From positions 620,001 to 684,000 of the forward strand of contig NZ_CP051151.1 in NCBI RefSeq assembly GCF_013745115.1: DNA of 64,000 nucleotides, in the 5' to 3' direction. Each line of letters starts with the position of its first letter. Position 1 is the first letter of the stretch. This document shows positions 1-64,000 of the stretch, one piece after another. Source of the DNA: Hujiaoplasma nucleasis. GTDB taxonomy: Bacteria > Bacillota_I > Bacilli_A > Izemoplasmatales > Hujiaoplasmataceae. The notes beneath the pieces were generated by a model, which saw only the letters and a program-made list of their open reading frames with translations, was not told the origin of the DNA and did no database searches. Position numbers and translations under genes: made by a program.

Positions 1-333
1 TAGAGACCTTTGCTCGAGCTAATACTAGTTTATCAAAATTATTTTAACGAAATGAAAGTATTTAATTTTTTTGCAAAAAGTGTCTAACTAGACGTGTCCA
101 TTAGCAGAGAGCACAATTTTACTTAAAATTTCACTCTATTTTTTTGGCCTTAAATAAGCCATAAAAGGCAAATATGAACTTTTAGCATCATTTATAGTAA
201 AGTTCATATAGAGGTAAAAGTGTCTAGCCAGGGTATTTGTATAATCTTTTTTACGGTATGTCAAATAACCGTATGCAAACTGTAACAGTTTTGATATAAT
301 TGTTTTGCACGCAAAAATTAACAGGAGAAAATA
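1..333. other. Intergenic region before the HTH regulator
   Basis: AT-rich non-coding stretch. It contains two copies of AAAGTGTCTA (near 77 and 218) in similar sequence, which may be regulator sites. An open frame on the minus strand (136-363) has no ribosome binding site and a low-complexity translation, so I do not call it a gene. The right end holds the promoter and operator of the regulator at 334. Confidence 0.5.
276..300 (+). promoter_or_regulatory. Promoter and palindromic operator of the HTH regulator
   Basis: An extended -10 (TG then TATAAT at 295-300) lies 34 bases upstream of the ATG. The -35/-10 spacer is occupied by a perfect palindrome, AAACTGTAACAGTTT at 277-291. A second inverted repeat, ACGGT...ACCGT, lies at 253-272. 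An operator in the spacer of a helix-turn-helix gene suggests that the protein represses itself. The palindrome is seen; the autoregulation is inferred. Confidence 0.55.
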
Positions 334-1086
334 ATGGATAATAAAGAAAACGAATGGTATCAAAGATACTTTACAAAATACCCACGTATTGGTGGGACAC
401 TTAGACGCAGGAAACGAGCTTATTACTCAGAAATAGTCGATGATTTCAAACATTTAGATGGTATGAGTTTATCATCCATTAAACGCTATGAACTAGGGAC
501 ATCAGATTGTCCTGCATCAGTCATCTTTGCACTTGCTTCATATTACCAATGTAATATACAAGAACTATTTGATGATGATGCTTCATTTGGTAGAGATATT
601 GACATGAGAAAAGATAATTTTCGCTTTAGTGAAATATCTTATAGAGAAACTCCAACAGGTCCTTCCTATACATACGCTGAAGAACTAAAAGGATATAGAC
701 TAGACTATGGTCTTAAGTTAAACAAAGGTGACTATGACCTTGTTACACTAGAACATGATCATCAAAGTTTAAATTTACCAATAGGCGCCAAATTATTCTT
801 CAGGGTAAAAGACGTTCGTAAGGAAAAGTGGGATGAACTTTTAAACCATGAAGAAAGAATCTACTTTGTTACACTTGAAACAAGATCAATTGAAACATTC
901 CCTAAAAAGCATAAAACGAAAGATGGGACTGTCACCTTCATAACAAAAGCACGAGTAATTAGTGATGTATCTTCAAGTAAGATGGTCATGTATCAGTATG
1001 ATAACAAAACCAAACATATCACGTATCAAGCATTTAAAAGAGGTATTATTGGATTTGCAGAAAAAATAATTATTGATTTAGTTTGA
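334..1086 (+). CDS. Helix-turn-helix (XRE-like) regulator with long C-terminal domain
   Basis: 250 residues. Residues about 15-75 look like an XRE-type helix-turn-helix, with a basic stretch (TLRRRKRAYYSE) followed by a recognition-helix-like segment (MSLSSIKRYELGTSD). The remaining 170 residues are beta-rich and could be a sensor or dimerisation domain. I see no Ser-Lys pair of a LexA/CI-type protease. The start has a good ribosome binding site (AGGAGA). The gene is followed by a strong terminator and then by two serine recombinases on the same strand, so it may be the regulator of this mobile element. Cytoplasmic DNA-binding protein; the target is probably its own promoter palindrome. Confidence 0.6.
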   Translation: MDNKENEWYQRYFTKYPRIGGTLRRRKRAYYSEIVDDFKHLDGMSLSSIKRYELGTSDCPASVIFALASYYQCNIQELFDDDASFGRDIDMRKDNFRFSEISYRETPTGPSYTYAEELKGYRLDYGLKLNKGDYDLVTLEHDHQSLNLPIGAKLFFRVKDVRKEKWDELLNHEERIYFVTLETRSIETFPKKHKTKDGTVTFITKARVISDVSSSKMVMYQYDNKTKHITYQAFKRGIIGFAEKIIIDLV

Positions 1087-1150
1087 TTTTACACACAAGT
1101 GTGTGTGTTCAAAACGATTTTTTTATATTACACTAATAGCGGTGAAGATC

Positions 1151-1204
1151 AGAAATAGAACATGTTAGCTTAAATAAGCGATGCATGTTCTATTTCTTTT
1201 TTTA
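1151..1204 (+). terminator. Intrinsic terminator after the HTH regulator
   Basis: AGAAATAGAACATG at 1151-1164 pairs perfectly (14 bp) with 1184-1197 and runs straight into a T tract. It separates the regulator transcript from the recombinase operon. Confidence 0.85.
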
Positions 1205-1237
1205 TTGGCCCTTAACCCTTTAGATGTGCTAATTGAC

Positions 1238-1266
1238 TTGATAATAGAGCCTTTACTAGGTAATAT
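1238..1266 (+). promoter_or_regulatory. Probable promoter of the recombinase pair
   Basis: TTGATA at 1238-1243 and TAATAT at 1261-1266 with a 17-base spacer, 30 bases upstream of the ATG. A strong AGGAGG ribosome binding site follows at about 1281. Confidence 0.5.
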
Positions 1267-1296
1267 ACATGCTAACAAAAAGGAGGTCTTCACCAA

Positions 1297-2997
1297 ATGA
1301 ATCAAACCATAGTAGAAATTATTGAACCTACACCTAGGTTTAAAGACTTAGAAACCAATCAAATATTAGAAAAGAAAAAAGTAGCGGCTTACGCCCGTGT
1401 CTCAACAGATGAAACTGATCAACTTCATTCTTATCAAAATCAAATTCAAGAATATACAGGACGTATCCAAAAAAATGAAGAATGGGAGTTTGCCGGCATG
1501 TATGCTGATGAAGGTATTACTGGGACTGACATGCGTAAACGTCCAAACTTTATGAAGATGATTCAAGCTGCTAAAGATGGACATATTGATATGATCATAA
1601 CCAAATCTATCTCAAGGTTTTCAAGAAATACCGTTGATATCTTAACCGTTATTAAAGAACTTAGAACCATCGGTGTTGAAATCTTTTTTGAAAAAGAAAA
1701 CATCTCTTCTACTGACCCTAAAATAGATTTAGTCTTAACCCTCATGTCATCAATTGCTCAAGAAGAATCAAGATCAATTAGCGAAAACACCAAATGGGGA
1801 ATCCAAAAGAGATTCCAACAAGGTAAACTCATAATGAACACTACCTGGTTTTTAGGTTATGACAAAGATGATGATGGAAACTTAATCGTTAATCATGAAC
1901 AGGCAGAAACTGTTAAATACATCTTTGACTTATATTTAAGAGGTATGGGTGTCACAGCACTTGCTAGACACTTACAATCCGAAAACATTAAAAATGGACG
2001 CGGTGCAGTCGCTTGGTATCCTGATACCGTTAAAGAAATCTTAAAGAATGAAAAGTATGCTGGTGACTTAATGTTACAAAAAACTGTGACTCTTGATTAT
2101 CTAACTCATAAAACATTAGAAAATGATGGTCATGCCACTAAGTACTATATCAAAGATGCTCATGAAGCTATTATTGATAGAGAAACCTTTGATATTGTCC
2201 AAACCATGTTACAAGCAAGAGAAACCATTCTTTCTGTTGATAATAAAGAACGTAGAAAACACTTAGCAAGAAAACCCATTAAAGGATTAGTTTATTGTTC
2301 TAAGTGCAAACGTATGTACAACTCTAAAATGCACAATTCAGGTACAACTTTTAAAAAGAGTATGCTTAAATGTCATACCTTAATCAATAATCCGCATAAC
2401 TGTGTTAATCCATCTATTCATGAGCCTTTATTAGAACGAGGCACACTATATGCTATCGAAAAACTCACTAAAACACCTTCTATGCAAGAAGACTTAATCC
2501 ATTATATGGAAAAATCACTGAAACAAACCAACTCCCATGAACCCTTAAAAGCATTAAGACAAGAAAGTAGATTAATTGCTAACGCTTTAAAAGCACTCCC
2601 TAAACAAAGAATTAACTCAACCATGACAGATGATGAGTTTAATAAAGAATATCAAGCACTCAGTCAAAAATATGAAAACATCAAACAACAAATCGAAGAC
2701 TTAAAATCAACCATCACCAAAGAACTTTTAATGCGTAGGCGCTTCTATGCATTAAAAGCATTCATTGATACGGATTATAAAGACTTAAGCATCATTAAAA
2801 GCTTTTTCGGTTTAATCTTGGTGATGGGTAAGAATCATGTCCGTTATGTCATCGATGATACATTTTCTATCATTGATGAATTACATGAAAAAATCGATAC
2901 CATTAAAAAACTACCGATTATTTTAAAAGGTACCTATTATGACATTAAAACAAATGACAATCTATATTACGAGGTAAGTATTTATGAAGGAAATTAA
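1297..2997 (+). CDS. Large serine recombinase, first of a pair
   Basis: 566 residues, the usual size of large serine integrases. The N-terminal resolvase domain has the nucleophile Ser36 in AAYARVSTDE, followed by SRFSRN and the long E helix. A recombinase domain follows (about 180-290). A zinc-ribbon with Cys pairs (YCSKCKRMY and later CHTL...NC, about residues 335-370) and a C-terminal coiled coil (about 405-460) complete the fold. These enzymes cut and rejoin att sites through a phosphoserine intermediate. The gene overlaps the next recombinase by 14 bases in another frame, so the two are translationally coupled. This recalls CcrA/CcrB of staphylococcal cassettes and tandem recombinases of other integrative elements. 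The partner and att sites are not identified. Confidence 0.92.
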   Translation: MNQTIVEIIEPTPRFKDLETNQILEKKKVAAYARVSTDETDQLHSYQNQIQEYTGRIQKNEEWEFAGMYADEGITGTDMRKRPNFMKMIQAAKDGHIDMIITKSISRFSRNTVDILTVIKELRTIGVEIFFEKENISSTDPKIDLVLTLMSSIAQEESRSISENTKWGIQKRFQQGKLIMNTTWFLGYDKDDDGNLIVNHEQAETVKYIFDLYLRGMGVTALARHLQSENIKNGRGAVAWYPDTVKEILKNEKYAGDLMLQKTVTLDYLTHKTLENDGHATKYYIKDAHEAIIDRETFDIVQTMLQARETILSVDNKERRKHLARKPIKGLVYCSKCKRMYNSKMHNSGTTFKKSMLKCHTLINNPHNCVNPSIHEPLLERGTLYAIEKLTKTPSMQEDLIHYMEKSLKQTNSHEPLKALRQESRLIANALKALPKQRINSTMTDDEFNKEYQALSQKYENIKQQIEDLKSTITKELLMRRRFYALKAFIDTDYKDLSIIKSFFGLILVMGKNHVRYVIDDTFSIIDELHEKIDTIKKLPIILKGTYYDIKTNDNLYYEVSIYEGN

Positions 2998-4618
2998 AAT
3001 CATTGAAACACCAAAAGTTACTTATAACAATTATCAACCATTAAAAAGAGTTGCGGCTTACGCAAGAGTCTCAACAAAACTAGAAATGCAATCTTCTTCT
3101 TTGGCTTTACAGATTAAACATTATGCCAAAGTAATCATCTTTAATCCTGACTATGTATTTGCAGGTATTTATGCAGACCATGGAAAAAGTGGTACAACCA
3201 TGAAAAAGCGTGATGGCTTACAATCACTGCTTAAGAAAGTCTATGCAGGACATATTGATTTGGTCCTAGTTAAATCATTATCAAGATTCGCTAGAAATAC
3301 ATTAGATGCTTTAAACATCATTACAGAAACAAGGAAATTAGGGGTAGAGTTCTACTTTGAAAAAGAAAACATCTCGAGTTTAGATCCAGCCATTGATATG
3401 TTATTTACAATGATGGCTTCTTTAGCTGAATCAGAATCAGAATCCATGTCACAAAATATCTCATGGAGTTTTCAAAAGAATGCACAAAGAGGAAAAGTGC
3501 CTTTACAGAAATGCCTGGGTTATCAAATCACTAAAGATAAAAAGTATGTCATTGATGAAGATATAGCACCACACATCAAAAAATTATTTCAAATGAAACT
3601 AAAAGGTTACTCAAATCAAGATATGATTGATTATTTAAAAGATCATAATATTAAAACAACCAAAGGCAGTAACATTACCAATGCAACACAGCTCAGATGT
3701 ATCTTAACTAACGAAAAATATATCGGTCAGTTAACCTATGGTAAAACTTATATCAAGAAGATCAATAATGATAAAGCTACGATGATCAATAATGGCGAAA
3801 AACCAAAATACATTATTAGAAATCACCATGAAGCCATTGTTGATCATGATACTTTTAATCAAGTACAAGAGTTCTTTCAATCTAAAAAAACAAAATATAC
3901 TACTCAAAAAGACAATCCTTATAACCAATTTGTCTATTCCCTTATGCATGATAAATACTTACATTGGAAAAGTAAAGTGCCAAACAAACCAGAATATGAT
4001 TTATTAGAAAATGAATACAAACGAAAACAAGGCACACCACGCATTTATTCTAAAACAGCAACCCACGTTACCAGAAAAGCAACAATCGCCTTAGCAAGAA
4101 AATTTAGCGAATTAGAAGCAAAGTTTGACAAGCAAGTAGCTAAACAATTAAACAATAAACCATTAGAAAGAAAACTAAAGAACTTAGGGAATGATTTAAA
4201 AGGCTATAAAGATGATTATTTTAAACTCATTAAAAAAACTATACTTGATCCAGCTGATAAAGCATTAATTAAAGAATTAGAAGATATCATTATTAGCAAA
4301 AGCATTGAATACGTTAGAATTGAAGATGAAGCACTACCACAAAAAGGTTCTACTTCTCGAGTTAAAGAAATCAAGAAAGCTATTAAGTATATTCAACTAC
4401 CTATGGTTGAATTCCCAATAGATACGATGAAACAAATATTTGATAAGATTGTTATTGCAGATCAAGAAAATTATATTTTTGTCATTAACACATCTGATAA
4501 GCCATTAACTAAAGAAGCACTAAAAAAAGTAGCAGAAATGAATCCGCTACTTGAGAGTAAATGTAAAGGTAAGAATAAAAGTGTTGAGTTTGTTAATTGG
4601 AAAATAGTAATAACTTGA
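2984..4618 (+). CDS. Large serine recombinase, second of a pair, no zinc-ribbon cysteines
   Basis: 544 residues. The resolvase domain carries nucleophile Ser30 in AAYARVSTKLE and SLSRFARNT, and a recombinase domain follows to about residue 280. The zinc-ribbon position (about 310-350) contains none of the paired Cys seen in the first recombinase. This is a real difference and may mean specialised DNA recognition or dependence on the partner. A helical region follows. The start lies inside the end of the first recombinase gene with a GAAGG-like site. Acts on DNA in the cytoplasm, probably together with the upstream enzyme. Confidence 0.9.
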   Translation: MKEIKIIETPKVTYNNYQPLKRVAAYARVSTKLEMQSSSLALQIKHYAKVIIFNPDYVFAGIYADHGKSGTTMKKRDGLQSLLKKVYAGHIDLVLVKSLSRFARNTLDALNIITETRKLGVEFYFEKENISSLDPAIDMLFTMMASLAESESESMSQNISWSFQKNAQRGKVPLQKCLGYQITKDKKYVIDEDIAPHIKKLFQMKLKGYSNQDMIDYLKDHNIKTTKGSNITNATQLRCILTNEKYIGQLTYGKTYIKKINNDKATMINNGEKPKYIIRNHHEAIVDHDTFNQVQEFFQSKKTKYTTQKDNPYNQFVYSLMHDKYLHWKSKVPNKPEYDLLENEYKRKQGTPRIYSKTATHVTRKATIALARKFSELEAKFDKQVAKQLNNKPLERKLKNLGNDLKGYKDDYFKLIKKTILDPADKALIKELEDIIISKSIEYVRIEDEALPQKGSTSRVKEIKKAIKYIQLPMVEFPIDTMKQIFDKIVIADQENYIFVINTSDKPLTKEALKKVAEMNPLLESKCKGKNKSVEFVNWKIVIT

Positions 4619-4666
4619 TTACTATCTCCTTTTTTGAGTTACTGAAAAGGTATCAAAAGATGATAT

Positions 4667-5608
4667 TTATTTCTTTGAAACCGTATCAATTTGCTTCATT
4701 GCTTCTTTTATACCATTAAGTTTTTGATTATTTAATTGAGAGGGATCTTTCAATAAATCTCTTTTTGCATACTTATATTTAAGATGCAATTTATTTGGTA
4801 TTTTGGTTTGCTTATATTTATTAACTATTACACCAGTAATATTTTTATTGTGGTTTTTATCAAGTTTCTTACTTTTTCTCTTATTATATTTGTGCCCATT
4901 TTTTATCAAGATTTTTTTGACTTTACCAATAAATGTTTTCGGAAACTGTTCATTGCTTGAGAATGTTATATCATCAACATAAACAGTCATTTCAATATTA
5001 TATCTTTTTGATAGTTGAGCTATTTCCTCAAACATTTCTCGATAACTTAAAAATGACAAAATGTTGCTTACACTCGAACCTGTAGGTATATGTTTTGTAG
5101 GGAATTTTACCTTGTTTTTAACTTCCTGCTGCTCTAAGTATTCGTCCACCTTGTCATTAATCTTTATATTCTCATAATTTATTGTAAGAATCTCACTGAT
5201 TATATATGCAACATCAGGAGACATGTTCATTGTATTGTGAAAAAATTTATAAACATTCCCAAATGAACACATTGGATAAAATTTTTGAATATCAATAGAA
5301 ACAACGTTAGAATTATTTTTGTGGCTAATATGATTTTGAACGTAAGAACTACCTCTTTTTGAAATTAAATAATCTGGCAAGTCAACTTGATTAAGAAATT
5401 TGAAAACTCTGTCATGGATTACCTTAAGCATTCCTCTAGGAGTTTCAACAATGCGACTTTTGATTGTTCCTCCATTACTGGTTTCAACAATAAAAACACT
5501 ATAGTTATTAATAAAAGACAAATCTTTATCAAGATAGCCAATTTTATCATAAAAAAGAAGTTTAGCCAGTTTCTTCTTGCTTTTAAGATTGAATAAGGCA
5601 TTCTCCAT
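4667..5608 (-). CDS. Retron-type reverse transcriptase
   Basis: 313 residues from the ATG at 5608, the typical size of retron reverse transcriptases. Visible motifs are NHISH (92-96, like the retron NAxxH region X), DIQKFYP (106-112, first catalytic Asp), PTGSSVSNIL (175-184) and the catalytic YVDDITFSS at 210-218. ITGVIVN further on resembles the retron VTG region. There is no IGxxxSQ motif of diversity-generating RTs and no maturase or endonuclease domain of group II introns. Retron RTs copy part of a neighbouring structured RNA into DNA and usually act in phage defence. On the same strand upstream lie a hairpin, a 66-residue membrane peptide and a structured 250-base region. The exact retron class and the RNA template are not established. 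Confidence 0.85.
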   Translation of the reverse strand: MENALFNLKSKKKLAKLLFYDKIGYLDKDLSFINNYSVFIVETSNGGTIKSRIVETPRGMLKVIHDRVFKFLNQVDLPDYLISKRGSSYVQNHISHKNNSNVVSIDIQKFYPMCSFGNVYKFFHNTMNMSPDVAYIISEILTINYENIKINDKVDEYLEQQEVKNKVKFPTKHIPTGSSVSNILSFLSYREMFEEIAQLSKRYNIEMTVYVDDITFSSNEQFPKTFIGKVKKILIKNGHKYNKRKSKKLDKNHNKNITGVIVNKYKQTKIPNKLHLKYKYAKRDLLKDPSQLNNQKLNGIKEAMKQIDTVSKK

Positions 5609-5624
5609 TATACAATATCCTTTC

Positions 5625-5688
5625 AAAAAAATTAGTTTCCCTAGATTCATCATTAATTACTTAATAACAAATCTAGAAAAACTAATTT
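5625..5688 (-). terminator. 19-bp hairpin with T tract between membrane peptide and RT
   Basis: The arms at 5670-5688 and 5629-5647 pair over 19 bases with two G-T wobbles and a 22-base loop. On the minus strand a run of seven T follows at once. It starts directly after the stop codon of the 66-residue ORF and ends about 20 bases before the RT start. It has the form of an intrinsic terminator or of a stable RNA stem. Confidence 0.75.
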
Positions 5689-5889
5689 CTAGTTATCTTT
5701 CTCTGCATCAAACGAAGTTAGTTTAATGCAAGCATCAACTAACTCGTTAATGCTTAAATCAGGATAACGTTTGCGTAGTGTAACACAAATGAGTACTCTG
5801 GCAGGGACCAACAATAATACTTGAATAAGTAGAATCGTTGGTTTAACAAGTGCAGAAATTGCACCTATCAAAAATGCTTGCATCTTCAT
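5689..5889 (-). CDS. Small membrane peptide, candidate retron effector
   Basis: 66 residues with a very strong ribosome binding site (AAGGAGGATG). Residues 4-38 are hydrophobic and could form one long or two short membrane helices. The tail (RKRYPDLSINELVD...) is polar and charged. No family was recognised. It lies on the same strand as the RT, between a structured upstream region and the RT. Some described retrons pair the RT with a small two-helix membrane effector, so an effector role is a reasonable guess. A holin-like or leader peptide is the alternative. The gene call rests on the ribosome binding site and the clear hydrophobic pattern. Confidence 0.6.
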   Translation of the reverse strand: MKMQAFLIGAISALVKPTILLIQVLLLVPARVLICVTLRKRYPDLSINELVDACIKLTSFDAEKDN

Positions 5890-5904
5890 TGTCCATCCTC
5901 CTTT

Positions 5905-6185
5905 TTTATAATCTCACCTTAACTAGTATTAGGTGGCTCCTCTTGGTCGATTATAAGAAGTCTGGATAGGGTACTACACAAATTTTCAAAATTAGTGATC
6001 TACGACAGCTCCTCTTACTACTAGCGAGATATAGTGTGCTCTATCGGAATTGGTCCAATGTTTGCTCACTTTATTGCCTGGCGTTTGTTGAGGTGCTTCC
6101 TTACCTGTATTGGAAAGTTTTTGGAGCATATGCTCCCGCATTAAAATGCAATAGATGAGGAGTCTATTTACCCTTATATTACATT
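5905..6185 (-). ncRNA. Structured non-coding region upstream of the RT, candidate retron msr-msd
   Basis: About 280 bases without a convincing gene, less AT-rich than its surroundings. In the minus direction it contains ATAGA...TCTAT (6153-6169), GCAT..ATGC, the perfect palindrome GGAGCATATGCTCC (6123-6136), a 21-base imperfect palindrome centred near 5989, and CACCT...AGGTG (5917-5937). A series of hairpins just upstream of an RT is what a retron RNA looks like. I could not find a convincing long a1/a2 pairing or the priming guanosine, so the boundaries and the assignment are tentative. A 68-codon open frame through it has no ribosome binding site. Confidence 0.4.
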
Positions 6186-6239
6186 CATATTTTATCACGT
6201 GGTGTCTTATTAATCAATAATATCAAAATATGCTTTTTT

Positions 6240-6611
6240 TCATATGCACCAAGCTGTATAAACTGAACGGTAACTACAATCCCAAGTATCAAGAATCACT
6301 CCATCAACACACGCTGTGATGTGTCCAGCCATTTTAAGGATGTAAGTACCTTTTGGATGGAGTTCAGTAAAGTCACTACCTTTAATTCTTGGTTCACCTT
6401 TGACTGGTTTGAATATGATTCTTGGGTAACCTTTGAAATAATCATATAAGAATTTGGTATCTTTATAACTTGTATACCCAAGTTCCCGCTTTTTTCTATT
6501 CAGTTCTCGTCTAGTTTCTAAGTAGTCTGAGTTGGTCGCAGTTGTGATTGCTCTCACAACACAATCACTTGTTTTTAATCCTTTAGGATGAGCATTGTAT
6601 TCTTTATACAT
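6240..6611 (-). CDS. Small plasmid/ICE-type protein with Cys and His motifs
   Basis: 123 residues from the ATG at 6611, chosen for its GGTGGAGTG ribosome binding site. It has the pattern SDCVVRAITTAT near the N-terminus and GHITACVDGVILDTWDCS near the C-terminus. This Cys...His...Asp order is common in short uncharacterised proteins on Gram-positive plasmids and conjugative elements and resembles a papain-like fold. No activity is established. It overlaps the upstream gene by 8 bases, so the two form an operon. Confidence 0.6.
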   Translation of the reverse strand: MYKEYNAHPKGLKTSDCVVRAITTATNSDYLETRRELNRKKRELGYTSYKDTKFLYDYFKGYPRIIFKPVKGEPRIKGSDFTELHPKGTYILKMAGHITACVDGVILDTWDCSYRSVYTAWCI

Positions 6612-7038
6612 TGTCACTCCACCTTTCATTAAACCAATTGACAAGTTCTCTTGATTTATCTGTTTCAAAAAATGGATCTAGAAAATCATTCTTTCTACCG
6701 TAAACTGTATATCTTTTTTCTTCTCTAAAGCAATTGATTGTTATGGTAAATAGTGTATCTCCTGTTTTGATGTCTGCAATTCTAAAGTCATCATAAAGTG
6801 GTCCAGCAAGTGGGCAGTTATTTTTAAACCAAACATACATGGTTTCAAGATTAACTTTTCCACCATCTTTGAGTTGTTTGAAAATGTTACCCATGCGCTT
6901 TGTTTTGTTTGATAGGCTTTCATCTTTACAAAACCAATCGTACCAGCCCGCTTCAATTTGAGTATGTACGTCTTTAGATTCAAAATCACCTTGTTTAAAT
7001 CTTTCAATAAAATCCTTGAGTTTTATTTCTTTTTGCAT
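6604..7038 (-). CDS. Hypothetical accessory-element protein
   Basis: 144 residues with an AAAGGAGA ribosome binding site. No signal peptide or membrane segment. Contains WYDWFCKDESL and a mixed alpha/beta pattern with LFTITINCFREEKRYTVYG. I recognise the style of small cargo proteins found on plasmids and integrative elements, but no function. Translationally coupled with the following gene (8-base overlap). Confidence 0.55.
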   Translation of the reverse strand: MQKEIKLKDFIERFKQGDFESKDVHTQIEAGWYDWFCKDESLSNKTKRMGNIFKQLKDGGKVNLETMYVWFKNNCPLAGPLYDDFRIADIKTGDTLFTITINCFREEKRYTVYGRKNDFLDPFFETDKSRELVNWFNERWSDNV

Positions 7039-7282
7039 AATTTAAGTCTCCTTTGTTTTTTTGTTTACACTATATATCACTCAAAGAAGCATAAATAGCA
7101 AGTCAAATTTCTCACTGTAGTGACTTTTTCATTTTATGATCCTATCCTATTAAACTGACACGAAAGAATTAAAAATCATCAAGTTTCAAACGAATAAAAC
7201 GTTTGAAAGTCGATGAAAATCGATAATTGTATAGTTTCATGGCATTTCATGCAAATTACTGTTTTTGAATCACAATCATAAT

Positions 7283-7520
7283 CGCTAACACAATTACTTG
7301 ATTTTTTACTTTCCACTTATCGTCTTAATATAGGCCATAAGTCTTATTTCTTATGGGTAGAATAAAACACTAATTGGAAAAACCAATATATTCCAATAAA
7401 AAATACAGGAAATCATCCTGTAAATCTTAAAAATCATTAAAATATCTAATTTTCATGTCAACGGTTGCAGTGATTCATACATAGAACCGACAGTCTTTTC
7501 TAAAGGGTGTCGGTGCAACG
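7283..7520 (+). repeat. Duplicated non-coding segment, copy A
   Basis: About 235 bases that recur at 10957-11190. Shared blocks include CTTAATATAGGCCATA, CTTATGGGTAGAATAAAACA, AATACAGGAAATCATCCTGT and GTTGCAGTGATTCATACATA. Each copy sits upstream of an AbiEi-like gene of the same length, so regulator, RNA and gene may have been duplicated together. Confidence 0.8.
7396..7422 (-). terminator. Minus-strand terminator-like hairpin in copy A
   Basis: TACAGGA (7404-7410) pairs with TCCTGTA (7416-7422). Read on the minus strand it is followed by a T run. It is conserved at 11072-11090. Confidence 0.5.
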
Positions 7521-7560
7521 AAATATATGTGGAAAAGTCAAGTGCTTTTTTCACTTTTTT
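7457..7560 (+). ncRNA. Candidate small RNA with covarying hairpin, copy A
   Basis: ACCGACA (7486-7492) pairs with TGTCGGT (7508-7514), and an inner stem TCTTT/AAAGG closes a 3-base loop. GTTGCA (7464-7469) pairs with TGCAAC (7514-7519), with a 17-base one-sided bulge. AAGTG...CACTT followed by T residues (7540-7560) forms a terminator. In copy B the inner stem changes to TCCTT/AAGGA and the outer stem keeps pairing through a G-T wobble, so structure rather than sequence is kept. No clear promoter was found. Confidence 0.5.
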
Positions 7561-7957
7561 TATCGCAACAAAGACGTCAAATATGTCAAAGGTTGCAGTG
7601 AAAAATACATGAAACCGACAGTTGTGAACAAAGGGTCTAGAGTGTCAAGTTCATTATAAAAATACTTTTAATAGTGTCAAGTTCAAATTGTTTTTACTCT
7701 TTAATCATAAGGCATGTTATAAATTTATCTTTACCAATAAAATTATTTAATAACGGTGTATAGAAACGACATAAAACCGACTGTTCAAAGTGAAGGGTTT
7801 CAGTTAAACAGGCAGTTGTTAGTAAAAGGTCCATAACGTCAAGTTCAATATGAAAATGGATTTCTTTTCACTAATTTGAAGTGGTCTAATTTTTTGTTTA
7901 AAAAGATGATTATAATATGAATATCTCATGATAAAATATTAAGGAAAGAGGTGCAAG

Positions 7958-8647
7958 ATGAAAGAATCAGACTTAATTACAGGAACTTATCAAATGCTTG
8001 AAAAAGGGGTCATCTATGATGCAAGCAAAATTTATCATGATCATTTCCATCCCCTATTTAATGAAGTAAACTATTATCAAGTTTTATCTAGAATGGTGAA
8101 AAACAATCGACTAATTAAAGTAGCTAAGGGACTTTACTATAATCCAGAATATATAGATGGAAAACAAGTTCCTCTAACACACAAAAATATAAAGAAATTT
8201 ATGCTGCCATATCATGGATTAGGTTTTGCGGTTGGTGAATCATTATATTACCGGTTAAAACTTACTTCAAAGAAACCATCAAACTATATTTATTATGTAA
8301 ATCATATCGAGGAAAAGAGTAGAACCATACAAAACACCAGATTTATTAGAATTCATTCTGAAATTAATGATGATATTATGAAACATATTGAATGTATAGA
8401 TATCTTAGAACATTTTGAATCTATCCATAATATCAATTTAGAAAACTTCAATCAATATATCAGTTCATTCATAAACTGCTACGATGAGAAAATCATGAAT
8501 CATGCAATCAAAGTTATTAAACCTAAGAAAAGATGCATTGCCTTTCTTAAAGAAATATTAGATGACAATAACAACGATAACACCTTAGATTTGTATTTGT
8601 CGACAACTTCTAAATATCATATCCCTAAGTGGAAAACAGGATTTTAG
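7958..8647 (+). CDS. AbiEi-like (DUF6088-type) antitoxin family protein, orphan
   Basis: 229 residues with an AGAGGTG ribosome binding site. The N-terminal 65 residues form a winged-helix-like domain (YYQVLSRMVKNNRLIKVAKG). The rest matches the AbiEi-like pattern with GLGFAVGESLYYRLKLT. AbiEi proteins repress their operon and neutralise AbiEii nucleotidyltransferase toxins. No toxin lies directly downstream; the next gene is convergent and belongs to another AbiE pair. A 229-codon paralogue with a premature stop is at 11453. Both copies follow the same duplicated non-coding segment. It may be a solitary regulator or may pair with an RNA or a distant toxin. Confidence 0.65.
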   Translation: MKESDLITGTYQMLEKGVIYDASKIYHDHFHPLFNEVNYYQVLSRMVKNNRLIKVAKGLYYNPEYIDGKQVPLTHKNIKKFMLPYHGLGFAVGESLYYRLKLTSKKPSNYIYYVNHIEEKSRTIQNTRFIRIHSEINDDIMKHIECIDILEHFESIHNINLENFNQYISSFINCYDEKIMNHAIKVIKPKKRCIAFLKEILDDNNNDNTLDLYLSTTSKYHIPKWKTGF

Positions 8648-8676
8648 CAACTATGTGCTAAAATCCTGTTTTTTTT
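8636..8676 (+). terminator. Strong terminator overlapping the stop codon
   Basis: A 14-bp perfect stem (ACAGGATTTTAGCA at 8636-8649 with 8656-8669) followed by eight T. It includes the last codons of the AbiEi-like gene. Confidence 0.9.
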
Positions 8677-8683
8677 GTTGGAT

Positions 8684-9607
8684 TTAAACGATTAGTTTTT
8701 GGAAGAAATCATCAATTTCTTTTAATGATGTTTCTATGTCATCACAGTCTAAATCTCTAATGGATAGTTTTCTAAAGTCAACTTCTTCTAATTGCTTTCT
8801 TATGTTCTTCTTTTTAAACATTTCATACAGTTTATATTGATTAAATTCATCGTTACTAACTATTGTTCTATTTTTCCTATGTTTATGTCGTGATGTAATC
8901 ATTTGATTAAAATTATCAATGTCTATTGGAACTGCTTTGTCATAAAAATTCCAAATTTTATGGATATCATAAAAATCTCTAGCTCTCTTTTCTTGTGTTT
9001 CATCTAACGGATTGCCTTCTATATCATTTTTGAAGAGTTCTTTCTCTAATGTTATTTTTTCAAAAAATGTTCTATATGGTTCTTGAGTTAAAACAGCTAC
9101 TGGGTGCATATCAAACTCATCGATTTCATCTTGATCTAGATATTTAAAAATAATCGCTACTACGTTCTTTTCAATTACAGGGAAGGGATCCATAAATGTG
9201 ATTAGTTCAAGTTTAACTCTTTGGTCTAAATCACTCACAGCATTAGTGTCATAATATAAATACATTTCCTTAAAGTCAGCATACTTATCATTAGTGGCTT
9301 CACTATTCCATGCCCATACTGATGCAAGTTCGTTGATAATTTCATGTGTTGCTTTTTGTTTGCCTTTTCTGCTTTTGGCGGTTGCGACTAAATCAATATC
9401 TTCTGAAAAACGATTGATGATGTTAAAACATTTAGATAGTGATGTTCCCCCAATAAATACCAAATCATCGTGAATAGCATATATGTGTTCAAGTGCCAAT
9501 GTTACAAAATAGTCCTTTAGTACAATTGCTTCATCAATGTCTTCTTCCTGACTAGCTAATGCAATATAATTCTCAAATAACTCTTTATTTAGATGTAACT
9601 TCATCAT
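8684..9607 (-). CDS. abiEii: AbiEii-type nucleotidyltransferase toxin
   Basis: 307 residues. The nucleotidyltransferase signature GGTSLSK...RFSEDIDL (about residues 53-73) and later basic helices match the AbiEii/AbiGii toxin family. These act as nucleotidyltransferases, some of them on tRNA, and stop growth during phage infection. The start codon lies inside the upstream abiEi gene (23-base overlap), the usual arrangement of this type IV toxin-antitoxin pair. Cytoplasmic. Family assignment is confident; the RNA target is unknown. Confidence 0.85.
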   Translation of the reverse strand: MMKLHLNKELFENYIALASQEEDIDEAIVLKDYFVTLALEHIYAIHDDLVFIGGTSLSKCFNIINRFSEDIDLVATAKSRKGKQKATHEIINELASVWAWNSEATNDKYADFKEMYLYYDTNAVSDLDQRVKLELITFMDPFPVIEKNVVAIIFKYLDQDEIDEFDMHPVAVLTQEPYRTFFEKITLEKELFKNDIEGNPLDETQEKRARDFYDIHKIWNFYDKAVPIDIDNFNQMITSRHKHRKNRTIVSNDEFNQYKLYEMFKKKNIRKQLEEVDFRKLSIRDLDCDDIETSLKEIDDFFQKLIV

Positions 9608-10217
9608 AGACTACCTTTCTTACAGTTTCTCTGAATCCAGCATATCTCTTACCTTTATAATACTCACTATAATGGATAATTTCTTCTATTTTTAATCCAA
9701 GACTATCTAATATGTTTAGTAACTGACTTTTTGATTTTTCCATATTATAATCACTATAATCCAAATATTTAATAAGCTCTAAGAATTCTAAAACATGACC
9801 ATTTTCTATGTTGATTTCAAAAGGCGGATGAGAAACAACCACTTTCCCATCGTATAAATGTTTAGATCTTGTATGTATCGATACATTGTTTGATAAAATC
9901 TCATAAAATGAAGAAACTTGGGAAGTGAATTTATACTTATATAATAGGTATGAACCTGTCCTAATGCCTTGGTTTTTTTGTAAATACTTCTTATCTATAA
10001 CATCTTTAAGTGATGGTTTTAAATGCGAGAATTTCTTAGTAGAACTAGGAACATAATATATCCCATTTTCATAACGTTTTAATATACCAAAAGAAACCAA
10101 ATAAGATACCATTTGATTTAAAGTATTGATATTTTTAATCTTTAATACATCTTGAATCTCATCTCTAACAATAGGTTCTCTTTCATCGAAAGCATCCATA
10201 ATTATACTTGCATTCAT
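9585..10217 (-). CDS. abiEi: AbiEi-type antitoxin and repressor
   Basis: 210 residues with an AAAGAGGTGAT ribosome binding site. The N-terminal winged helix (about 15-60, EIQDVLKIKNINTLNQMVSY) is followed by the AbiEi C-terminal antitoxin domain (GIRTGSYLLYKYKFTSQ). AbiEi binds its own promoter and counteracts AbiEii. First gene of the pair; it overlaps the toxin gene, which fits translational coupling. Confidence 0.85.
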   Translation of the reverse strand: MNASIIMDAFDEREPIVRDEIQDVLKIKNINTLNQMVSYLVSFGILKRYENGIYYVPSSTKKFSHLKPSLKDVIDKKYLQKNQGIRTGSYLLYKYKFTSQVSSFYEILSNNVSIHTRSKHLYDGKVVVSHPPFEINIENGHVLEFLELIKYLDYSDYNMEKSKSQLLNILDSLGLKIEEIIHYSEYYKGKRYAGFRETVRKVVYDEVTSK

Positions 10218-10254
10218 ATCATCACCTCTTTAATGCAATATTTTTTATATAATT

Positions 10255-10283
10255 ATTATATCATTATTATACGGCAAAGTAAA
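10255..10283 (-). promoter_or_regulatory. Promoter of the abiE operon
   Basis: On the minus strand, TTTACT (10278-10283) and TATAAT (10255-10260) are 17 bases apart, with TG before the -10. The -10 lies in repeated TATAAT/ATTATA half-sites that could be the AbiEi operator. Confidence 0.5.
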
Positions 10284-10445
10284 CAAGATTAATTAGAAGA
10301 AAAAATAATGCTATGCTAAATGGTTTCAACTTATGTATTCTACCAATATTAACAGTTTTTGGCATTTAGTATATCAAAAATAAAAAGGATACCCAATCAA
10401 CAAAGATTAGTTATCCAAAGATGACTTATAGTCTCAAACATATAG

Positions 10446-10841
10446 TTACTTAGCTAGTTCTTTATAAGCAGCATCATATTCTTCTAAAAGATCTTCTGTT
10501 ATATCTTTTAATTTATCTTTCTCATAGATTTTCTTAATTGCATAAAAGGCAACATCATAATCAATATCCCCACGCCCATAAAGATTGATAATTTTTTTAA
10601 ACTTCTTAGGGTATGGTTTACCTCCAGTTAAATTTAATGCTTCAGCCAATTCTTGTTCTTTAACTGTAATATCCATACTTGGCATTTTCATTTTAAATGG
10701 CAACCCATTGTTTAAAACAATCTGATTCAAAAATATATCAATGGCTGTAGACATATTTATACCAAGTATCTCTAAAATATCTTCTACGTCTTTTTTTGTT
10801 TTTTCATCAACTCTTACATTAATATACGCATTTTTACTCAC
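10446..10841 (-). CDS. RelB/DinJ-family antitoxin without a visible toxin
   Basis: 131 residues from the GTG at 10841, chosen because AGAGGTG lies just upstream; a longer GTG start at 10859 lacks a site. The first 50 residues (AYINVRVDEKTKKDVEDILEILG) are a ribbon-helix-helix domain of the RelB/DinJ type. The tail of about 80 residues (DVAFYAIKKIYEKDKL) is longer than in classical RelB. The usual RelE/YafQ toxin would be downstream, but the next gene is abiEi with no open frame between. It is either orphan or a regulator of other operons. Confidence 0.7.
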   Translation of the reverse strand: MSKNAYINVRVDEKTKKDVEDILEILGINMSTAIDIFLNQIVLNNGLPFKMKMPSMDITVKEQELAEALNLTGGKPYPKKFKKIINLYGRGDIDYDVAFYAIKKIYEKDKLKDITEDLLEEYDAAYKELAK

Positions 10842-10956
10842 AGTATCACCTCTATACACATTGTAACACTTTTGTTATACAATATGAGTGAATAAAAAAC
10901 AAAAACATGTTTTCTAACCACTATTGATTGTTTTACCATTATTTTCACTTTTATTA

Positions 10957-11190
10957 CTTGATTTTTACTATTTTTAGTTTTCACTTATTGCCTTAATATA
11001 GGCCATATGTATCATTTCTTATGGGTAGAATAAAACACTAATTATAAAAACCGATAAAATCCAATAAAAAATACAGGAAATCATCCTGTAAATCTTAATA
11101 AATTTGAAAATGTCATTTTTTATGTCAAAGGTTGCAGTGATTCATACATAGAACCGACAGTCCTTTCAGAAGGATGTTGGTGCCGTTCAT
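10957..11190 (+). repeat. Duplicated non-coding segment, copy B
   Basis: Partner of 7283-7520, with the same order of blocks and substitutions throughout. The copies are diverged, so the duplication is not recent. Confidence 0.8.
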
Positions 11191-11228
11191 ACAAAATTCA
11201 AAAAGTCAAGTAAAGAATGACTTTTTTT
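11123..11228 (+). ncRNA. Candidate small RNA with covarying hairpin, copy B
   Basis: ACCGACA (11153-11159) pairs with TGTTGGT (11175-11181) around an inner stem TCCTT/AAGGA. AAGTCA...TGACTT plus a T run (11203-11228) is an intrinsic terminator. Compared with copy A, the inner stem has a T-A to C-G change on both sides. The outer GTTGCA/TGCAAC stem of copy A is lost here. Confidence 0.5.
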
Positions 11229-11452
11229 ATCTTTATATAGACCTTAACACTACTTCCGTTTCATAACAAAATACATTGGTTTCATAACAACGACACAAGA
11301 AATACAGTTCTAGAAAGCAAATTACTCATGCGTGTTTTTTATAATCAGTGTTCAACGTGTCAAGACGATATATCATTTTACGTTTTCAGTATAAAGGATT
11401 TTTTCTAAATTCTTTTATACTGGTATCATATTAGGACAAGGAAGTGAACAAC

Positions 11453-12142
11453 ATGAATATAACAAATGAAGTGAAAGAAGTAATCCTTGGGCTGCCAAAG
11501 AATCAGCTGTTTAATTCAAGTGAAATTTATAAAAGATATTTCATCGATTTTTGTATAGAATCGACTTATTTAAAAATTATAAATCGCATGCAAAAAGACT
11601 AACTAATTATCATGTTTCAAAAAGGTATCTTTTATCTCCCTAAATACCATAAAGGTAAACGTGTCAATATTAGACAATATCAAATCAAATCTTATGTCTT
11701 CTCTAATAACAACGATGGTGTTCTAATAGGTGATAGATTATATTATCGTTTAAAATTATCTAACGTGATGGCAAAAGAGTTTCTTTATTATACGAATCAA
11801 ATAGATGAGCGATCAAAGAAAGTCGGTAACGCAAGATTCATTTACTTACCATTTGATTTTGATCCATCGACCTCTACTATCATTCAGCTCATGGATATCC
11901 TTCGTAATTTCCATAAAATAGTTAATATTGATCTTAATGAGTTTCATAAATTTTTATACCTAAATATAAATTTATATGATGATGTAGTCTTTTATAAAGT
12001 CCAAAAATTTATAAAATATCCAAAACATGTTATTGCATTTTTAAAATCCATTCTAGATGATATAGGTGTTTATAATGACCTTGATAAATACTTATCTACA
12101 AGAAGTGTCTACAAGATTCCAAATTGGAAATATGCAGCTTAG
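11453..12142 (+). pseudogene. AbiEi-like gene broken by one in-frame stop
   Basis: From the ATG at 11453 the frame runs to 12142, exactly 690 bases, the same length as the intact paralogue at 7958. It is interrupted only by TAA at 11600-11602 (codon 50). The sequences align through the stop: RMVKNN in the paralogue against RMQKD-stop here, then KGLYY against KGIFY. Downstream similarity is clear (DRLYYRLKLS; YTNQIDERSKK). Either a recent inactivation, a sequencing error or a recoded stop. A fragment restarting at the ATG 11612 would lack the DNA-binding domain. Confidence 0.85.
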
Positions 12143-12655
12143 AAAATTTTTATACCATATGATAAATTATTACATTTCACAAAAAAATCGGAAACTCAAA
12201 AGTCTCCGATTTATATTATATATGTATGTTTTTATGATCTATCTTATCTTTTCTAACAATAGTATTCGTTACAATTGTGTTAGGTGGTATGTAATCAGTT
12301 CTATTACATTCGTATTATTTTTGTGACATTTATTCTAATGATATGAGAATATTTATCACAGATGTGGAGATTGATATAAAGTTGAAGTGTAATCAAATTA
12401 TGTGTCTATCAATTCAAAAAAAATATATTGTCATTATCTGGCGATTTAATAATAACGGGTACATAATGACACATAACAGACAGTTCTCACAATGACAGTC
12501 CTTACTAAAGGGTCAAGGGCCAATTCACAATCTTAAAACCTCAGTTATAATTCTTGAAAAACCCATAAATGTTCATCAGATTTAGAACCATATCAAACCT
12601 ATTTAAAAAGTATTATATTGCAGTTTATATATGAATTATACATTTATAACGTATT
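12143..12655. other. Non-coding region with terminator and degenerate hairpin repeat
   Basis: The hairpin AAATCGGA...TCCGATTT at 12185-12213 is a likely terminator of the AbiEi-like copy. A degenerate member of the hairpin family, GACAGTCCTTACTAAAGGGTC, lies near 12494-12514, again with CCTT/AAGG pairing. The rest is AT-rich with no recognised feature. Confidence 0.5.
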
Positions 12656-13942
12656 TTATTGCGTATTAAATAAAATGAACTGATTCTTAATAAACTCTTT
12701 TTCTTTTATATTTAAAAACGCTTGGTCTGCAAATTTATCCCATTTTAATAAAGATTTTCTCACATCGTTAATAATTGTCTTTGCTTCTTCAGGTTTTATT
12801 TTCATTTTTTCCGCGGATTTTAACATATCGTCCATAGTGAAATCATGATCCTTTGAATTTATTGTCATTTGATGTCTTGATGTCCACTTTCCCTCAGGAT
12901 TAAATGAATAGGTTATATCATATGCTGGCGATAATGCCCACTCGCCATTTTTATTCATAAGAAAAGATATATTCTTTACATGATCATCTTGATTTCTAGA
13001 CATTACATTAAAAACCATTCTTCTAAAAAATTGTTTGTTTTCGCTTAGTTTTATACCCATAATATACATGATATCAGTTACACGCTCATAACTCATTATT
13101 CCTGGCTGATTATAATCAACATGAGCCAGTGCGCCCAATGTTTGCATATGAAGTTTTTCCATATCACCATTGGAGTTTACAAATCTGTCAAATCTCTTAG
13201 TCATAAAATGATAATAGCCATCTTTTTCAATTAGTCTTGATTCAGTCATAATGATTTTTGCATCTATCGCCATTAAGTAGTAAGCATATTCTCTCCTAGT
13301 AAATGATGATTCTTCTTTTTGATCAACACCATCAAGCTTTAGTAGCCAATACGAAAAACCACTTCCTGCATCAATTTGTCCTGATTTAATCACTCCAGTT
13401 TTTTCATTGTAAGCTATAATGGCTTTTGCTCTAGCACCACCAGCTGACGTACCAACTTTAATAATTTCTTCGAGTTCATCTTCACGTTTAGCAATAACAT
13501 TTTCTTTTGCATTTAATATTTCATTACTTAATTTGACTAGATTGTCTAACTCAATGTCTTCAACCTCATTAAATCCATTATATTTTGAGGGATAATATTC
13601 TAAAGCCCCCATCCCTCTTTTACCAACATAGCAAAGTCTCTCTATAATATTAAATGAATCAATACTTCTGTCTTGTGATTTTAACCAAGCATTTATAATC
13701 TGATCACCATATCTATCTGGTAGTGAATCAGAAAGCAATCCAGGTAATCCTTTAAAAGCATTTAAATGGAGTGTTTTAAACTGATAAATTTCTCTAGACA
13801 AAGGCATCATTATCGGTGATAAATTTATACCGCTATGAACAAACTCATCATCATATTTAAAATATACATATGGTGAATCCTCATCAATTGAAACGGCTGC
13901 TATTCTTTTCCCCCACAATCTTACTTCTGCAACAGTCATCAT
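12656..13942 (-). CDS. hipA: HipA-type serine/threonine kinase toxin
   Basis: 428 residues from the ATG at 13942, which overlaps the hipB stop as ATGA. The HipA N-terminal domain contains GLPGLLSDSLPDRYGDQII. The Gly-rich loop TSAGGARAKAI, the catalytic loop NQDDHVKNISF and the metal-binding PAYDITYS are all present, so the kinase should be active. HipA kinases phosphorylate glutamyl-tRNA synthetase or related targets and induce dormancy. Paired with HipB on the same strand. Confidence 0.88.
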   Translation of the reverse strand: MMTVAEVRLWGKRIAAVSIDEDSPYVYFKYDDEFVHSGINLSPIMMPLSREIYQFKTLHLNAFKGLPGLLSDSLPDRYGDQIINAWLKSQDRSIDSFNIIERLCYVGKRGMGALEYYPSKYNGFNEVEDIELDNLVKLSNEILNAKENVIAKREDELEEIIKVGTSAGGARAKAIIAYNEKTGVIKSGQIDAGSGFSYWLLKLDGVDQKEESSFTRREYAYYLMAIDAKIIMTESRLIEKDGYYHFMTKRFDRFVNSNGDMEKLHMQTLGALAHVDYNQPGIMSYERVTDIMYIMGIKLSENKQFFRRMVFNVMSRNQDDHVKNISFLMNKNGEWALSPAYDITYSFNPEGKWTSRHQMTINSKDHDFTMDDMLKSAEKMKIKPEEAKTIINDVRKSLLKWDKFADQAFLNIKEKEFIKNQFILFNTQ

Positions 13943-14277
13943 TTTTTCTTCCATTCCCAAGAAGAAACTTTTTTTGTATTTTTAGAAGAAGCTCTTTTTT
14001 TGCCATGTCCTAGTTTTAAAACATCAAAAGGATTCACTTTAATTTCTGGGAATAACAAATTAATTTCTGGTAGAAGTCTTAGAACTCTTAAAATAGACAA
14101 CAAGTTATCCAAAGATATGTTTTCTCCATTTTCTAATCCGCTAATGGTTCTTTGTGATACCCCAGACTCTATCGCTAACTCTTTTTGTGTAATATCTAAA
14201 GCGATTCTTCTAGCTTTCAGTCTTCTTCCAATTTCTTTAATAATTATATCGTTAGTTTCAAATCCTTGAATTTTCAT
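13939..14277 (-). CDS. hipB: HipB-type XRE antitoxin
   Basis: 112 residues from the ATG at 14277, chosen for GGGTGAT just upstream; a longer frame begins at 14322 without a site. A classic XRE helix-turn-helix at about residues 12-68 (LDITQKELAIESGVSQRTIS) and a short basic tail. It binds its own promoter and holds HipA inactive. First gene of the hipBA operon. Confidence 0.85.
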   Translation of the reverse strand: MKIQGFETNDIIIKEIGRRLKARRIALDITQKELAIESGVSQRTISGLENGENISLDNLLSILRVLRLLPEINLLFPEIKVNPFDVLKLGHGKKRASSKNTKKVSSWEWKKK

Positions 14278-14882
14278 TTTATCACCCATATATATTATAC
14301 AATATAAAGTTTTATAATGCAATATGTTGCATTAAATTATTGGTTTTTTATTATAAAAAGCAATATATTACTTTTTAAACTATATAACATTAGGGATGAT
14401 TCCATACTAAGTCAAACAATCTTTATCCATTAATATCAGCGGTTTTAATGATGTATGAATCATAGTAATCATACCTAATATATATACCTCCCAATAATAT
14501 AGTGAATTATCTTTCAGTGAACTATCTTTCATTAATGCATTATAATTATATATCAATAGGAACTAAAGACCATCTTTTTAATCTTAATGAAATCATTTCA
14601 TTGCTACATACATGGGTTTCATAAGAACAGACAGTTGTAAATGATGGGGCTGTGCGTCGCGGACCTTCATCAAAGACTGTCTGTTTCAATGAACCCCTTC
14701 ACTTTGAACATACTTTTTTCCTTCTAACCCTGCACTTTAAACTGTTTTCATCAAGATTTTTTTGTCAGAGTTACAAGTCTGTTTAATATCTCCATTAAGA
14801 GCATAATCGATGTTTTCTTATGGAGATTTTAAATCCCCTCAAATCAGTTGATTAATATAGATTTATGATTTAAGTCCTCTAA
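14278..14882. other. Non-coding region with a large GC-richer stem-loop
   Basis: 605 bases. The main feature is a 60-base stem-loop at 14626-14685: AACAGACAGT pairs with ACTGTCTGTT, nested TGATG/CATCA lies inside, and the centre is unusually GC-rich (CTGTGCGTCGCGG). The left part is the hipB upstream region with poly-A/T tracts. A TTTCAGTGAACTATCTTTCA-like repeat is at 14513-14533. Confidence 0.6.
14626..14685. repeat. 60-base nested inverted repeat
   Basis: Perfect 10-bp outer arms (14626-14635 and 14676-14685), with nested TGATG/CATCA inside. The arms resemble the ACAGACAGT motif of the hairpin family at 7457 and 11123, so it may be a back-to-back pair of family members. Confidence 0.6.
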
Positions 14883-15836
14883 TTAAGTGTTATTTTCAAT
14901 AAAAGCTTTAATTTTCTTTATCAGGTAATCACCAAATATATCAATATTTTCTTTTCTAAATCCAAATACTTTTTCTAGAGTAGTCTTATCTTGAGGTTTC
15001 ATTCGAACTATATACTTAGCAACTTTATCTGTATATACATCTTCTTCACTTAAATTATTGTATTTAGCAATTTTGCTTCTCTCAGAAATTAAGATTTCAT
15101 ATAATAAAGAATCATTTTCTTCAAAGTACGTTTCTTTAGATAATTTGTTTATATATTCTAAAACTTCTTTACCAAAAGTATGCACTCGCTTTTTTCCAAA
15201 ACCTGTGATATTAGACAATTCTTCTATATTTTTAGGCATTTCATTTATTAGTTCATACATCATTTTATTATTGAATACTGTATAAACTGGATATAATTTA
15301 TATGTCTTACTTATTTCACTTCTAAGTTTTTTAAATCCTTCAATGATTTCACTAGGAAAATTATCGACATTAGAATCAGTTTGCTTAATTTCTTTCTTAG
15401 ATAATTTAGCTTTTCTAAATTTTACATTGTGTTTCTTGGTTTCCTCTAAAAATTCAATAACATTTTCTCTGTTTAATATTTGAATATCATTATTTTTTGC
15501 AGTTGTAATTGCAGCTGGAGTTAAATCACTGGTAGTGATTATCCAAACTTGATCTAAGTTATAATGATTCTTTCCATCAAGCATTGTTCTAATCTCAGTT
15601 GGCCCAACTTTGCCTTTCCATCTCTTTGCTTGTATACCAACAGCTTTCGATCCATCTAATGATGGTAACTTAATAGTTAAATCAATACCTTTGTCATTAG
15701 TATCATCTGTCATTCTTGGATGATATTCTAAAACTTTAAAAAATTCAAAAAGAAATACTTCAAATTCTTTACCTGTAAATCTATCAATTTCTTCAATTGT
15801 ATTTGGAAATTCGTATTCAAAATTGAATAACTTCAT
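14883..15836 (-). CDS. Mrr-like restriction endonuclease with two HRDC domains
   Basis: 317 residues with an AGGAGGT ribosome binding site. The N-terminal domain (1-135) is a PD-(D/E)XK nuclease of the Mrr_cat type: FTGKEFEVFLFEFF, NDKGIDLTI (catalytic Asp) and GIQAKRWKG (catalytic Gln-x-Lys). Residues about 160-235 form an HRDC domain (PKNIEELSNITGFGKKRV), and about 243-315 form a second, HRDC-like one (DKTTLEKVFGFRKENI). HRDC domains bind nucleic acid in RecQ helicases and RNase D. The protein is likely a modification-dependent or foreign-DNA nuclease. It stands alone, with no methylase beside it. Confidence 0.75.
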   Translation of the reverse strand: MKLFNFEYEFPNTIEEIDRFTGKEFEVFLFEFFKVLEYHPRMTDDTNDKGIDLTIKLPSLDGSKAVGIQAKRWKGKVGPTEIRTMLDGKNHYNLDQVWIITTSDLTPAAITTAKNNDIQILNRENVIEFLEETKKHNVKFRKAKLSKKEIKQTDSNVDNFPSEIIEGFKKLRSEISKTYKLYPVYTVFNNKMMYELINEMPKNIEELSNITGFGKKRVHTFGKEVLEYINKLSKETYFEENDSLLYEILISERSKIAKYNNLSEEDVYTDKVAKYIVRMKPQDKTTLEKVFGFRKENIDIFGDYLIKKIKAFIENNT

Positions 15837-16109
15837 TTTTACCTCCTATTGAATGATTGCATTTATCCTTGTATTAAAAATTATACTCATCAATAGGTAT
15901 TTTTCTTTAAATTTAAATTTGTATTCTTGAACAAGATCCGAATCATCCTTATAATCCAACATTTACCTCCGATAGAAAATATTCTATTTGAATTTTGTTT
16001 TTTTAATTTCAACTTAAAATCATTGTTTTATTTTGGTACTAATGGGAGTATACAGTCATTAAAGGAAATATCCTTGATCATTTAGAAGCTTAAATATATG
16101 TTATTTATA
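15837..16109. other. AT-rich intergenic stretch
   Basis: No gene, hairpin or repeat that I can support between the Mrr-like gene and the small membrane ORF, apart from the upstream region of the Mrr-like gene. Confidence 0.4.
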
Positions 16110-16226
16110 TTACTTCTTAACAATGGCTTTAGTGCTTCGAGAGAAAAACAGGATGATAATATAAATTGCTACGGCAGTTAATGTAAGAAAGATGCTAACT
16201 TCCATATAATTTACACTCTCATCCAT
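16110..16226 (-). CDS. Small single-helix membrane protein
   Basis: 38 residues. One hydrophobic segment (SIFLTLTAVAIYIIILFF) and a basic tail (SRSTKAIVKK). The start overlaps the stop of an upstream remnant as ATGGATGA, which suggests former translational coupling. The composition is like small accessory subunits of membrane complexes, but no family was recognised. Confidence 0.35.
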   Translation of the reverse strand: MDESVNYMEVSIFLTLTAVAIYIIILFFSRSTKAIVKK

Positions 16227-16358
16227 GAAATGCCATAGCTGCTACTGCAGAAAAAAGCGCTGCACCTTTAAATAATGTATTGATGTGAGATCATATCCAA
16301 GTGCAGTTCTTTTAACTAAGTAATAAGCTGAAAAAATAGATAAGGGAACAATAAAACC
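16219..16358 (-). pseudogene. Remnant of a small membrane protein gene cut by IS66
   Basis: Reading away from the IS66 end, one frame gives FIVPLSIFSAYYLVKRTALG. After a +1 shift it gives KGAALFSAVAAMAFHG and a stop. The upstream part continues beyond the other end of IS66 (18747-18790). The 8-base direct repeat CAATAAAA flanks the IS. So the gene was interrupted and also carries a frameshift. Confidence 0.45.
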
Positions 16359-16401
16359 GTGAGCGTTTAAAATAATACGTCAAAGTAAAAACAGACAACT
16401 A

Positions 16402-17967
16402 TTATCTAGCGACCTCTTTGACTTTAAACATTGATTTGATTTCATCTTTCCAAGGTAATAAATGGTTCATCTTTTCTAACTGTTCGATCGTTAATTGACT
16501 TTGATATAGATCTAATTTATATAGTTCATCCATTAAATATGCTAGATACTTATAAGTATCTAAGCCATTCGTTTTAGCTGTTGTAATTATACTCATTAAT
16601 ATCGTTGAAGCCCTAGCCCCTTTTTCAGTGTTAGAGAATAAGAAGTTCTTTCTATTTATAACGAAGGGTTTAACACCTCTTTCAGCTAAATTATTATCTA
16701 TTGGAATATGACCGCTTTTCAAATAAGTCTTTAGTTCACGTTCTAGTTTTAAAGAGTAAGCGACTGCTTTACCTGTCACAGAGTTGGGTGAATAATGTGT
16801 CTGTTTAAGATGGTTAAAATACCCATCTAATAATTTATGATAGCTTTTTTGGTTTCTTCTATGATGTATGTCTTTTGGAGATAATTTATTATCCCTGAAT
16901 CCTCTCTCAGCTTTAAAGATTTTATCCGCTAAATCGATAATTTCTAAAAGCTTAGGATCTTTGTTTGCTTTATAAATATCGACAAACTTTCTCTTGGCAT
17001 GAACGAAACACTTTTGAAGTGTGACATTGGGTATGTGATTATACCCAGCATAATCATCAACGACTAAATAACCCTTATAGTCTTTTAGGAAGTCTCTTGG
17101 CCAAGCACCTGACCTAGAATACCGGTATTCATAAATATATATAGGCGCATCATATATAGAAGATGCATACATCCAAACATATGATTTATCGCGCTTGGCT
17201 TTATGACCGACATTGATCACTTTCAAGGTTGTCTCATCTGCGTGAATCACTGATGTTTTATTATGAATAAGTAAATGCTTTAAATACACATAAAAAGGCT
17301 TAATTAAAGCTGCCGCTTTCATTAAGTAATTTGATAAGTTTACTCTTGATATTGGAAACCCTGCATTTAAAAAAGCATTTTCTTGTCTGTAAAGCGGTGT
17401 GCCCATAAAAAACTTTTCATTGGCTATATATGATACAAGTGAAGGCGTGGCGATCGAATGACTAAAAGGAAAGTCTCTTATTTGCGTATTGACTTTACTA
17501 CATGTATCACACTTTCTTGTTTTAAAGATATGTTTAATGATTCTTATATCCATTTTGACTTCAGCTTTATAAGTGATGTCTTCGCTAATAAGTTTTGTTT
17601 CATGATCACACTTATGATCTTCATGAATAACTGTTTCACTGACCATTGATTCGAAATCAATACCTTCATGATTTTTAGCTTTTGCTTTTCTAGGTTTTTT
17701 AGTCTCTAAAGCTCTTGTTTCTTCATTAAGCGAAGTCGATGCATTAGCTTCTATTTCATTAAAGTTAAAGAGGTTTATCTCCTCTTTATCAATGGATTCG
17801 CTTTTAGGTTTAAAGGTTCTTGCGTTTTTCATTGCGATGACGAGTTTAAGTTGTTGGTTTTCATTCTCTAACTTTTCATATTCAGAACTTAATTCCTTAA
17901 TTTCTTTTTGTAAAGATGTTACTAAACTTAATAGTTCATCATATGATTTTTCTTTGAATTTATCCAT
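16402..17967 (-). CDS. tnpC: IS66 transposase TnpC
   Basis: 521 residues, full length. An N-terminal coiled coil (about 1-45), a Zn-binding segment with CDTC and CDH, and the DDE catalytic domain (IHADETTLK; YLVVDDYAGY; NNLAERGVKPFVINRKNFLF) are all present, with the short C-terminal IS66 domain at the end. It catalyses cut-and-paste movement of the element. The gene appears intact even though tnpA is not. Confidence 0.92.
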   Translation of the reverse strand: MDKFKEKSYDELLSLVTSLQKEIKELSSEYEKLENENQQLKLVIAMKNARTFKPKSESIDKEEINLFNFNEIEANASTSLNEETRALETKKPRKAKAKNHEGIDFESMVSETVIHEDHKCDHETKLISEDITYKAEVKMDIRIIKHIFKTRKCDTCSKVNTQIRDFPFSHSIATPSLVSYIANEKFFMGTPLYRQENAFLNAGFPISRVNLSNYLMKAAALIKPFYVYLKHLLIHNKTSVIHADETTLKVINVGHKAKRDKSYVWMYASSIYDAPIYIYEYRYSRSGAWPRDFLKDYKGYLVVDDYAGYNHIPNVTLQKCFVHAKRKFVDIYKANKDPKLLEIIDLADKIFKAERGFRDNKLSPKDIHHRRNQKSYHKLLDGYFNHLKQTHYSPNSVTGKAVAYSLKLERELKTYLKSGHIPIDNNLAERGVKPFVINRKNFLFSNTEKGARASTILMSIITTAKTNGLDTYKYLAYLMDELYKLDLYQSQLTIEQLEKMNHLLPWKDEIKSMFKVKEVAR

Positions 17968-18058
17968 TTAATAACACCTCAATTCATACATATATTATAC
18001 CATTTTAAGGAGAAAAGTATATAGTAAATATGCAAAAAAGAGCCTTATTCAGCCCTTT

Positions 18059-18406
18059 TCAATAATCATAATATCTTGTTTTATGTGCTCTTTTTTGGAT
18101 AGGGGATAAACCGTCTAACAACCATTTTAATTGTCTTTCTTCAACCAAGATTACTTTATCATCTTTTGGCCATATAAACTTTTCACCATGGGTTCTCTTA
18201 TAGTAAACCCATACACCAGTTTGATCAACTTCTAATATCTTTATTTTGGTTCTATCCCTAGAACAAAATATAAAGATACGATTAATTCTTAGATCTAGTT
18301 TTTGATAATTCACAGAAATAATAGATGTTAAACCATCAATTTGCTTTCTCATATCTGTATAACCAGTGACTAAGTAGATATGCTCAACCTTTGTTAAATC
18401 AATCAT
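18059..18406 (-). CDS. tnpB: IS66 accessory protein TnpB
   Basis: 115 residues. Matches the IS66 Orf2 family: YLVTGYTDMRKQIDGLTSII and IFIFCSRDRTKIKILEVDQTG. Needed for IS66 transposition, with unknown biochemical role. The start overlaps the tnpA stop. Confidence 0.9.
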   Translation of the reverse strand: MIDLTKVEHIYLVTGYTDMRKQIDGLTSIISVNYQKLDLRINRIFIFCSRDRTKIKILEVDQTGVWVYYKRTHGEKFIWPKDDKVILVEERQLKWLLDGLSPIQKRAHKTRYYDY

Positions 18407-18652
18407 CGATTAATACCTTGACAACTTTTATCAATACCTCATCATTACATTTGATATGAATACCTTTAAGATAAAAATCATTTACTGATGATTTTTTAAT
18501 CATCGTTGTCACATCTAACAGTTTATTCTTAAGCTTCCTTCTTTTAATCTGATATATATAGGACTTACTTATATCATAGCTTGATTTATTTCCTTAACAG
18601 ATTGACCATCTTTTAAGGCTTGGTAAACGATTTCTAGTTTGCTTAAACTCAT
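18403..18652 (-). pseudogene. tnpA: IS66 tnpA, frameshifted
   Basis: Starts MSLSKLEIVYQALKDG and stops after 27 residues at 18569. The neighbouring frame continues (SKSYIYQIKRRKLKNKLL...) to a stop at 18403-18405, which overlaps tnpB. The length of 250 bases is not a multiple of three. The HTH-like pattern fits IS66 OrfA. A single indel near 18570-18590 broke it, so the element is probably no longer autonomous. Confidence 0.7.
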
Positions 18653-18789
18653 AAAAAAAACACCCCTTATCATTTAATATTTACTATATCAAATATTATA
18701 GGTGTTTTTATCTATATTGGAAGCACGTATTATTTTAAACGCTCACAATAAAAATCAAAAATATCAATAGAATCTAAACATTAAGCCAT

Positions 18790-18825
18790 AGAAAAAGCAC
18801 TGAAAATACATTTCAGTGCTTAATA
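18790..18825 (-). terminator. Terminator-like hairpin between IS66 and ISL3
   Basis: AAGCACTGAAA pairs with TTTCAGTGCTT (18795-18821). On the minus strand it is followed by TTTTTC. Confidence 0.6.
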
Positions 18826-18848
18826 TTTTAGGTTCTATAATTTTCTTA

Positions 18849-20287
18849 GGGGTGTTTAAAAAAGATGTTTATAAAATAAAAGTGCATGAATAGGTACAAT
18901 CCTTTATAATGTAGTTACCAACAAACACCGAAAGGAGACCTATTCATGCATAAACATTATATCAATAAATTATTAGATTTAAAAGATGAAGATATTATTA
19001 TTAAAGGTATTTCTATAGAAAGAGGGACTAAGTACATTAAATTAGAACTTCCTATTAGAGAATATGTCTGTCCTCATTGTGGGTGTTTAACTAAGCGAGT
19101 TCATGATTATAGGGTAAGAAAGATCAAACATCAATATGAACTTGGGTATAAAGTCATACTTCTTTACAAGAGACGTAGATACTTATGTAAAGACTGTCAC
19201 AAAAGATTTCCTGAAGATAATCAGTTTGTCAGAAAATATCATAAGATAAGTAATTATACTAAACAATTAATCATTAAAGAATATGGATTTAAACAATCAA
19301 TTAGTGATGTTGGTAGACATTTAAATATATCCTTTCATACAGTGATGAGACACATTAAAACTCATGTTAGACCTAGAAGACAAACCTTACCTGAAGTCTT
19401 AAGTATAGATGAGTTTAAGAACTTATCACATGGTTATGGTAAATATGCCTTCTTAATGACTGATCCAGTCAATAAAAAGTTGATTGATGTTTCCCCTAAT
19501 AGAAGAAAACATAATTTAGAGTATTATTTGTCCCATATAGATAAAGAAGAGCGAGATAGGGTTCAATACATCATATCAGACTTATGGGACCCTTATAGAC
19601 AATTGGTTCATAAATACTTCCCTAAAGCTAAATTAATCGCTGATAAATATCATTTCATTAGACAGATGTATTGGGCTGTTCAAGATGTGAGATTAAGAGT
19701 GATGAAGAAATATAAGAAAGGTTCTTATGAATATCATTGTCTGAAGAAATATTGGAAACATATACTGGCTTATACTTACAATCTTTCAACCAAGCATTTT
19801 AAAGATTATAAGCTTGGTTATCACATTACAGCTAGAGAGATTATTGATAAAGTAAGACACTTTGATCAAGACATGAAAAAAGCCATCGATTTAAAAGATT
19901 CATTCTATGAAATGATGCATTCAACATCTAACCAAGAAGCTAGAGATGTAATAAATCAATTTATTGATAACTTATATCAAACTAAATTACCTGAATTTAA
20001 AATAGTGGCTAGAACTTATAAAAACTGGAAAGAAGAGATTATTAACTCATTTATTACCTATGATAAGAAACAATTAACTAATGGGTTTATTGAGGGTTTA
20101 AACAACAAAATAAAAGTGATTAAACGTATAGCCTTTGGTTATAGAAACTTTGATCACTTTAGATTAAGAATATTTGCATTAACTCATAATGATTGTCCTA
20201 TTACTTCACTTTAAAACATAAAGAAAAAAGACAATATTTCAACCGAAATATCATCTTTAATTTCTTTCCTTAAACATCAAAGACCCC
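18849..20287 (+). mobile_element. ISL3-family insertion sequence
   Basis: One transposase gene flanked by imperfect inverted ends starting GGGGTGTTT (18849) and, on the other strand, GGGGTCTTTG (ending at 20287). No exact 8-base target duplication was seen. The ends are a best estimate. Confidence 0.65.
18946..20214 (+). CDS. ISL3-family transposase
   Basis: 422 residues, full length, AAAGGAGA ribosome binding site. An N-terminal zinc finger (CPHCGCLTKRVHDY ... CKDCHKRF), a helix-turn-helix (ISDVGRHLNISFHTVMRHI), and a DDE domain with LSIDEFKN, ISDLWDPYRQ and the C-terminal FIEGLNNKIKVIKRIAFGYRN are all visible. Appears intact. Confidence 0.93.
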   Translation: MHKHYINKLLDLKDEDIIIKGISIERGTKYIKLELPIREYVCPHCGCLTKRVHDYRVRKIKHQYELGYKVILLYKRRRYLCKDCHKRFPEDNQFVRKYHKISNYTKQLIIKEYGFKQSISDVGRHLNISFHTVMRHIKTHVRPRRQTLPEVLSIDEFKNLSHGYGKYAFLMTDPVNKKLIDVSPNRRKHNLEYYLSHIDKEERDRVQYIISDLWDPYRQLVHKYFPKAKLIADKYHFIRQMYWAVQDVRLRVMKKYKKGSYEYHCLKKYWKHILAYTYNLSTKHFKDYKLGYHITAREIIDKVRHFDQDMKKAIDLKDSFYEMMHSTSNQEARDVINQFIDNLYQTKLPEFKIVARTYKNWKEEIINSFITYDKKQLTNGFIEGLNNKIKVIKRIAFGYRNFDHFRLRIFALTHNDCPITSL

Positions 20288-20318
20288 TATCCTTGACATT
20301 TAACCTGTTTTTATTCAT

Positions 20319-21122
20319 CTACTCAACTTTATTAACAAGTATACCGCCAATAATATACATGTCATCATATAGGGTATAATTTATCATAAACGCATTATTA
20401 TCTATAAACATCTCACTAACATAATCAGAGAATATAATTAAGGCGTTATCTGTAATTAAATAGTCACTAGCTTCTAAATTATTACCATCTATTTGATTTA
20501 TTTCTCCATCAAATAATTCAAATTGAAATAAAAGATCGACAGTACCATCTGTATAAACAGATGTTGAACTTATAATATATGGTACTTCCTTGCTATTAAT
20601 TGTGATGGATACACGTGTTATTTGTTGGTTAAAGACTAAGTCAAACTCTACCAAAGACGATGATTGCCCTAAAACATATGAAGATTTAATGGCATAACCA
20701 TTATTCTCATAAAGAACATCATCCACTGGGATTTCATCACCATTCATATCATAGACTAATACATCAGGTGTAATATCTAAATGAAGTATACGGATATCTT
20801 GCGTTGAGTAAATACTATATTGGTAATAACTATCGCGCAACGCAACAAGATTTTCTTCAGTTGTTAGATCATCAGTTGTTGTTAGTTCTGATGTCGTTAC
20901 TTCTTCAGTTGTCGTCGGCATTTCTGTCGTATCTTGACTACTTGTCATACCTTCTGTTGATGTTGGTAAATCAGAAGTCTCTTCAGCAGTTGTTTGTATT
21001 TCTGAAGTTTCTATTTGACTCGTAACTTCTTCCGTTGTTAAATCGGTTGTAACAGTATCATTACATCCAACTAAAACAAATAATAAAGTTATAATCAATG
21101 TTCTATATAGATATTTTCTCAT
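20319..21122 (-). CDS. Secreted lipoprotein with Thr/Ser/Glu-rich linker
   Basis: 267 residues from the ATG at 21122; a TTG 21 bases earlier lacks a site. The signal peptide ends in a lipobox (LLFVLVGC), so the mature protein is attached to the membrane outside. Residues about 20-90 are a low-complexity linker made of TTEE/TTSE-type repeats. The globular remainder (about 95-267) is beta-rich and unrecognised. It lies downstream of the nuclease segment on the same strand and may be co-transcribed. The substrate or partner is unknown. Confidence 0.65.
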   Translation of the reverse strand: MRKYLYRTLIITLLFVLVGCNDTVTTDLTTEEVTSQIETSEIQTTAEETSDLPTSTEGMTSSQDTTEMPTTTEEVTTSELTTTDDLTTEENLVALRDSYYQYSIYSTQDIRILHLDITPDVLVYDMNGDEIPVDDVLYENNGYAIKSSYVLGQSSSLVEFDLVFNQQITRVSITINSKEVPYIISSTSVYTDGTVDLLFQFELFDGEINQIDGNNLEASDYLITDNALIIFSDYVSEMFIDNNAFMINYTLYDDMYIIGGILVNKVE

Positions 21123-21187
21123 TAAAATCACTCTTTCTTTCAATAATCATAAATAACTGGCAAGAAAACTTGCCAGTTATACTTGTA

Positions 21188-22102
21188 TTAATTATTATAA
21201 TACGAATGGTCCCCAAAAATCAACTCTACAAATTCTTCATAGTCAATAAATGGATTTCTATTACCTTGATATGAATAAATCACATCATTACGATTTCTCT
21301 CAAAATCATCCACAGGATCTAGTTCATGCCATGATAACAATACTTCTAGTAAAGCCATTTCATAGGTTGAAGGTGCTACATCAACAAGATCAAGATTATC
21401 ATACATAATAACCATGTAGAATAATATTCTCGCGATATCACCCTTTACTTCATCCGGTGGTTCATAAGTTGATGCTGTTGTAAGATTATCAAAGTATTTA
21501 TTACTTCTTGAACTGTTGGTGCCTGGATCAGCAGGTTTTAAGTTGTGTAAATCTGCTGACATCACACTATCATAGCCTAACAAGGATTGAGGCCACACGT
21601 GTTCTCTATTCCAGGTGCAACTTCCAGAAGGACAATACCATTCACCGTCTACAGATTGTTGTGTATATACTAAAATCACATTATTAGGATTGTTAGGATC
21701 CTGATCTGTTTCATCTAATATATAACGAGCATCATCATAAGTAACATAAGTATAATCGCTAATAATTGTGTGTAGGGCTTGTTCTAGAGCTGTACCTTGT
21801 AGCCCTTCAGCATCATCATAGTAAGTGATTAAATCTTGTGTTAAAAAGTTATTATCTGTAACAGAATAAGTTTGAGTAAGTGTTGCTGTGTTGCCTGATG
21901 AATCAGTTGCACTATAGGTGATATCATAATCACCTATAGTGTTTGTATCAATTGTTCCAGAAGTAGTGCAATCAACAGGACCATCTACATCATCCAATGC
22001 AGTACATCCATAATCTCCTACACTATCCCCTATAGAATATGAATAAACATTATTATTCAAAGTAATCTCTGGAGCTGTTGTATCTTCTACAGGGGTTATG
22101 AC
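21188..22102 (-). CDS. EndA-type nuclease domain with Ig-like module, probably joined to the upstream protein by a -1 frame change
   Basis: The frame has no ATG or ribosome binding site at its 5' end and no signal peptide, so it is best read as the C-terminal part of the secreted protein encoded at 22096-25608. From 22102 it begins VITPVEDTTAPEIT, then an Ig-like module (GTIDTNTIGDYDITYSATDS). An endonuclease I domain follows with the catalytic NREHVWPQS and HNLKPADP motifs. EndA-type enzymes degrade DNA or RNA without sequence preference, usually outside the cell. The junction sequence A-AAC-CCG (22102-22108) fits a -1 slippery heptamer one codon before the stop. Confidence 0.75.
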   Translation of the reverse strand, partial: VITPVEDTTAPEITLNNNVYSYSIGDSVGDYGCTALDDVDGPVDCTTSGTIDTNTIGDYDITYSATDSSGNTATLTQTYSVTDNNFLTQDLITYYDDAEGLQGTALEQALHTIISDYTYVTYDDARYILDETDQDPNNPNNVILVYTQQSVDGEWYCPSGSCTWNREHVWPQSLLGYDSVMSADLHNLKPADPGTNSSRSNKYFDNLTTASTYEPPDEVKGDIARILFYMVIMYDNLDLVDVAPSTYEMALLEVLLSWHELDPVDDFERNRNDVIYSYQGNRNPFIDYEEFVELIFGDHSYYNN

Positions 22103-25100
22103 GGGTTTGAGTAAGTAATAGTTATTGTATAAATATTTATCGCTCCATCATTTGACTCAATAAGAAAATATCCATAATTTAACCCTGAAAAATCATATGT
22201 TAGTGTTTTACCACCATCTGTTAAAGATGGGTTAATTAGCTGTGTAGTACCTTGTGAAGTTGTTGAACCATATAAACTAAATATATCAACATCCTTTTGA
22301 GAAATAACAATTTGAGTAATTACTCCAAGAGAATCTTTGTTATAAAAATCACCTGAACCGTTTCTACCTTGCATAGTGGCACTGTCAAAAGTACCAAAAT
22401 TAATATAACCAAAAGTAAATCCAGATACTATGAAAGTTTTCTCACTGCTGCTATAACTTGAAGTTAATGCTGCATCTTTATCAATAACGAGCGATGAACT
22501 GGCAACTTGCCATTGAGCATATAAAGTTATCCCTTCAACATCCATTGTAAATGAAGCTCCATCTTCATATGCTGTACCACTACCATTAGCCAAAGTATTC
22601 CATCCTGTGAAAACAAGATCACCATTCGTAAAAGTATTTGTTGTTAATGTGGCTGAACTGTCAAAAGTTATAGACTGATTTGACATTGATCCGGTTCCTG
22701 TTCCGCCATCTCTATTGGCATCAAATACAACATCATAATCATTAGCTATCCAAGTTGCAGTAATAGTGACTTTGTTGTCTGGCATATTTGCTGGTACTGA
22801 TGAATCCCAACCATCAAACGTATAACCTGTCCTTGTTGGATCTGCTGGTGCTGTTACACCACTTAAATCGCTATTATAATCGTAATTTGCAGTTTGCAAA
22901 ACAGTTCCTTGTCCATCAACAAACTCAACTGCATAATTACTTACTATCCACTTAGCATAGATAGTCGTATCAACTTTTATCGGAGAAGTAAAATTGTACT
23001 CTGTACTAAATCCGGCATCAGAATACCAGCCATCAAAAGTTGAGCCTGTTTTTGTTGGATCTACTGGCTGAATCGCTTGATTTCCATCAATAATGACTTG
23101 AGATTCTACTCCACTACCACCATTGACATCAAAATCGACTGTAAATGTTGTTTCATCACTAATATGACTGTCATCTAGGATTACAGCTTTTGCATTATCA
23201 CCGAATGTATCATATATGAAAATGTAGATTATTTTACTTGGATTAAACTCGCTATTAGTTTCAAAAATTACACCTAATGTGCTTGATAAGTTTGCGTTTG
23301 TTGAGTCAAATCGTAAAGCAATATAATAACCATCATAGTTTGGATTAACTAAACCATCTAGATTATGCGCAATTCTAGTATATGTGCCTGTAGTATACAT
23401 ATATGGTTGCTCGATTTTTATTAACTCACCCATATAATCAGACAAATTAAAGTTCTCAAAATCTATATCAACAGCATTAGTAGTACTATAATTTATTGAG
23501 TTTCCAGTACTAATAACTTCAAAATATGATAAAAGTGTTATCATTGCTACTTCTTCTGACTCATCGTAAGTTCCCGTAATAAGAACTTGATCTCCAACCG
23601 AGACACTATTAACATCATCATCTACTGCAATCATCGTTGTCGAAGAAGTATCTTGTATAATGTACCCTACATCTGTCAAACTCGCTACTATACCTGTTAG
23701 ACTCACTTCTATAAATGAATCTGCATATACATCTGAAACAGAGTTTGTCACTGAGGTTAATTCTATACTATCTGATATATTATGATTATTGGTATATAGT
23801 GCATATATAGTTGCGTCACCGATTGAATTTGCGGTAACTAATCCATCTGCGTCTACTGATAATACATCAGGGTTAGAACTATACCATTCAATACCTTCTG
23901 GGCCATCAAATCCATTAGAGTATTGCACATTAAGTTGAAGAGTATCCTCGAAGTTTATCTCAGTTATATGATTAGGATCTATCGATATTGAAGCTGGTTC
24001 ATCAGAACTCTGATGAATTGTATTAACTGTTACACCAGTATTACTAACCCACTTAATATCATCAATAATCACTTGCTTAGAAGTAATGTTTCTTATCTCA
24101 ATAGTAAAATCTCCGCTTATTTCTAAATCATCAACAACGAATATATGCTCATTATAATCATCAAATGGTGTTGAAGTGCCTTTGCTTTCTCCATTAATAA
24201 ACAGTTCTACTTGGCGATCCCCACCACCTGTGAATCCTTTATAAAGTTTGACTTCAAAGTATGATATGCCTCCTGAAATCATGCTAGATATAATGTTAGA
24301 ATTATCACTAGATCGTCGAAGCATCAATGCATTTCCGTCTATACCACTATTATTATCGTCTCCATTTTCATCTCTAGATTGTACATAAGACCATGTAATA
24401 CCATTATTTCCAATAAAAGAGTTATCTAAATAAGATCCAGTAGCATTTGAGTTGGTAAAATCTTCAGTATAGGTTTCATCTTGACTTACATCATATTGAT
24501 AATAAGAATACGTAATGGTTTCAGTTGTACCATCAGTCGTAATCATATAAGCTCTATAAGCTGATTGTTCTGAGTCTGGGAATGTCATCATAAATTCATT
24601 GGTTACTGGATAGTATTTATTTGATCTAACTTTTTCTACACCTGGTGTATTAAAGGTGATACCACCTTCTAAATCAGCTGCTAAAATACCATACTCGATT
24701 AAATCATGTCCATTCGGTACATGGAATTGACCAACCAAAGAATTATATCCGACTCTAATACCATAAGGTGCTGATATGGTTATAAATGCATCATCTGGAT
24801 TAAAGTTATCTGTTTCATTATTTACAGCTTCGACTGTTGTATCTTCAATCATTGTAAATGAATACGTTGGTTGTAAACTTGCGATGATACCATCTTTTAA
24901 CCAATATTGGAAAGTTTCAGTATTCGATGCTTCCACAGTCGCAACACCATTGTACTCATAAACACCATCAACTGGTTCCCCTGCTGCTAAAGCACCATTA
25001 ATAACAGTTAATGTTGATGTTGGTTGGTTTGAATCAACATCATATTTAATATAGACAACTGTATCTTCTGTAAAGGTATCAACAGCAAAATCAATTAAGT

Positions 25101-25608
25101 CAGTGCCATTAGCTGTCCACCCTTGGGCTTCTAAGCCTGGTTTAGGATGTGCTAAATGATCTGGCGTAGCGCCTACACCAAAGTCAACCAAGTCAGTTGC
25201 TTGATCTGTATAGTAAGAACCAATATAATCTTGATTGGCATCCATAAAGATAACAACGGTTTCCCCAGTCGTTTTAAAGAATGCATCAACATCTGTATCT
25301 TGAGTAACCCTGATACCTGTATCTGTGAACTTAGTTGGATTTAATTCTACTTTGCCATTCATTTGAAAACCAACAAATGTTAGCCCACTTGGTGTAAGTG
25401 ATCCCACATCAAATTGAACAACATCGCCATAGTTAGCATTTAAGCTAGTATCTAAGGCATCAGATGGTTGCTGTCCTGGAACATTTAAAGACCAGTTAAA
25501 TTGAAACTGCTCATTGGTTGGTCCTTGGCTATCTGCTTGAACATGTGCATAGGATAGTCCTATAAACATACCTAAGACTAAAAATAGTGATAAAAATAGT
25601 TTTTTCAT
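22096..25608 (-). CDS. Large secreted multidomain protein (Ig, OB-like and InlB-type repeats)
   Basis: 1170 residues. The Sec signal peptide is KKLFLSLFLVLGMFIGLSYA. In the N-terminal third are beta-rich modules and a jelly-roll-like segment (about 385-525). A Big_2-like Ig domain lies at about 540-615, an OB-like pair at about 620-800, then three InlB B / Flg_new repeats (FDGWYSD; YTFDGWDSS; FTGWNTLA) at about 825-1040. A final beta module ends in TITYSNPS. Its start overlaps the stop of the 47-residue precursor gene (TAATG) and uses GGGAGG inside that gene as ribosome binding site, so the two are co-translated. The coding sense continues into the EndA-type domain in the -1 frame. Likely role: extracellular nucleic acid binding and degradation. 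Confidence 0.7.
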   Translation of the reverse strand: MKKLFLSLFLVLGMFIGLSYAHVQADSQGPTNEQFQFNWSLNVPGQQPSDALDTSLNANYGDVVQFDVGSLTPSGLTFVGFQMNGKVELNPTKFTDTGIRVTQDTDVDAFFKTTGETVVIFMDANQDYIGSYYTDQATDLVDFGVGATPDHLAHPKPGLEAQGWTANGTDLIDFAVDTFTEDTVVYIKYDVDSNQPTSTLTVINGALAAGEPVDGVYEYNGVATVEASNTETFQYWLKDGIIASLQPTYSFTMIEDTTVEAVNNETDNFNPDDAFITISAPYGIRVGYNSLVGQFHVPNGHDLIEYGILAADLEGGITFNTPGVEKVRSNKYYPVTNEFMMTFPDSEQSAYRAYMITTDGTTETITYSYYQYDVSQDETYTEDFTNSNATGSYLDNSFIGNNGITWSYVQSRDENGDDNNSGIDGNALMLRRSSDNSNIISSMISGGISYFEVKLYKGFTGGGDRQVELFINGESKGTSTPFDDYNEHIFVVDDLEISGDFTIEIRNITSKQVIIDDIKWVSNTGVTVNTIHQSSDEPASISIDPNHITEINFEDTLQLNVQYSNGFDGPEGIEWYSSNPDVLSVDADGLVTANSIGDATIYALYTNNHNISDSIELTSVTNSVSDVYADSFIEVSLTGIVASLTDVGYIIQDTSSTTMIAVDDDVNSVSVGDQVLITGTYDESEEVAMITLLSYFEVISTGNSINYSTTNAVDIDFENFNLSDYMGELIKIEQPYMYTTGTYTRIAHNLDGLVNPNYDGYYIALRFDSTNANLSSTLGVIFETNSEFNPSKIIYIFIYDTFGDNAKAVILDDSHISDETTFTVDFDVNGGSGVESQVIIDGNQAIQPVDPTKTGSTFDGWYSDAGFSTEYNFTSPIKVDTTIYAKWIVSNYAVEFVDGQGTVLQTANYDYNSDLSGVTAPADPTRTGYTFDGWDSSVPANMPDNKVTITATWIANDYDVVFDANRDGGTGTGSMSNQSITFDSSATLTTNTFTNGDLVFTGWNTLANGSGTAYEDGASFTMDVEGITLYAQWQVASSSLVIDKDAALTSSYSSSEKTFIVSGFTFGYINFGTFDSATMQGRNGSGDFYNKDSLGVITQIVISQKDVDIFSLYGSTTSQGTTQLINPSLTDGGKTLTYDFSGLNYGYFLIESNDGAINIYTITITYSNPS

Positions 25609-25751
25609 TAGAAACCTCCCATGCCCATATCTTCGTTTCCACAGGTCATACCAGACCCGGAATTACTAGACGCTGCAATTGAATCTTCTAATTCAAATTC
25701 AATCACATCCATAGTTGGTGTCTCATAGATCTCTTTCTTTTCCGTGTTCAT
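25608..25751 (-). CDS. Candidate RiPP precursor peptide (47 residues)
   Basis: Strong ribosome binding site (AGGAGG) 6-7 bases before the ATG. The N-terminal half is acidic and leader-like (ETPTMDVIEFELEDSI), followed by AASSNSGSG and a core-like end with a single Cys and a run rich in Gly and Met (MTCGNEDMGMGGF). It is preceded, on the same strand, by radical SAM/SPASM, kinase-like, PqqD-like, signal peptidase and nucleotidyltransferase genes, the typical company of a modified peptide. The stop overlaps the start of the secreted protein gene. The modification and final product are unknown. Confidence 0.7.
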   Translation of the reverse strand: MNTEKKEIYETPTMDVIEFELEDSIAASSNSGSGMTCGNEDMGMGGF

Positions 25752-25767
25752 AAAAAAATCCTCCTGT

Positions 25768-26922
25768 TTATTTTATTCCTATATCTATAAAGAGTTTTTC
25801 TACGTATTGGATGTCATCTTTGTTGGCACTCATGCGTTTTAGTTTACGTCTTGAACTCTTCCTAAATAACAAACTGAATATCCGTTGGATGTAAGCCACA
25901 GGGAGTAAAAAGGGATATTTTCTTAAATATCGATACATACCTTTCATTGCCTTAAATGGCAAAAAGGCTTTTGAAAATAAAAACTTAATTTTTGTCCAGA
26001 TAATGAATTCATTTTTACCGTGTTTGCTGGCCATGCCGCCAATAAATAAGTTATGGTCTTCGCCGATGCCATGGGTACCAGAATGAGTCACGTATGTAAT
26101 AAATTCATTTATTTGGTTTTGATTTATTTTACCACAAAGTTCTTTTTTTAACAATCCAACATTTGTAAAATATCTTTTTACCAAACATTGGATAAAATTT
26201 ACAAAGTCTTTTTTAGGAAACTTATCATAGATTTCTTCATATACGTCTTTATGAAATGATGTTGTGTTTAAGAGATAATAAAGGTCTATAAAGGTTCTTA
26301 ATCCAACCCCTGAATGATAGAGATGTTTAATCATATGGTATAGTTGATAGTAAAAACGATAGCTATCAGACAAATGATATCTATGTGCATCTTTTGTAGA
26401 TGCATAAAGCCATGGGTTCAAAAACAAGTCTCCATAAGCTTTAGAAAACTCAGAATCTAATTTTGGATGGATTTCAACATTAATCTTATCCTTTATAAAA
26501 CAGTCATGATTAGATGAATTATGCCAGTTCTTAAAGTGATGTTCTTCCAATACCTTATGAACCTTGTCCATAGACTCTGGTCTAACTAAAATATCAATAT
26601 CACCCATCACACGCATAAAACTATGGGGATAAAGGGTTTTTAAATATGATCCTTTTAAGAAGATATGATCAATCTGATGTTGATTAAAGAGACCATTGAT
26701 TTCTTTAATCAATTGTACTTGGATTTCATCTCTTTGAATGTAACGAAAATAATCTTCTTTAAAGCCTTTATAAAGATTTTCTTGGTCTTTAATTAGGGGA
26801 TAAATTGTTCCTGATAGTTGATTGGCCCTTAAGATTTTATAGTCTGCTTGGGTTAGAGGTTCACTGATTTTCTCTTGTTTGATGATATGATTTAGTAAAA
26901 CCATGGCTTTATTGACGTCCAT
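25768..26922 (-). CDS. Nucleotidyltransferase of the NTP_transf_5 type
   Basis: 384 residues. The nucleotidyltransferase core is FLKGSYLKTLYP ... RVMGDIDILVRP, with the third acidic residue probably in INVEIHPKLD, at about residues 90-165. The rest is helical. This family (PF14907) is often found in peptide-modification clusters such as those of lasso peptides, next to HPr-kinase-like and PqqD-like proteins, where it is thought to tailor the peptide. It overlaps the signal peptidase gene by 14 bases. The role in this locus is inferred from context. Confidence 0.7.
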   Translation of the reverse strand: MDVNKAMVLLNHIIKQEKISEPLTQADYKILRANQLSGTIYPLIKDQENLYKGFKEDYFRYIQRDEIQVQLIKEINGLFNQHQIDHIFLKGSYLKTLYPHSFMRVMGDIDILVRPESMDKVHKVLEEHHFKNWHNSSNHDCFIKDKINVEIHPKLDSEFSKAYGDLFLNPWLYASTKDAHRYHLSDSYRFYYQLYHMIKHLYHSGVGLRTFIDLYYLLNTTSFHKDVYEEIYDKFPKKDFVNFIQCLVKRYFTNVGLLKKELCGKINQNQINEFITYVTHSGTHGIGEDHNLFIGGMASKHGKNEFIIWTKIKFLFSKAFLPFKAMKGMYRYLRKYPFLLPVAYIQRIFSLLFRKSSRRKLKRMSANKDDIQYVEKLFIDIGIK

Positions 26923-27364
26923 GAATTACCCCCCTGTAGATATGTCTTAAAAACATCTTGATTGCTTTAAATTTCAAGGTGATAAATACCTTAAACCGGT
27001 AGACCCAGTTTTTTGTAATAATCATTTTATCTTTATGCTGAAACTGATAAACATAAGCTAGGATTTGATCTTCTCCAACAATTTCATACGTATAGAGATG
27101 GTCACCTCTAAAAAAATATTGATCACCCTTAATCTTGATGAGTCGATGGAGGAAATACTGGTCTTTTATATTAAACAAACAGATATCATTAACTTGATAT
27201 CTGTTTTTTTTCTTGCAAAAAACTTCTGTTTCTTGATCATGTAAGAAAGGCATCATTGACCTACCTTTCACAATGAAAGAAACAGATGCTTTATCACTTA
27301 AAGTATCTGTAATGGTTTGAAAAAATACCTTATTTTCAATCACTTTCTTAGTTGAAGAGTCCAT
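26909..27364 (-). CDS. S26 signal-peptidase-like protease (Sec11/SipW type)
   Basis: 151 residues from the ATG at 27364, which overlaps the end of the PqqD-like gene; longer starts lie inside that gene. The catalytic Ser36 is in GRSMMPFL. FLHRLIKIKGDQYFFRGDH gives the His of the Ser-His type active site and the GD motif. The usual N-terminal membrane helix is missing or weak, so the enzyme may be cytoplasmic or peripheral. In a RiPP operon the likely job is removing the leader of the precursor. Confidence 0.72.
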   Translation of the reverse strand: MDSSTKKVIENKVFFQTITDTLSDKASVSFIVKGRSMMPFLHDQETEVFCKKKNRYQVNDICLFNIKDQYFLHRLIKIKGDQYFFRGDHLYTYEIVGEDQILAYVYQFQHKDKMIITKNWVYRFKVFITLKFKAIKMFLRHIYRGVIHGRQ

Positions 27365-27614
27365 GTTTTTGACATTTCTTAATAAAGGTATGAATATCCT
27401 TTTTAGCACGTGCTTCATCGACATCATATGTATCGAGGACAATTTTAAGTAAATCCCCTTCTTCTAAATCATAATTTTGTAAGGTCTTAAATAAGAATTG
27501 ACCTGTTTTGTTTAAAGAAATAATGCCATTAAAACGGACAGCTTCGTCTTTTACTGGCACAACAACAATGTCTTCGCCAATACTTTTAATCACATAATCA
27601 GATTTAATTTTCAT
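27348..27614 (-). CDS. PqqD-like peptide-binding protein (RRE)
   Basis: 88 residues, the size of stand-alone RiPP recognition elements. Pattern: three beta strands (VIKSIGEDIVVVPVKDEAVRF) followed by ISLNKTGQFLFKTL and helices (DEARAKKDIHTFIKKC). PqqD-type domains bind the leader of a precursor and present it to the modifying enzyme. It overlaps the kinase-like gene by 4 bases and the peptidase gene by 17. Confidence 0.78.
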   Translation of the reverse strand: MKIKSDYVIKSIGEDIVVVPVKDEAVRFNGIISLNKTGQFLFKTLQNYDLEEGDLLKIVLDTYDVDEARAKKDIHTFIKKCQKHGLFN

Positions 27615-28468
27615 AGGTTTTCCTCCATAAATTTATATAAATAATAAGCACTTTGTATATGGTGAATACATGCAAAAGCATATATATCTAAATCATGCAT
27701 CATGTGGTCGACAATGGTCATCATCTGGTCTACCAAGACTTCATCGCCAGGCCGGTGAATATTTCTAAAGACTTCTTGAATTTTTTTGTTCTTAGAGAGT
27801 TCTTTTATCTTTAAGTCTTTGGCTTTTTCGATAAAAAACATGAAATCGAGTGGTCGCTCCATATTGGCATTTATCACATGCTTGCCTGACCAAGGTGATC
27901 CGACGACATAGGCTTGGTGGTCTTTAAAATAAACCAATGGTTTATCTTCGTTGATAATGATTGATGCTGGATATGCTTGCATAAAATAATTGGTTTGGGT
28001 TGACTTACCTGACTTAGATGGTCCAGATAATAAAAAGGTATGGTTTTTATAATGGATACAGGATGCGTGAACTGGTAAGTAACCACTAACAAGGGCCATT
28101 TCAAAAAAAGCCATACCAGATAAAACATATTCATACTCAGCCAATCTTTGGCCAAGTTTTTTATTAAGATAGATCTTAATTGTTTGATAATCATTGGTAT
28201 GATAAATCATATGTTTAATGCCTTTACCCTGATTAAAGTGTGTCACGATATAGGTTTCTTCTTCTGAAACCATTTTATAACGGTTTTTATAGGTAAAGGT
28301 AATGTCTTTATTTGGTGGTGTGATTTCTTCTAATGTTTCAATGGATAGGGTGTGTACTTTATTTGCCGTCTCATCACTTCGGTAAGGGTCTAATTTATCA
28401 GAGAAATATGCATCATATGAATAAGTCAAATCAATGATCATCTGCCCAATTTTTATCCGTTTAACCAT
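27611..28468 (-). CDS. HPr-kinase-like protein
   Basis: 285 residues. Walker A is GPSKSGKST (149-157), followed by INEDKPLVYF, like the HprK NDD motif, and GSPWSGKH. No PTS or HPr gene is nearby. HprK-like proteins in peptide clusters (for example of the lasso peptide paeninodin) phosphorylate a Ser in the precursor. Several Ser in the precursor here (AASSNSGSG) are possible targets. It overlaps the radical SAM gene by 8 bases. Confidence 0.75.
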   Translation of the reverse strand: MVKRIKIGQMIIDLTYSYDAYFSDKLDPYRSDETANKVHTLSIETLEEITPPNKDITFTYKNRYKMVSEEETYIVTHFNQGKGIKHMIYHTNDYQTIKIYLNKKLGQRLAEYEYVLSGMAFFEMALVSGYLPVHASCIHYKNHTFLLSGPSKSGKSTQTNYFMQAYPASIIINEDKPLVYFKDHQAYVVGSPWSGKHVINANMERPLDFMFFIEKAKDLKIKELSKNKKIQEVFRNIHRPGDEVLVDQMMTIVDHMMHDLDIYAFACIHHIQSAYYLYKFMEENL

Positions 28469-29423
28469 GATTTCTCTCCAAGGCGATATCTTTTAAATAA
28501 GCAGCGCATTTAAAGACATTACCTTCTAAGTAGCGTCTTGCTAGACATGTCATACAACCGTCTCGATGTTCACAGTTTGTACAAGGGGACGCCTCAAGCA
28601 TGGTTTCCCATTCTTTTTGAAGCGTCTTAAAGGTTGCCATTAAATCATCTTCAACTTTTCTTGATGGTATGGGCATCATTGGACACGCTTGCATATAACC
28701 CTTATGGTTAATAAAATAACCATTTTTAAAGGCACCACAGAGTCGTTTATGTTTAGGTTGACTTTTTATTGGAAAGGCTGTTTTAAGTCTTAACTCAAAA
28801 TCAAGTAAGTCTTTGGGCTTTAATCTATCTTGGCCTTTAACCTTAGACACATATAAGAAATATCCCAGATGACACCCCTTTGATTTCGCATAATCAATGA
28901 TATGGTCTAATCTCTGATATATATATGGTAATGGAATGGTTCTTAATACCAATGGGATATGATTGGTTTTTAATGCATCTATGGTTTGGTCAACCGCATT
29001 AAACGATTGACTTTTAGTAAATTCTTTATATGATGTCTCATCATAACCATATAAGGTTATAGCGACCATTTCAGGCGGTCGCTTTTTTAAGGTATGCAAT
29101 ATGCTTTCTTTTAATAAAGATCCATTGGTATAAAGGGTTATCTTGACCCCTAGGTCATATAAGTATTCATATATATCAATAAAATCTGGATGCGTAAAAA
29201 TCTCACCACCTGTCAATAAGGCGTATAACATCCCATTTTTTTGTGCCATATCAAAAATCTGGAACCAATCATCTTTCTTTAAGACAGGGTCAGTATTTTT
29301 TGCATAACACATCTCACAGTTAAAATTACAATGACTGGTGATTTCAAATTCACCAGTGATTGGTATTTTATGGTCATATGCATAATCTAATAATTTATTC
29401 TTCAGTTCATTATATGTTGGCAT
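28461..29423 (-). CDS. Radical SAM / SPASM peptide-modifying enzyme
   Basis: 320 residues. The radical SAM cluster is Cys32, Cys36, Cys39 (SHCNFNCEMC), with GGEIFTHPDF as the SAM-binding GGE motif. A SPASM-type C-terminus has many Cys: RLCGAF, QACPMM, CTNCEHRDGC, TCLARR and FKCAAY, enough for an auxiliary 4Fe-4S cluster. Enzymes of this class form thioether or C-C bonds in peptides. Together with the PqqD-like protein and the Cys-containing precursor it defines the locus as RiPP-like. The chemistry cannot be read from sequence. Confidence 0.88.
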   Translation of the reverse strand: MPTYNELKNKLLDYAYDHKIPITGEFEITSHCNFNCEMCYAKNTDPVLKKDDWFQIFDMAQKNGMLYALLTGGEIFTHPDFIDIYEYLYDLGVKITLYTNGSLLKESILHTLKKRPPEMVAITLYGYDETSYKEFTKSQSFNAVDQTIDALKTNHIPLVLRTIPLPYIYQRLDHIIDYAKSKGCHLGYFLYVSKVKGQDRLKPKDLLDFELRLKTAFPIKSQPKHKRLCGAFKNGYFINHKGYMQACPMMPIPSRKVEDDLMATFKTLQKEWETMLEASPCTNCEHRDGCMTCLARRYLEGNVFKCAAYLKDIALERNHG

Positions 29424-29436
29424 GTATCTTCCTTAT

Positions 29437-29958
29437 CTATTCTTCTGGTACATCCAAGATTAATCCAATAACACCTGTTTTAGACCCATCTGGAAAAACA
29501 GCTTGGACAGTGATTGTATCTGTATCTATGGTTAATAAATCAAACTCTGTTTGATTTACCTTAACAAACGCGTAGTTGTATGAAATGAGATAGTGACTTG
29601 CTTGAGGGACCGCGTCCCAAAACAAGGTATTGGCTTCTTCATTTAAAGTAAAAAGATAGTCTTGATCATAGTCTATCTCTACGGTGGTTTGTCCAGCCAT
29701 AGAATCTTCAAAGCCTTGGCCGCGCGCAACAGCTGAAACTGAATAGCTACCTTCTTCAATGAGTTCAATCATTGGAACATCACGTTCAAACACCTGACCA
29801 TTGACCGTGATTTCATAGGTCTCTGCAAATTCAACGGCTTGCCAGGTCAATTGATTGTCTTCAAAAATAAACTGATCTGGTTGTTCAAGACTTGTGGCTG
29901 TTTGCGGCAATAAGCCCAAGGTTAATACCATTAATAGTCCAATCATTTTCTTCATCAT
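29437..29958 (-). CDS. Secreted protein with two fibronectin III-like modules
   Basis: 173 residues with signal peptide KKMIGLLMVLTLGLLPQTATS. Two modules of about 75 residues share the pattern NQLTWQAVEFAETYEITVNG / NTLFWDAVPQASHYLISYN, as in Fn3 domains. First gene after the promoter of the peptide cluster, 13 bases from the radical SAM gene. It may be an extracellular partner of the modified peptide or a surface binding protein. No catalytic residues seen. Confidence 0.6.
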   Translation of the reverse strand: MMKKMIGLLMVLTLGLLPQTATSLEQPDQFIFEDNQLTWQAVEFAETYEITVNGQVFERDVPMIELIEEGSYSVSAVARGQGFEDSMAGQTTVEIDYDQDYLFTLNEEANTLFWDAVPQASHYLISYNYAFVKVNQTEFDLLTIDTDTITVQAVFPDGSKTGVIGLILDVPEE

Positions 29959-29976
29959 CAACCTCCGTTATTGACT

Positions 29977-29990
29977 TTATTATATCACGA
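29977..29990 (-). promoter_or_regulatory. Probable promoter of the peptide-modification operon
   Basis: An extended -10 (TGATATAAT on the minus strand; TATAAT at 29979-29984), about 20 bases upstream of the first gene. The -35 is weak, as is usual for extended -10 promoters. Confidence 0.5.
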
Positions 29991-30071
29991 AAATGATCTT
30001 TAGAAAATATATAAATTTCTCAACCATTTGAAAAAAGTATGATAGAATATTTAGGAAAGAAGGTGGGGTTT

Positions 30072-30122
30072 ATGAAAAAGAAACTAACAACGATTATCAC
30101 CATTATGACCCGAGTTTTATAG
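30072..30122 (+). CDS. Very short ORF with strong ribosome binding site, possible gene remnant
   Basis: 16 codons (MKKKLTTIITIMTRVL) preceded by AAGGTGGGG and an upstream extended -10 (TGATAGAAT near 30040). It looks like the start of a signal peptide or membrane protein and stops at once. A terminator follows at 30172. Either the stump of a truncated gene next to the IS1595-type element or a leader peptide. Confidence 0.35.
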   Translation: MKKKLTTIITIMTRVL

Positions 30123-30171
30123 TTGATACCCATTAATTAATGACTATACAACAAGTTTACTACAAGTTTAT

Positions 30172-30214
30172 TTACACTTAGACATCTTAAAATAGATGTT
30201 TAAGTGTTTTTTTA
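30172..30214 (+). terminator. Intrinsic terminator
   Basis: ACACTTAGACATC (30173-30185) pairs with GATGTTTAAGTGT (30195-30207) through one G-T pair, followed by TTTTTT. Confidence 0.8.
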
Positions 30215-30216
30215 TA

Positions 30217-31488
30217 TAAGCTGTGTTCAAGATAAGTGTTGATATGGTTTATAAATATCAACCGGGAACAGTTTTTGAGAAATATCTTTATTTCTAAAGA
30301 TTGTTTCCGTCGATATGACATAATTAAGCATATATTTTTCTTGTTAATTAAACGCTAACTTATAGTTGAGACGTTTCATGAATCGAAACCACATCAGATA
30401 TCCTTCGAGATGTTTTGTCGAAACATCTTTGAACCTTTTAAACCAAGATTTTAGTTCACTATGATATTGATTCATATGGCCTAGATTATAATCACCTAAT
30501 CGATGTTTACCTGAAGGTATTTGATACAATTCACATTCTAAACCATTAGAGACTTCTTTATACGCTGATTTACTATCTGTGATTATTGTGCTTTGTTTTG
30601 CAATTTTTGAATCTAAAGCTTGATAGATATCTTTTCCTAGTGGATTTCCTTGACCAATAATCTTAGTTAATATTTGATTCGTCTCATCAATACCAATATG
30701 CACACAAACCTGATCATTGCTTATACCTCGCTTAACACTTGGTGTTCCCGCTTCTTAGGTGATCTTGGCATATCTTTATTCTTCCATGGACCTTTTAAGT
30801 TAAGCAAAAAATACGTTTCATCTAATTGAATTTCACCCTTTAACTGAAACTCCGCCTCATACTCTTTCATTGCTTCCATAATCTTATGACGCCAGTTAAA
30901 TGCAGTTGTTTTTGATATACCAACCTCTATAGCAATCTTACTCAATGATAAGCCATAAAGCATACATCTTACATAATCAGACCATTGCTTATATGTTTTC
31001 TTTGTATATTTTACAATTGATTGATTCGATATGGATACTGTTTTCCTGTTTCCTTATCTAAATATCTTTGGTTTCCATTCTTTGTCTTGCCATATTTTAC
31101 CAAATTAGGTGATAAAGGCCGTTCACGAAAGATAATTTTTAAAAGTGCATCAGCGGCTATGTTGATCGTGTCTTGATTCGTTGATAAAGCCTCTAATAAA
31201 TCATTATAATCATCGGCACATAAAGCATTAATCAGTAACATTATATCTTGGGTAATTGTTGATTCAATCATGTTTGGTATTCTCCTAATAAAAAATGTCC
31301 TTAAGCAACCAGCTTGAAGGTTAAGATTCGTCGCCAAACAGAAACTCGGTTACCAAGCTGGTTGATTAAAGACACTTTAATCAGGAATTATTATCCGCAT
31401 TTCTGTTTGGCACTACTTTTTTACCAAATAATTTGATTTTTAACAATTATTAATATTTATTATCAACACTTATCTTGAACACAGCTTA
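30217..31488 (-). mobile_element. IS1595-type insertion sequence, degraded
   Basis: Perfect 28-bp inverted repeats at 30217-30244 and 31461-31488, starting TAAGCTGTGTTCAAG. The transposase is split over three frames. No matching target duplication was found. The right end lies inside a P-loop kinase gene, whose downstream part is missing on the left side. Confidence 0.82.
30344..31271 (-). pseudogene. IS1595-type transposase, two frameshifts
   Basis: Three segments in three frames: 31011-31271 (ATG at 31271, AGGAGA site; N-terminal part ending KYGKTKNGNQRYLD), about 30721-31000 (helix-turn-helix SLSKIAIEVGISKTTAFNWR and first catalytic Asp in IQLDETYF) and 30344-30703 (IITDSKSAYKE; GKHRLGDYNLGHMNQYHSEL). 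The order and motifs match IS1595-family transposases. Breaks are near 31011 and 30715, so the element cannot make an intact transposase. Confidence 0.8.
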
Positions 31489-31564
31489 AATAATTAGATA
31501 GTTTCCTTGATAAAGTCGTTTTCCCGCTACCAGGCAATCCTTCAATAAAATATATCTTTTTCAT
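31489..31564 (-). pseudogene. 5' fragment of a P-loop kinase gene cut by the IS
   Basis: AAGGAG site and ATG at 31564, then MKKIYFIEGLPGSGKTTLSR with a full Walker A motif. After 26 codons the frame enters the inverted repeat of the IS and stops. The rest of the gene is absent on the other side of the IS, so insertion was accompanied by a deletion. Confidence 0.75.
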
Positions 31565-31580
31565 AGGGTCTCCTTATAAT

Positions 31581-31607
31581 AAAAAAAACCAACACACTAA
31601 ATGTTGG
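31581..31607 (-). terminator. Terminator of uridine kinase
   Basis: CCAACA (31589-31594) pairs with TGTTGG (31602-31607). Read on the minus strand it is followed by eight T. Confidence 0.85.
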
Positions 31608-31614
31608 CAATTAT

Positions 31615-32229
31615 TTACTTATTCAATAAATCAATGATGGTTTTAAAAACCATTTCAATGGCGATTGAATTATGTCCGCCTTCAGGAATAATTAAATCAG
31701 CGTTTTCTTTGGAAGGTTCTACAAAGACCTTATGCATAGGCCTTACTGTGGTTAAATACTGGTCTATCACATTATCTAAAGTCCTATTTCTTTTTTTAAC
31801 ATCTCTGGATAATCTTCTTATAAACCTAATATCATCAGGTGTATCAACAAATATTTTTATGTCTAATAAATCACAAATTTCTTTGATTGCCAAAACCAAA
31901 ATACCTTCGATAATTAATACTTTTGATGGTTGGACTTTTTTTGTGCTTATTTTTCTTGCATGATTAACAAAATCATATTCAGGGACATCAATAGACTGAT
32001 TTTTATTTAAATCACCTATATGTTTGACCAATAAATCTGTGTCAAAAGCATTGGGATGGTCATAGTTAATTTTTCTTCTTTCTTCTAAATCTAACTCGGG
32101 ATGATCTAAGTAATAATCATCCAATCGAATAATATTCACCTGACCAAATTGATTAGACAAATCACCTAATTTATTAGCAATGGTTGTTTTACCTGAGGCT
32201 GTTCCACCAGCAATTCCTATAATTTTCAT
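31615..32229 (-). CDS. udk: Uridine kinase
   Basis: 204 residues, normal length. Walker A is GGTASGKTT (8-16), with LDDYYLDHPELDLEERRKINYD shortened here to its key part LDDYYLD, and DHPNAFD plus RRLSRDVKKRNR as in Udk. It phosphorylates uridine and cytidine to UMP and CMP in pyrimidine salvage, in the cytoplasm. A single gene with its own terminator. Confidence 0.92.
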   Translation of the reverse strand: MKIIGIAGGTASGKTTIANKLGDLSNQFGQVNIIRLDDYYLDHPELDLEERRKINYDHPNAFDTDLLVKHIGDLNKNQSIDVPEYDFVNHARKISTKKVQPSKVLIIEGILVLAIKEICDLLDIKIFVDTPDDIRFIRRLSRDVKKRNRTLDNVIDQYLTTVRPMHKVFVEPSKENADLIIPEGGHNSIAIEMVFKTIIDLLNK

Positions 32230-32310
32230 AAAGCCATCCTTTATTAATTATTTATTCACAAGTATTTTATAATATTATGGCTATATAAACAATATCAAAA
32301 ATAATATAAA

Positions 32311-33306
32311 TTATTTTTTCAATATTAAATAAATAAAATAAGGTGTCCCTATAAAAGCAACCAAGATTCCTGTTGGTAAACCATTGGGTTGGATTAAATT
32401 CCTAGCCAATAAATCACTGGCCAACATGATATTAGCCCCAATCAATCCAGCCACAGGCAAGAATTTTTGGTGTCTAATCCCCACCAATTGTTTGGCAATA
32501 TGAGGACTTAATAAACCAATAAAAGCAATATTACCCACCACGGCCACAGATACAGAAGCAAGTATTGTCGCTATTAATAAATAAGTGAATTGTTTCCTCT
32601 TCATATTGACACCAAGTCCCTTGGCGTGGTTTTCACCTAAATGAATGATATTTAAGGTTTGACTTTGGAAACCAATATATATCACTGAAAGAACAATAAG
32701 AGGAAGTGTCACCCAAACATATGGCCAATCTCCACCCCAAACATTTCCAGCCAACCAATTGGTGATGAATTGAACTTGGTCTCTTTCAGCTGAAGTGATT
32801 AATAAAACCATAAGACCTGAAGCTGCCATAGAAAAACCAACACCCAATAAAATCATTTTATAAGGGTGGATACCTTTGTTCTTATGATATGAAAGTACAA
32901 AAATTAACAAAGCACTAACCAATCCTCCCATAAAAGCAATGAAAGGTAATAAATAAGCAAATGACTTTGCATTAAAAACAAAGAGCAAAAAGAAGATAGT
33001 CACCCCAAGACCAGCCCCTGAGTTAATACCAATAATCCCTGGATCTGCCAAATCATTTTTAGAGATGGTTTGTAATAAGGCTCCAGCCATGGCCAAAGCG
33101 ATACCAGAAAATAAAACAATAAGTACTCTTGGTAGTCTCAAGTTAAGAATAACATATTGGTTCAAGGGATTATGATTGGTAAAAATTCCTTGAATAAGCT
33201 CCATCAAAGACATATTAATTTGACCAATGGCTAAATTTAATAAAATTAGTATAAAGTTTATTATAGAAAATAAAATAATGATAGATTTAAAAGAAAGTTT
33301 TTTCAT
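32311..33306 (-). CDS. FecCD-type iron transporter permease
   Basis: 331 residues, about nine to ten membrane helices. Typical FecCD motifs: LRLPRVLIVLFSGIALAMAG, DLADPGIIGINSGAGLG, GNIAFIGLLSPHIAKQLVG. Forms the membrane channel with the second permease for a ferric siderophore or haem-type substrate. Last gene of the four-gene operon; it overlaps the preceding permease by one base. Confidence 0.92.
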   Translation of the reverse strand: MKKLSFKSIIILFSIINFILILLNLAIGQINMSLMELIQGIFTNHNPLNQYVILNLRLPRVLIVLFSGIALAMAGALLQTISKNDLADPGIIGINSGAGLGVTIFFLLFVFNAKSFAYLLPFIAFMGGLVSALLIFVLSYHKNKGIHPYKMILLGVGFSMAASGLMVLLITSAERDQVQFITNWLAGNVWGGDWPYVWVTLPLIVLSVIYIGFQSQTLNIIHLGENHAKGLGVNMKRKQFTYLLIATILASVSVAVVGNIAFIGLLSPHIAKQLVGIRHQKFLPVAGLIGANIMLASDLLARNLIQPNGLPTGILVAFIGTPYFIYLILKK

Positions 33307-34301
33307 TATAATTCCCCTCCAGTCTTTTGTTTAATAACCCAAAAGAAAAAAGGCAAACCAATGACTGATACAATCGCAATCAAAGGTGTTTCATAGGGGG
33401 CATTAATGGTTCTAGCTAGACTATCAGATAATACTATAAATATACCACCTATAAGAAAAGATGCTGGAATGATTTTTTTATAATCATAACCCACCAACAT
33501 TCTTGCTAAATGAGGAATCATTAAACCAACGAAGGTTAAGGCGCCAGCTAAAGCTACTGATACACCTGTTAATAAGGCAATTAAAAAATAACCAATGGTT
33601 TTGGTTCTTTGTATTTTTAAACCCAAACCTATCGCGACTTCTTCATTTAAAGAAATAGCAGTGATATCTTTAGCCATAAACAAAGAAGCTATCAAAGCAA
33701 TGATAACCAAGGGTAAGGCTAAAAGGACCTGTGAATAAGTCATGGCCATCAAACCTCCACTGGTCCACATAGATACATCTTTTGACACATTAAACAACAA
33801 GCCAAAACCTTGAGATAAGGCAAATAGCATGGCTGAAATCGCTGAACCAGCCAAGAGTAAGGTCATGGTGGTTAGTTTCTTACGAGAAACAAAACTTAAG
33901 GATAAAACAATAACCACCCCTATTAAAGAACCTATAAAAGCTAAAATCATAAAACCAATAAAATCTAATGCTCTAAAAAAGATTTGTCCTAGGGTAATCA
34001 TTAACATAGCCCCAGCACTAATCCCCAATAAACCAGGATCTGCCAAGGGGTTTCTAGTCATCCCTTGCATCATAGACCCTGCCAAACCTAAGGCTGACCC
34101 AACCAATAAAGCAGCCAAGACCCTAGGTATTCTTATCTCAAAAAGAATGAGCCCAATATTAGACTTATCTTTAGCAAATAAAGCATTAAAAACACTATCC
34201 CAAGATGACGAAGCCGCCCCTACTTTCATAGCGACCAATATAGATAAAAAGAAAACTATGAACATCATAGTCATCTTAAATATAAATGATTTATTATTCA
34301 T
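33306..34301 (-). CDS. FecCD-type iron transporter permease
   Basis: 331 residues from the ATG at 34301 (AAGGA site; a GTG at 34310 is the alternative). FecCD motifs: IRIPRVLAALLVGSALGLAG, NPLADPGLLGISAGA, GALTFVGLMIPHLARMLVGYD. Partner of the downstream permease in the same importer. Confidence 0.92.
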   Translation of the reverse strand: MNNKSFIFKMTMMFIVFFLSILVAMKVGAASSSWDSVFNALFAKDKSNIGLILFEIRIPRVLAALLVGSALGLAGSMMQGMTRNPLADPGLLGISAGAMLMITLGQIFFRALDFIGFMILAFIGSLIGVVIVLSLSFVSRKKLTTMTLLLAGSAISAMLFALSQGFGLLFNVSKDVSMWTSGGLMAMTYSQVLLALPLVIIALIASLFMAKDITAISLNEEVAIGLGLKIQRTKTIGYFLIALLTGVSVALAGALTFVGLMIPHLARMLVGYDYKKIIPASFLIGGIFIVLSDSLARTINAPYETPLIAIVSVIGLPFFFWVIKQKTGGEL

Positions 34302-34318
34302 AGTTTTCACATCCTTTT

Positions 34319-35215
34319 TTATTCAAAGAAAAATGTATTAAATACTTGTAATTGCCAATCTAAAGTAATTGGATCATTATAAGAAAAACTCGTTCCATCA
34401 ACCACCAATATCCTATCATTTTGGTAGGCATCCGTATTTTGATAAACTGAAGTCGATTCAAAAGACATATCAGCTTCTAAGTGTTTACTTAAGACCACAA
34501 AATCACCCATATAATCTCCAATAACTTCATTAGAAATAGCGTAATATCCAGGACCTAGCGCATTTTCTCTCACGAGTTCAGGCATAGCTAAAGCCATTTC
34601 TTGATATAAGATTTCTGTACCTCTACCCCAATTATTGCCATAAACATACAATTGTTTACCATAGACTTCAACTACAGAAATAGTGGTATTTTCTCCATAG
34701 GTTTCTTTAAATAATTCACCAGCTTCTGAAGCCCTAGTTTTAAAATCTTCAACCCAAGCACGGGCTTGACTTTCTTTATTTAATAATTTAGCAATTTCAA
34801 TGTATTGTTCCAAGTAAGTTAAATTACCATAAGTATAAACAACCGTAGGAGCAATCTCCCTAATTTGATCTAAATTAGCAATACCAGGTTGAGCGATAAT
34901 TAAGTCAGGATTTAAAGCAATAATCCCTTCTACATTATTTTCAGATACCTCTTCGACACCTTGTAAATACTCATCATATCTTTCATTCAAGAAATCCCAA
35001 GAAGTCGCCCCAACCAATTGCCCGCCAGCTGCCAATACGTGACCTGTATTATAAGTAGCTAAAACAACTATCCTTTGAGGATTCTCTGGAACCATAATGG
35101 TTCCTTCTTCTGACTCATATGCGACAAGTGATTGTTCCTGATTTTCTTCATTTTGACAAGCCATGATAAAGAACATAGAAAAAACCACTGTTAAAACAAG
35201 AAATAATTTCTTCAT
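34319..35215 (-). CDS. Iron-siderophore binding lipoprotein
   Basis: 298 residues. The lipobox is FFIMACQ, so the mature protein is tethered outside the membrane. FecB/FhuD-like pattern: NPQRIVVLATYNTGHVLAAGG, EGIIALNPDLIIAQPG and a long central helix. Delivers the ferric ligand to the two permeases. The ligand cannot be told from sequence. Confidence 0.88.
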   Translation of the reverse strand: MKKLFLVLTVVFSMFFIMACQNEENQEQSLVAYESEEGTIMVPENPQRIVVLATYNTGHVLAAGGQLVGATSWDFLNERYDEYLQGVEEVSENNVEGIIALNPDLIIAQPGIANLDQIREIAPTVVYTYGNLTYLEQYIEIAKLLNKESQARAWVEDFKTRASEAGELFKETYGENTTISVVEVYGKQLYVYGNNWGRGTEILYQEMALAMPELVRENALGPGYYAISNEVIGDYMGDFVVLSKHLEADMSFESTSVYQNTDAYQNDRILVVDGTSFSYNDPITLDWQLQVFNTFFFE

Positions 35216-35257
35216 ACCTTTTTTGTATACTCACCCATATAAAGTATACACTCCTCT

Positions 35258-36031
35258 CTAAAGTCTTTTATAATTGTAGGTAATGGGTTTATTGGTTGCT
35301 TGATCAAACATAATGTCCACATCAACTTCAAATACATCTTGAATAATCTTTTTAGTGATTACAGATTCACCTGGACCAGACTTAACAACTTGTCCTTCCT
35401 TAATCGCGATTACATCATCAGAAAAAAAAGCCGCTTGATTAATATCATGTAAAACCATCACAATGGTTTTACCAGCATTTTGATTTAAATCCTTTAACAA
35501 ATGTAAGACATCCAATTGATGAGCAATATCCAAATAAGTCGTTGGTTCATCAAGAAAAATCATTTTAGTTTCTTGAGCCAAAGACATGGCTATCCAAACC
35601 CTCTGTCTTTGTCCACCACTTAATTGATCAATTGATCGATTCTTTAAATCTTCCACATGAGTTAAAGTCATGGCCTTATGGATGGCTAAATGATCTTTTT
35701 CTGATAATTTACCCAAACCCTTTTGATAAGGATACCTTCCATAAGAAATCAATTCAAAAACAGTCAAGCCATTCAAAACATCTTGTGATTGGGGTAAAAA
35801 AGCCAATCGTTTAGCAATATCTTTGGTAGGAATGGTAAACAAATCCTTACCATCTAACAATATTTCCCCTTGAATGGGTTCTAATATTCTAGACATTGCC
35901 TTTAATAAAGTTGACTTACCACACCCATTAGGGCCTATAATCGTGGTTATTTTACCTTCTTTTATTTCTATTGATAAATCTTCAATGACAATATCTTTAT
36001 CATAAGATAATTGTAAGTCTTTGATAACCAT
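35258..36031 (-). CDS. FecE-type ATP-binding protein
   Basis: 257 residues from the ATG at 36031 (GGAGGA site; the longer frame start has none). Walker A GPNGCGKST, signature LSGGQRQRVWIAMSLAQ, Walker B MIFLDEPTTYLD and H-loop VLHDINQA are all intact. Powers import by the two FecCD permeases. First gene of the operon, directly downstream of the palindromic operator region. Confidence 0.93.
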   Translation of the reverse strand: MVIKDLQLSYDKDIVIEDLSIEIKEGKITTIIGPNGCGKSTLLKAMSRILEPIQGEILLDGKDLFTIPTKDIAKRLAFLPQSQDVLNGLTVFELISYGRYPYQKGLGKLSEKDHLAIHKAMTLTHVEDLKNRSIDQLSGGQRQRVWIAMSLAQETKMIFLDEPTTYLDIAHQLDVLHLLKDLNQNAGKTIVMVLHDINQAAFFSDDVIAIKEGQVVKSGPGESVITKKIIQDVFEVDVDIMFDQATNKPITYNYKRL

Positions 36032-36075
36032 CTTCTTCCTCCAATCGAAATAAACTATGAAAATCAAGCAAAGAT

Positions 36076-36130
36076 ATTATAACATGTTAGACATATCTAA
36101 CAAAACAATATCATAATATATTATGATATT
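36076..36130 (-). promoter_or_regulatory. Promoter and two palindromic operators of the iron importer
   Basis: On the minus strand, TTGTTA (36098-36103) and TATAAT (36076-36081) are 16 bases apart. TGTTAGACATATCTAACA (36085-36102), a perfect 7+4+7 inverted repeat, fills the spacer and touches both elements. Just upstream is a perfect 24-base palindrome at 36107-36130 (half-site AATATCATAATA). The first resembles metal-dependent repressor boxes of the DtxR/MntR class, which would shut the operon when metal is plentiful. The repressor is not in this window. Confidence 0.65.
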
Positions 36131-36174
36131 TTTGAGGATTATTAAAAATTATTAAAACGAATTTATTATAAAGA

Positions 36175-36203
36175 AAAAAAACAGATTTTTTCATCTGTTT
36201 TTT
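36175..36203 (-). terminator. Terminator of the FUSC-type gene
   Basis: AAAACAGAT...ATCTGTTTT with a T run on the minus strand, overlapping the end of the gene. Confidence 0.7.
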
Positions 36204-37597
36204 GAGTTTTTAATCTTTTTTAAAAGCATCTTATAATCCCTAGCATAATAAAGCTTCCTAATCATTCTAACAACACCATCAGCTTGATCAATAGGAATCA
36301 AATAATCTGCCTTAGCTTTAACCTCTTCATCCGCACTTGCTAAAGCAAATGAAAAATCACTTAAGGACATCATTTCTAAGTCATATGACTTAGATGCAAA
36401 GCTAATTAGAAATTCATTAGGATTTTTACTTACAAAAGCTTTCAAGGCTTCTTTTTTCGAAATATCTGACTTATATATTTTTAAAAAATAATAGGATGAC
36501 CCCTCTTCATAAGCATAAATTTGACAAGATATATAAGCCCTATAATAATCAAGCAAATCCTTCTTATATTGATGAACCTTATCAAGTGTATCAATTAAAA
36601 CATAATATACAACATCTTCATTAAAATCGATTTTCCCCTTAATATGATTTCTAAAATAATCATTCTTACGATCATAATAGAATTTCTCTTCTAAGTCATT
36701 TTCAAAGTCAGTATGATAAATAGACAAGGCTTGATCAATAATGGTATAAGTAAAAACATTTCTATTTATTGATGAAAAATAAGCATCAATACCGATTTGA
36801 GCACTTTTCTTAATATATTTGATATCAAGAAATTTCTCCTTAACAATATCATATTTAACAGCTCCATTCATAATCATCAACTCATTCTTTAAGGGTAAAC
36901 CATATAAAATCCTAGATAAAGATGAGGGTGTACGGGTCGTTGAAATAGTAAAATTAAGTCCATCATTTAATAAAGCACTTAAATGATATTGGCTATAAGA
37001 TGATAAAGACTTCTCTTTATTAAGCAAACAAGCATCTAAGGCAGAAACAAATAAAATATTCTTATTTCTATGATGATGAACATGAAGATTATTTATCCCT
37101 AAAGTCACTAAAACCCCGATAATGGTAGATGAAATTCGATTGACTGCAAAAGCAACCACTGGTAAATCATTTCTTAAAGAAATGGTGACAGATAAATAAG
37201 TTAAGGCAGCGACAAATACCAAATCCTTAATCTTAAATTTAACTAAAAAGTAAATTAAAATAATAATGAAGATACTCGTTAAGATATATAAGACAAACAT
37301 GTTGATAATCAAGCCATATTGATCAATAATGATATTACTTAAAAAAGTCTCATATATTAAAATAATGACCATGCCAAAAAGCCCACCAACTATAGAACCT
37401 AAGGCTCTGATTCTAGCCAAAGCAAATGACTGAGAAAACTCTCTTTGCATAGAATAAACAGCCGCTATAGAAGCAAAAAAAGGTGAATACCAAGTATTGG
37501 CAAAGTTTGGTGAAATCAAGTATAAAATAATATTAATTAAAAAAGTAATAAAAACAGCCACAGCTGTTTTAATGGTTCTCAAACCAATTTTAGGCAT
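36191..37597 (-). CDS. FUSC / aromatic acid exporter family membrane protein
   Basis: 468 residues from the ATG at 37597 (GGAGAG site). The N-terminal 165 residues hold about six membrane helices with the family pattern RTIKTAVAVFITFLI and ALARIRALGSIVGGLFGMVI. The C-terminal 300 residues are cytoplasmic and include many Lys/Tyr-rich helices. Proteins of this type are putative efflux components for aromatic or organic acids. Substrate unknown. Residues SALDACLLNK to SRILYGLPLK have a hydrolase-like look (TTRTPSSLSRILYG), as in HAD/Cof-type tails, so the C-terminus may be enzymatic. That last point is tentative. Confidence 0.65.
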   Translation of the reverse strand: MPKIGLRTIKTAVAVFITFLINIILYLISPNFANTWYSPFFASIAAVYSMQREFSQSFALARIRALGSIVGGLFGMVIILIYETFLSNIIIDQYGLIINMFVLYILTSIFIIILIYFLVKFKIKDLVFVAALTYLSVTISLRNDLPVVAFAVNRISSTIIGVLVTLGINNLHVHHHRNKNILFVSALDACLLNKEKSLSSYSQYHLSALLNDGLNFTISTTRTPSSLSRILYGLPLKNELMIMNGAVKYDIVKEKFLDIKYIKKSAQIGIDAYFSSINRNVFTYTIIDQALSIYHTDFENDLEEKFYYDRKNDYFRNHIKGKIDFNEDVVYYVLIDTLDKVHQYKKDLLDYYRAYISCQIYAYEEGSSYYFLKIYKSDISKKEALKAFVSKNPNEFLISFASKSYDLEMMSLSDFSFALASADEEVKAKADYLIPIDQADGVVRMIRKLYYARDYKMLLKKIKNSKNR

Positions 37598-37612
37598 ATT
37601 CTCTCCAAAGGA

Positions 37613-37640
37613 AAAGACAGAAATCAATCTGTCTTATTTT
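37613..37640. terminator. Bidirectional terminator
   Basis: AAGACAG (37614-37620) pairs with CTGTCTT (37629-37635), with T-rich sequence on both strands. Placed after the methyltransferase gene (minus strand). Confidence 0.6.
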
Positions 37641-37724
37641 TTTAACAATGATTCGATTAAATTATACTCCTATTTCCTTGTTTTACAAGAAAAAAGTAAG
37701 TGAATATATAAAAAATAAATTTCT

Positions 37725-38516
37725 TTACAATACACTAGCTTTTATAGAAAAAGACATGGGTAATTTATTCCTAAACTTAGGATATATATATAAACCTTTA
37801 TCTATTGCTTCCATACGACCATTATTCCAAAATAAGGTATCATACTCATGCAAATACTCTATTTTTAAACCCGCTTTAATTAAAGCATTAATGATATCAG
37901 ACAAAGTATGGTTCCACCAATAATTTTCAGAATACATTGTTTGGCTTGCATAACCACCAATTTCATAAGCCATATCTGCTTTTGCATTAAAATAATCATA
38001 TTTTAAAATTAATTCTTGCTTGGCTAATTTTTCTTCATCAAATGTATGGAAAAATGGATGAGAATCATAGATATAAAAATACCCATCATCCTTTAATAAA
38101 GACCTAACAACCCTTGCCCATTGATCTAAGTCAGGCAACCAACCCAACACACCCTCAGATGTAAAGACTATATCGTATTTATCTTTATGGATTTTTTCTA
38201 ATGATAAAACATCTGATTCAATAAAAGACACCATATCCATCTTAAAATCATGTTTTAATAAATTAGCATACTTGATATTTTCATTGGATAAATCAACCCC
38301 AACAACCTTAGATAAGCCAAGTCTAGCTAAAGAAATGGTATCTGCCCCAGTATTACATTGTAAATGAATTAATGATCGACCTTGAACATCACCCAGTTCC
38401 CTAAGAATATTCTTATTTAATAAAGTCTCCCTAGAAGACAACTCTTTTTTAAAATGTTCATAGTGATCTTTAGACAATTGATTCCAAGCTATTTTGTTTT
38501 TCTCTATTTCTTTCAT
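37725..38516 (-). CDS. SAM-dependent methyltransferase
   Basis: 263 residues. Class I Rossmann motifs: motif I variant LIHLQCNTGADTISLARLG (about 49-67), VVGVDLSNENI with the SAM-binding Asp, and DIVFTSEGVLGWL. Similar proteins act on small molecules, but the substrate is unknown. Single gene. Confidence 0.8.
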   Translation of the reverse strand: MKEIEKNKIAWNQLSKDHYEHFKKELSSRETLLNKNILRELGDVQGRSLIHLQCNTGADTISLARLGLSKVVGVDLSNENIKYANLLKHDFKMDMVSFIESDVLSLEKIHKDKYDIVFTSEGVLGWLPDLDQWARVVRSLLKDDGYFYIYDSHPFFHTFDEEKLAKQELILKYDYFNAKADMAYEIGGYASQTMYSENYWWNHTLSDIINALIKAGLKIEYLHEYDTLFWNNGRMEAIDKGLYIYPKFRNKLPMSFSIKASVL

Positions 38517-38582
38517 AATGACCTCTTTTCAAAGCCATTATACTATAGAACACTAAGAAGGAAAACACTTTTTTTATAGGAA

Positions 38583-38612
38583 AAATAAAAGCAAGGATAT
38601 CCTTGCTTTTAA
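38583..38612 (-). terminator. Terminator of the mscS gene
   Basis: AAAAGCAAGG...CCTTGCTTTT with A/T runs on both sides. It stands directly after the stop codon. Confidence 0.8.
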
Positions 38613-39658
38613 TTTTGTGATTCGCTAATTTCTTTTGATTTCTCTTTTTGTTCTTCTAAAAAGTCTTTAACTTTTTCTTTATCTTTATGACTTAACTTAG
38701 ATGCCTCTGAATCATTTAAATTTGCAATCGTAACCGTTTGATAAGGAATAGAAATTTTAAATTCATCAAAGATAATCTTTATTTGTCTTCTTAAATCCCT
38801 TTCAACTTGATAACGGTTTTCTTCATCTACCTTAGCCACGAACCTTAATTCAATACCAGAAGCTTTAAAGGCATTAACACCCTTATAAAAAGGACCTTCT
38901 ATAATGTCTTTAACTTGTTTTTGGATTCTTTCAATGTTTTTACCAATCACTAATTCAACTTGCTCAATGGATTCATCATAGGATATTTCCACATCCACAA
39001 CCGCCACTGATAAATCAACAGTCATATTAATTAACGATCTAATTTCTGAATTATTAATGATTTTAACATTACCAGCGATGTCTTTAATCTTAGTGGTTCT
39101 TAAACCAATAGATTCTACAGTCCCCCGATAATCATCTAAAACCACGACATCTCCAACTTGATAATCACCTTCAAAGACTATAAATAAGCCACTGACGATA
39201 TCAGCAATTAATGATTGGGCACCCAAACCTAACAATAAAGCTAAAATCCCTAATCCAGCAAGTAAAGACCTGACATTGATACCCCATTCAACCAATATAA
39301 TAATGACCAAGGCAAAAAATGATATATATTTGATTAAAGAATCAATTAATTTACCTGCTGTTTTTGCTTTTTTACCAAAGATAAAAAACTTAGAAACAAG
39401 ATAGCGAATTAAATGAGTTGCCATGATAATAATAACTATCCAAATGATTGACTTAATGATAGGATCCAGATGATTATCAAACCAAGATCCTATCGACTGA
39501 AAACCACCTTCACTAGTTCCAATAATTAAAGCTAAACGACTGCCTTTTCCAAAAATATTTCCTGCAAATACTAGAATCAAAATAAATAAAGCACTTAAAG
39601 CCCAGGGTAATACTTTTTTTAGTAAAACTTTTTTATCAATATTCTTAAAATCCATCAT
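38609..39658 (-). CDS. mscS: MscS-type mechanosensitive channel
   Basis: 349 residues. Four to five membrane helices. The pore-lining helix and beta domain are clear: GILALLLGLGAQSLIADIVSG, FEGDYQVGDVVVLDDYRGTV, GLRTTKIKDIAGNVKIINNS. The C-terminus is charged. Opens under membrane tension to release solutes on osmotic downshift. Starts 8 bases after the upstream gene, so the two are co-transcribed. Confidence 0.92.
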   Translation of the reverse strand: MMDFKNIDKKVLLKKVLPWALSALFILILVFAGNIFGKGSRLALIIGTSEGGFQSIGSWFDNHLDPIIKSIIWIVIIIMATHLIRYLVSKFFIFGKKAKTAGKLIDSLIKYISFFALVIIILVEWGINVRSLLAGLGILALLLGLGAQSLIADIVSGLFIVFEGDYQVGDVVVLDDYRGTVESIGLRTTKIKDIAGNVKIINNSEIRSLINMTVDLSVAVVDVEISYDESIEQVELVIGKNIERIQKQVKDIIEGPFYKGVNAFKASGIELRFVAKVDEENRYQVERDLRRQIKIIFDEFKISIPYQTVTIANLNDSEASKLSHKDKEKVKDFLEEQKEKSKEISESQN

Positions 39659-39666
39659 CTTCTCCC

Positions 39667-40506
39667 CTATTCATAATATACATCGTTTATTACAATCAAT
39701 TCACCTTCATTTAACGGATGTCTTGATTTTGCACTAATCTTAATTTGAAAATAAAATACCTCACCAAACTTAGACATATCAATAGAACCACCATATTTTG
39801 AATTTGATAATGCTTCTATATAATATATTTGATCATCAATAATGATATGATATTGAAAATCATATAAAAAATAATTCGGATCATTAAAACTTACATAAAG
39901 ATACAAACTTTGATTGACCAAATCACTATAATATGAAAAATATGATAGTTCTGGTGGTGGCATATCTTCTACATTCACTAAAGTCAATGTATGAATACTA
40001 TCTTCATAGATTTTATATCCATCTTCATCAAAGACCTCAAGTTTATACCAATAATCATCCATTAAACCAAAGAACTCAATATAATACTCTGGTAAATAAT
40101 ATTCACTTTCATATTCAGTAAACTCTTCTTGAAAATGATCTTCATAAGGTATAATTTCATAAATAGATTCATAATCATAGCCAGAGACTTTGACACTAGC
40201 CAAACCATCATATCTAACCAGTAAGGTTAAATGATGGTAACCAAGATCATAGATTTCTAAATCTATAGATGATCCTGATCTTTCCGCCGCTAAAACAATG
40301 ACAGGTGCCGCCACAACGATCACAAAGGCAGACTTCATAAAATGCGTAAAATTTTTAAAAATACCTTTTTTATCTTTATGTTTTGAACTTGCCTTAGTAT
40401 TTATATTTACATCATCATTTCTAATCAAAAGTTCCTGATAAGTCTGATACTCATCTGGTGGTCTTTGTAAGTCTCTAAATTGATACTCATCTTTTGACAT
40501 AGACAC
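39667..40506 (-). CDS. Single-pass membrane protein with beta-rich outer domain
   Basis: 279 residues. A charged cytoplasmic N-terminus (1-55), one membrane helix (AFVIVVAAPVIVLAA, about 60-74), and an outer beta-rich region rich in Tyr and acidic residues that resembles tandem Ig or Fn3 modules. No family recognised. Co-transcribed with mscS. Confidence 0.6.
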   Translation of the reverse strand: MSMSKDEYQFRDLQRPPDEYQTYQELLIRNDDVNINTKASSKHKDKKGIFKNFTHFMKSAFVIVVAAPVIVLAAERSGSSIDLEIYDLGYHHLTLLVRYDGLASVKVSGYDYESIYEIIPYEDHFQEEFTEYESEYYLPEYYIEFFGLMDDYWYKLEVFDEDGYKIYEDSIHTLTLVNVEDMPPPELSYFSYYSDLVNQSLYLYVSFNDPNYFLYDFQYHIIIDDQIYYIEALSNSKYGGSIDMSKFGEVFYFQIKISAKSRHPLNEGELIVINDVYYE

Positions 40507-40624
40507 CTCCTCTACTTAATTTATTATAATCTATTTATAGAATTCTTAAAGATTATCTCAAATTATATTGTTGAATTTATATATTTTTTAAAGAAAATTC
40601 TTGTGATTATGATAAAAATGCAAA

Positions 40625-40655
40625 AAAGAAAGCTATAAGAATAATCTTATAACTT
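40625..40655 (-). terminator. Terminator of the ABC-F gene
   Basis: GAAAGTTATAAG pairs with CTTATAGCTTTC, followed by TTTTTT on the minus strand. Confidence 0.85.
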
Positions 40656-40662
40656 TCCCTTG

Positions 40663-42171
40663 TTAAATTTCAACTAAAGCATCTTCTCTTAACTCAAAGA
40701 TACGATCAAAAACGGATTCAATAAATAGACGATCATGACTAACTGCTAATATAGCCCCTTGGTATTGTAAAAACAAATCATAAATTTCATCTTGATTTAT
40801 AGGAGATATATTTCTCGTTGGTTCATCTAAGATGATTATTTCAGATTCAATAGATACCATAAGCAATAATAAAATCTTTAACTTTTGACCTTCACTTAAG
40901 TCTTCACACTTAGCTTCCATCTCATCTCTTTTAAAACCCAATTGACCTAAAATTTGTCTAATTCTATAATCAGGATATTTACTTTGTTTTTTGTTAAGAT
41001 ATTCAATAACACTCATACCTCTTTCTAATAGTTCCATATAATCTTGAGGAATATATGCATAGTGAATACCTTGTTGGTCCAAATATTTTATGATGGCTTT
41101 TATAAGCGTACTTTTTCCAACTCCATTTTGCCCATAAATCACACAAGCCTCATTACCTCTTAAGTTTAAATAGATGCGTTCAATGGTATTATGATTTGGA
41201 AGAAGAAAATGATTGATATCAATTTCAATGATACGTTTCTTATGATTGATTTTGCTTTCCCCATCAAAAAAGATATGCATAGGTTCTTCTAATTCGGGTA
41301 TATCAATCCAGGTTTCTTTTTCTTTTAAAAATCTTGATTCTTGACTTTTTAAAGATTTTATCTTCTTCTTTAATAATCTAGCTAGTTCAGGATTTCTAAC
41401 AGCTTGGTTTTGCTGGTATTCAACTTTTTGATAGATCTGCCTAAACTTTTTCATCTTTGCTTGATAATCAGATCTTTGTTTCCTAGCGATTTGTAAATCT
41501 GATTCATATTTTCTAAAATACAAATTCTTATAATCCTTATATTTTCCCCTATATACAAAAGTTTTACATAGCATTTGCTTATGGACATGTTGTAAATGAA
41601 TTATACCATTTGCCACATTTTCTAATAAGCGTTGGTCATGCGAAATAAAGAACAAAGGAATTTGTGTGTGATTCATAAAATTTTCTAAAAACTCAATGGT
41701 TTGAAAATCTAAATCATTAGATGGTTCATCTAATAAAAGAATATCGGGCTTTCTAGCTATAGCCAAAGCTAAAGCACACTTGACCTTTTCTCCGCCTGAT
41801 AAAGTATTGATGTGTCTATCAATGATGGTATTATAATCTAAAGCAAATAAAGCTAAAGTTTTTCTTAAATCTGCTTGAATTCTAAAAATATCATCTTGCT
41901 TATAAAAATATTCATACAATGTATATAAATTCCATCTATTTGAGATGTTTTGATCAACATAGACTATTTTAGTATGACATATAACTTCTCCTTCATAGTC
42001 TATATAATTTAAAGGAAATCCAGCCAATAGTTTTAATAAAGTAGATTTACCTGTTCCTTCAGAACCTATGATGGCAATTTTATCATTTTCTTGTAAAGTA
42101 AAATTTAAATTATGAATCATTTCATAATCAAAAACATTATCTTTGATTGATAAATTTTTTATTGTTAGCAT
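40663..42171 (-). CDS. ABC-F ATPase, likely ribosome-protection type
   Basis: 502 residues with two ABC domains and no membrane part. First: GSEGTGKST, LSGGEKVKCALALA, ILLLDEPSNDLD. Second: GQNGVGKST, LSEGQKLKILLLL, IIILDEPTRNIS. The linker between them (about 195-270) is long and basic (KKKIKSLKSQESRFLKEKE), as in proteins that enter the ribosomal E site. Antibiotic-resistance ABC-F proteins dislodge drugs from the ribosome. The leader with a 3-codon ORF and alternative hairpins supports an inducible resistance role. A general translation factor is the alternative. Confidence 0.85.
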   Translation of the reverse strand: MLTIKNLSIKDNVFDYEMIHNLNFTLQENDKIAIIGSEGTGKSTLLKLLAGFPLNYIDYEGEVICHTKIVYVDQNISNRWNLYTLYEYFYKQDDIFRIQADLRKTLALFALDYNTIIDRHINTLSGGEKVKCALALAIARKPDILLLDEPSNDLDFQTIEFLENFMNHTQIPLFFISHDQRLLENVANGIIHLQHVHKQMLCKTFVYRGKYKDYKNLYFRKYESDLQIARKQRSDYQAKMKKFRQIYQKVEYQQNQAVRNPELARLLKKKIKSLKSQESRFLKEKETWIDIPELEEPMHIFFDGESKINHKKRIIEIDINHFLLPNHNTIERIYLNLRGNEACVIYGQNGVGKSTLIKAIIKYLDQQGIHYAYIPQDYMELLERGMSVIEYLNKKQSKYPDYRIRQILGQLGFKRDEMEAKCEDLSEGQKLKILLLLMVSIESEIIILDEPTRNISPINQDEIYDLFLQYQGAILAVSHDRLFIESVFDRIFELREDALVEI

Positions 42172-42180
42172 TCTTATTCT

Positions 42181-42254
42181 CCTTAGTGGTATTTGTTTAC
42201 AATTTTCCCACTAAAGTATCTTTAGCAGGATAAAATTATTTGTTCATTTTATCC
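42181..42254 (-). promoter_or_regulatory. Attenuator-like leader of the ABC-F gene
   Basis: Three overlapping hairpins. A: GGATAAAA (42228-42235) with TTTTATCC (42247-42254), holding a 3-codon ORF in its loop. B: 42206-42230, arms CTAAAG/CTTTAG extended by TCC/GGA. C: CCTTAGTGG (42181-42189) with CCACTAAAG (42208-42216); C contains the AAGG of the gene's ribosome binding site. B and C cannot coexist. Ribosome occupancy of the short ORF would open A, favour full B and free the site. Confidence 0.6.
42236..42247 (-). CDS. Three-codon leader ORF (Met-Asn-Lys)
   Basis: ATGAACAAATAA preceded by AAGGAGGGA, a far better ribosome binding site than a chance ORF would have. It lies 65 bases upstream of the ABC-F start. 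Very short upstream ORFs that sense stalled ribosomes are known for several ABC-F resistance genes. Confidence 0.55.
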   Translation of the reverse strand: MNK

Positions 42255-42268
42255 CTCCTTCTATATAA

Positions 42269-42703
42269 TTATTCTTTTTGAAAAAGTTGAATCATTTCTT
42301 GAATATCTGACTCTCTCTTATGAGACTTCCAATTTATTGATCTTTCATGTCTAACGACACCATTTTTCTTATGAATGATCTGACGCATTTGTTTTAAAGC
42401 TTGAATGCCTCCCAACCAAGCAAAACGAAAATGATGGGTCACAAACAAATCGATAGTTTTCCCTCTTAAGTCATCTAAGGATTCTAAATAAGCTTTCATA
42501 ATCCTACATGCCTGAAAACCATGAACTGGACAAGCAAAAATGATATGGTCAACATTTCTAATATCAGGTTTTTCAAGTAAAACAATATGTTTTTGATTAG
42601 GGTCTTGAGACTGTGCCTTAATCATTTTAGCTTGAATATCAAATCTCTTAACAACGGACTCAGTGTTTTGAGTCTTTGAATAATAAACAATCATTGATTC
42701 CAT
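42269..42703 (-). CDS. Flavodoxin-like protein
   Basis: 144 residues from the ATG at 42703, chosen for AAGGAGG. The FMN phosphate loop pattern YYSKTQNTESV, then FACPVHGFQACRIMKAYL and DLFVTHHFRFAWLGGIQAL, fits the flavodoxin fold. Probably an electron carrier or quinone/flavin reductase. It precedes the ABC-F leader on the same strand and may be co-transcribed. Confidence 0.75.
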   Translation of the reverse strand: MESMIVYYSKTQNTESVVKRFDIQAKMIKAQSQDPNQKHIVLLEKPDIRNVDHIIFACPVHGFQACRIMKAYLESLDDLRGKTIDLFVTHHFRFAWLGGIQALKQMRQIIHKKNGVVRHERSINWKSHKRESDIQEMIQLFQKE

Positions 42704-42840
42704 AAGAACCTCCTTAAAGAATACTCTCTTCATAACTTTATTATATAATATTTAATAAATAAAGGAAATATTATCTTTATCTAAGCAGGACCATTAAAAA
42801 AACAAATGGCTTATGATAAACTATAGAAAAGAGGTGACCT

Positions 42841-44166
42841 ATGAAAACAATTATTATTGGTGGTGTTGCGGCTGGCATGTCGGCTGCTTCTAAACTAAGA
42901 AGACTCAATCCTAAGATGACCATCACAGTATATGAAATGGGTGAAGATTTATCCTATGGTGGCTGTGGTATGCCTTACTTTTTAGGTGATGTCATTAAAG
43001 ATGAAAACAAACTCCTTGCTAGAAACAAAGATGATTTTGAAAAACAAAACATTCAAGTCTATCTAAATCATGAAGTTACACATTTAGACTATAAACATCA
43101 AAGTATTGAAATTTTTGATAGAGAAAACAAGAAAACCATAAAAGACAAATTTGATTACTTAGTCATCGCTACAGGAACCAAAGCCAATAGAACCAATATT
43201 CCAGGTTCTAAGGAAGTAAACCCTTATGTATTAAACACCCTTGAAGACGCTCGCAAGATAAAAGCAAACATGAAAGATGTTAAAGAAGTTGCTATTATAG
43301 GTGGGGGTTATATAGGCTTAGAAATCGCAGAAAATTTTGCCCATTTAGGCATTAAAGTTCATATTATTGAAAGAGCCAAACAATTATTAATAGTCTATGA
43401 TACTTTTGTGGCTCAAAAAGCAAAAGAAATTCTTGAAAAAGAGAATATTCAAATATATTTAGATGAAGCTTTAGAATCTTATGAAAAAGATCATCAAAAA
43501 ACAATCATAAAAACCAATAATAGAACCCTATCTGTTGATATGGTCATTGAAGCTATTGGGGTTCGACCAAACACTGAATTTTTAAAAAACTCTGGAATTC
43601 AAATGTTAAAAAACGGTGCCATCATTACCAATGAATACCAAGAAACTTCTCTTAAAAATGTTTACTCAGCTGGTGATTGTTCTTCCTATCACCATCTACT
43701 CACTAAAGAAAAAGTCTTTGTTCCCTTAGGAACCCATGCCAATAAGACAGGAAAAATCATCGCAGAGAATATTGAAGGAAACCAAGTTAGATTCAAGGGG
43801 ATTATTGGTTCTAATATTCTAAAAATCGCAGATTATGCCTTTGCTAAAACCGGTCTTGGTTTCGATGAAGCAAAACGCCTAGGCTTAAATTATGATTTTG
43901 TCGATATCACAGCCAAAAACCAATCTGGTTACTATCCTGGAGCGGAACCTATCTTTGTTAGAATGGTCTATGACCCACAAACAAAAATCATCAAGGGTTG
44001 TCAGATGGTTGGTAAAAAAGGAGTGTCTGATAGAATCAATATCATGGCTTTAGCCATTACAAAAGAATTAACAGCCGATGAGTTCTCACAATTAGACCTT
44101 GCTTACGCTCCACCCTTCTCTCCAGTATGGGATCCATTACTGGTCGCAAGCAACCAAATTAAATAA
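42841..44166 (+). CDS. cdr: CoA-disulfide reductase / NADH oxidase family flavoenzyme
   Basis: 441 residues, AGAGGTGA site. FAD motif GGVAAGMSAASKLRR (7-21), single redox Cys42 in SYGGCGMPYF as in CoA-disulfide reductase and Nox, NAD(P)H motif GGGYIGLEIAENF, second FAD motif YSAGDC, and a C-terminal dimer domain. It reduces CoA disulfide or oxygen/peroxide using NAD(P)H. The exact substrate is open. Confidence 0.88.
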   Translation: MKTIIIGGVAAGMSAASKLRRLNPKMTITVYEMGEDLSYGGCGMPYFLGDVIKDENKLLARNKDDFEKQNIQVYLNHEVTHLDYKHQSIEIFDRENKKTIKDKFDYLVIATGTKANRTNIPGSKEVNPYVLNTLEDARKIKANMKDVKEVAIIGGGYIGLEIAENFAHLGIKVHIIERAKQLLIVYDTFVAQKAKEILEKENIQIYLDEALESYEKDHQKTIIKTNNRTLSVDMVIEAIGVRPNTEFLKNSGIQMLKNGAIITNEYQETSLKNVYSAGDCSSYHHLLTKEKVFVPLGTHANKTGKIIAENIEGNQVRFKGIIGSNILKIADYAFAKTGLGFDEAKRLGLNYDFVDITAKNQSGYYPGAEPIFVRMVYDPQTKIIKGCQMVGKKGVSDRINIMALAITKELTADEFSQLDLAYAPPFSPVWDPLLVASNQIK

Positions 44167-44212
44167 AAGAACAAATATGAATATATGTTCATAAAATACT
44201 TGACTTTATAGG

Positions 44213-44240
44213 TTGAATATATTTCATAAAGTGTTATAAT
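44213..44240 (+). promoter_or_regulatory. Promoter of the oxaloacetate decarboxylase operon
   Basis: TTGAAT (44213-44218) and TATAAT (44235-44240), 16-base spacer. Predicted start near 44247, about 95 bases upstream of oadA. Confidence 0.65.
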
Positions 44241-44249
44241 CATCATGGT

Positions 44250-44324
44250 ATTTAGTAACAATCTATTGATTACTTTAGGCATGATTTACCTGATTCATTC
44301 TTTGATTGTTTCAGGTTTTTTTTA
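44250..44324 (+). promoter_or_regulatory. Leader with intrinsic terminator and alternative pairing (oad attenuator)
   Basis: ACCTGA (44288-44293) pairs with TCAGGT (44311-44316), followed by eight T: a terminator within the leader, before the operon's first gene. AACAATC (44257-44263) can instead pair with GATTGTT (44304-44310), next to the terminator arm. So the leader can switch between two structures. It does not resemble a T-box or any riboswitch I can name. Confidence 0.6.
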
Positions 44325-44341
44325 TAAAGAAAGGAACTATT

Positions 44342-45709
44342 ATGAGTGTAAAATTTGTTGAAACTGCTCTAAGGGATGGCCATCAATCTTTAATGGCAAC
44401 ACGCCTAACAACTGATGAAATATTGGCAGTATTACCGGAACTTGATAAGGCTGGATATTATGCCTTAGAAGTCTGGGGTGGTGCCACCTTTGATGCCTCT
44501 TTAAGATTCTTAAATGAAGACCCTTGGGAAAGATTAAGAAAAATGCGGAAAGTCGCTAAAAAAACCAAATTACAGATGTTATTTAGAGGACAGAATATCT
44601 TAGGATACAAACACTATCCAGATGATATCGTCGAAAAATTTGTTGAAAAATCTCTTGAGAACGGCATAGATATTATAAGAATATTTGATGCCTTAAATGA
44701 TTTAAGAAATTTAGAAACCTCAGCCAAAGCTGTAAAAAAATATAATGGGCATCTACAAATTGCCTTATCTTACACAACCAGCCCTGTCCATTCAATTAAC
44801 TATTATGTAGACTTAGCAAAAAAAGCAGAAAACATGGGTGCTGATTCATTATGTATAAAAGATATGTCAGGTATTTTAATGCCTGATACAGCCTTTGATT
44901 TAATCAAAGCTTTAAAAAATAATATAAAAATTCCAATTAATTTTCATACACATGCTACTTCTGGCTTGGCTCCTGTCACCTATGCTAAGGCTATTGAAGC
45001 TGGTGTAGATATCATTGATACTGCTTTATCTCCATTATCTGGTGGTACTTCACAAGTAGCCACTGAAGCTATAGCCACTTTATTAGGTCAAGATAACACT
45101 CTAGATTTTAATCATTTAGAAGCAGCTAAAGATATCTTAACTAAAATTAAAGATAAGTATTTAGAAAATGGTATTTTAAATCCTAAGGCCTTAACTCCAA
45201 ACCCAAAAATATTGCATAGTCAAATTCCTGGAGGTATGATTTCTAATTTATTAAGTCAACTCAAAGACCAAAAAGCCTTAGACAAATATGAAGAAGTCTT
45301 AAATGAAGTCCCTAAGGTTAGAAAAGACTTAGGTTATCCTCCACTAGTGACACCCCTATCTCAAATGGTGGGCACTCAAGCCATTATGAATATTCTAAGT
45401 GGCCAAAGATATAAACTAGTTCCAGGAGAAATCAAAGCCTATTTGCGTGGTGAATATGGCCAGGCACCAGGAGATATTGATCCAAACTTTAGAAAAAGCA
45501 TTATCGGTGATGACCCAGTTTTAAGTCATAGACCTGCAGATAACCTTGAGCCTCAGTTTGAAAACATAAAAGAAAAATATAAGGATATCGTAAAAAGTGA
45601 TGAAGATGTCTTAAGTATTGCTTTATTTGAATCAGTGGCACTTAAGTTTTTTAAATCTCAAGAAAATGAAACCATTGAGTTTACCTTACATACAGGAGGA
45701 GCCTTATGA
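44342..45709 (+). CDS. oadA: Oxaloacetate decarboxylase alpha subunit (carboxyltransferase)
   Basis: 455 residues from the ATG at 44342 (AAAGGAA site). Signature FVETALRDGHQSLMATR, metal-binding HTHATSG, CIKDMSGIL and the PYC/OADA domain to the end (GQAPGDIDPNF). The biotin domain usually fused at the C-terminus is absent and is encoded separately two genes later. Transfers CO2 from oxaloacetate to biotin. Part of a membrane complex that pumps Na+. Confidence 0.93.
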   Translation: MSVKFVETALRDGHQSLMATRLTTDEILAVLPELDKAGYYALEVWGGATFDASLRFLNEDPWERLRKMRKVAKKTKLQMLFRGQNILGYKHYPDDIVEKFVEKSLENGIDIIRIFDALNDLRNLETSAKAVKKYNGHLQIALSYTTSPVHSINYYVDLAKKAENMGADSLCIKDMSGILMPDTAFDLIKALKNNIKIPINFHTHATSGLAPVTYAKAIEAGVDIIDTALSPLSGGTSQVATEAIATLLGQDNTLDFNHLEAAKDILTKIKDKYLENGILNPKALTPNPKILHSQIPGGMISNLLSQLKDQKALDKYEEVLNEVPKVRKDLGYPPLVTPLSQMVGTQAIMNILSGQRYKLVPGEIKAYLRGEYGQAPGDIDPNFRKSIIGDDPVLSHRPADNLEPQFENIKEKYKDIVKSDEDVLSIALFESVALKFFKSQENETIEFTLHTGGAL

Positions 45710-45984
45710 CACTAGCATTCACATTTTTTGATGGCTTACTTTTATCCTTATTAAGCATCTTATTTGTAATACTTATTATTTCTTTGATTGTCCTAGCCAT
45801 TACACCCTTAAAAAAATTAAGTCCACAAAAACATCAACCCATGACCACAAGTAAAGCGCCAATCAAAAATCAAGACATATTAGATGAAGATATGATGGTG
45901 GCTGCCTTAGTCGCATCCATCGATTATCTAGAATCCACAAAAAAAGAACCATATTTAAAATCAATTAGGGAGATCAAATCATGA
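45706..45984 (+). CDS. oadG: Oxaloacetate decarboxylase gamma subunit
   Basis: 92 residues. One N-terminal membrane helix (about 8-33) and a charged cytoplasmic tail, as in OadG. Anchors the alpha subunit to the membrane. Start and stop overlap the neighbouring genes by 4 bases each. Confidence 0.8.
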   Translation: MTLAFTFFDGLLLSLLSILFVILIISLIVLAITPLKKLSPQKHQPMTTSKAPIKNQDILDEDMMVAALVASIDYLESTKKEPYLKSIREIKS

Positions 45985-46313
45985 AAATATACAAAGTAAA
46001 AGTAAATGGAAAAATCTATGAAGTTGAATTAGAATCTATCGAAGAAAACACTCAAGAAATTCAAAGTCCAAAACAAGAGACTAAGCCTTCAAGGAACCAA
46101 GGTCACGCAATCAAATCACCTATGCAAGGCACCATCCAAAGTATCTTAGTTAAGGTCGGTCAAAAGGTAAAAGCAGGTGATTCAATTTTAATCTTAGAAG
46201 CTATGAAATTAGAAAACGATATTACTGCTGATCAAGACTATGTCATTGAAGAAATACTTGTTAAAGTTGGTGACACAGTCGAAAACAACCAAGCCTTAGT
46301 CAAGGTAAGTTAA
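45981..46313 (+). CDS. Biotin carboxyl carrier protein
   Basis: 110 residues. C-terminal biotinyl domain with EAMKLEND, biotin on Lys76, preceded by a flexible linker. Shuttles CO2 between OadA and OadB. In many organisms this is the C-terminal domain of OadA. Confidence 0.93.
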   Translation: MKIYKVKVNGKIYEVELESIEENTQEIQSPKQETKPSRNQGHAIKSPMQGTIQSILVKVGQKVKAGDSILILEAMKLENDITADQDYVIEEILVKVGDTVENNQALVKVS

Positions 46314-46314
46314 G

Positions 46315-47478
46315 ATGAGTGATTTATTAAGTAAACTCTACGAATCTTCCGGACTTTACGCTTTCTTTAGTGAAGACGGTTGGAAGTATGTCATCATGAT
46401 CATCATCGCATTGACCTTATTATTTCTGGCCATTTTTAAGAAATTTGAACCTTATTTACTTCTACCCATTGGTTTTGCCATGTTACTAGTAAATATACCT
46501 GGAACCAACTTATTTATAAAAGAAACCATTATTGAAAACGGTGAAGAAATCAATCAATACTCAGGTATGTTTGGCTATATTTACTATGGAGTATCCTATG
46601 GTATTTATCCTTCATTAATTTTCCTTGGCATCGGCGCAACCACTGATTTTGGTCCCTTACTTGCAAGACCAAAATCAATGTTACTAGGTGCCGCTGCTCA
46701 AATTGGAATCTTTGTGACTTTCTTAGGTGCTTTATTACTAAACTTTACCGGCGCTGAAGCGGCAGCTATAGGCATTATAGGTGGAGCTGATGGCCCAACA
46801 GCTATTTTACTATCAAGTGAATTAGCCCCTCATTTATTGGCGGCTATTTCTATTGCTGCTTATTCTTATATGGCTTTGGTCCCTATAATCCAACCACCAT
46901 TAATTAAATTATTTACAAGCAAAAAAGAACGTCAAATTGAAATGACACAATTAAGAGAAGTATCAAAAAAAGAAAGAATTATCTTTCCAATCATTGTAGC
47001 TTTAATCACCATTATCTTAATACCTTCTTCAGCACCCTTAATCGGTATGTTGATGTTAGGAAATCTAATTAAAGAATCAGGGGTTGTTCCTAACTTAGTT
47101 CATGCCAGTGGAAAAACCATACTATACTCAGTCACTATCTTATTGGGTTTAAGTATTGGAGCAACTACCAAAGCGACTAACTTCTTACAAACCCAAACCC
47201 TAATGATTATTGGTTTAGGTTTATTCGCCTTTATCGTGGCAACCATCTTTGGGATCTTAGGTGGAAAATTCATGAATCTCGTCAGCAAAGAGAAAATCAA
47301 TCCTATTATTGGAGCTGCGGGTGTTTCAGCTGTTCCTATGGCTGCTAGAGTCGCTATGAAAGAAGGAAAAATCGCCAACCCTAACAATTATCTATTAATG
47401 CATGCTATGGGACCTAATGTTGCTGGTGTCATTGGTTCTGCTATTGCTGCGGGCTTATTGTTGTCATTCTTTGGATAA
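46315..47478 (+). CDS. oadB: Oxaloacetate decarboxylase beta subunit, Na+ pump
   Basis: 387 residues, about nine to eleven membrane helices. Motifs: IGATTDFGPLLARPKSMLLG, GIIGGADGPTAI (Asp in the Na+ path) and AMGPNVAGVIGSAIAAG. Decarboxylates carboxybiotin and exports Na+. Supplies a sodium gradient for transport. Follows the carrier gene by one base. Confidence 0.93.
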   Translation: MSDLLSKLYESSGLYAFFSEDGWKYVIMIIIALTLLFLAIFKKFEPYLLLPIGFAMLLVNIPGTNLFIKETIIENGEEINQYSGMFGYIYYGVSYGIYPSLIFLGIGATTDFGPLLARPKSMLLGAAAQIGIFVTFLGALLLNFTGAEAAAIGIIGGADGPTAILLSSELAPHLLAAISIAAYSYMALVPIIQPPLIKLFTSKKERQIEMTQLREVSKKERIIFPIIVALITIILIPSSAPLIGMLMLGNLIKESGVVPNLVHASGKTILYSVTILLGLSIGATTKATNFLQTQTLMIIGLGLFAFIVATIFGILGGKFMNLVSKEKINPIIGAAGVSAVPMAARVAMKEGKIANPNNYLLMHAMGPNVAGVIGSAIAAGLLLSFFG

Positions 47479-47481
47479 AGT

Positions 47482-48198
47482 ATGAAAACTTATTTTTTAG
47501 ATTCTGTTAACTCTACTAACACATATTTAAAAGACCATTATCAAGACTACCAACACTTTGATTGCATCTTAACTCACCATCAAACCCAAGGCAAGGGTAG
47601 GTTGGTAAATACTTGGTTTTCAACAGATAAAGACTTAACATTTTCTATCTTGATTAAAGACAAATTATCAGCTAAAGCCATTCAACTTATGCCTTTATAT
47701 ACAGCATATATCTTGAATAAAGTTATAAGTCTCTATACAGAAGAATCTTTTATCAAGTGGCCTAATGATATATTAATTCAAGGAAAAAAAGTGTCTGGAA
47801 TCTTGGTAGAATCACTATATCAAGACTCATTAAAAGCTTTAATTATCGGTATAGGGATTAATGTCAATAATAATGATTTTCCTAACCATATTAAGAATCA
47901 AGCCATCTCATTAAGTCAGATCAGTCAAGTAGATATTAAACAAGACAGCCTATTATTGAAAATTCAAAATCAATTTGAAAAAGATTATGAAATCTACAAG
48001 AATGATCCTACTTTTATCATTAAAGACCTCAACCAAAAATTGGCCTATAAGAACCAATGGATCACTTACACAGAAAATCAAAAAAACCATCAAGCCATAT
48101 GTAAAGAAATTAATGAGGATGGACACTTGATGGTAGAGACCAACCACAAAAAGAAAATATTAATATCAAGTGTTATTCATCATCTTAGAAAAAATTAA
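47482..48198 (+). CDS. birA: Biotin protein ligase
   Basis: 238 residues. Catalytic core: THHQTQGKGRLVNTWFS (GRG-type biotin-AMP loop), KWPNDILIQGKKVSGILVE, GIGINVN. No N-terminal DNA-binding domain, so it is a ligase only. Attaches biotin to Lys76 of the carrier. Its place at the end of the oad operon links supply of the cofactor to its user. Confidence 0.92.
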   Translation: MKTYFLDSVNSTNTYLKDHYQDYQHFDCILTHHQTQGKGRLVNTWFSTDKDLTFSILIKDKLSAKAIQLMPLYTAYILNKVISLYTEESFIKWPNDILIQGKKVSGILVESLYQDSLKALIIGIGINVNNNDFPNHIKNQAISLSQISQVDIKQDSLLLKIQNQFEKDYEIYKNDPTFIIKDLNQKLAYKNQWITYTENQKNHQAICKEINEDGHLMVETNHKKKILISSVIHHLRKN

Positions 48199-48203
48199 TC
48201 AAA

Positions 48204-48232
48204 AAGAAATCTCAATGATTTCTTTTTTTCTT
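48204..48232 (+). terminator. Terminator of the oad-birA operon
   Basis: AAGAAATC pairs with GATTTCTT, followed by a T run, right after the birA stop. Confidence 0.8.
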
Positions 48233-48303
48233 TCCCAAAGATGATTACCATATTAAGATAATTTATGTTAAAATAAGTTATATGATAAGAAAGGACTGAT
48301 ATC

Positions 48304-48714
48304 ATGTATCAAGTAATAAAGACCACTTTCGCAACGGATCGACTTGAAATAAAGAATAACCATATTCAAGGTAAAAACTTTAAATTACAACCTAAAATTT
48401 CTAGAAAAACTGGCAAGGTAAGAGACAACGTATATTTTACTGCCTTGATATTAGAAGTAACTTCAACGACAGAACAACCCTTCCCAATTGATATGTTTAT
48501 TGACTTTAGAGGTATTTTTGAATTTAAAGCTGGTGATGATGAAAACGAAATATTAAATTTCTTAAAGAATGAAGCTGTTCAAATGATGTTTCCTTATTTA
48601 AGAACCACCATGACCAACCTAACCACAACTGCCATGTTGCCACCAATCATCTTACCTATCATTGACGTTGCTAAATTATTCCCAGACAATCGTGAAACAG
48701 CTTATGTAAACTAA
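48304..48714 (+). CDS. SecB-like export chaperone
   Basis: 136 residues. The second half follows the SecB pattern: VYFTALILEVTSTTEQPFPI, FRGIFEFKAGDDENEI, then NEAVQMMFPYLRTTMTNLTT and PPIILPIIDVAKLF. SecB keeps secreted proteins unfolded for SecA. SecB proteins are mainly proteobacterial; SecB-like proteins in Gram-positives are sometimes tied to toxin-antitoxin systems, but no such neighbour is seen here. With several giant secreted proteins in the window, an export role is plausible. Single gene with its own terminator. Confidence 0.7.
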   Translation: MYQVIKTTFATDRLEIKNNHIQGKNFKLQPKISRKTGKVRDNVYFTALILEVTSTTEQPFPIDMFIDFRGIFEFKAGDDENEILNFLKNEAVQMMFPYLRTTMTNLTTTAMLPPIILPIIDVAKLFPDNRETAYVN

Positions 48715-48741
48715 AACGAGGCCTAAAAGCCTCGTTTTTTT
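48714..48741. terminator. Bidirectional terminator between SecB-like gene and zur
   Basis: AACGAGGC pairs with GCCTCGTT, followed by a T run; A-rich on the other strand too. Serves both convergent genes. Confidence 0.88.
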
Positions 48742-49175
48742 TATATTTTTAGTGTTTTTTGACATTTCTTACAATAACCATAAAATTCTATTTTATGTCC
48801 AGTGATTTGAAAACCTGATTCTTCTTGAATTTGTTTTTCATAGTCATGTAAAGGACAATGATATATAGTTTCTATTTTATTACAGTTTTTACAAATTAAA
48901 AAATGATGATGATCTTCACGATTGAATTCATATAAAGATTGTTTTTCATGTTCTATTTCAATCTTATTAATAATATTGTTTTCAGTTAATTTATCTAAGG
49001 TTCTATAGACTGTTGATAAATTAACTTTGACTTTATCATTTATTAAAATTTCATAAATATCTTGTGCCGATAACAACTTCTTTGATTTTTGCAGGATATC
49101 AATGATATTAACGCGGTATTTGGTTTTCTTTAAACCTGAATCTATCAGAGTTTTCACTATCTTCCTTTTTTCCAT
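48741..49175 (-). CDS. zur: Fur-family zinc regulator (Zur-like)
   Basis: 144 residues. Winged helix (about 15-85, LSAQDIYEILI ... NLSTVYRTLDKL), metal site HHHFLICKNC and a structural Zn pair CKNC / CKKC. Fourth gene of the znu operon, one base after znuB, which points to zinc as the effector. Likely binds the palindrome at 51695-51709. Confidence 0.82.
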   Translation of the reverse strand: MEKRKIVKTLIDSGLKKTKYRVNIIDILQKSKKLLSAQDIYEILINDKVKVNLSTVYRTLDKLTENNIINKIEIEHEKQSLYEFNREDHHHFLICKNCNKIETIYHCPLHDYEKQIQEESGFQITGHKIEFYGYCKKCQKTLKI

Positions 49176-49176
49176 C

Positions 49177-50007
49177 TTAATCTTCCTTAATCTCTAACTT
49201 ATGTTTATGTCTTCGACTATATAACCAAGTTAATATATATAATATGACAGCCGCAAAAACAATTACAGCACCTGTAGAAATATCAGTATAATAAGAAACA
49301 ATCAAACCAGAAAAAATAAATATAAAAGAAAATATCATAGAATAAACCATTCTTAAATGAAGTTTGCCAGTTAAATAACTTGAAGCTGATGCTGGAACAG
49401 ATAACAAAGCAATAACTAAAATAATACCAACTACCCTGATTAAGACAACCACAGTTAAAGCTAAGAGAATTAATAAAACATTTTCTAATAATATGGTTTT
49501 CTTTCTCATAATTCTAGTGAATTGTTGATCAAATAAATGCGCCTTCCATTCTTGATAAAAAACAAATATTACAGCTAATATGATTATGGCTAGAACCATC
49601 ATTAAGACTAAATCAAACCTTGTGACTGATAAAATATTACCAAATAAATAAGAAGAAACAATTGGAGGATAGCCTGGAGTTAAAGAAATAAATAAAATAC
49701 CTAAGGCCATCCCTAAGGACCAAAACATGGCAATAATAATATCTTTGGCCCCTGTTGATCTATTTTTTATGACACCAATACCTAAGGCAGCCATAATGGA
49801 AAACATAAAAGCACCAATGATTGGCTCAAATCCTAATAAGAATCCTAAACCAACTCCACCATATGAAGTGTGGGCAATCCCACCAGTCATCATCACTAAC
49901 TTCTTTTCAACAATAATAACCCCTACAATCCCACCAACAATAGCGGTAATAAAAGCAGCTAAGACAGCGTTTTGTAAAAATTCATATTCAAATATTGCCT
50001 TAAACAT
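49177..50007 (-). CDS. znuB: Zinc ABC transporter permease
   Basis: 276 residues from the ATG at 50007 (AGAGGTG site; the longer frame has none). ABC-3 family with about eight helices, including MTGGIAHTSYGGVGLGFLLG and ALLSVPASASSYLTG. Imports Zn2+ (or Mn2+) with ZnuA and ZnuC. Overlaps the ATPase gene by 8 bases. Confidence 0.88.
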   Translation of the reverse strand: MFKAIFEYEFLQNAVLAAFITAIVGGIVGVIIVEKKLVMMTGGIAHTSYGGVGLGFLLGFEPIIGAFMFSIMAALGIGVIKNRSTGAKDIIIAMFWSLGMALGILFISLTPGYPPIVSSYLFGNILSVTRFDLVLMMVLAIIILAVIFVFYQEWKAHLFDQQFTRIMRKKTILLENVLLILLALTVVVLIRVVGIILVIALLSVPASASSYLTGKLHLRMVYSMIFSFIFIFSGLIVSYYTDISTGAVIVFAAVILYILTWLYSRRHKHKLEIKED

Positions 50008-50749
50008 TTTTAACACCTCTTTGATGAATACTTCTTTTGATTTGCTTGTGGACAGGTCTAATATAAGCATACTGATAGACCTCATTAGGATCTCCCTCAG
50101 CAATTATGTTCTTATCAAGATAAATTAATTTCTTAACATTTTTACTAATCATTTGAACATGATGGGTAATCAGTACAATGGTAATATCTTCAGATAACTT
50201 TTTGATTAAATTAAAAATTTGTCTTTGACTCATGACATCCACCATGGCTGTGGGTTCATCAAGCAATAAAATATCTGGTTTCATAGTCAAAGCCCTAGCT
50301 ATGATCATTTTTTGGAACTCACCACCAGATAATTCACTGATTTGCCTATCTTTTTGTTCTTTTAAACCAACGATATCTAAAACTTCGGCCACTGCCCTTT
50401 TATCTTCTTCAGAATATTTGAAAAAGGCTTTAACAGCTTTTTCCATTCTACCCATCAAAACAACTTCTTCGACAGTGATCGGAAACATTGGATTAATATC
50501 GGAAATTTGCGGTACATAACCCATTTTTATATGACTTTTTCTTAAAGTAGTTCCACAATATGAAATTTCACCAGAATTAGGTTTTATTAAACCTAAAATC
50601 GATTTCATCATAGTAGATTTTCCACCACCATTAGGCCCAATAATACCAATATAATCTCCATCATTAATGGTCAGATTTAATTTTTTTAAAGCATGGATAT
50701 TTCCATAATTAACTGAAACATCATTTAATACTATTTTTAAGGGTTTCAT
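50000..50749 (-). CDS. znuC: Zinc ABC transporter ATP-binding protein
   Basis: 249 residues. Walker A GPNGGGKST, signature LSGGEFQKMIIARAL, Walker B ILLLDEPTAMVD and H-loop ITHHVQM are present. Overlaps the znuA gene by 4 bases. Metal-type ABC ATPase of the ZnuC/MntB group. Confidence 0.9.
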   Translation of the reverse strand: MKPLKIVLNDVSVNYGNIHALKKLNLTINDGDYIGIIGPNGGGKSTMMKSILGLIKPNSGEISYCGTTLRKSHIKMGYVPQISDINPMFPITVEEVVLMGRMEKAVKAFFKYSEEDKRAVAEVLDIVGLKEQKDRQISELSGGEFQKMIIARALTMKPDILLLDEPTAMVDVMSQRQIFNLIKKLSEDITIVLITHHVQMISKNVKKLIYLDKNIIAEGDPNEVYQYAYIRPVHKQIKRSIHQRGVKNV

Positions 50750-51639
50750 TCTAACTCCTCTGCTATTTTCTCAGCCATATCTCTTAAAGATGCAATATAA
50801 TCATAAGATAAAGGATATAATACAATAGACTCTCCATCAATATCTATCGCAAAGGTTTGTACTTGTTCACTATCAACTTCAGCTTGATGGAAAATGTATT
50901 GAATCTCATGAGTTTTAGCATAGTCAATCAATTCTCGTAAATGGCTTATAGAAGGCTCTTTCCCATCTTCTTCTAAGGCCAACATATTTAATCCATAATC
51001 ATCCGCAAAATAACCAAATGAAGGATGATAGACAATGAATGTATTACTTGTTTTTTGAGAGAAAATATTTTGAATTTCTAAATCTAAATTTTCTAATTCA
51101 AGGATGAAATCTTGAGCATTATCTTGATAAATAGATGCGTGATTAGGATCTAATAAAGCAAGTTCATCTGCAATGGCCTGAACCATAACAATAACTCTTT
51201 TAATTGATAACCAAATATGTGGGTCCCTCCCTACATGAGAATGATCATCTTCATCTGCTTCATCTTCTTCATCATGATGTTCTTCATCAGCAAAATACCT
51301 ATCTTCATAAGCTGCAGATACCACTTCTTCTAAATGAACAACTTTAACATCTTTTAGTTCCGGCAAAATATTAGCACTTTCTGCTTGTACACCCATGGTA
51401 AAATAGACACTAACTTCATTCATCTCAACAATTTGCCTAGCCCCTGGTTGATACATTTCAGGACTTGATCCTGGTGGAATAATGGTTGTGACTTGTACTA
51501 AATCTCCACCAACTTCTTCCACAAAAGCTCTTTGGGGTTCAATGGTCACAGCCACTTTTAAACCACTACCTTCAGTTTCAGAACACCCATATAGCAATAC
51601 CAATAATAGTAATGACATCATTAATAATATTTTTTTCAT
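50746..51639 (-). CDS. znuA: Zinc-binding lipoprotein ZnuA
   Basis: 297 residues from the ATG at 51639 (GAGGT site). Lipobox LLLVLLYGC. Cluster A-1 features: GSSPEMYQPGARQ, a His/Asp/Glu-rich loop (HHDEEDEADEDDHSH, about 121-136) typical of zinc-specific proteins, DPHIWLS and YHPSFGYFADDYGL. Binds Zn2+ outside the cell. First gene of the operon. Confidence 0.9.
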   Translation of the reverse strand: MKKILLMMSLLLLVLLYGCSETEGSGLKVAVTIEPQRAFVEEVGGDLVQVTTIIPPGSSPEMYQPGARQIVEMNEVSVYFTMGVQAESANILPELKDVKVVHLEEVVSAAYEDRYFADEEHHDEEDEADEDDHSHVGRDPHIWLSIKRVIVMVQAIADELALLDPNHASIYQDNAQDFILELENLDLEIQNIFSQKTSNTFIVYHPSFGYFADDYGLNMLALEEDGKEPSISHLRELIDYAKTHEIQYIFHQAEVDSEQVQTFAIDIDGESIVLYPLSYDYIASLRDMAEKIAEELE

Positions 51640-51671
51640 TTTTATACCTCGCATAGTAATATTTACAATTA

Positions 51672-51709
51672 ATTATAACAAATTTAAATGCAAATGCAAA
51701 CCATTTGCA
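51672..51709 (-). promoter_or_regulatory. Promoter and probable Zur operator of the znu operon
   Basis: -10 TATAAT at 51672-51677 (minus strand). The -35 region (51694-51700) overlaps the inverted repeat TGCAAACCATTTGCA at 51695-51709, with a further TGCAAA half-site at 51689-51694. Binding here would block RNA polymerase. Operator assignment to Zur is by context. Confidence 0.6.
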
Positions 51710-51743
51710 ATTAAATTATAAAAAAATAAGATCAAAATTGATC

Positions 51744-52349
51744 TTATTTACAATCCTTATAATTTTTCAAATAAAGTGGTATAGCAATGTTAAAGAATCT
51801 GATAAAAGTGTGGATGATTGAATCCATTTTTTCTGGTAAAACATTTAATGATTGTTGAATGGCAATACCATCAATGGCAGCGACTAAAATTGAAGCCATA
51901 GAATGTTCACATTCGCTATTTTCAACATCATATAACTTGGTAAATAAATCTGCGATATTATCAATGATTTGCTTGTATTGGTCCCTATACTCTTGTTTAT
52001 TCTTATCATTACGTTTGATTGAATCACTTAATAATTGTATATGCAATTTTTGATCATCAACTTTTTTTATTCTTTTTTCTATGCGCTTGTTGATGTCTCT
52101 TAGCACTTCTGCCTTTTCAGACTTATTCACATCTTTTCTAAGATTATCGTAGAGTTTGGTTGTAAAAAGCAAAGACTCTTTGATACAAGCAAAGATGAGT
52201 TCTTCTTTGCTTGGGTAAAAATGATAGATTGCGCCAGTAGATAGATTAGCGTTTTCAGCAATTTTGCGCATTGATACATTTTCCAAAGGATTCTCCTTTA
52301 GAGTTTTTAAAGTTGCATCAATGATTCTTTGTTTTCTTTTATTTTCCAT
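51744..52349 (-). CDS. TetR-family regulator
   Basis: 201 residues. TetR helix-turn-helix at about 10-55 (NVSMRKIAENANLSTGAIYHFYPSKEELIF). The C-terminal ligand domain is of no clear subtype (FadR/BetI-like length). Convergent genes absent; the next gene downstream is znuA on the same strand, separated by its own promoter. Ligand and targets unknown. Confidence 0.85.
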   Translation of the reverse strand: MENKRKQRIIDATLKTLKENPLENVSMRKIAENANLSTGAIYHFYPSKEELIFACIKESLLFTTKLYDNLRKDVNKSEKAEVLRDINKRIEKRIKKVDDQKLHIQLLSDSIKRNDKNKQEYRDQYKQIIDNIADLFTKLYDVENSECEHSMASILVAAIDGIAIQQSLNVLPEKMDSIIHTFIRFFNIAIPLYLKNYKDCK

Positions 52350-52595
52350 TTCATCACATCCTACTTATTATTTTACCATAACTATCGTTATTTTTTTAAT
52401 AATTTATATCAATTTTTAATTTTAAAATTCCTTTTATTTTATTATATATTTTATCTTTGGTATAATAGTCTAGAGTTTATAATATAGGAGCTAGCTATAC
52501 AAAAATCAAGTAAAAATTATAAATAATTAAAATTATGATATTTGAACATACTTAAAAAAGGTTAAAGAACCCTAAGTTAAATAATGGGTGATTAA

Positions 52596-53770
52596 TTATA
52601 AGAGATCGTTATAAAAAGTATCTGTTTTAAGAATTTTGTAAATAGAATGAACCATGTTTTTGGCTATAGCGAAAATGATTGTTGAGTGATGTTTATTGCC
52701 TTTAGTCATCATATGAATGTATTTGCGTTTAAACTTATTATCTCTAGTTTTAGGACTAACACAAGCGATCCTAGCGGCACTATAGATGGCAGTTCGCAAA
52801 TATTTACTACCACGTTTAGAAATTCGAGTACGTTTACGTTTGTATTTTCCGGATTCATGAACAATAGGTTCAATACCGAAAAGAGATGTATATTTGTGTT
52901 TGTCAGTGAACCTGCTAATATCGCCTGTTTCGCCTAGAATAGTCGCTCCATTAATAGGACCGATACCTGGGACTGATAATATTTTTGGATAAAGAGTCAT
53001 ATGTTGTGAAATAAGTTTCTTTAGTATTTCATTTTGAGAATTAAAATGAATGATATTAGAGACACAAATTAATTAGATAAGCATTTAAGTTATTTGGATT
53101 TCCTATTGAGTTTTTCGCGATATATTTAATGAGTTTAGCTTGTTCAACGTGATTTGATCGACTACGAATTCTTTGAGCTAAAGATTCAATATGAAGACCT
53201 TTATAATCGCTTGGTAAGGGAAAATCATAAAGTAGATCTAAAGTCCATTTAGAGAAGGGTTTAAAGTGTTTAAGAAACTCAGGGAAGAACATTTGAAGTA
53301 ATCTTTTAAGTTCACCCTTAGCTTTAGTAATGATTTGATTATTAGAATTATAATCTCTAGATAATTGTTTTAACTCAACTAAATGATATAATGGTGGTGT
53401 ATAGGGATGGAGCCTATTCAGGTTATACATAAGGTGCCTACACACTGCTATAGCGTCAATTTTGTCAGTCTTGGTCATGCGAGGACGCCGACTTACGACT
53501 GAGAGAAACTAACATTGGGTTAGTACAATATACAGTGTAGCCTTTTGATATTAGATAATCGCGCAGATTATTATGATAAATACCTGTGGCTTCCATTCCT
53601 ATACGAATATCGTTAACCGACTTCGTACAGGATTGAATGACTGTATGAAGTTTTTTAAATCCAAAATGATTATTTTGAATAATAAAGTGATCATAAATAA
53701 TTTCACCCAAATCATTTATGATGATGATATCGTGTTTATCCATTGCGATATCAATGCCAATGAAAATCAA
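52596..53770 (-). pseudogene. IS110-family transposase, frameshifted twice
   Basis: Three segments in three frames. 53465-53770: start TTG at 53770 after AAGGAGG; DEDD domain with FIGIDIAMDKHDI and GMEATGIYHNNL. 53056-53478: RMTKTDKIDAIAVCRHL and a helical part. 52596-53020: C-terminal domain with ILSVPGIGPINGATIL, FGIEPIVHESGKYKRKR and RISKRGSKYLRTAIY. All catalytic parts exist but the frame is broken near 53480 and 53056. Confidence 0.85.
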
Positions 53771-53799
53771 AATAAAAACCTCCTTGTTTGAAATATTCA

Positions 53800-53960
53800 A
53801 ACGTTATGAAACCACAAACAAATATAAATGTAACCTTGTAAATACACACTCGAAGTGTAACTAGCTAATTCACATTTATCATATAAGTTGTGGTTGTAGC
53901 CTCCTAAACACACTCGAAGTGTAAGGAACGTATGACACACTCCACAACGTTTGTAACTTC
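53800..53960 (-). ncRNA. Candidate IS110 bridge RNA region
   Basis: The non-coding end next to the transposase start. It contains two copies of a small hairpin, ACACTCGAAGTGT, at 53846-53858 and 53910-53922. A larger stem, GTTGTGG (53888-53894) with CCACAAC (53942-53948), encloses the second hairpin in an internal loop. IS110 bridge RNAs come from this end and use loops of this sort to pair with donor and target DNA. The strand is taken from the transposase. Confidence 0.55.
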
Positions 53961-54059
53961 ATTATAGGAGATTAAATAAATTATTTAAATACATTTTATG
54001 AACAAAAGAGAAAGGAGAAGTATAGTTAAATTATCTTAATTTAATTATACAAGGAAATT

Positions 54060-54932
54060 ATGTCATTATCAAAAGAAGATTTAAAAACAATTAAAGCCTT
54101 TCAAAAAGGCGAAATTACTGAATACCATGTCTATCAAAACATCGCAAAGAAAGAAAAAGATGAAAAAAATAAAGAAATTTTGTTGACCATTGCTAAAGAC
54201 GAATTAAAACATTATCACGTTTGGGAAAAAATCTCTGGTGAAAAAGTCAATCCAAGTCAATTTCTAATTTTTATCTATAAGGTTTTAACATTTATCTTTG
54301 GTTATACTTTTACCTTAAGAATCATGGAACGTGGTGAAGAATCTGCTCAAAAAGCTTATTCAAAACTTAAGGGTTTTGAAGATGTTATCGAAAAAATCAC
54401 TAAAGAGGAAGAAGAACACGAAGTAAAACTTTTGGATATGCTTGATGAAGATCGTTTGAACTATGTAGGTTCTATGGTCTTAGGTTTAAATGATGCCTTG
54501 GTAGAGTTATCAGGAACTCTCGCTGGTTTAACCCTTGCTTTCCAAGGTAACACAGCTTTAATTTCTTTATCAGGTTTAATTACAGGAATAGCTGCTTCTT
54601 TGTCCATGGCAGCTAGTGAATACTTATCAAGCAAATCAGAAAATCAAGAAAACGCCTTAAAATCATCCTTATACACAGGTGGAGCTTATATCCTAACCGT
54701 AATTGTCTTAGTCTTACCTTATTTGCTCTTAGACAATGCTTATGTAGCCTTAGGTATTATGTTAGGTGCTGTAGTCTTTATCATCTTCTTCTTTAACCTT
54801 TATATTTCAATTGCTAAAGGTCATAATTTTAAAAAGAGATTCTTACAAATGGCAATGATCTCTTTAGGTGTCGCAGCTTTATCATTCCTTATTGGGATGG
54901 TTATTGAAAATGTCTTAGGGGTACAATTATAA
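54060..54932 (+). CDS. Ferritin-like / VIT1-CCC1 family metal transporter
   Basis: 290 residues. Rubrerythrin-like N-terminus (1-135) with metal ligands spaced as E..H (KDELKHYHVWEKISG; EEEEHEVKLLDML). C-terminal VIT1 domain with about four to five helices (GLNDALVELSGTLAGLTLAF; GIAASLSMAASEYLS). This fusion resembles MbfA-type exporters of iron or manganese. Membrane protein, probably for metal detoxification or storage. Single gene. Confidence 0.85.
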   Translation: MSLSKEDLKTIKAFQKGEITEYHVYQNIAKKEKDEKNKEILLTIAKDELKHYHVWEKISGEKVNPSQFLIFIYKVLTFIFGYTFTLRIMERGEESAQKAYSKLKGFEDVIEKITKEEEEHEVKLLDMLDEDRLNYVGSMVLGLNDALVELSGTLAGLTLAFQGNTALISLSGLITGIAASLSMAASEYLSSKSENQENALKSSLYTGGAYILTVIVLVLPYLLLDNAYVALGIMLGAVVFIIFFFNLYISIAKGHNFKKRFLQMAMISLGVAALSFLIGMVIENVLGVQL

Positions 54933-54950
54933 ATATTGAGAACTTTTTTC

Positions 54951-54979
54951 TTGACAAAAGAAAAACAATTGTTTATACT
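54951..54979 (+). promoter_or_regulatory. Promoter of the lysine transporter operon
   Basis: Consensus-like TTGACA (54951-54956) and TATACT (54974-54979), 17-base spacer. Start of transcription near 54986, 26 bases before the riboswitch. Confidence 0.85.
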
Positions 54980-55011
54980 TGTAAAAGTAAATAAAATGTG
55001 AATATCAAACA

Positions 55012-55185
55012 TTAGAGGTAGCGATGCAGAAGAGTACTATGAGGAGTCGGCAGACGAAGATACATAGGAAAGGCAACCATCGCCGAATATAAAATATAGG
55101 CATATATTTTATATGGGGTTACAAGAAATACTTGTAACACTCCTATCTTTTTAGATAGAGGCGCTAAAATAAATCTCCTGATTTT
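55012..55185 (+). promoter_or_regulatory. Lysine riboswitch (L box)
   Basis: Core segments in order: AGAGGTAGCGATGCAGAAGAGT near 55013 (given here up to its conserved AGAGTA), GAGGAGTCGGC, GGAAAGGC, then ATCGCCGAA near 55079, a long AT-rich hairpin, and GGGGTTAC...GTAACACTCC closing P1. These match the lysine riboswitch. AGGCGCT (55158-55164) can pair with AGCGTCT of the terminator as an antiterminator. With lysine bound, the terminator should form and switch the operon off. Confidence 0.85.
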
Positions 55186-55189
55186 TTTA

Positions 55190-55214
55190 AAGCGTCTGAT
55201 AGACGCTTTTTTAT
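55190..55214 (+). terminator. Riboswitch-controlled terminator
   Basis: AAGCGTCT (55190-55197) pairs with AGACGCTT (55201-55208), followed by TTTT. Alternative pairing with AGGCGCT upstream. Confidence 0.88.
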
Positions 55215-55243
55215 TTGCAAAAAAATCTTAGGAGGAAAAAGAA

Positions 55244-56068
55244 ATGAAAAGAGTATTACTATTGGCCTTGGCCACATTATTAAGTATTGGTTTTGTATCT
55301 TGCCAATCGGAAGAAGAAAATGAAAGAGATACACTAGTTGTCGGTATGGAAGCGGCTTATGCACCTTTTAACTGGACTCTATATGAAGGCAACCAATACG
55401 AAGAAGCCTATCCACTGGAAGGAACCAATAACTATGTCGATGGCTATGATGTACAAATAGCCATATTAATTGCACAAGCCTTAGACATGGATTTAATCAT
55501 TAAATCAGTTGAATGGGATGGATTAATCCCATCATTAAACAACACAAAAGAAATAGACTTAATTATTGCTGGTATGAGCCCAACAGCTTCTAGAGCTCAA
55601 ACTGTAAACTTTACTGATGAGTACTATTCTTCAACCCATGTCATTGTTTTAAGAGCTGATTCACCCTATGTTAACGCAACTTCAATCAATGATTTTGATG
55701 GGGCACTTATGGTCGGTCAATTATCAACCATTTACGATGATTTAATTGATCAAATGCCAGGGATAAACCATGAAGATCCCTTGGCAGATGTCCCAACCAT
55801 TATTACAGGTATTAATTCAGGTATTTATGATGGGACCATTTTAGAATTACCTGTAGCTATGGCGGCGACTGAATCAAATCCAAACTTAACCTATCTAGAG
55901 TTTGAACAAGGACAAGGTTTTAATGTTTCTTACGAAGATAAAGCTGTCTCTATTGCTTTAAGACAAGATGATGCTGAATTATTAAGTCAAATCAATGAAA
56001 TCTTAAGCAATATTTCTAATGAAACAAGAGAAAGTTTGATGTTGGATGCTATTGAAAGACAACCTTAA
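55244..56068 (+). CDS. Lysine-type amino acid binding lipoprotein
   Basis: 274 residues, AGGAGG site. Lipobox SIGFVSC. SBP_bac_3 family: VGMEAAYAPFNW, GYDVQIAILIAQALDMDL, DLIIAGMSPTASRAQTVNFT. Collects the amino acid outside the membrane. The lysine riboswitch upstream makes lysine the probable ligand; the family alone cannot tell. Confidence 0.88.
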   Translation: MKRVLLLALATLLSIGFVSCQSEEENERDTLVVGMEAAYAPFNWTLYEGNQYEEAYPLEGTNNYVDGYDVQIAILIAQALDMDLIIKSVEWDGLIPSLNNTKEIDLIIAGMSPTASRAQTVNFTDEYYSSTHVIVLRADSPYVNATSINDFDGALMVGQLSTIYDDLIDQMPGINHEDPLADVPTIITGINSGIYDGTILELPVAMAATESNPNLTYLEFEQGQGFNVSYEDKAVSIALRQDDAELLSQINEILSNISNETRESLMLDAIERQP

Positions 56069-56070
56069 TC

Positions 56071-57225
56071 ATGAGGAAGAACCTATATAAAATACTTATA
56101 TTTATCTTTGCTTTTGGAATGATTGTTCAAATCATTCCAAGGCAAAGTCAAAATATTCAAGCAGAACAAGCATCGTTAAACTATCTATTCTACTCTTCAT
56201 ATAAAAACCAAAGTTTAAGTCCGTCTAGACTCAATAATATAAATATAGACTTCTTCTTACCCAAATACATTGACGGTATTGAACTTAACTACAATATAGA
56301 TTCTGATTATATTCAAGTTCAAGACAGTCTGGAAACCATTAGTTTAAGAACGTCTGAATCCTATGAAAATATTGAAGTATACAGGGCAAAAATCATTAAA
56401 GAACCCAGTGTTTGGAAACAAAATATTGAATTTACCCTCCAAATTTCTTATGAATTAGATCAAGTGACCTATGAAGATAAGCTCCAAGGTCAAATAGTAA
56501 AAACAATACCTGATGATTTCCTAGGTGGAACAATTTATACCCTTATTAGATATGGGCAAATGTTTTTTGAAGGGGCCTTAAAGACCATTGTATTAGCCTT
56601 AATAGGTACCCTAGTTGGTTTTGTATTAGCCTTGATTTTAGCCATCATGAAATTACAAAAAGCAGACACACATGACAAAAAAATCATGAAAATTCTAAAA
56701 GAAATATCTAATAAATTTGCCAGTCTATACATCACCTTATTTAGAGGAACACCCATGATTGTACAAGCAAGTTTTTTCTGGTATGGTTTTGGCTTATTTG
56801 GTGATCCATATTATTGTGGTTTATTTGTTGTAAGTCTTAATACAGCCGCTTATATCGCAGAAATATTAAGAGGAGGTATCCAATCGATTGATAAAGGTCA
56901 GAGTGAAGCTGCCTATGCTTTCGGAATGAACCATCTTCAGACCATGGTATATGTGATATTTCCTCAAGCCATTAAAAATTCTTTACCAGCCATTGGTAAT
57001 GAATTTATTGTCAATATTAAAGATACAGCTGTTTTATCTGTAATAGGGATTTTTGAACTCTTTAATCAAGGTAGAAAAATCACAGGCATGCATTACAGGC
57101 AATTGGAAGTCTATTTAATCGTAGCCCTAATCTATTTATTTTTAACTTATACGATTTCCCAAGTTCTTAAACATGTAGAAATAAAAATGAACTTGCAACC
57201 ACTAGAGATAACAAGTTCGAATTGA
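56071..57225 (+). CDS. Amino acid ABC permease with extra outer domain
   Basis: 384 residues, much longer than usual for this family (about 220). An N-terminal membrane anchor is followed by about 115 residues outside the membrane (about 35-150, beta-rich, unrecognised). A normal HisM/GlnP-type permease domain follows: [57 protein letters not shown] and [16 protein letters not shown]. Two bases after the binding-protein gene. Confidence 0.88.
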
Positions 57226-57232
57226 GGATCAT

Positions 57233-57958
57233 ATGAATTTTATTGAAATTAAAAATCTTCATAAGGCATATGGCCAGGAAGAAGTATTAAAAGGCATTGA
57301 TTTAACCATTGAAAAAGGAGAGATCATATCGATTATTGGATCTTCTGGTTCAGGGAAGTCAACCCTATTAAGATGCTTAAACCACTTAGAATCTTTTGAT
57401 CAAGGTCAAATCATCTATGAAGAATCTTTCCAAGCTTCAAGCAAAGAGGATATTCAGAAAATTAGAGTAAACATGCCCATGGTTTTCCAATCTTTTTACT
57501 TATTCGAACATATAAATGTACTAAACAACTTAACATTGGCGCCTGTAAAAATCCTAAAAATGAAAACAAAAGACGCTAAAGACAAGGCAATGAGAATTTT
57601 AGAACAAGTTAATATGGCTTCTTATGCCCATAAGTATCCATCACAGTTATCAGGTGGGCAAAAACAAAGAATTGCCATAGCTAGAGCCATGATGATGGAT
57701 CCTAAAGCTATCCTATTTGACGAACCTACATCTGCCTTGGATCCTGAAATGGTTCAAGAAGTATTGGCTGTTATTCAAAATTTAGCCAAATCTCAAATGA
57801 CCATGATTATTGTGACCCATGAAATGAATTTTGCAAAAGACATTTCAAATAGAGTTATTTTTATGCATGAGGGAAAAATCCATGAAATTGGCAAGCCCCA
57901 ACAAATATTTACATATCCAAAAGAAGCTAGAACCCGTGAATTTTTAAATATCAAATAA
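57233..57958 (+). CDS. Amino acid ABC ATP-binding protein
   Basis: 241 residues. Walker [10 protein letters not shown], signature [15 protein letters not shown], Walker [16 protein letters not shown] and H-loop VTHEMNFA. GlnQ/HisP-type. Third gene of the riboswitch-controlled operon. Confidence 0.92.
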
Positions 57959-57978
57959 AAAATCGCCTAAGCGATTTT
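57959..57978. terminator. Bidirectional terminator
   Basis: AAAATCGC pairs with GCGATTTT around a CTAA loop. Serves the convergent lysine transporter operon and the gene at 57984. Confidence 0.8.
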
Positions 57979-57983
57979 CATTT

Positions 57984-58667
57984 TTATACTTTCTTATCGT
58001 TTTTAATAATGATACGCCAACCAATGAAAGATACAATAGCCGCTCCAACAAAACCTACCAATAAATCTAACATGGTGTCCATCAAACCATAATCCTGAGG
58101 AAATAAATCACCATGATAAGTCCATTGGTATCTTTGCATGTTCCTTAATGTATCCTCGTTTAAATTATAAGCTAAAGTATCCACAAAGAATTCATAAAAT
58201 TCCCATAAAACCAATAAGGTCATCGAGAATGTAAAAGCAAAAATACTAATTAAGCCTGGACTGAATACCCTATCTTGGCCCTTGGCTTGGGAAGCATAAT
58301 TAACAATTTCAAATCCAATAATGGATATGGTAACTCCAGAAACCACATGTAAGAACTTATCATAACCATTAACTTCTACCAATAAGCCATGAATATTGCC
58401 CATGACAATGGCAGCGAATATAAATAGAAGTACAATGATTTTTAAGTAACTAGGTATATCTACATGAAATTTGGATTCTATTAAAAAAGGTAAAGAAAAG
58501 AATAGAATAGCTAAAGTGCCTAAGAAAATATTAGATAATCCAGCATCTCTTTGAGTTGAATCCGTCGCTAAAGCAACTGAAATAATTGATAAAATAATTT
58601 CTAACAATACTATAGCAAATAAAAAATAATATAAAGTTTTTGAATTCATCAGTTTTTTTAATTTCAT
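57984..58667 (-). CDS. Integral membrane protein (DUF2238 / YjdF-like)
   Basis: 227 residues with about six membrane helices. The pattern YDKFLHVVSGVTISIIGFE, LLVLWEFYEFFVD and GLMDTMLDLLVGFVGAA is that of the DUF2238 family, with conserved His, Glu and Asp in or near helices. Function unknown. Confidence 0.6.
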   Translation of the reverse strand: MKLKKLMNSKTLYYFLFAIVLLEIILSIISVALATDSTQRDAGLSNIFLGTLAILFFSLPFLIESKFHVDIPSYLKIIVLLFIFAAIVMGNIHGLLVEVNGYDKFLHVVSGVTISIIGFEIVNYASQAKGQDRVFSPGLISIFAFTFSMTLLVLWEFYEFFVDTLAYNLNEDTLRNMQRYQWTYHGDLFPQDYGLMDTMLDLLVGFVGAAIVSFIGWRIIIKNDKKV

Positions 58668-58748
58668 AGTAAGCTCCCCTATTTGTATTTACTATATTTT
58701 ATCATGTTTTCGTTTATTTTTCATATAAGACACAAAAAAATAAAAAAA

Positions 58749-58774
58749 ACCGGTCCATATATCTGGACCGATTT
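58749..58774. terminator. Terminator of the giant secreted protein gene
   Basis: CGGTCCA (58751-58757) pairs with TGGACCG (58764-58770). T run on the minus strand, shorter T run on the plus strand. Confidence 0.88.
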
Positions 58775-58810
58775 TATTATTTGTCTTTATTGTCTAAATC
58801 TTATAAATTA

Positions 58811-61800
58811 TTAAACCGGAATTGTATCATATTCATCTAATATCATATACCAAGCAATTGGACCATAATCATTATCAATGCCAATTAGATAAGCAGAAAT
58901 AAGAAGTTCTTGACCATCTAATGCTTGTAATTCACTATGGAGTACAAGGTCATTCTCAACAAGCATGGTTATTTCATATGGGTCAATATTTATTGGAGGA
59001 ATCAATCTATCTAAAGTAAGTGTATAGACAGGTGTTTCAGTACTTTGATTCCATTCAATATAAGCTTGTATTGAAACATAATCACTATATTGACTAAAAT
59101 CATTCAATGAGAAATCTAATAAATCTGCAGTGGTCATGACTTGAATTGTATGTGACACAGTTTGAGAGCTTGCGATTACATTGGTTATACTTGGACTATA
59201 TATGATCGGAATAAGTCCATTAGACATATAAACACGTTCACCAATCACAATCACTTCATCACCTAGATTTAAAGTTATATTTGAAAAATCATAAATGTAA
59301 ACTGGCTCTAATAATACTACAATTTCATCGATACCATCATGAAGAATTATGACTCCTTCATTTTCATTCATAGCTACGATAACACCTTGAATTTTATATA
59401 CGGTATTATTTTCTCCATACAACACATCTGTAATAGAAGTCAATGGTCTTGGTTTAATGTCGATGGTAATCGTAAATGTTTCACTCAAATATAAGTCGTT
59501 GATAGGATCATATGACGTTAAAGTCAGATCTAAAAGCAAGATAGTGTTTGTACTTATATCATTGATTACTAGGTTATTGAAATCTATTAAGCCAGTATCA
59601 TTTTCATTAGTTAATGCAAAGTCAAGAGTAAGATATGGATGGAATGTATATTCTAAAGGAATATATTGGCTAATTGCATCACCAGCAAATACTTCAATAG
59701 TACCTAAACTTTGTATATATTCTTTGATTAAGGTAATTTCTTCTTGGCTTGTATATTCTTTGATTCTTACTGAATTATAGCCAAGAACATCCATTAAATA
59801 GAACTCTCCTCGTAATACTTCTAAAGGCATAACTACATCTACATAAATATACTCATTGTAAACTTCTTGAAGATAATCTATATATTCCCAACCTTCTTGT
59901 AGCATATTCAAGTAAACTAAATAATCTCCATCTCTTAAAATATAATAACCTAGATATTTGTCATATGAAACTTGTCCATATATAGTTAATATATTTTGAT
60001 TGATTGGATTTAATGTAAAATCATTTAAATATATTTCTTCTAAAGTCATTGGAAGACTTTCTAAGGTAATTGAATTTGTCATGCCATCTGATACCACTTG
60101 GATATTATAAGTATAATCTGCTATACCATCTATCACTGATTTTTGACCAATAATTGTCACTTGATCTCCCTTATAGAAAGTATTATAGATAATACCACAA
60201 TAGAGATAAACTGTATCTTCTATAATCAAATAATGTTTATTGAAATCAGAATGTAATATGGTTGCTTGTAAAGCAATTTCTTGAGTTGAAGGTGTAGGAT
60301 CAAATAAATCTTCTAAGCTTCCTAATGTGAATCCATTTAGGTAATAAACTAGATCAAATGTATCTTGATATGAACCGACAATTAAATGAACTCTAACGAC
60401 AATTTCAATATTTTCAGGAGCGTGTAAAGTTGTAAAATGATCATCATAGATATTGATATAATCTAATCCAGTGATTGGTTCAAATGTAATAGTAACTGGA
60501 TATTTATTTAACAAGTAATAAGTTGGGCTTGGATAAGAAACATAATCAAAGGCATTACGTAAAGGATTATATTGATTCAAAGAGTAAATCATTGAATCTT
60601 CAATCATTTGTGCTATTTCTGCTTCTGTATAATCTCCTAAGATAATCTCTTCTTCACTTGTGTATTGATCCATATTAAACAAAACAGTTGGAAGACCAAC
60701 ATCATCAAGACCATATGTCATAACAATCATCACCACATTTAGACCTACATAATTTCTAAGTTGTGACCAACTAGGTCCTTCATTATAAATACGAATGATT
60801 TGATCTCCATATCTTAAATAGAAATAATCACCATAATCAGTAGTTTCAGCTTCTAAAATACCACTCACTCTTAAGACTTGCCCTACATAAGTAGAATTTG
60901 TAACATCCATTGAATATATATCAGCGATGGTTGAATCTGAAATTGTTAATGTTGGTTTTGTATCAGCTCCTGTTACTTTTATTGTTTGACCCGTAAAGAT
61001 TCCTTGTGAATTAACAATTGAAGCTGTTCCACTAATTTCAACAATATTACCAACATATCCATAATAATAAGCTGTATCACTTTGATATAGACTCATTGGT
61101 AACCAAACAAGAACTATACCACTAGCATCACTAATGAGTAAGGCATATCCTTCATCCATATATACTGAAGCTAATACTTGACCTTGGATAGTTTGTTCAG
61201 TTAAATCATCATAGACTATATCTAAAATATCAGTGTAAGTTACTTCTTCATCAGGTAAAATATCAATAGTAAATGTAAAAGTATATGAATCTTCACCAAT
61301 ATTCAAATCAACTTGAATATCAACGCTTGTTAATACATCAACTGACTCAATAAATTGATTGTATCCAGGAGTAAAATCGAAAAGACCTAAAGTATCATTT
61401 AAAGGAGTATAAGTAAGATCAACATCATCAAAGAAGAATGTTGCCTCACCAAAATCCATAGCTTGATTATTATAAATAGAGATTTGATATTGATCTAAAA
61501 TGAAGGCTTCAATATAATCAAACTTTTCTTGATTACTTAAATTAACCGGAACAATATCACCAGGTTCTCCTGTAAAATCAATAGTCCAGAACCTACCACT
61601 AAAAGTAGAATAATAACGATTACTTTGACTTACGTATCCTTTAATAGTAACCATTTGATTATTATATTGACTGATTTCATAAAGCACTTGATCATAAGGT
61701 ACATTTAAAACAATGATTTGATCATAACTATAGAGATAAGCAATATTATTATAAACTTCTACTTTTCCTGTTATTTCAATGTAGATATATTTATCTAATT

Positions 61801-64000
61801 CACTAGGATAATCATAGGCTAGTAATTCATCCGTGGTCATAGGATTATCTGGTAAGACAACAGGATTATTTCTAGAAATAATCTCTTGAACTAAATCGAT
61901 ATTATAAAGACCTTGCATATATAAACCGTTATAATACATAGTCATAGAACCATATAATAAAACATAATCACCCTTATATGCATTCAAATTAGAACCTTCA
62001 ACCTTAATCATTTGCCCTAAATCATTCATAATGTAAATATATTCAGGACTATAAAATACAACTAATCCTTCTACAAAGGCTTCTGAATAAGATTCTAAAT
62101 CAGAAAACTCATCTACAGTAATAGCATTTAACTGTGATGTATAATGAATAGTTTCATTAATATCCCCAGCTGTAACTGTAATTGTAATAGCAAAGATTTG
62201 GTCACTCATACTATATGTAAAATAGTTTATATCAAAATCATAGTAAGCAAAATTAGGATCATCAAATGACCAAGAAATTTCAGCACCAATCACAGGGTGA
62301 TAAGCAGGGATATCTATAGTTTCAAAAACTTGGAAAGTTTTACCATCATAATAATGATGGAACATATCTACTAAAATATCAACCCGTTCTTGATCAGTGT
62401 ATTCAGGAATTCTTAAGTCATTACGGATACCTTCATAATAGAACATTAAGCTACCATCAAAGTCACGGTAGATAAAACCACGAATAATCACTTCTAAACC
62501 TATATAATCAAATACTTTTTCAAAAGCACCATGACTCATCATCATTAATGGTATTTGATTATTTTCAGTTACAATATAAACCCCATAATCTATTTCACTT
62601 AATTGATCTAATAATTGTCCTCTAATTTCTATATATTGACCATATATATGTAAATTATCAAGATTTAAAGCTAATAAATCAGCATCTGTATAAACACTCG
62701 GTGAAAGCATTAAATCATTGCCTTTAGAAATAATCTTTTTAACCACCAAATCACCATCAAAGAAATCTAGATAAGTCATTTGATAATCTCTATCATTTCT
62801 TACAGCTAATCTAGCATAATCACCAACTTCTAAATAAGGAATATTGTAAGCGTATAAATAACCGCTATCATCTTTTAGTAACATATCCATTTCTGATTTA
62901 GAAATAACAATAGCATCAATTAAGAAGACTGAACCAGTCATGTCATCAATCACTTCAGAAATCAAAGCTATATCCATAGGCATCAAAGTCACCATTAAAG
63001 TAAATGTATAAGCTTGGTCATTGATTGTCAATGCAACTTCAAATGGAATCTCAACTTGACTATCTGTATTTTTAAACTGTTGATTAACTGAATCAAAGTA
63101 ATCTTCATATCCTAAGGCAGGTTCATATGAAATGTATTGTCCAAAATATGGCAAGTCTTGAATCATTAAAGTATCACCAGAGAAGAATACTAAGTTGAAA
63201 TTAGATTCAATACTTGATTTAATCAATAAAGCTTTTTCTTCTATACTTAAGGCTAATACAGAATATGATAACATAGAAGCTATAGGCTCATCACCAAAAA
63301 CATCAAAAACAAAGTCTAAAGAAATTTGATTTCCTATATTATTTAAGAAATCTAATTCTGTTAAAGTATCAATCGTATCGTAATTAATCATGATACTTGT
63401 CAAAGATATAGGATCAAATACATAATAATTTGAATCTATTGTTAATAATATACCCTCAATAGAGAAAGTTTCGTACATATTATCAATAGATAAATATTGT
63501 AATTCAGACATAGGAATCGGAGTTATGGTTGGTAATGGTTGATCTGTGCCTATAAGGCCAATATTCAACACATAATCAATCACAGGAATACCATTATAGA
63601 AATTAAGCAATCCAAGAACATTGATTTGATCTCCTACATTATATGGACTATGATCAACATCAATTGCTAAATAACCAGTATCATCAAAAATAAGTAGGCC
63701 AGTGACGCCAGTCTTCATTTTTCCATATATGACACCTGTTACTTGAATTACAGTACCTGCAGGTTGATGAGTTTGATAGAAGATTGAACTTTGATCTGTC
63801 TCATCTATCCACCTTGCATAAAGAATAATATCTTCAGCTGGCATATATGACCAAGAAAAACTAATATTATAAGCAGCGTCCACATACCATCCTGCAAATG
63901 AATAACCTTCTTTAGTTGGTTCAGTAGGTTCAGTAATAACATCTTGATAATAATAAGTATCTGCTAGTAAAGAACTTCCACCAACACTATCATAAGTTAT
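58811..64000 (-). CDS. Giant secreted OB/Ig-repeat protein, N-terminus outside the window
   Basis: 1729 codons visible, in frame to the window edge. The GTG at 63883 is internal, not a start. At the left of the visible protein is an InlB B / Flg_new repeat (GYSFAGWYVDAAYN). Then about five and a half units of roughly 310 residues follow, each with two OB-like modules (IQGVIVAMNENEGVIILHDG; GDEVIVIGE; VEGLVVFYSPEYIYIMND) and one Ig-like module (FTFTIDILPDE; ITVTAGDINETIHYT). No catalytic motif, sortase signal or C-terminal anchor is seen. OB modules of this sort occur in secreted nucleases. Probably an extracellular binding protein or the tail of a nuclease. Confidence 0.75.
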   Translation of the reverse strand: MTYDSVGGSSLLADTYYYQDVITEPTEPTKEGYSFAGWYVDAAYNISFSWSYMPAEDIILYARWIDETDQSSIFYQTHQPAGTVIQVTGVIYGKMKTGVTGLLIFDDTGYLAIDVDHSPYNVGDQINVLGLLNFYNGIPVIDYVLNIGLIGTDQPLPTITPIPMSELQYLSIDNMYETFSIEGILLTIDSNYYVFDPISLTSIMINYDTIDTLTELDFLNNIGNQISLDFVFDVFGDEPIASMLSYSVLALSIEEKALLIKSSIESNFNLVFFSGDTLMIQDLPYFGQYISYEPALGYEDYFDSVNQQFKNTDSQVEIPFEVALTINDQAYTFTLMVTLMPMDIALISEVIDDMTGSVFLIDAIVISKSEMDMLLKDDSGYLYAYNIPYLEVGDYARLAVRNDRDYQMTYLDFFDGDLVVKKIISKGNDLMLSPSVYTDADLLALNLDNLHIYGQYIEIRGQLLDQLSEIDYGVYIVTENNQIPLMMMSHGAFEKVFDYIGLEVIIRGFIYRDFDGSLMFYYEGIRNDLRIPEYTDQERVDILVDMFHHYYDGKTFQVFETIDIPAYHPVIGAEISWSFDDPNFAYYDFDINYFTYSMSDQIFAITITVTAGDINETIHYTSQLNAITVDEFSDLESYSEAFVEGLVVFYSPEYIYIMNDLGQMIKVEGSNLNAYKGDYVLLYGSMTMYYNGLYMQGLYNIDLVQEIISRNNPVVLPDNPMTTDELLAYDYPSELDKYIYIEITGKVEVYNNIAYLYSYDQIIVLNVPYDQVLYEISQYNNQMVTIKGYVSQSNRYYSTFSGRFWTIDFTGEPGDIVPVNLSNQEKFDYIEAFILDQYQISIYNNQAMDFGEATFFFDDVDLTYTPLNDTLGLFDFTPGYNQFIESVDVLTSVDIQVDLNIGEDSYTFTFTIDILPDEEVTYTDILDIVYDDLTEQTIQGQVLASVYMDEGYALLISDASGIVLVWLPMSLYQSDTAYYYGYVGNIVEISGTASIVNSQGIFTGQTIKVTGADTKPTLTISDSTIADIYSMDVTNSTYVGQVLRVSGILEAETTDYGDYFYLRYGDQIIRIYNEGPSWSQLRNYVGLNVVMIVMTYGLDDVGLPTVLFNMDQYTSEEEIILGDYTEAEIAQMIEDSMIYSLNQYNPLRNAFDYVSYPSPTYYLLNKYPVTITFEPITGLDYINIYDDHFTTLHAPENIEIVVRVHLIVGSYQDTFDLVYYLNGFTLGSLEDLFDPTPSTQEIALQATILHSDFNKHYLIIEDTVYLYCGIIYNTFYKGDQVTIIGQKSVIDGIADYTYNIQVVSDGMTNSITLESLPMTLEEIYLNDFTLNPINQNILTIYGQVSYDKYLGYYILRDGDYLVYLNMLQEGWEYIDYLQEVYNEYIYVDVVMPLEVLRGEFYLMDVLGYNSVRIKEYTSQEEITLIKEYIQSLGTIEVFAGDAISQYIPLEYTFHPYLTLDFALTNENDTGLIDFNNLVINDISTNTILLLDLTLTSYDPINDLYLSETFTITIDIKPRPLTSITDVLYGENNTVYKIQGVIVAMNENEGVIILHDGIDEIVVLLEPVYIYDFSNITLNLGDEVIVIGERVYMSNGLIPIIYSPSITNVIASSQTVSHTIQVMTTADLLDFSLNDFSQYSDYVSIQAYIEWNQSTETPVYTLTLDRLIPPINIDPYEITMLVENDLVLHSELQALDGQELLISAYLIGIDNDYGPIAWYMILDEYDTIPV

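Follow-up and report, generated by a model that had tools for sequence, protein, structure and literature searches.

What does a compact run of minus-strand genes in Hujiaoplasma nucleasis zrk29 make, and with what does its product work? The window analysed here, a stretch of 64,000 nucleotides, had been read in a first-pass annotation as carrying an undescribed RiPP-like operon of seven genes at 25608-29961, and seven minus-strand ORFs that overlap or nearly touch one another do lie at this place. The operon runs past these limits, adding a secreted protein of 1170 residues and an endonuclease I frame. Its features as far as the secreted protein are, in 5' to 3' order:

29437..29961, minus strand: secreted protein of 174 aa, first gene of the operon (sequence match to relatives)
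28461..29423, minus strand: radical SAM/SPASM enzyme of 320 aa (Pfam Radical_SAM 1.5e-17; alignment A1)
27611..28468, minus strand: HprK-like kinase, LppK-like (alignment A3, AlphaFold model)
27348..27614, minus strand: PqqD-like RRE, LppB-like (alignment A6, PDB profile)
26909..27364, minus strand: S26 SipW-type peptidase of 151 aa, LppS-like
25768..26922, minus strand: NTP_transf_5 protein with a GDIDILV motif, LppN-like (alignment A4)
25608..25751, minus strand: precursor peptide of 47 aa (alignments A2 and A7)
25668..25727, minus strand: leader motif Tyr9-x-x-Pro12...Ile25-Ala26-x-Ser28
25611..25667, minus strand: variable end of the precursor, SNSGSGMTCGNEDMGMGGF (GDFGSxTxCGEEIF/Y in relatives)
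22096..25608, minus strand: secreted partner protein of 1170 aa, its start overlapping the precursor stop (TAATG)
24523..25533, minus strand: N-terminal region of about 340 residues common to the partner proteins (alignment A8, n=37)

A comparable set of genes directs the synthesis of the linear polyphosphorylated peptides (LPP) described by Popov et al. (Nat Commun, May 2026; PMC13381572), namely HprK, RRE, S26 (SipW-like) and NTP-transferase proteins together with a YxxP precursor and with neither lasso cyclase nor B2. The LPP precursor reads YxxP...FET|xxS and is phosphorylated on that Ser, the kinase taking only Ser and never Thr (PMC13381572).

The gene order of the window is kept in up to 15 relatives, and natural fusions of HprK with PqqD (L190, L192, L195, L202), of radical SAM with HprK (L024) and of NTP-transferase with S26 (L208) indicate that the parts belong together. 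The 174-aa first protein, which had no match in a Pfam search, is related to the N-terminal half of a lipoprotein that accompanies the system in relatives (L021, L024, L029), while a lipoprotein at 20319..21143 (minus strand) corresponds by match to its C-terminal half. An MsbA-like ABC exporter adjoins the cassette in several relatives and other families; the window locus has none, and the ABC exporters of the host genome are all generic, with about 26% identity. Within our sample, the radical SAM enzyme accompanies this cassette only in the host's order, Izemoplasmatales. A plain search of the genome contigs with the radical SAM protein of the window gave no match and a profile was needed, while a search of plasmids returned only distant radical SAM proteins.

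The enzyme identities first proposed from the letters alone were borne out by profiles, models and alignments. The radical SAM protein carries the anticipated CxxxCxxC motif (Cys32, Cys36, Cys39), of which Cys39 is invariant across 15 relatives and Cys32/36 reach at least 90% conservation (one alignment row being truncated there), as well as seven further cysteines in a SPASM pattern (229, 247, 281, 284, 290, 293, 306); its best solved relative is SkfB (PDB profile, E 1.7e-22). The HprK-like protein has no Pfam match above cut-off, and its assignment as a P-loop protein of this type comes from an AlphaFold model (pLDDT 94) whose best PDB matches are HPr kinase/phosphatase (1ko7, E 1.7e-6), His134, the P-loop 151-157, Asp175 and Lys176 being invariant. 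The PqqD-like protein (Pfam PqqD 4.7e-11) matches the lasso RRE TbiB1 (5.9e-7) better than PbaB1 (3.5e-5) or LppB (9x8z, 3.0e-4) in PDB profile searches; its Asn35, Asp73 and Phe77, invariant or nearly so, correspond to N33, D70 and F74 of LppB. The S26 protein (Pfam Peptidase_S24 9e-6; NCBIfam signal peptidase I 2.9e-7) shows no clear membrane helix; the Ser36 and HR motif previously pointed out are invariant in 12 relatives as Ser36 and His73-Arg74, together with Gly87-Asp88, where the Asp is assigned by motif, its spacing being unlike that of LppS D93. The NTP_transf_5 identity is supported by Pfam at 4.8e-35.

The precursor gene has the strong ribosome binding site claimed for it (AGGAGG upstream) and is conserved as a protein, with 29 copies in the host's order. 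In an alignment of 16 copies, 34% of comparisons differ at the first codon position, 29% at the second and 62% at the third, and the ORF is hence coding, the third position being the most variable. The spacing from Tyr to Ser is fixed at 19 and Ser28 is invariant in 47/47 precursors, while the core end E-x-x-F/Y/W is conserved across many genera. Of the Cys/Gly/Met-rich end noted initially, the Met/Gly-rich part is not conserved and overlaps the Shine-Dalgarno sequence of the next gene (GGGAGG). Across 90 genomes of the order, precursor and enzymes occur together (Fisher p about 1e-8); the values with the precursor, unadjusted for kinship, are 6e-9 for the NTP-transferase, 3e-9 for the radical SAM enzyme and 3e-15 for the partner protein. 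This co-occurrence, the gene order, and the RRE and leader motifs underlie the RiPP-like reading. Presence of the radical SAM gene is associated with a core Cys class-wide (p 5e-4); within the order the association has p 0.2 and a strict need of the gene for the Cys is thus unsupported there, the enzyme even lying beside Cys-less precursors in two genomes (G053, G082).

The partner protein directly follows the precursor in 43 of 51 cases (27/29 in the order, 16/22 outside), and members of this partner family also adjoin the precursor at loci devoid of any of the enzymes. Conversely, the partner region occurs about ten times without a precursor, so that the partner can exist without it. For the model of the N-terminal region (pLDDT 87), Foldseek gave no convincing structural relative, the weak matches to tandem ubiquitin-like beta-grasp repeats (TM about 0.2) being uninformative.

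With LPP systems, the locus shares the HprK-like kinase, the NTP-transferase, the YxxP precursor with a Ser soon after the leader, a separate PqqD-like RRE with the Asn/Asp pair that binds the leader in LPP, the SipW-like S26 peptidase with Ser-His-Asp, and, in several relatives, the MsbA-like exporter. The lack of any ORF for a lasso cyclase or B2 protease, already remarked upon in the first-pass annotation, is confirmed and is expected rather than odd, since the LPP set lacks both. The system differs from LPP by the added radical SAM/SPASM enzyme, a shorter core ending in E-x-x-aromatic, a Tyr-Ser spacing one residue longer, a YxxP and invariant Ser without the rest of the YxxPxVLxHQxIxFETxxS consensus, and a constant neighbour that is a secreted surface protein, whereas in LPP it is capsule genes. 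As the window locus also lacks the exporter, which is common in LPP without having been shown to be required, we describe it as a variant of LPP and not as a plain member. The operon is hence RiPP-like, as originally called, but its LPP-type core set is not undescribed; what is new is the radical SAM enzyme, the main text of the LPP paper making no mention of one (PMC13381572).

Other known systems share individual parts. Lasso peptides of the paeninodin/pseudomycoidin type (PMC8498205) also have an HprK homologue, a nucleotidyltransferase and a B1-type RRE, but here there is no macrolactam cyclase or B2 and S26 stands as leader peptidase, which rules out a lasso identity. The SynChlorMet cassette (TIGR04249-04251) combines radical SAM/SPASM, HprK-like (ScmC) and PqqD-like proteins, so that the neighbourhood of the latter two with a radical SAM enzyme is already foreshadowed by these models, although the matches are weak. 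The best family match of the kinase is ScmC (1.8e-6, below cut-off); there is a single radical SAM enzyme here, neither ScmE nor ScmF, S26 and NTP-transferase are added, and membership is ruled out by matches far below the curated cut-offs (27.5 bits vs 125). SkfB-type sactipeptide maturases provide the closest solved radical SAM structure, also with SPASM, but act on another precursor, whereas the RRE is here a separate protein and a kinase and an NTP-transferase are present; for comparison with sactipeptides and ranthipeptides, the core holds one Cys. Finally, the Izemoplasmatales loci for secreted nucleases (PMC8289736, PMC8397711) likewise feature nucleases and large secreted proteins bearing lamin-tail domains, and a term search of the main text of both papers found no radical SAM or PqqD genes.

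A small, modified peptide of the LPP family is the probable product of the host genes. We consider it likely that this is a linear phosphopeptide of LPP type with an extra radical-SAM modification, working with the secreted surface protein. In this host, the end of the partner gene presents further features:

22102..22108, minus strand: candidate slippery heptamer A AAC CCG, in frame and just before the partner stop (22096-22098)
22087..22095, minus strand: 5' arm of an RNA stem, CCCCTGTAG (covariation)
22027..22035, minus strand: 3' arm of the stem, CTATAGGGG (covariation)
21188..22147, minus strand: -1 frame, already open ahead of the partner's stop, for an Ig-like domain and endonuclease I

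In 12/12 loci the endonuclease I frame is the -1 frame and overlaps the stop; its catalytic region is intact, and it lacks a signal peptide and any conserved start codon. The stem just after the stop displays compensatory changes in 65/72 cells, with 50 of 20000 permutations as good, a count biased by the hand-chosen anchors. RNAalifold returned no pairs in the frameshift region owing to an offset of the 5' arm from locus to locus, and the arms were accordingly paired by chosen anchors; another stem was chosen as best in L190 and L196. A Gly codon is GGG in 12/12 loci, vs 12% of the Gly codons in the genes of the window. Taken from sequence, the -1 frame, the missing start and signal peptide and the covarying stem suggest programmed -1 frameshifting, as do four loci in which partner and endonuclease share one ORF, and our literature search found no precedent for a recoded secreted nuclease of this kind. 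That the frame is instead a gene of its own with an independent start, or a defunct fragment, seems to us rather unlikely. A minority of the frames do have ATG, GTG or TTG near their beginning, no one slippery heptamer is common to the 12 loci (a classic heptamer occurs in 4 only), and in-frame loci exist, the four one-ORF fusions being mixed as controls (L220 and L227 without the GGGG/CCCCTA pair, L226 with it, L228 without motif match). Against this reading stand the constant -1 position, the opening ahead of the stop, the lack of a conserved start, the lack of a signal peptide although endonuclease I acts outside the cell, the intact catalytic region, the stem and the GGG codon.

Most RiPPs with SkfB-type radical SAM enzymes are antimicrobial, and the peptide could accordingly be an ordinary secreted antimicrobial or signal whose surface-protein neighbour is only co-regulated. 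The exporter beside the cassette in several relatives would fit, as would the patchy gain and loss of LPP genes, a pattern that their authors see as typical of conflict (PMC13381572). We nevertheless hold this unlikely: conservation of the core end over many genera is not what arms-race peptides show, the precursor keeps to its partner family even without the enzymes, and no immunity gene was recognised. The chances are similarly small, or slightly smaller, that the radical SAM enzyme works outside the peptide pathway or on another substrate, for instance a sugar or lipid belonging to the NTP-transferase step. Other families, like G045, G065 and G066, do have the core system but not this enzyme, and the Cys-less precursors beside it point the same way, but its gene is the first enzyme gene of the operon, overlaps the kinase gene and is fused to it in L024, its label clusters on the tree (4 changes vs 8.6 in shuffles), and the Cys is mostly present where the enzyme is. 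Most improbable would be a translated regulatory uORF for the large secreted gene, with the enzymes acting elsewhere; the short ORF overlaps or abuts the start of that gene in most loci and its end bears the Shine-Dalgarno sequence in the window, yet its strongly conserved amino acids, the YxxP matching the RRE, the fixed spacing, the invariant Ser and the co-occurrence with the enzymes speak against it.

For the LPP-type peptide that we favour, the PqqD-like RRE would bind the leader at Tyr9-x-x-Pro12, as motif and binding residues suggest. The radical SAM/SPASM enzyme may modify the core by a thioether or another crosslink, the probable site being the conserved Cys or its vicinity; by analogy with LPP, the HprK-like kinase would phosphorylate Ser28 and the NTP_transf_5 protein decorate the phosphate. 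Two modification types on one peptide, as initially envisaged, are unproven. The soluble S26 Ser-His-Asp peptidase would remove the leader with the help of the RRE, cutting after residue 24 (LPP spacing) or after Ser28 (A-x-S rule of signal peptidases), the site being unsure owing to the longer Tyr-Ser spacing. Cleavage after A-x-S28 is the weaker model of the two, since none of the 47 copies has Ala, Gly or Thr in place of Ser28, which better fits a kinase site. Export might proceed via an ABC transporter such as adjoins the genes in relatives. As the precursor appears to be co-translated with the secreted protein bearing the common N-terminal region, the cell surface is where the mature peptide most likely works with this partner, be it as a ligand, an anchor or a modification. 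By -1 frameshifting, the partner itself apparently gains a secreted endonuclease I as an extension, in keeping with the growth of zrk29 on extracellular DNA. The full picture, a linear peptide doubly modified by radical SAM and by phosphoryl or nucleotidyl/glycosyl groups as dedicated partner of secreted proteins, with a frameshifted nuclease, is put forward tentatively and may well not hold in its entirety.

The biological role of LPPs is unknown according to their authors (PMC13381572), which makes the strict pairing with one partner the best lead on it. The present work adds a probable radical SAM step to the LPP pathway and ties LPP-type chemistry, gene by gene, to one secreted protein family in cultured, DNA-degrading, wall-less bacteria; as the strain grows in the laboratory, LPP function becomes directly testable. 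If true, the -1 frameshift with its covarying stem would represent a recoded secreted nuclease across several families, and a dedicated partner peptide in these wall-less relatives of Bacilli would be the first biological role for LPPs.

All seven of the tightly packed ORFs listed in the first-pass annotation are present, with the packing it described, and its domain assignments for the operon proteins were upheld by family searches. The HprK-like kinase gave no family match above the cut-off, and the best match of its predicted structure was HPr kinase/phosphatase. In alignments, the radical SAM enzyme carries seven invariant cysteines in its SPASM region plus three in the radical SAM motif. 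The S26 assignment, made from Ser36 and an HR motif, also stands, Ser36 and His73-Arg74 being invariant, as are Gly87-Asp88; no segment of this protein has the hydrophobicity of a clear membrane helix. The 47-codon precursor ORF, whose coding pattern had been proposed as a check, varies as a gene does: among 16 homologues, codon position 3 varies most, differing in 62% of comparisons, with 34% and 29% for positions 1 and 2. Its end is rich in Met and Gly because the Shine-Dalgarno GGGAGG of the next gene, encoding a large secreted partner protein, sits within its last codons (window 25600-25640).

The gene order radical SAM, HprK, PqqD, S26, NTP_transf_5, precursor, large secreted protein recurs in relatives, where homologues of the radical SAM protein show 38-67% identity. 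Among 90 sampled genomes of the order Izemoplasmatales, 24 had precursor profile matches, 22 the NTP-transferase, 17 the radical SAM enzyme and 23 the N-terminal region of the partner. Co-occurrence of precursor and enzymes, the second check proposed at first pass, proved strong, as did that of precursor and partner region (Fisher p 3e-15 to 6e-9 over all these pairs, values that ignore kinship), and p was still 7e-6 to 3e-4 in the 33 best genomes.

The closest comparison is with linear polyphosphorylated peptides (LPP), whose machinery comprises the SipW-like peptidase LppS, the RRE LppB, the HprK-like LppK, the NTP-transferase LppN and the exporter LppD (PMC13381572). LPP precursors carry YxxPxVLxHQxIxFETxxS, LppK added several phosphates to core Ser3, leaders are removed by LppS together with LppB, and no activity was seen for LppN (PMC13381572). 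Leader binding by LppB was shown to involve Asn33, Asp70 and Phe74 (PMC13381572), which align with invariant Asn35, Asp73 and Phe77 in the RREs of these operons, and the precursors retain YxxP and a conserved block ending in a Ser invariant in 47/47. These retained residues argue that the window operon would work like the LPP pathway, nearly all testable features of which are found; we infer every chemical step, the cleavage site and export. The operon differs from LPP in a Tyr-to-Ser distance fixed at 19 rather than 18, in the absence of an exporter at the window locus, and in its added radical SAM enzyme.

Other families of the class encode a divergent ABC transporter, HprK-PqqD (fused in four loci), S26, NTP-transferase, precursor, large secreted protein, endonuclease I and lipoprotein, and no radical SAM gene of this operon's family was seen at these core-system loci. 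On the NTP-transferase tree, in which well supported deep forks are few, radical SAM presence clusters (4 changes versus 8.6 in shuffles). The simplest reading is that the radical SAM step was gained, or retained, in Izemoplasmatales, with later losses. A Cys-containing core occurs in 13/15 genomes with the enzyme versus 6/22 without (p 5e-4); inside the order alone, the counts are 13/15 versus 5/8 (p 0.2). A clostridial locus (L054, 7404-13576) encodes two radical SAM enzymes, two YxxP peptides, an HprK-PqqD fusion, an S26 protein and an ABC transporter, with a possible link to SynChlorMet-like cassettes.

The complete genome holding the window has 1,808,583 bases; the same size is published for Hujiaoplasma nucleasis zrk29, a member of the Izemoplasmatales that has been cultured, lacks a cell wall and degrades DNA and RNA (PMC10470597). 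The secreted proteins flanking the operon (window 20319-21143 and 29437-29961) match the C- and N-terminal halves, respectively, of one lipoprotein in relatives, and by this match appear to be a split lipoprotein gene. Transposase-like ORFs, judged by eye from their translations, also flank the operon (window 30344-30963 and 16402-20214), which suggests that this stretch is mobile or rearranged. Also by eye, the window holds AbiEii/AbiEi-like (8684-10217) and HipA/HipB-like (12656-14322) toxin-antitoxin pairs, and a reverse transcriptase-like ORF (4667-5653) adjoining two serine recombinases (1297-4618).

At the 3' end of the partner gene, the following features overlap:

22096-25608, minus strand: large secreted partner protein, 1170 aa
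21188-22147, minus strand: endonuclease I frame
22027-22108, minus strand: candidate slippery heptamer, partner stop and, 3' of the stop, covarying CCCCTA/TAGGGG stem

Here and at 11 other compared loci from several families (L021, L040, L190, L192, L195, L196, L197, L199, L200, L202 and L203), the ORF after the partner encodes an Ig-like domain and an endonuclease I with intact catalytic region. In 12/12 loci this ORF lies in the -1 frame of the partner and is already open 10 to 82 nucleotides ahead of the end of the partner stop; across these loci it has no conserved start codon, and it lacks a signal peptide. By contrast, the four other endonuclease I genes of the genome that holds the window include at least two (L230, L232) with a hydrophobic signal-like beginning. 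Fusion of the two parts is natural, because four loci encode both within a single ORF.

Immediately after the partner stop lies CCCCTACAG or a variant, and its complement CTGTAGGGG follows some 36-58 nucleotides further on. At stem pairs 3-9, 10 to 12 of the 12 loci form standard base pairs, and pairs 7, 8 and 9 show compensatory changes. With hand-chosen anchors, 65 of 72 cells pair at positions 5-10, versus a mean of 57.8 when arms were swapped between loci (50/20000 as good). For the Gly encoded in the 3' arm, 12/12 loci use GGG, although this codon makes up only 44/373 of Gly codons in window genes. In-frame slippery heptamers precede the partner stop in four loci, AAACCCG in the window, L021 and L202 and TTTAAAA in L192, with some six or seven nucleotides separating them from the stem; the remaining loci show no classic heptamer there. 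A programmed -1 frameshift thus probably joins the secreted partner to endonuclease I. At L199 (near 5969) and L200 (near 4889), GGGGGAG-TAA-CTCCCCC forms a short, perfect hairpin whose loop holds the large protein's stop codon and which competes with the long stem.

The precursor is followed by a secreted protein with the shared N-terminal region of about 340 residues in 27/29 copies in the order, with a gap of -68 to +9 nucleotides, including at loci lacking any of the enzymes; of the two unpaired precursors, the first is at the end of its contig and the second precedes a protein with a signal peptide. Outside the order, 16/22 are paired, and for three of the six unpaired precursors, L193 and both L207 copies, the next gene encodes another protein with a signal peptide. 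The L207 precursors (8343-8471 and 9706-9834; FITPEIEVVDF...DVIATSG), related peptides from another family of bacteria, lie directly upstream of two unrelated secreted proteins, and secreted-protein pairing of such precursors may be wider than this partner family. About ten copies of the partner region occur without a precursor. Beyond this region, partner proteins vary (lamin-tail, BspA-type leucine-rich, ice-binding-like, metallo-beta-lactamase, Big_2 and InlB-type repeats); what stays constant is therefore the precursor together with the N-terminal region. The biological role of LPP was left unexplained by its describers (PMC13381572); here, gene order and co-occurrence suggest that the mature peptide would act with the partner N-terminal region at the cell surface.
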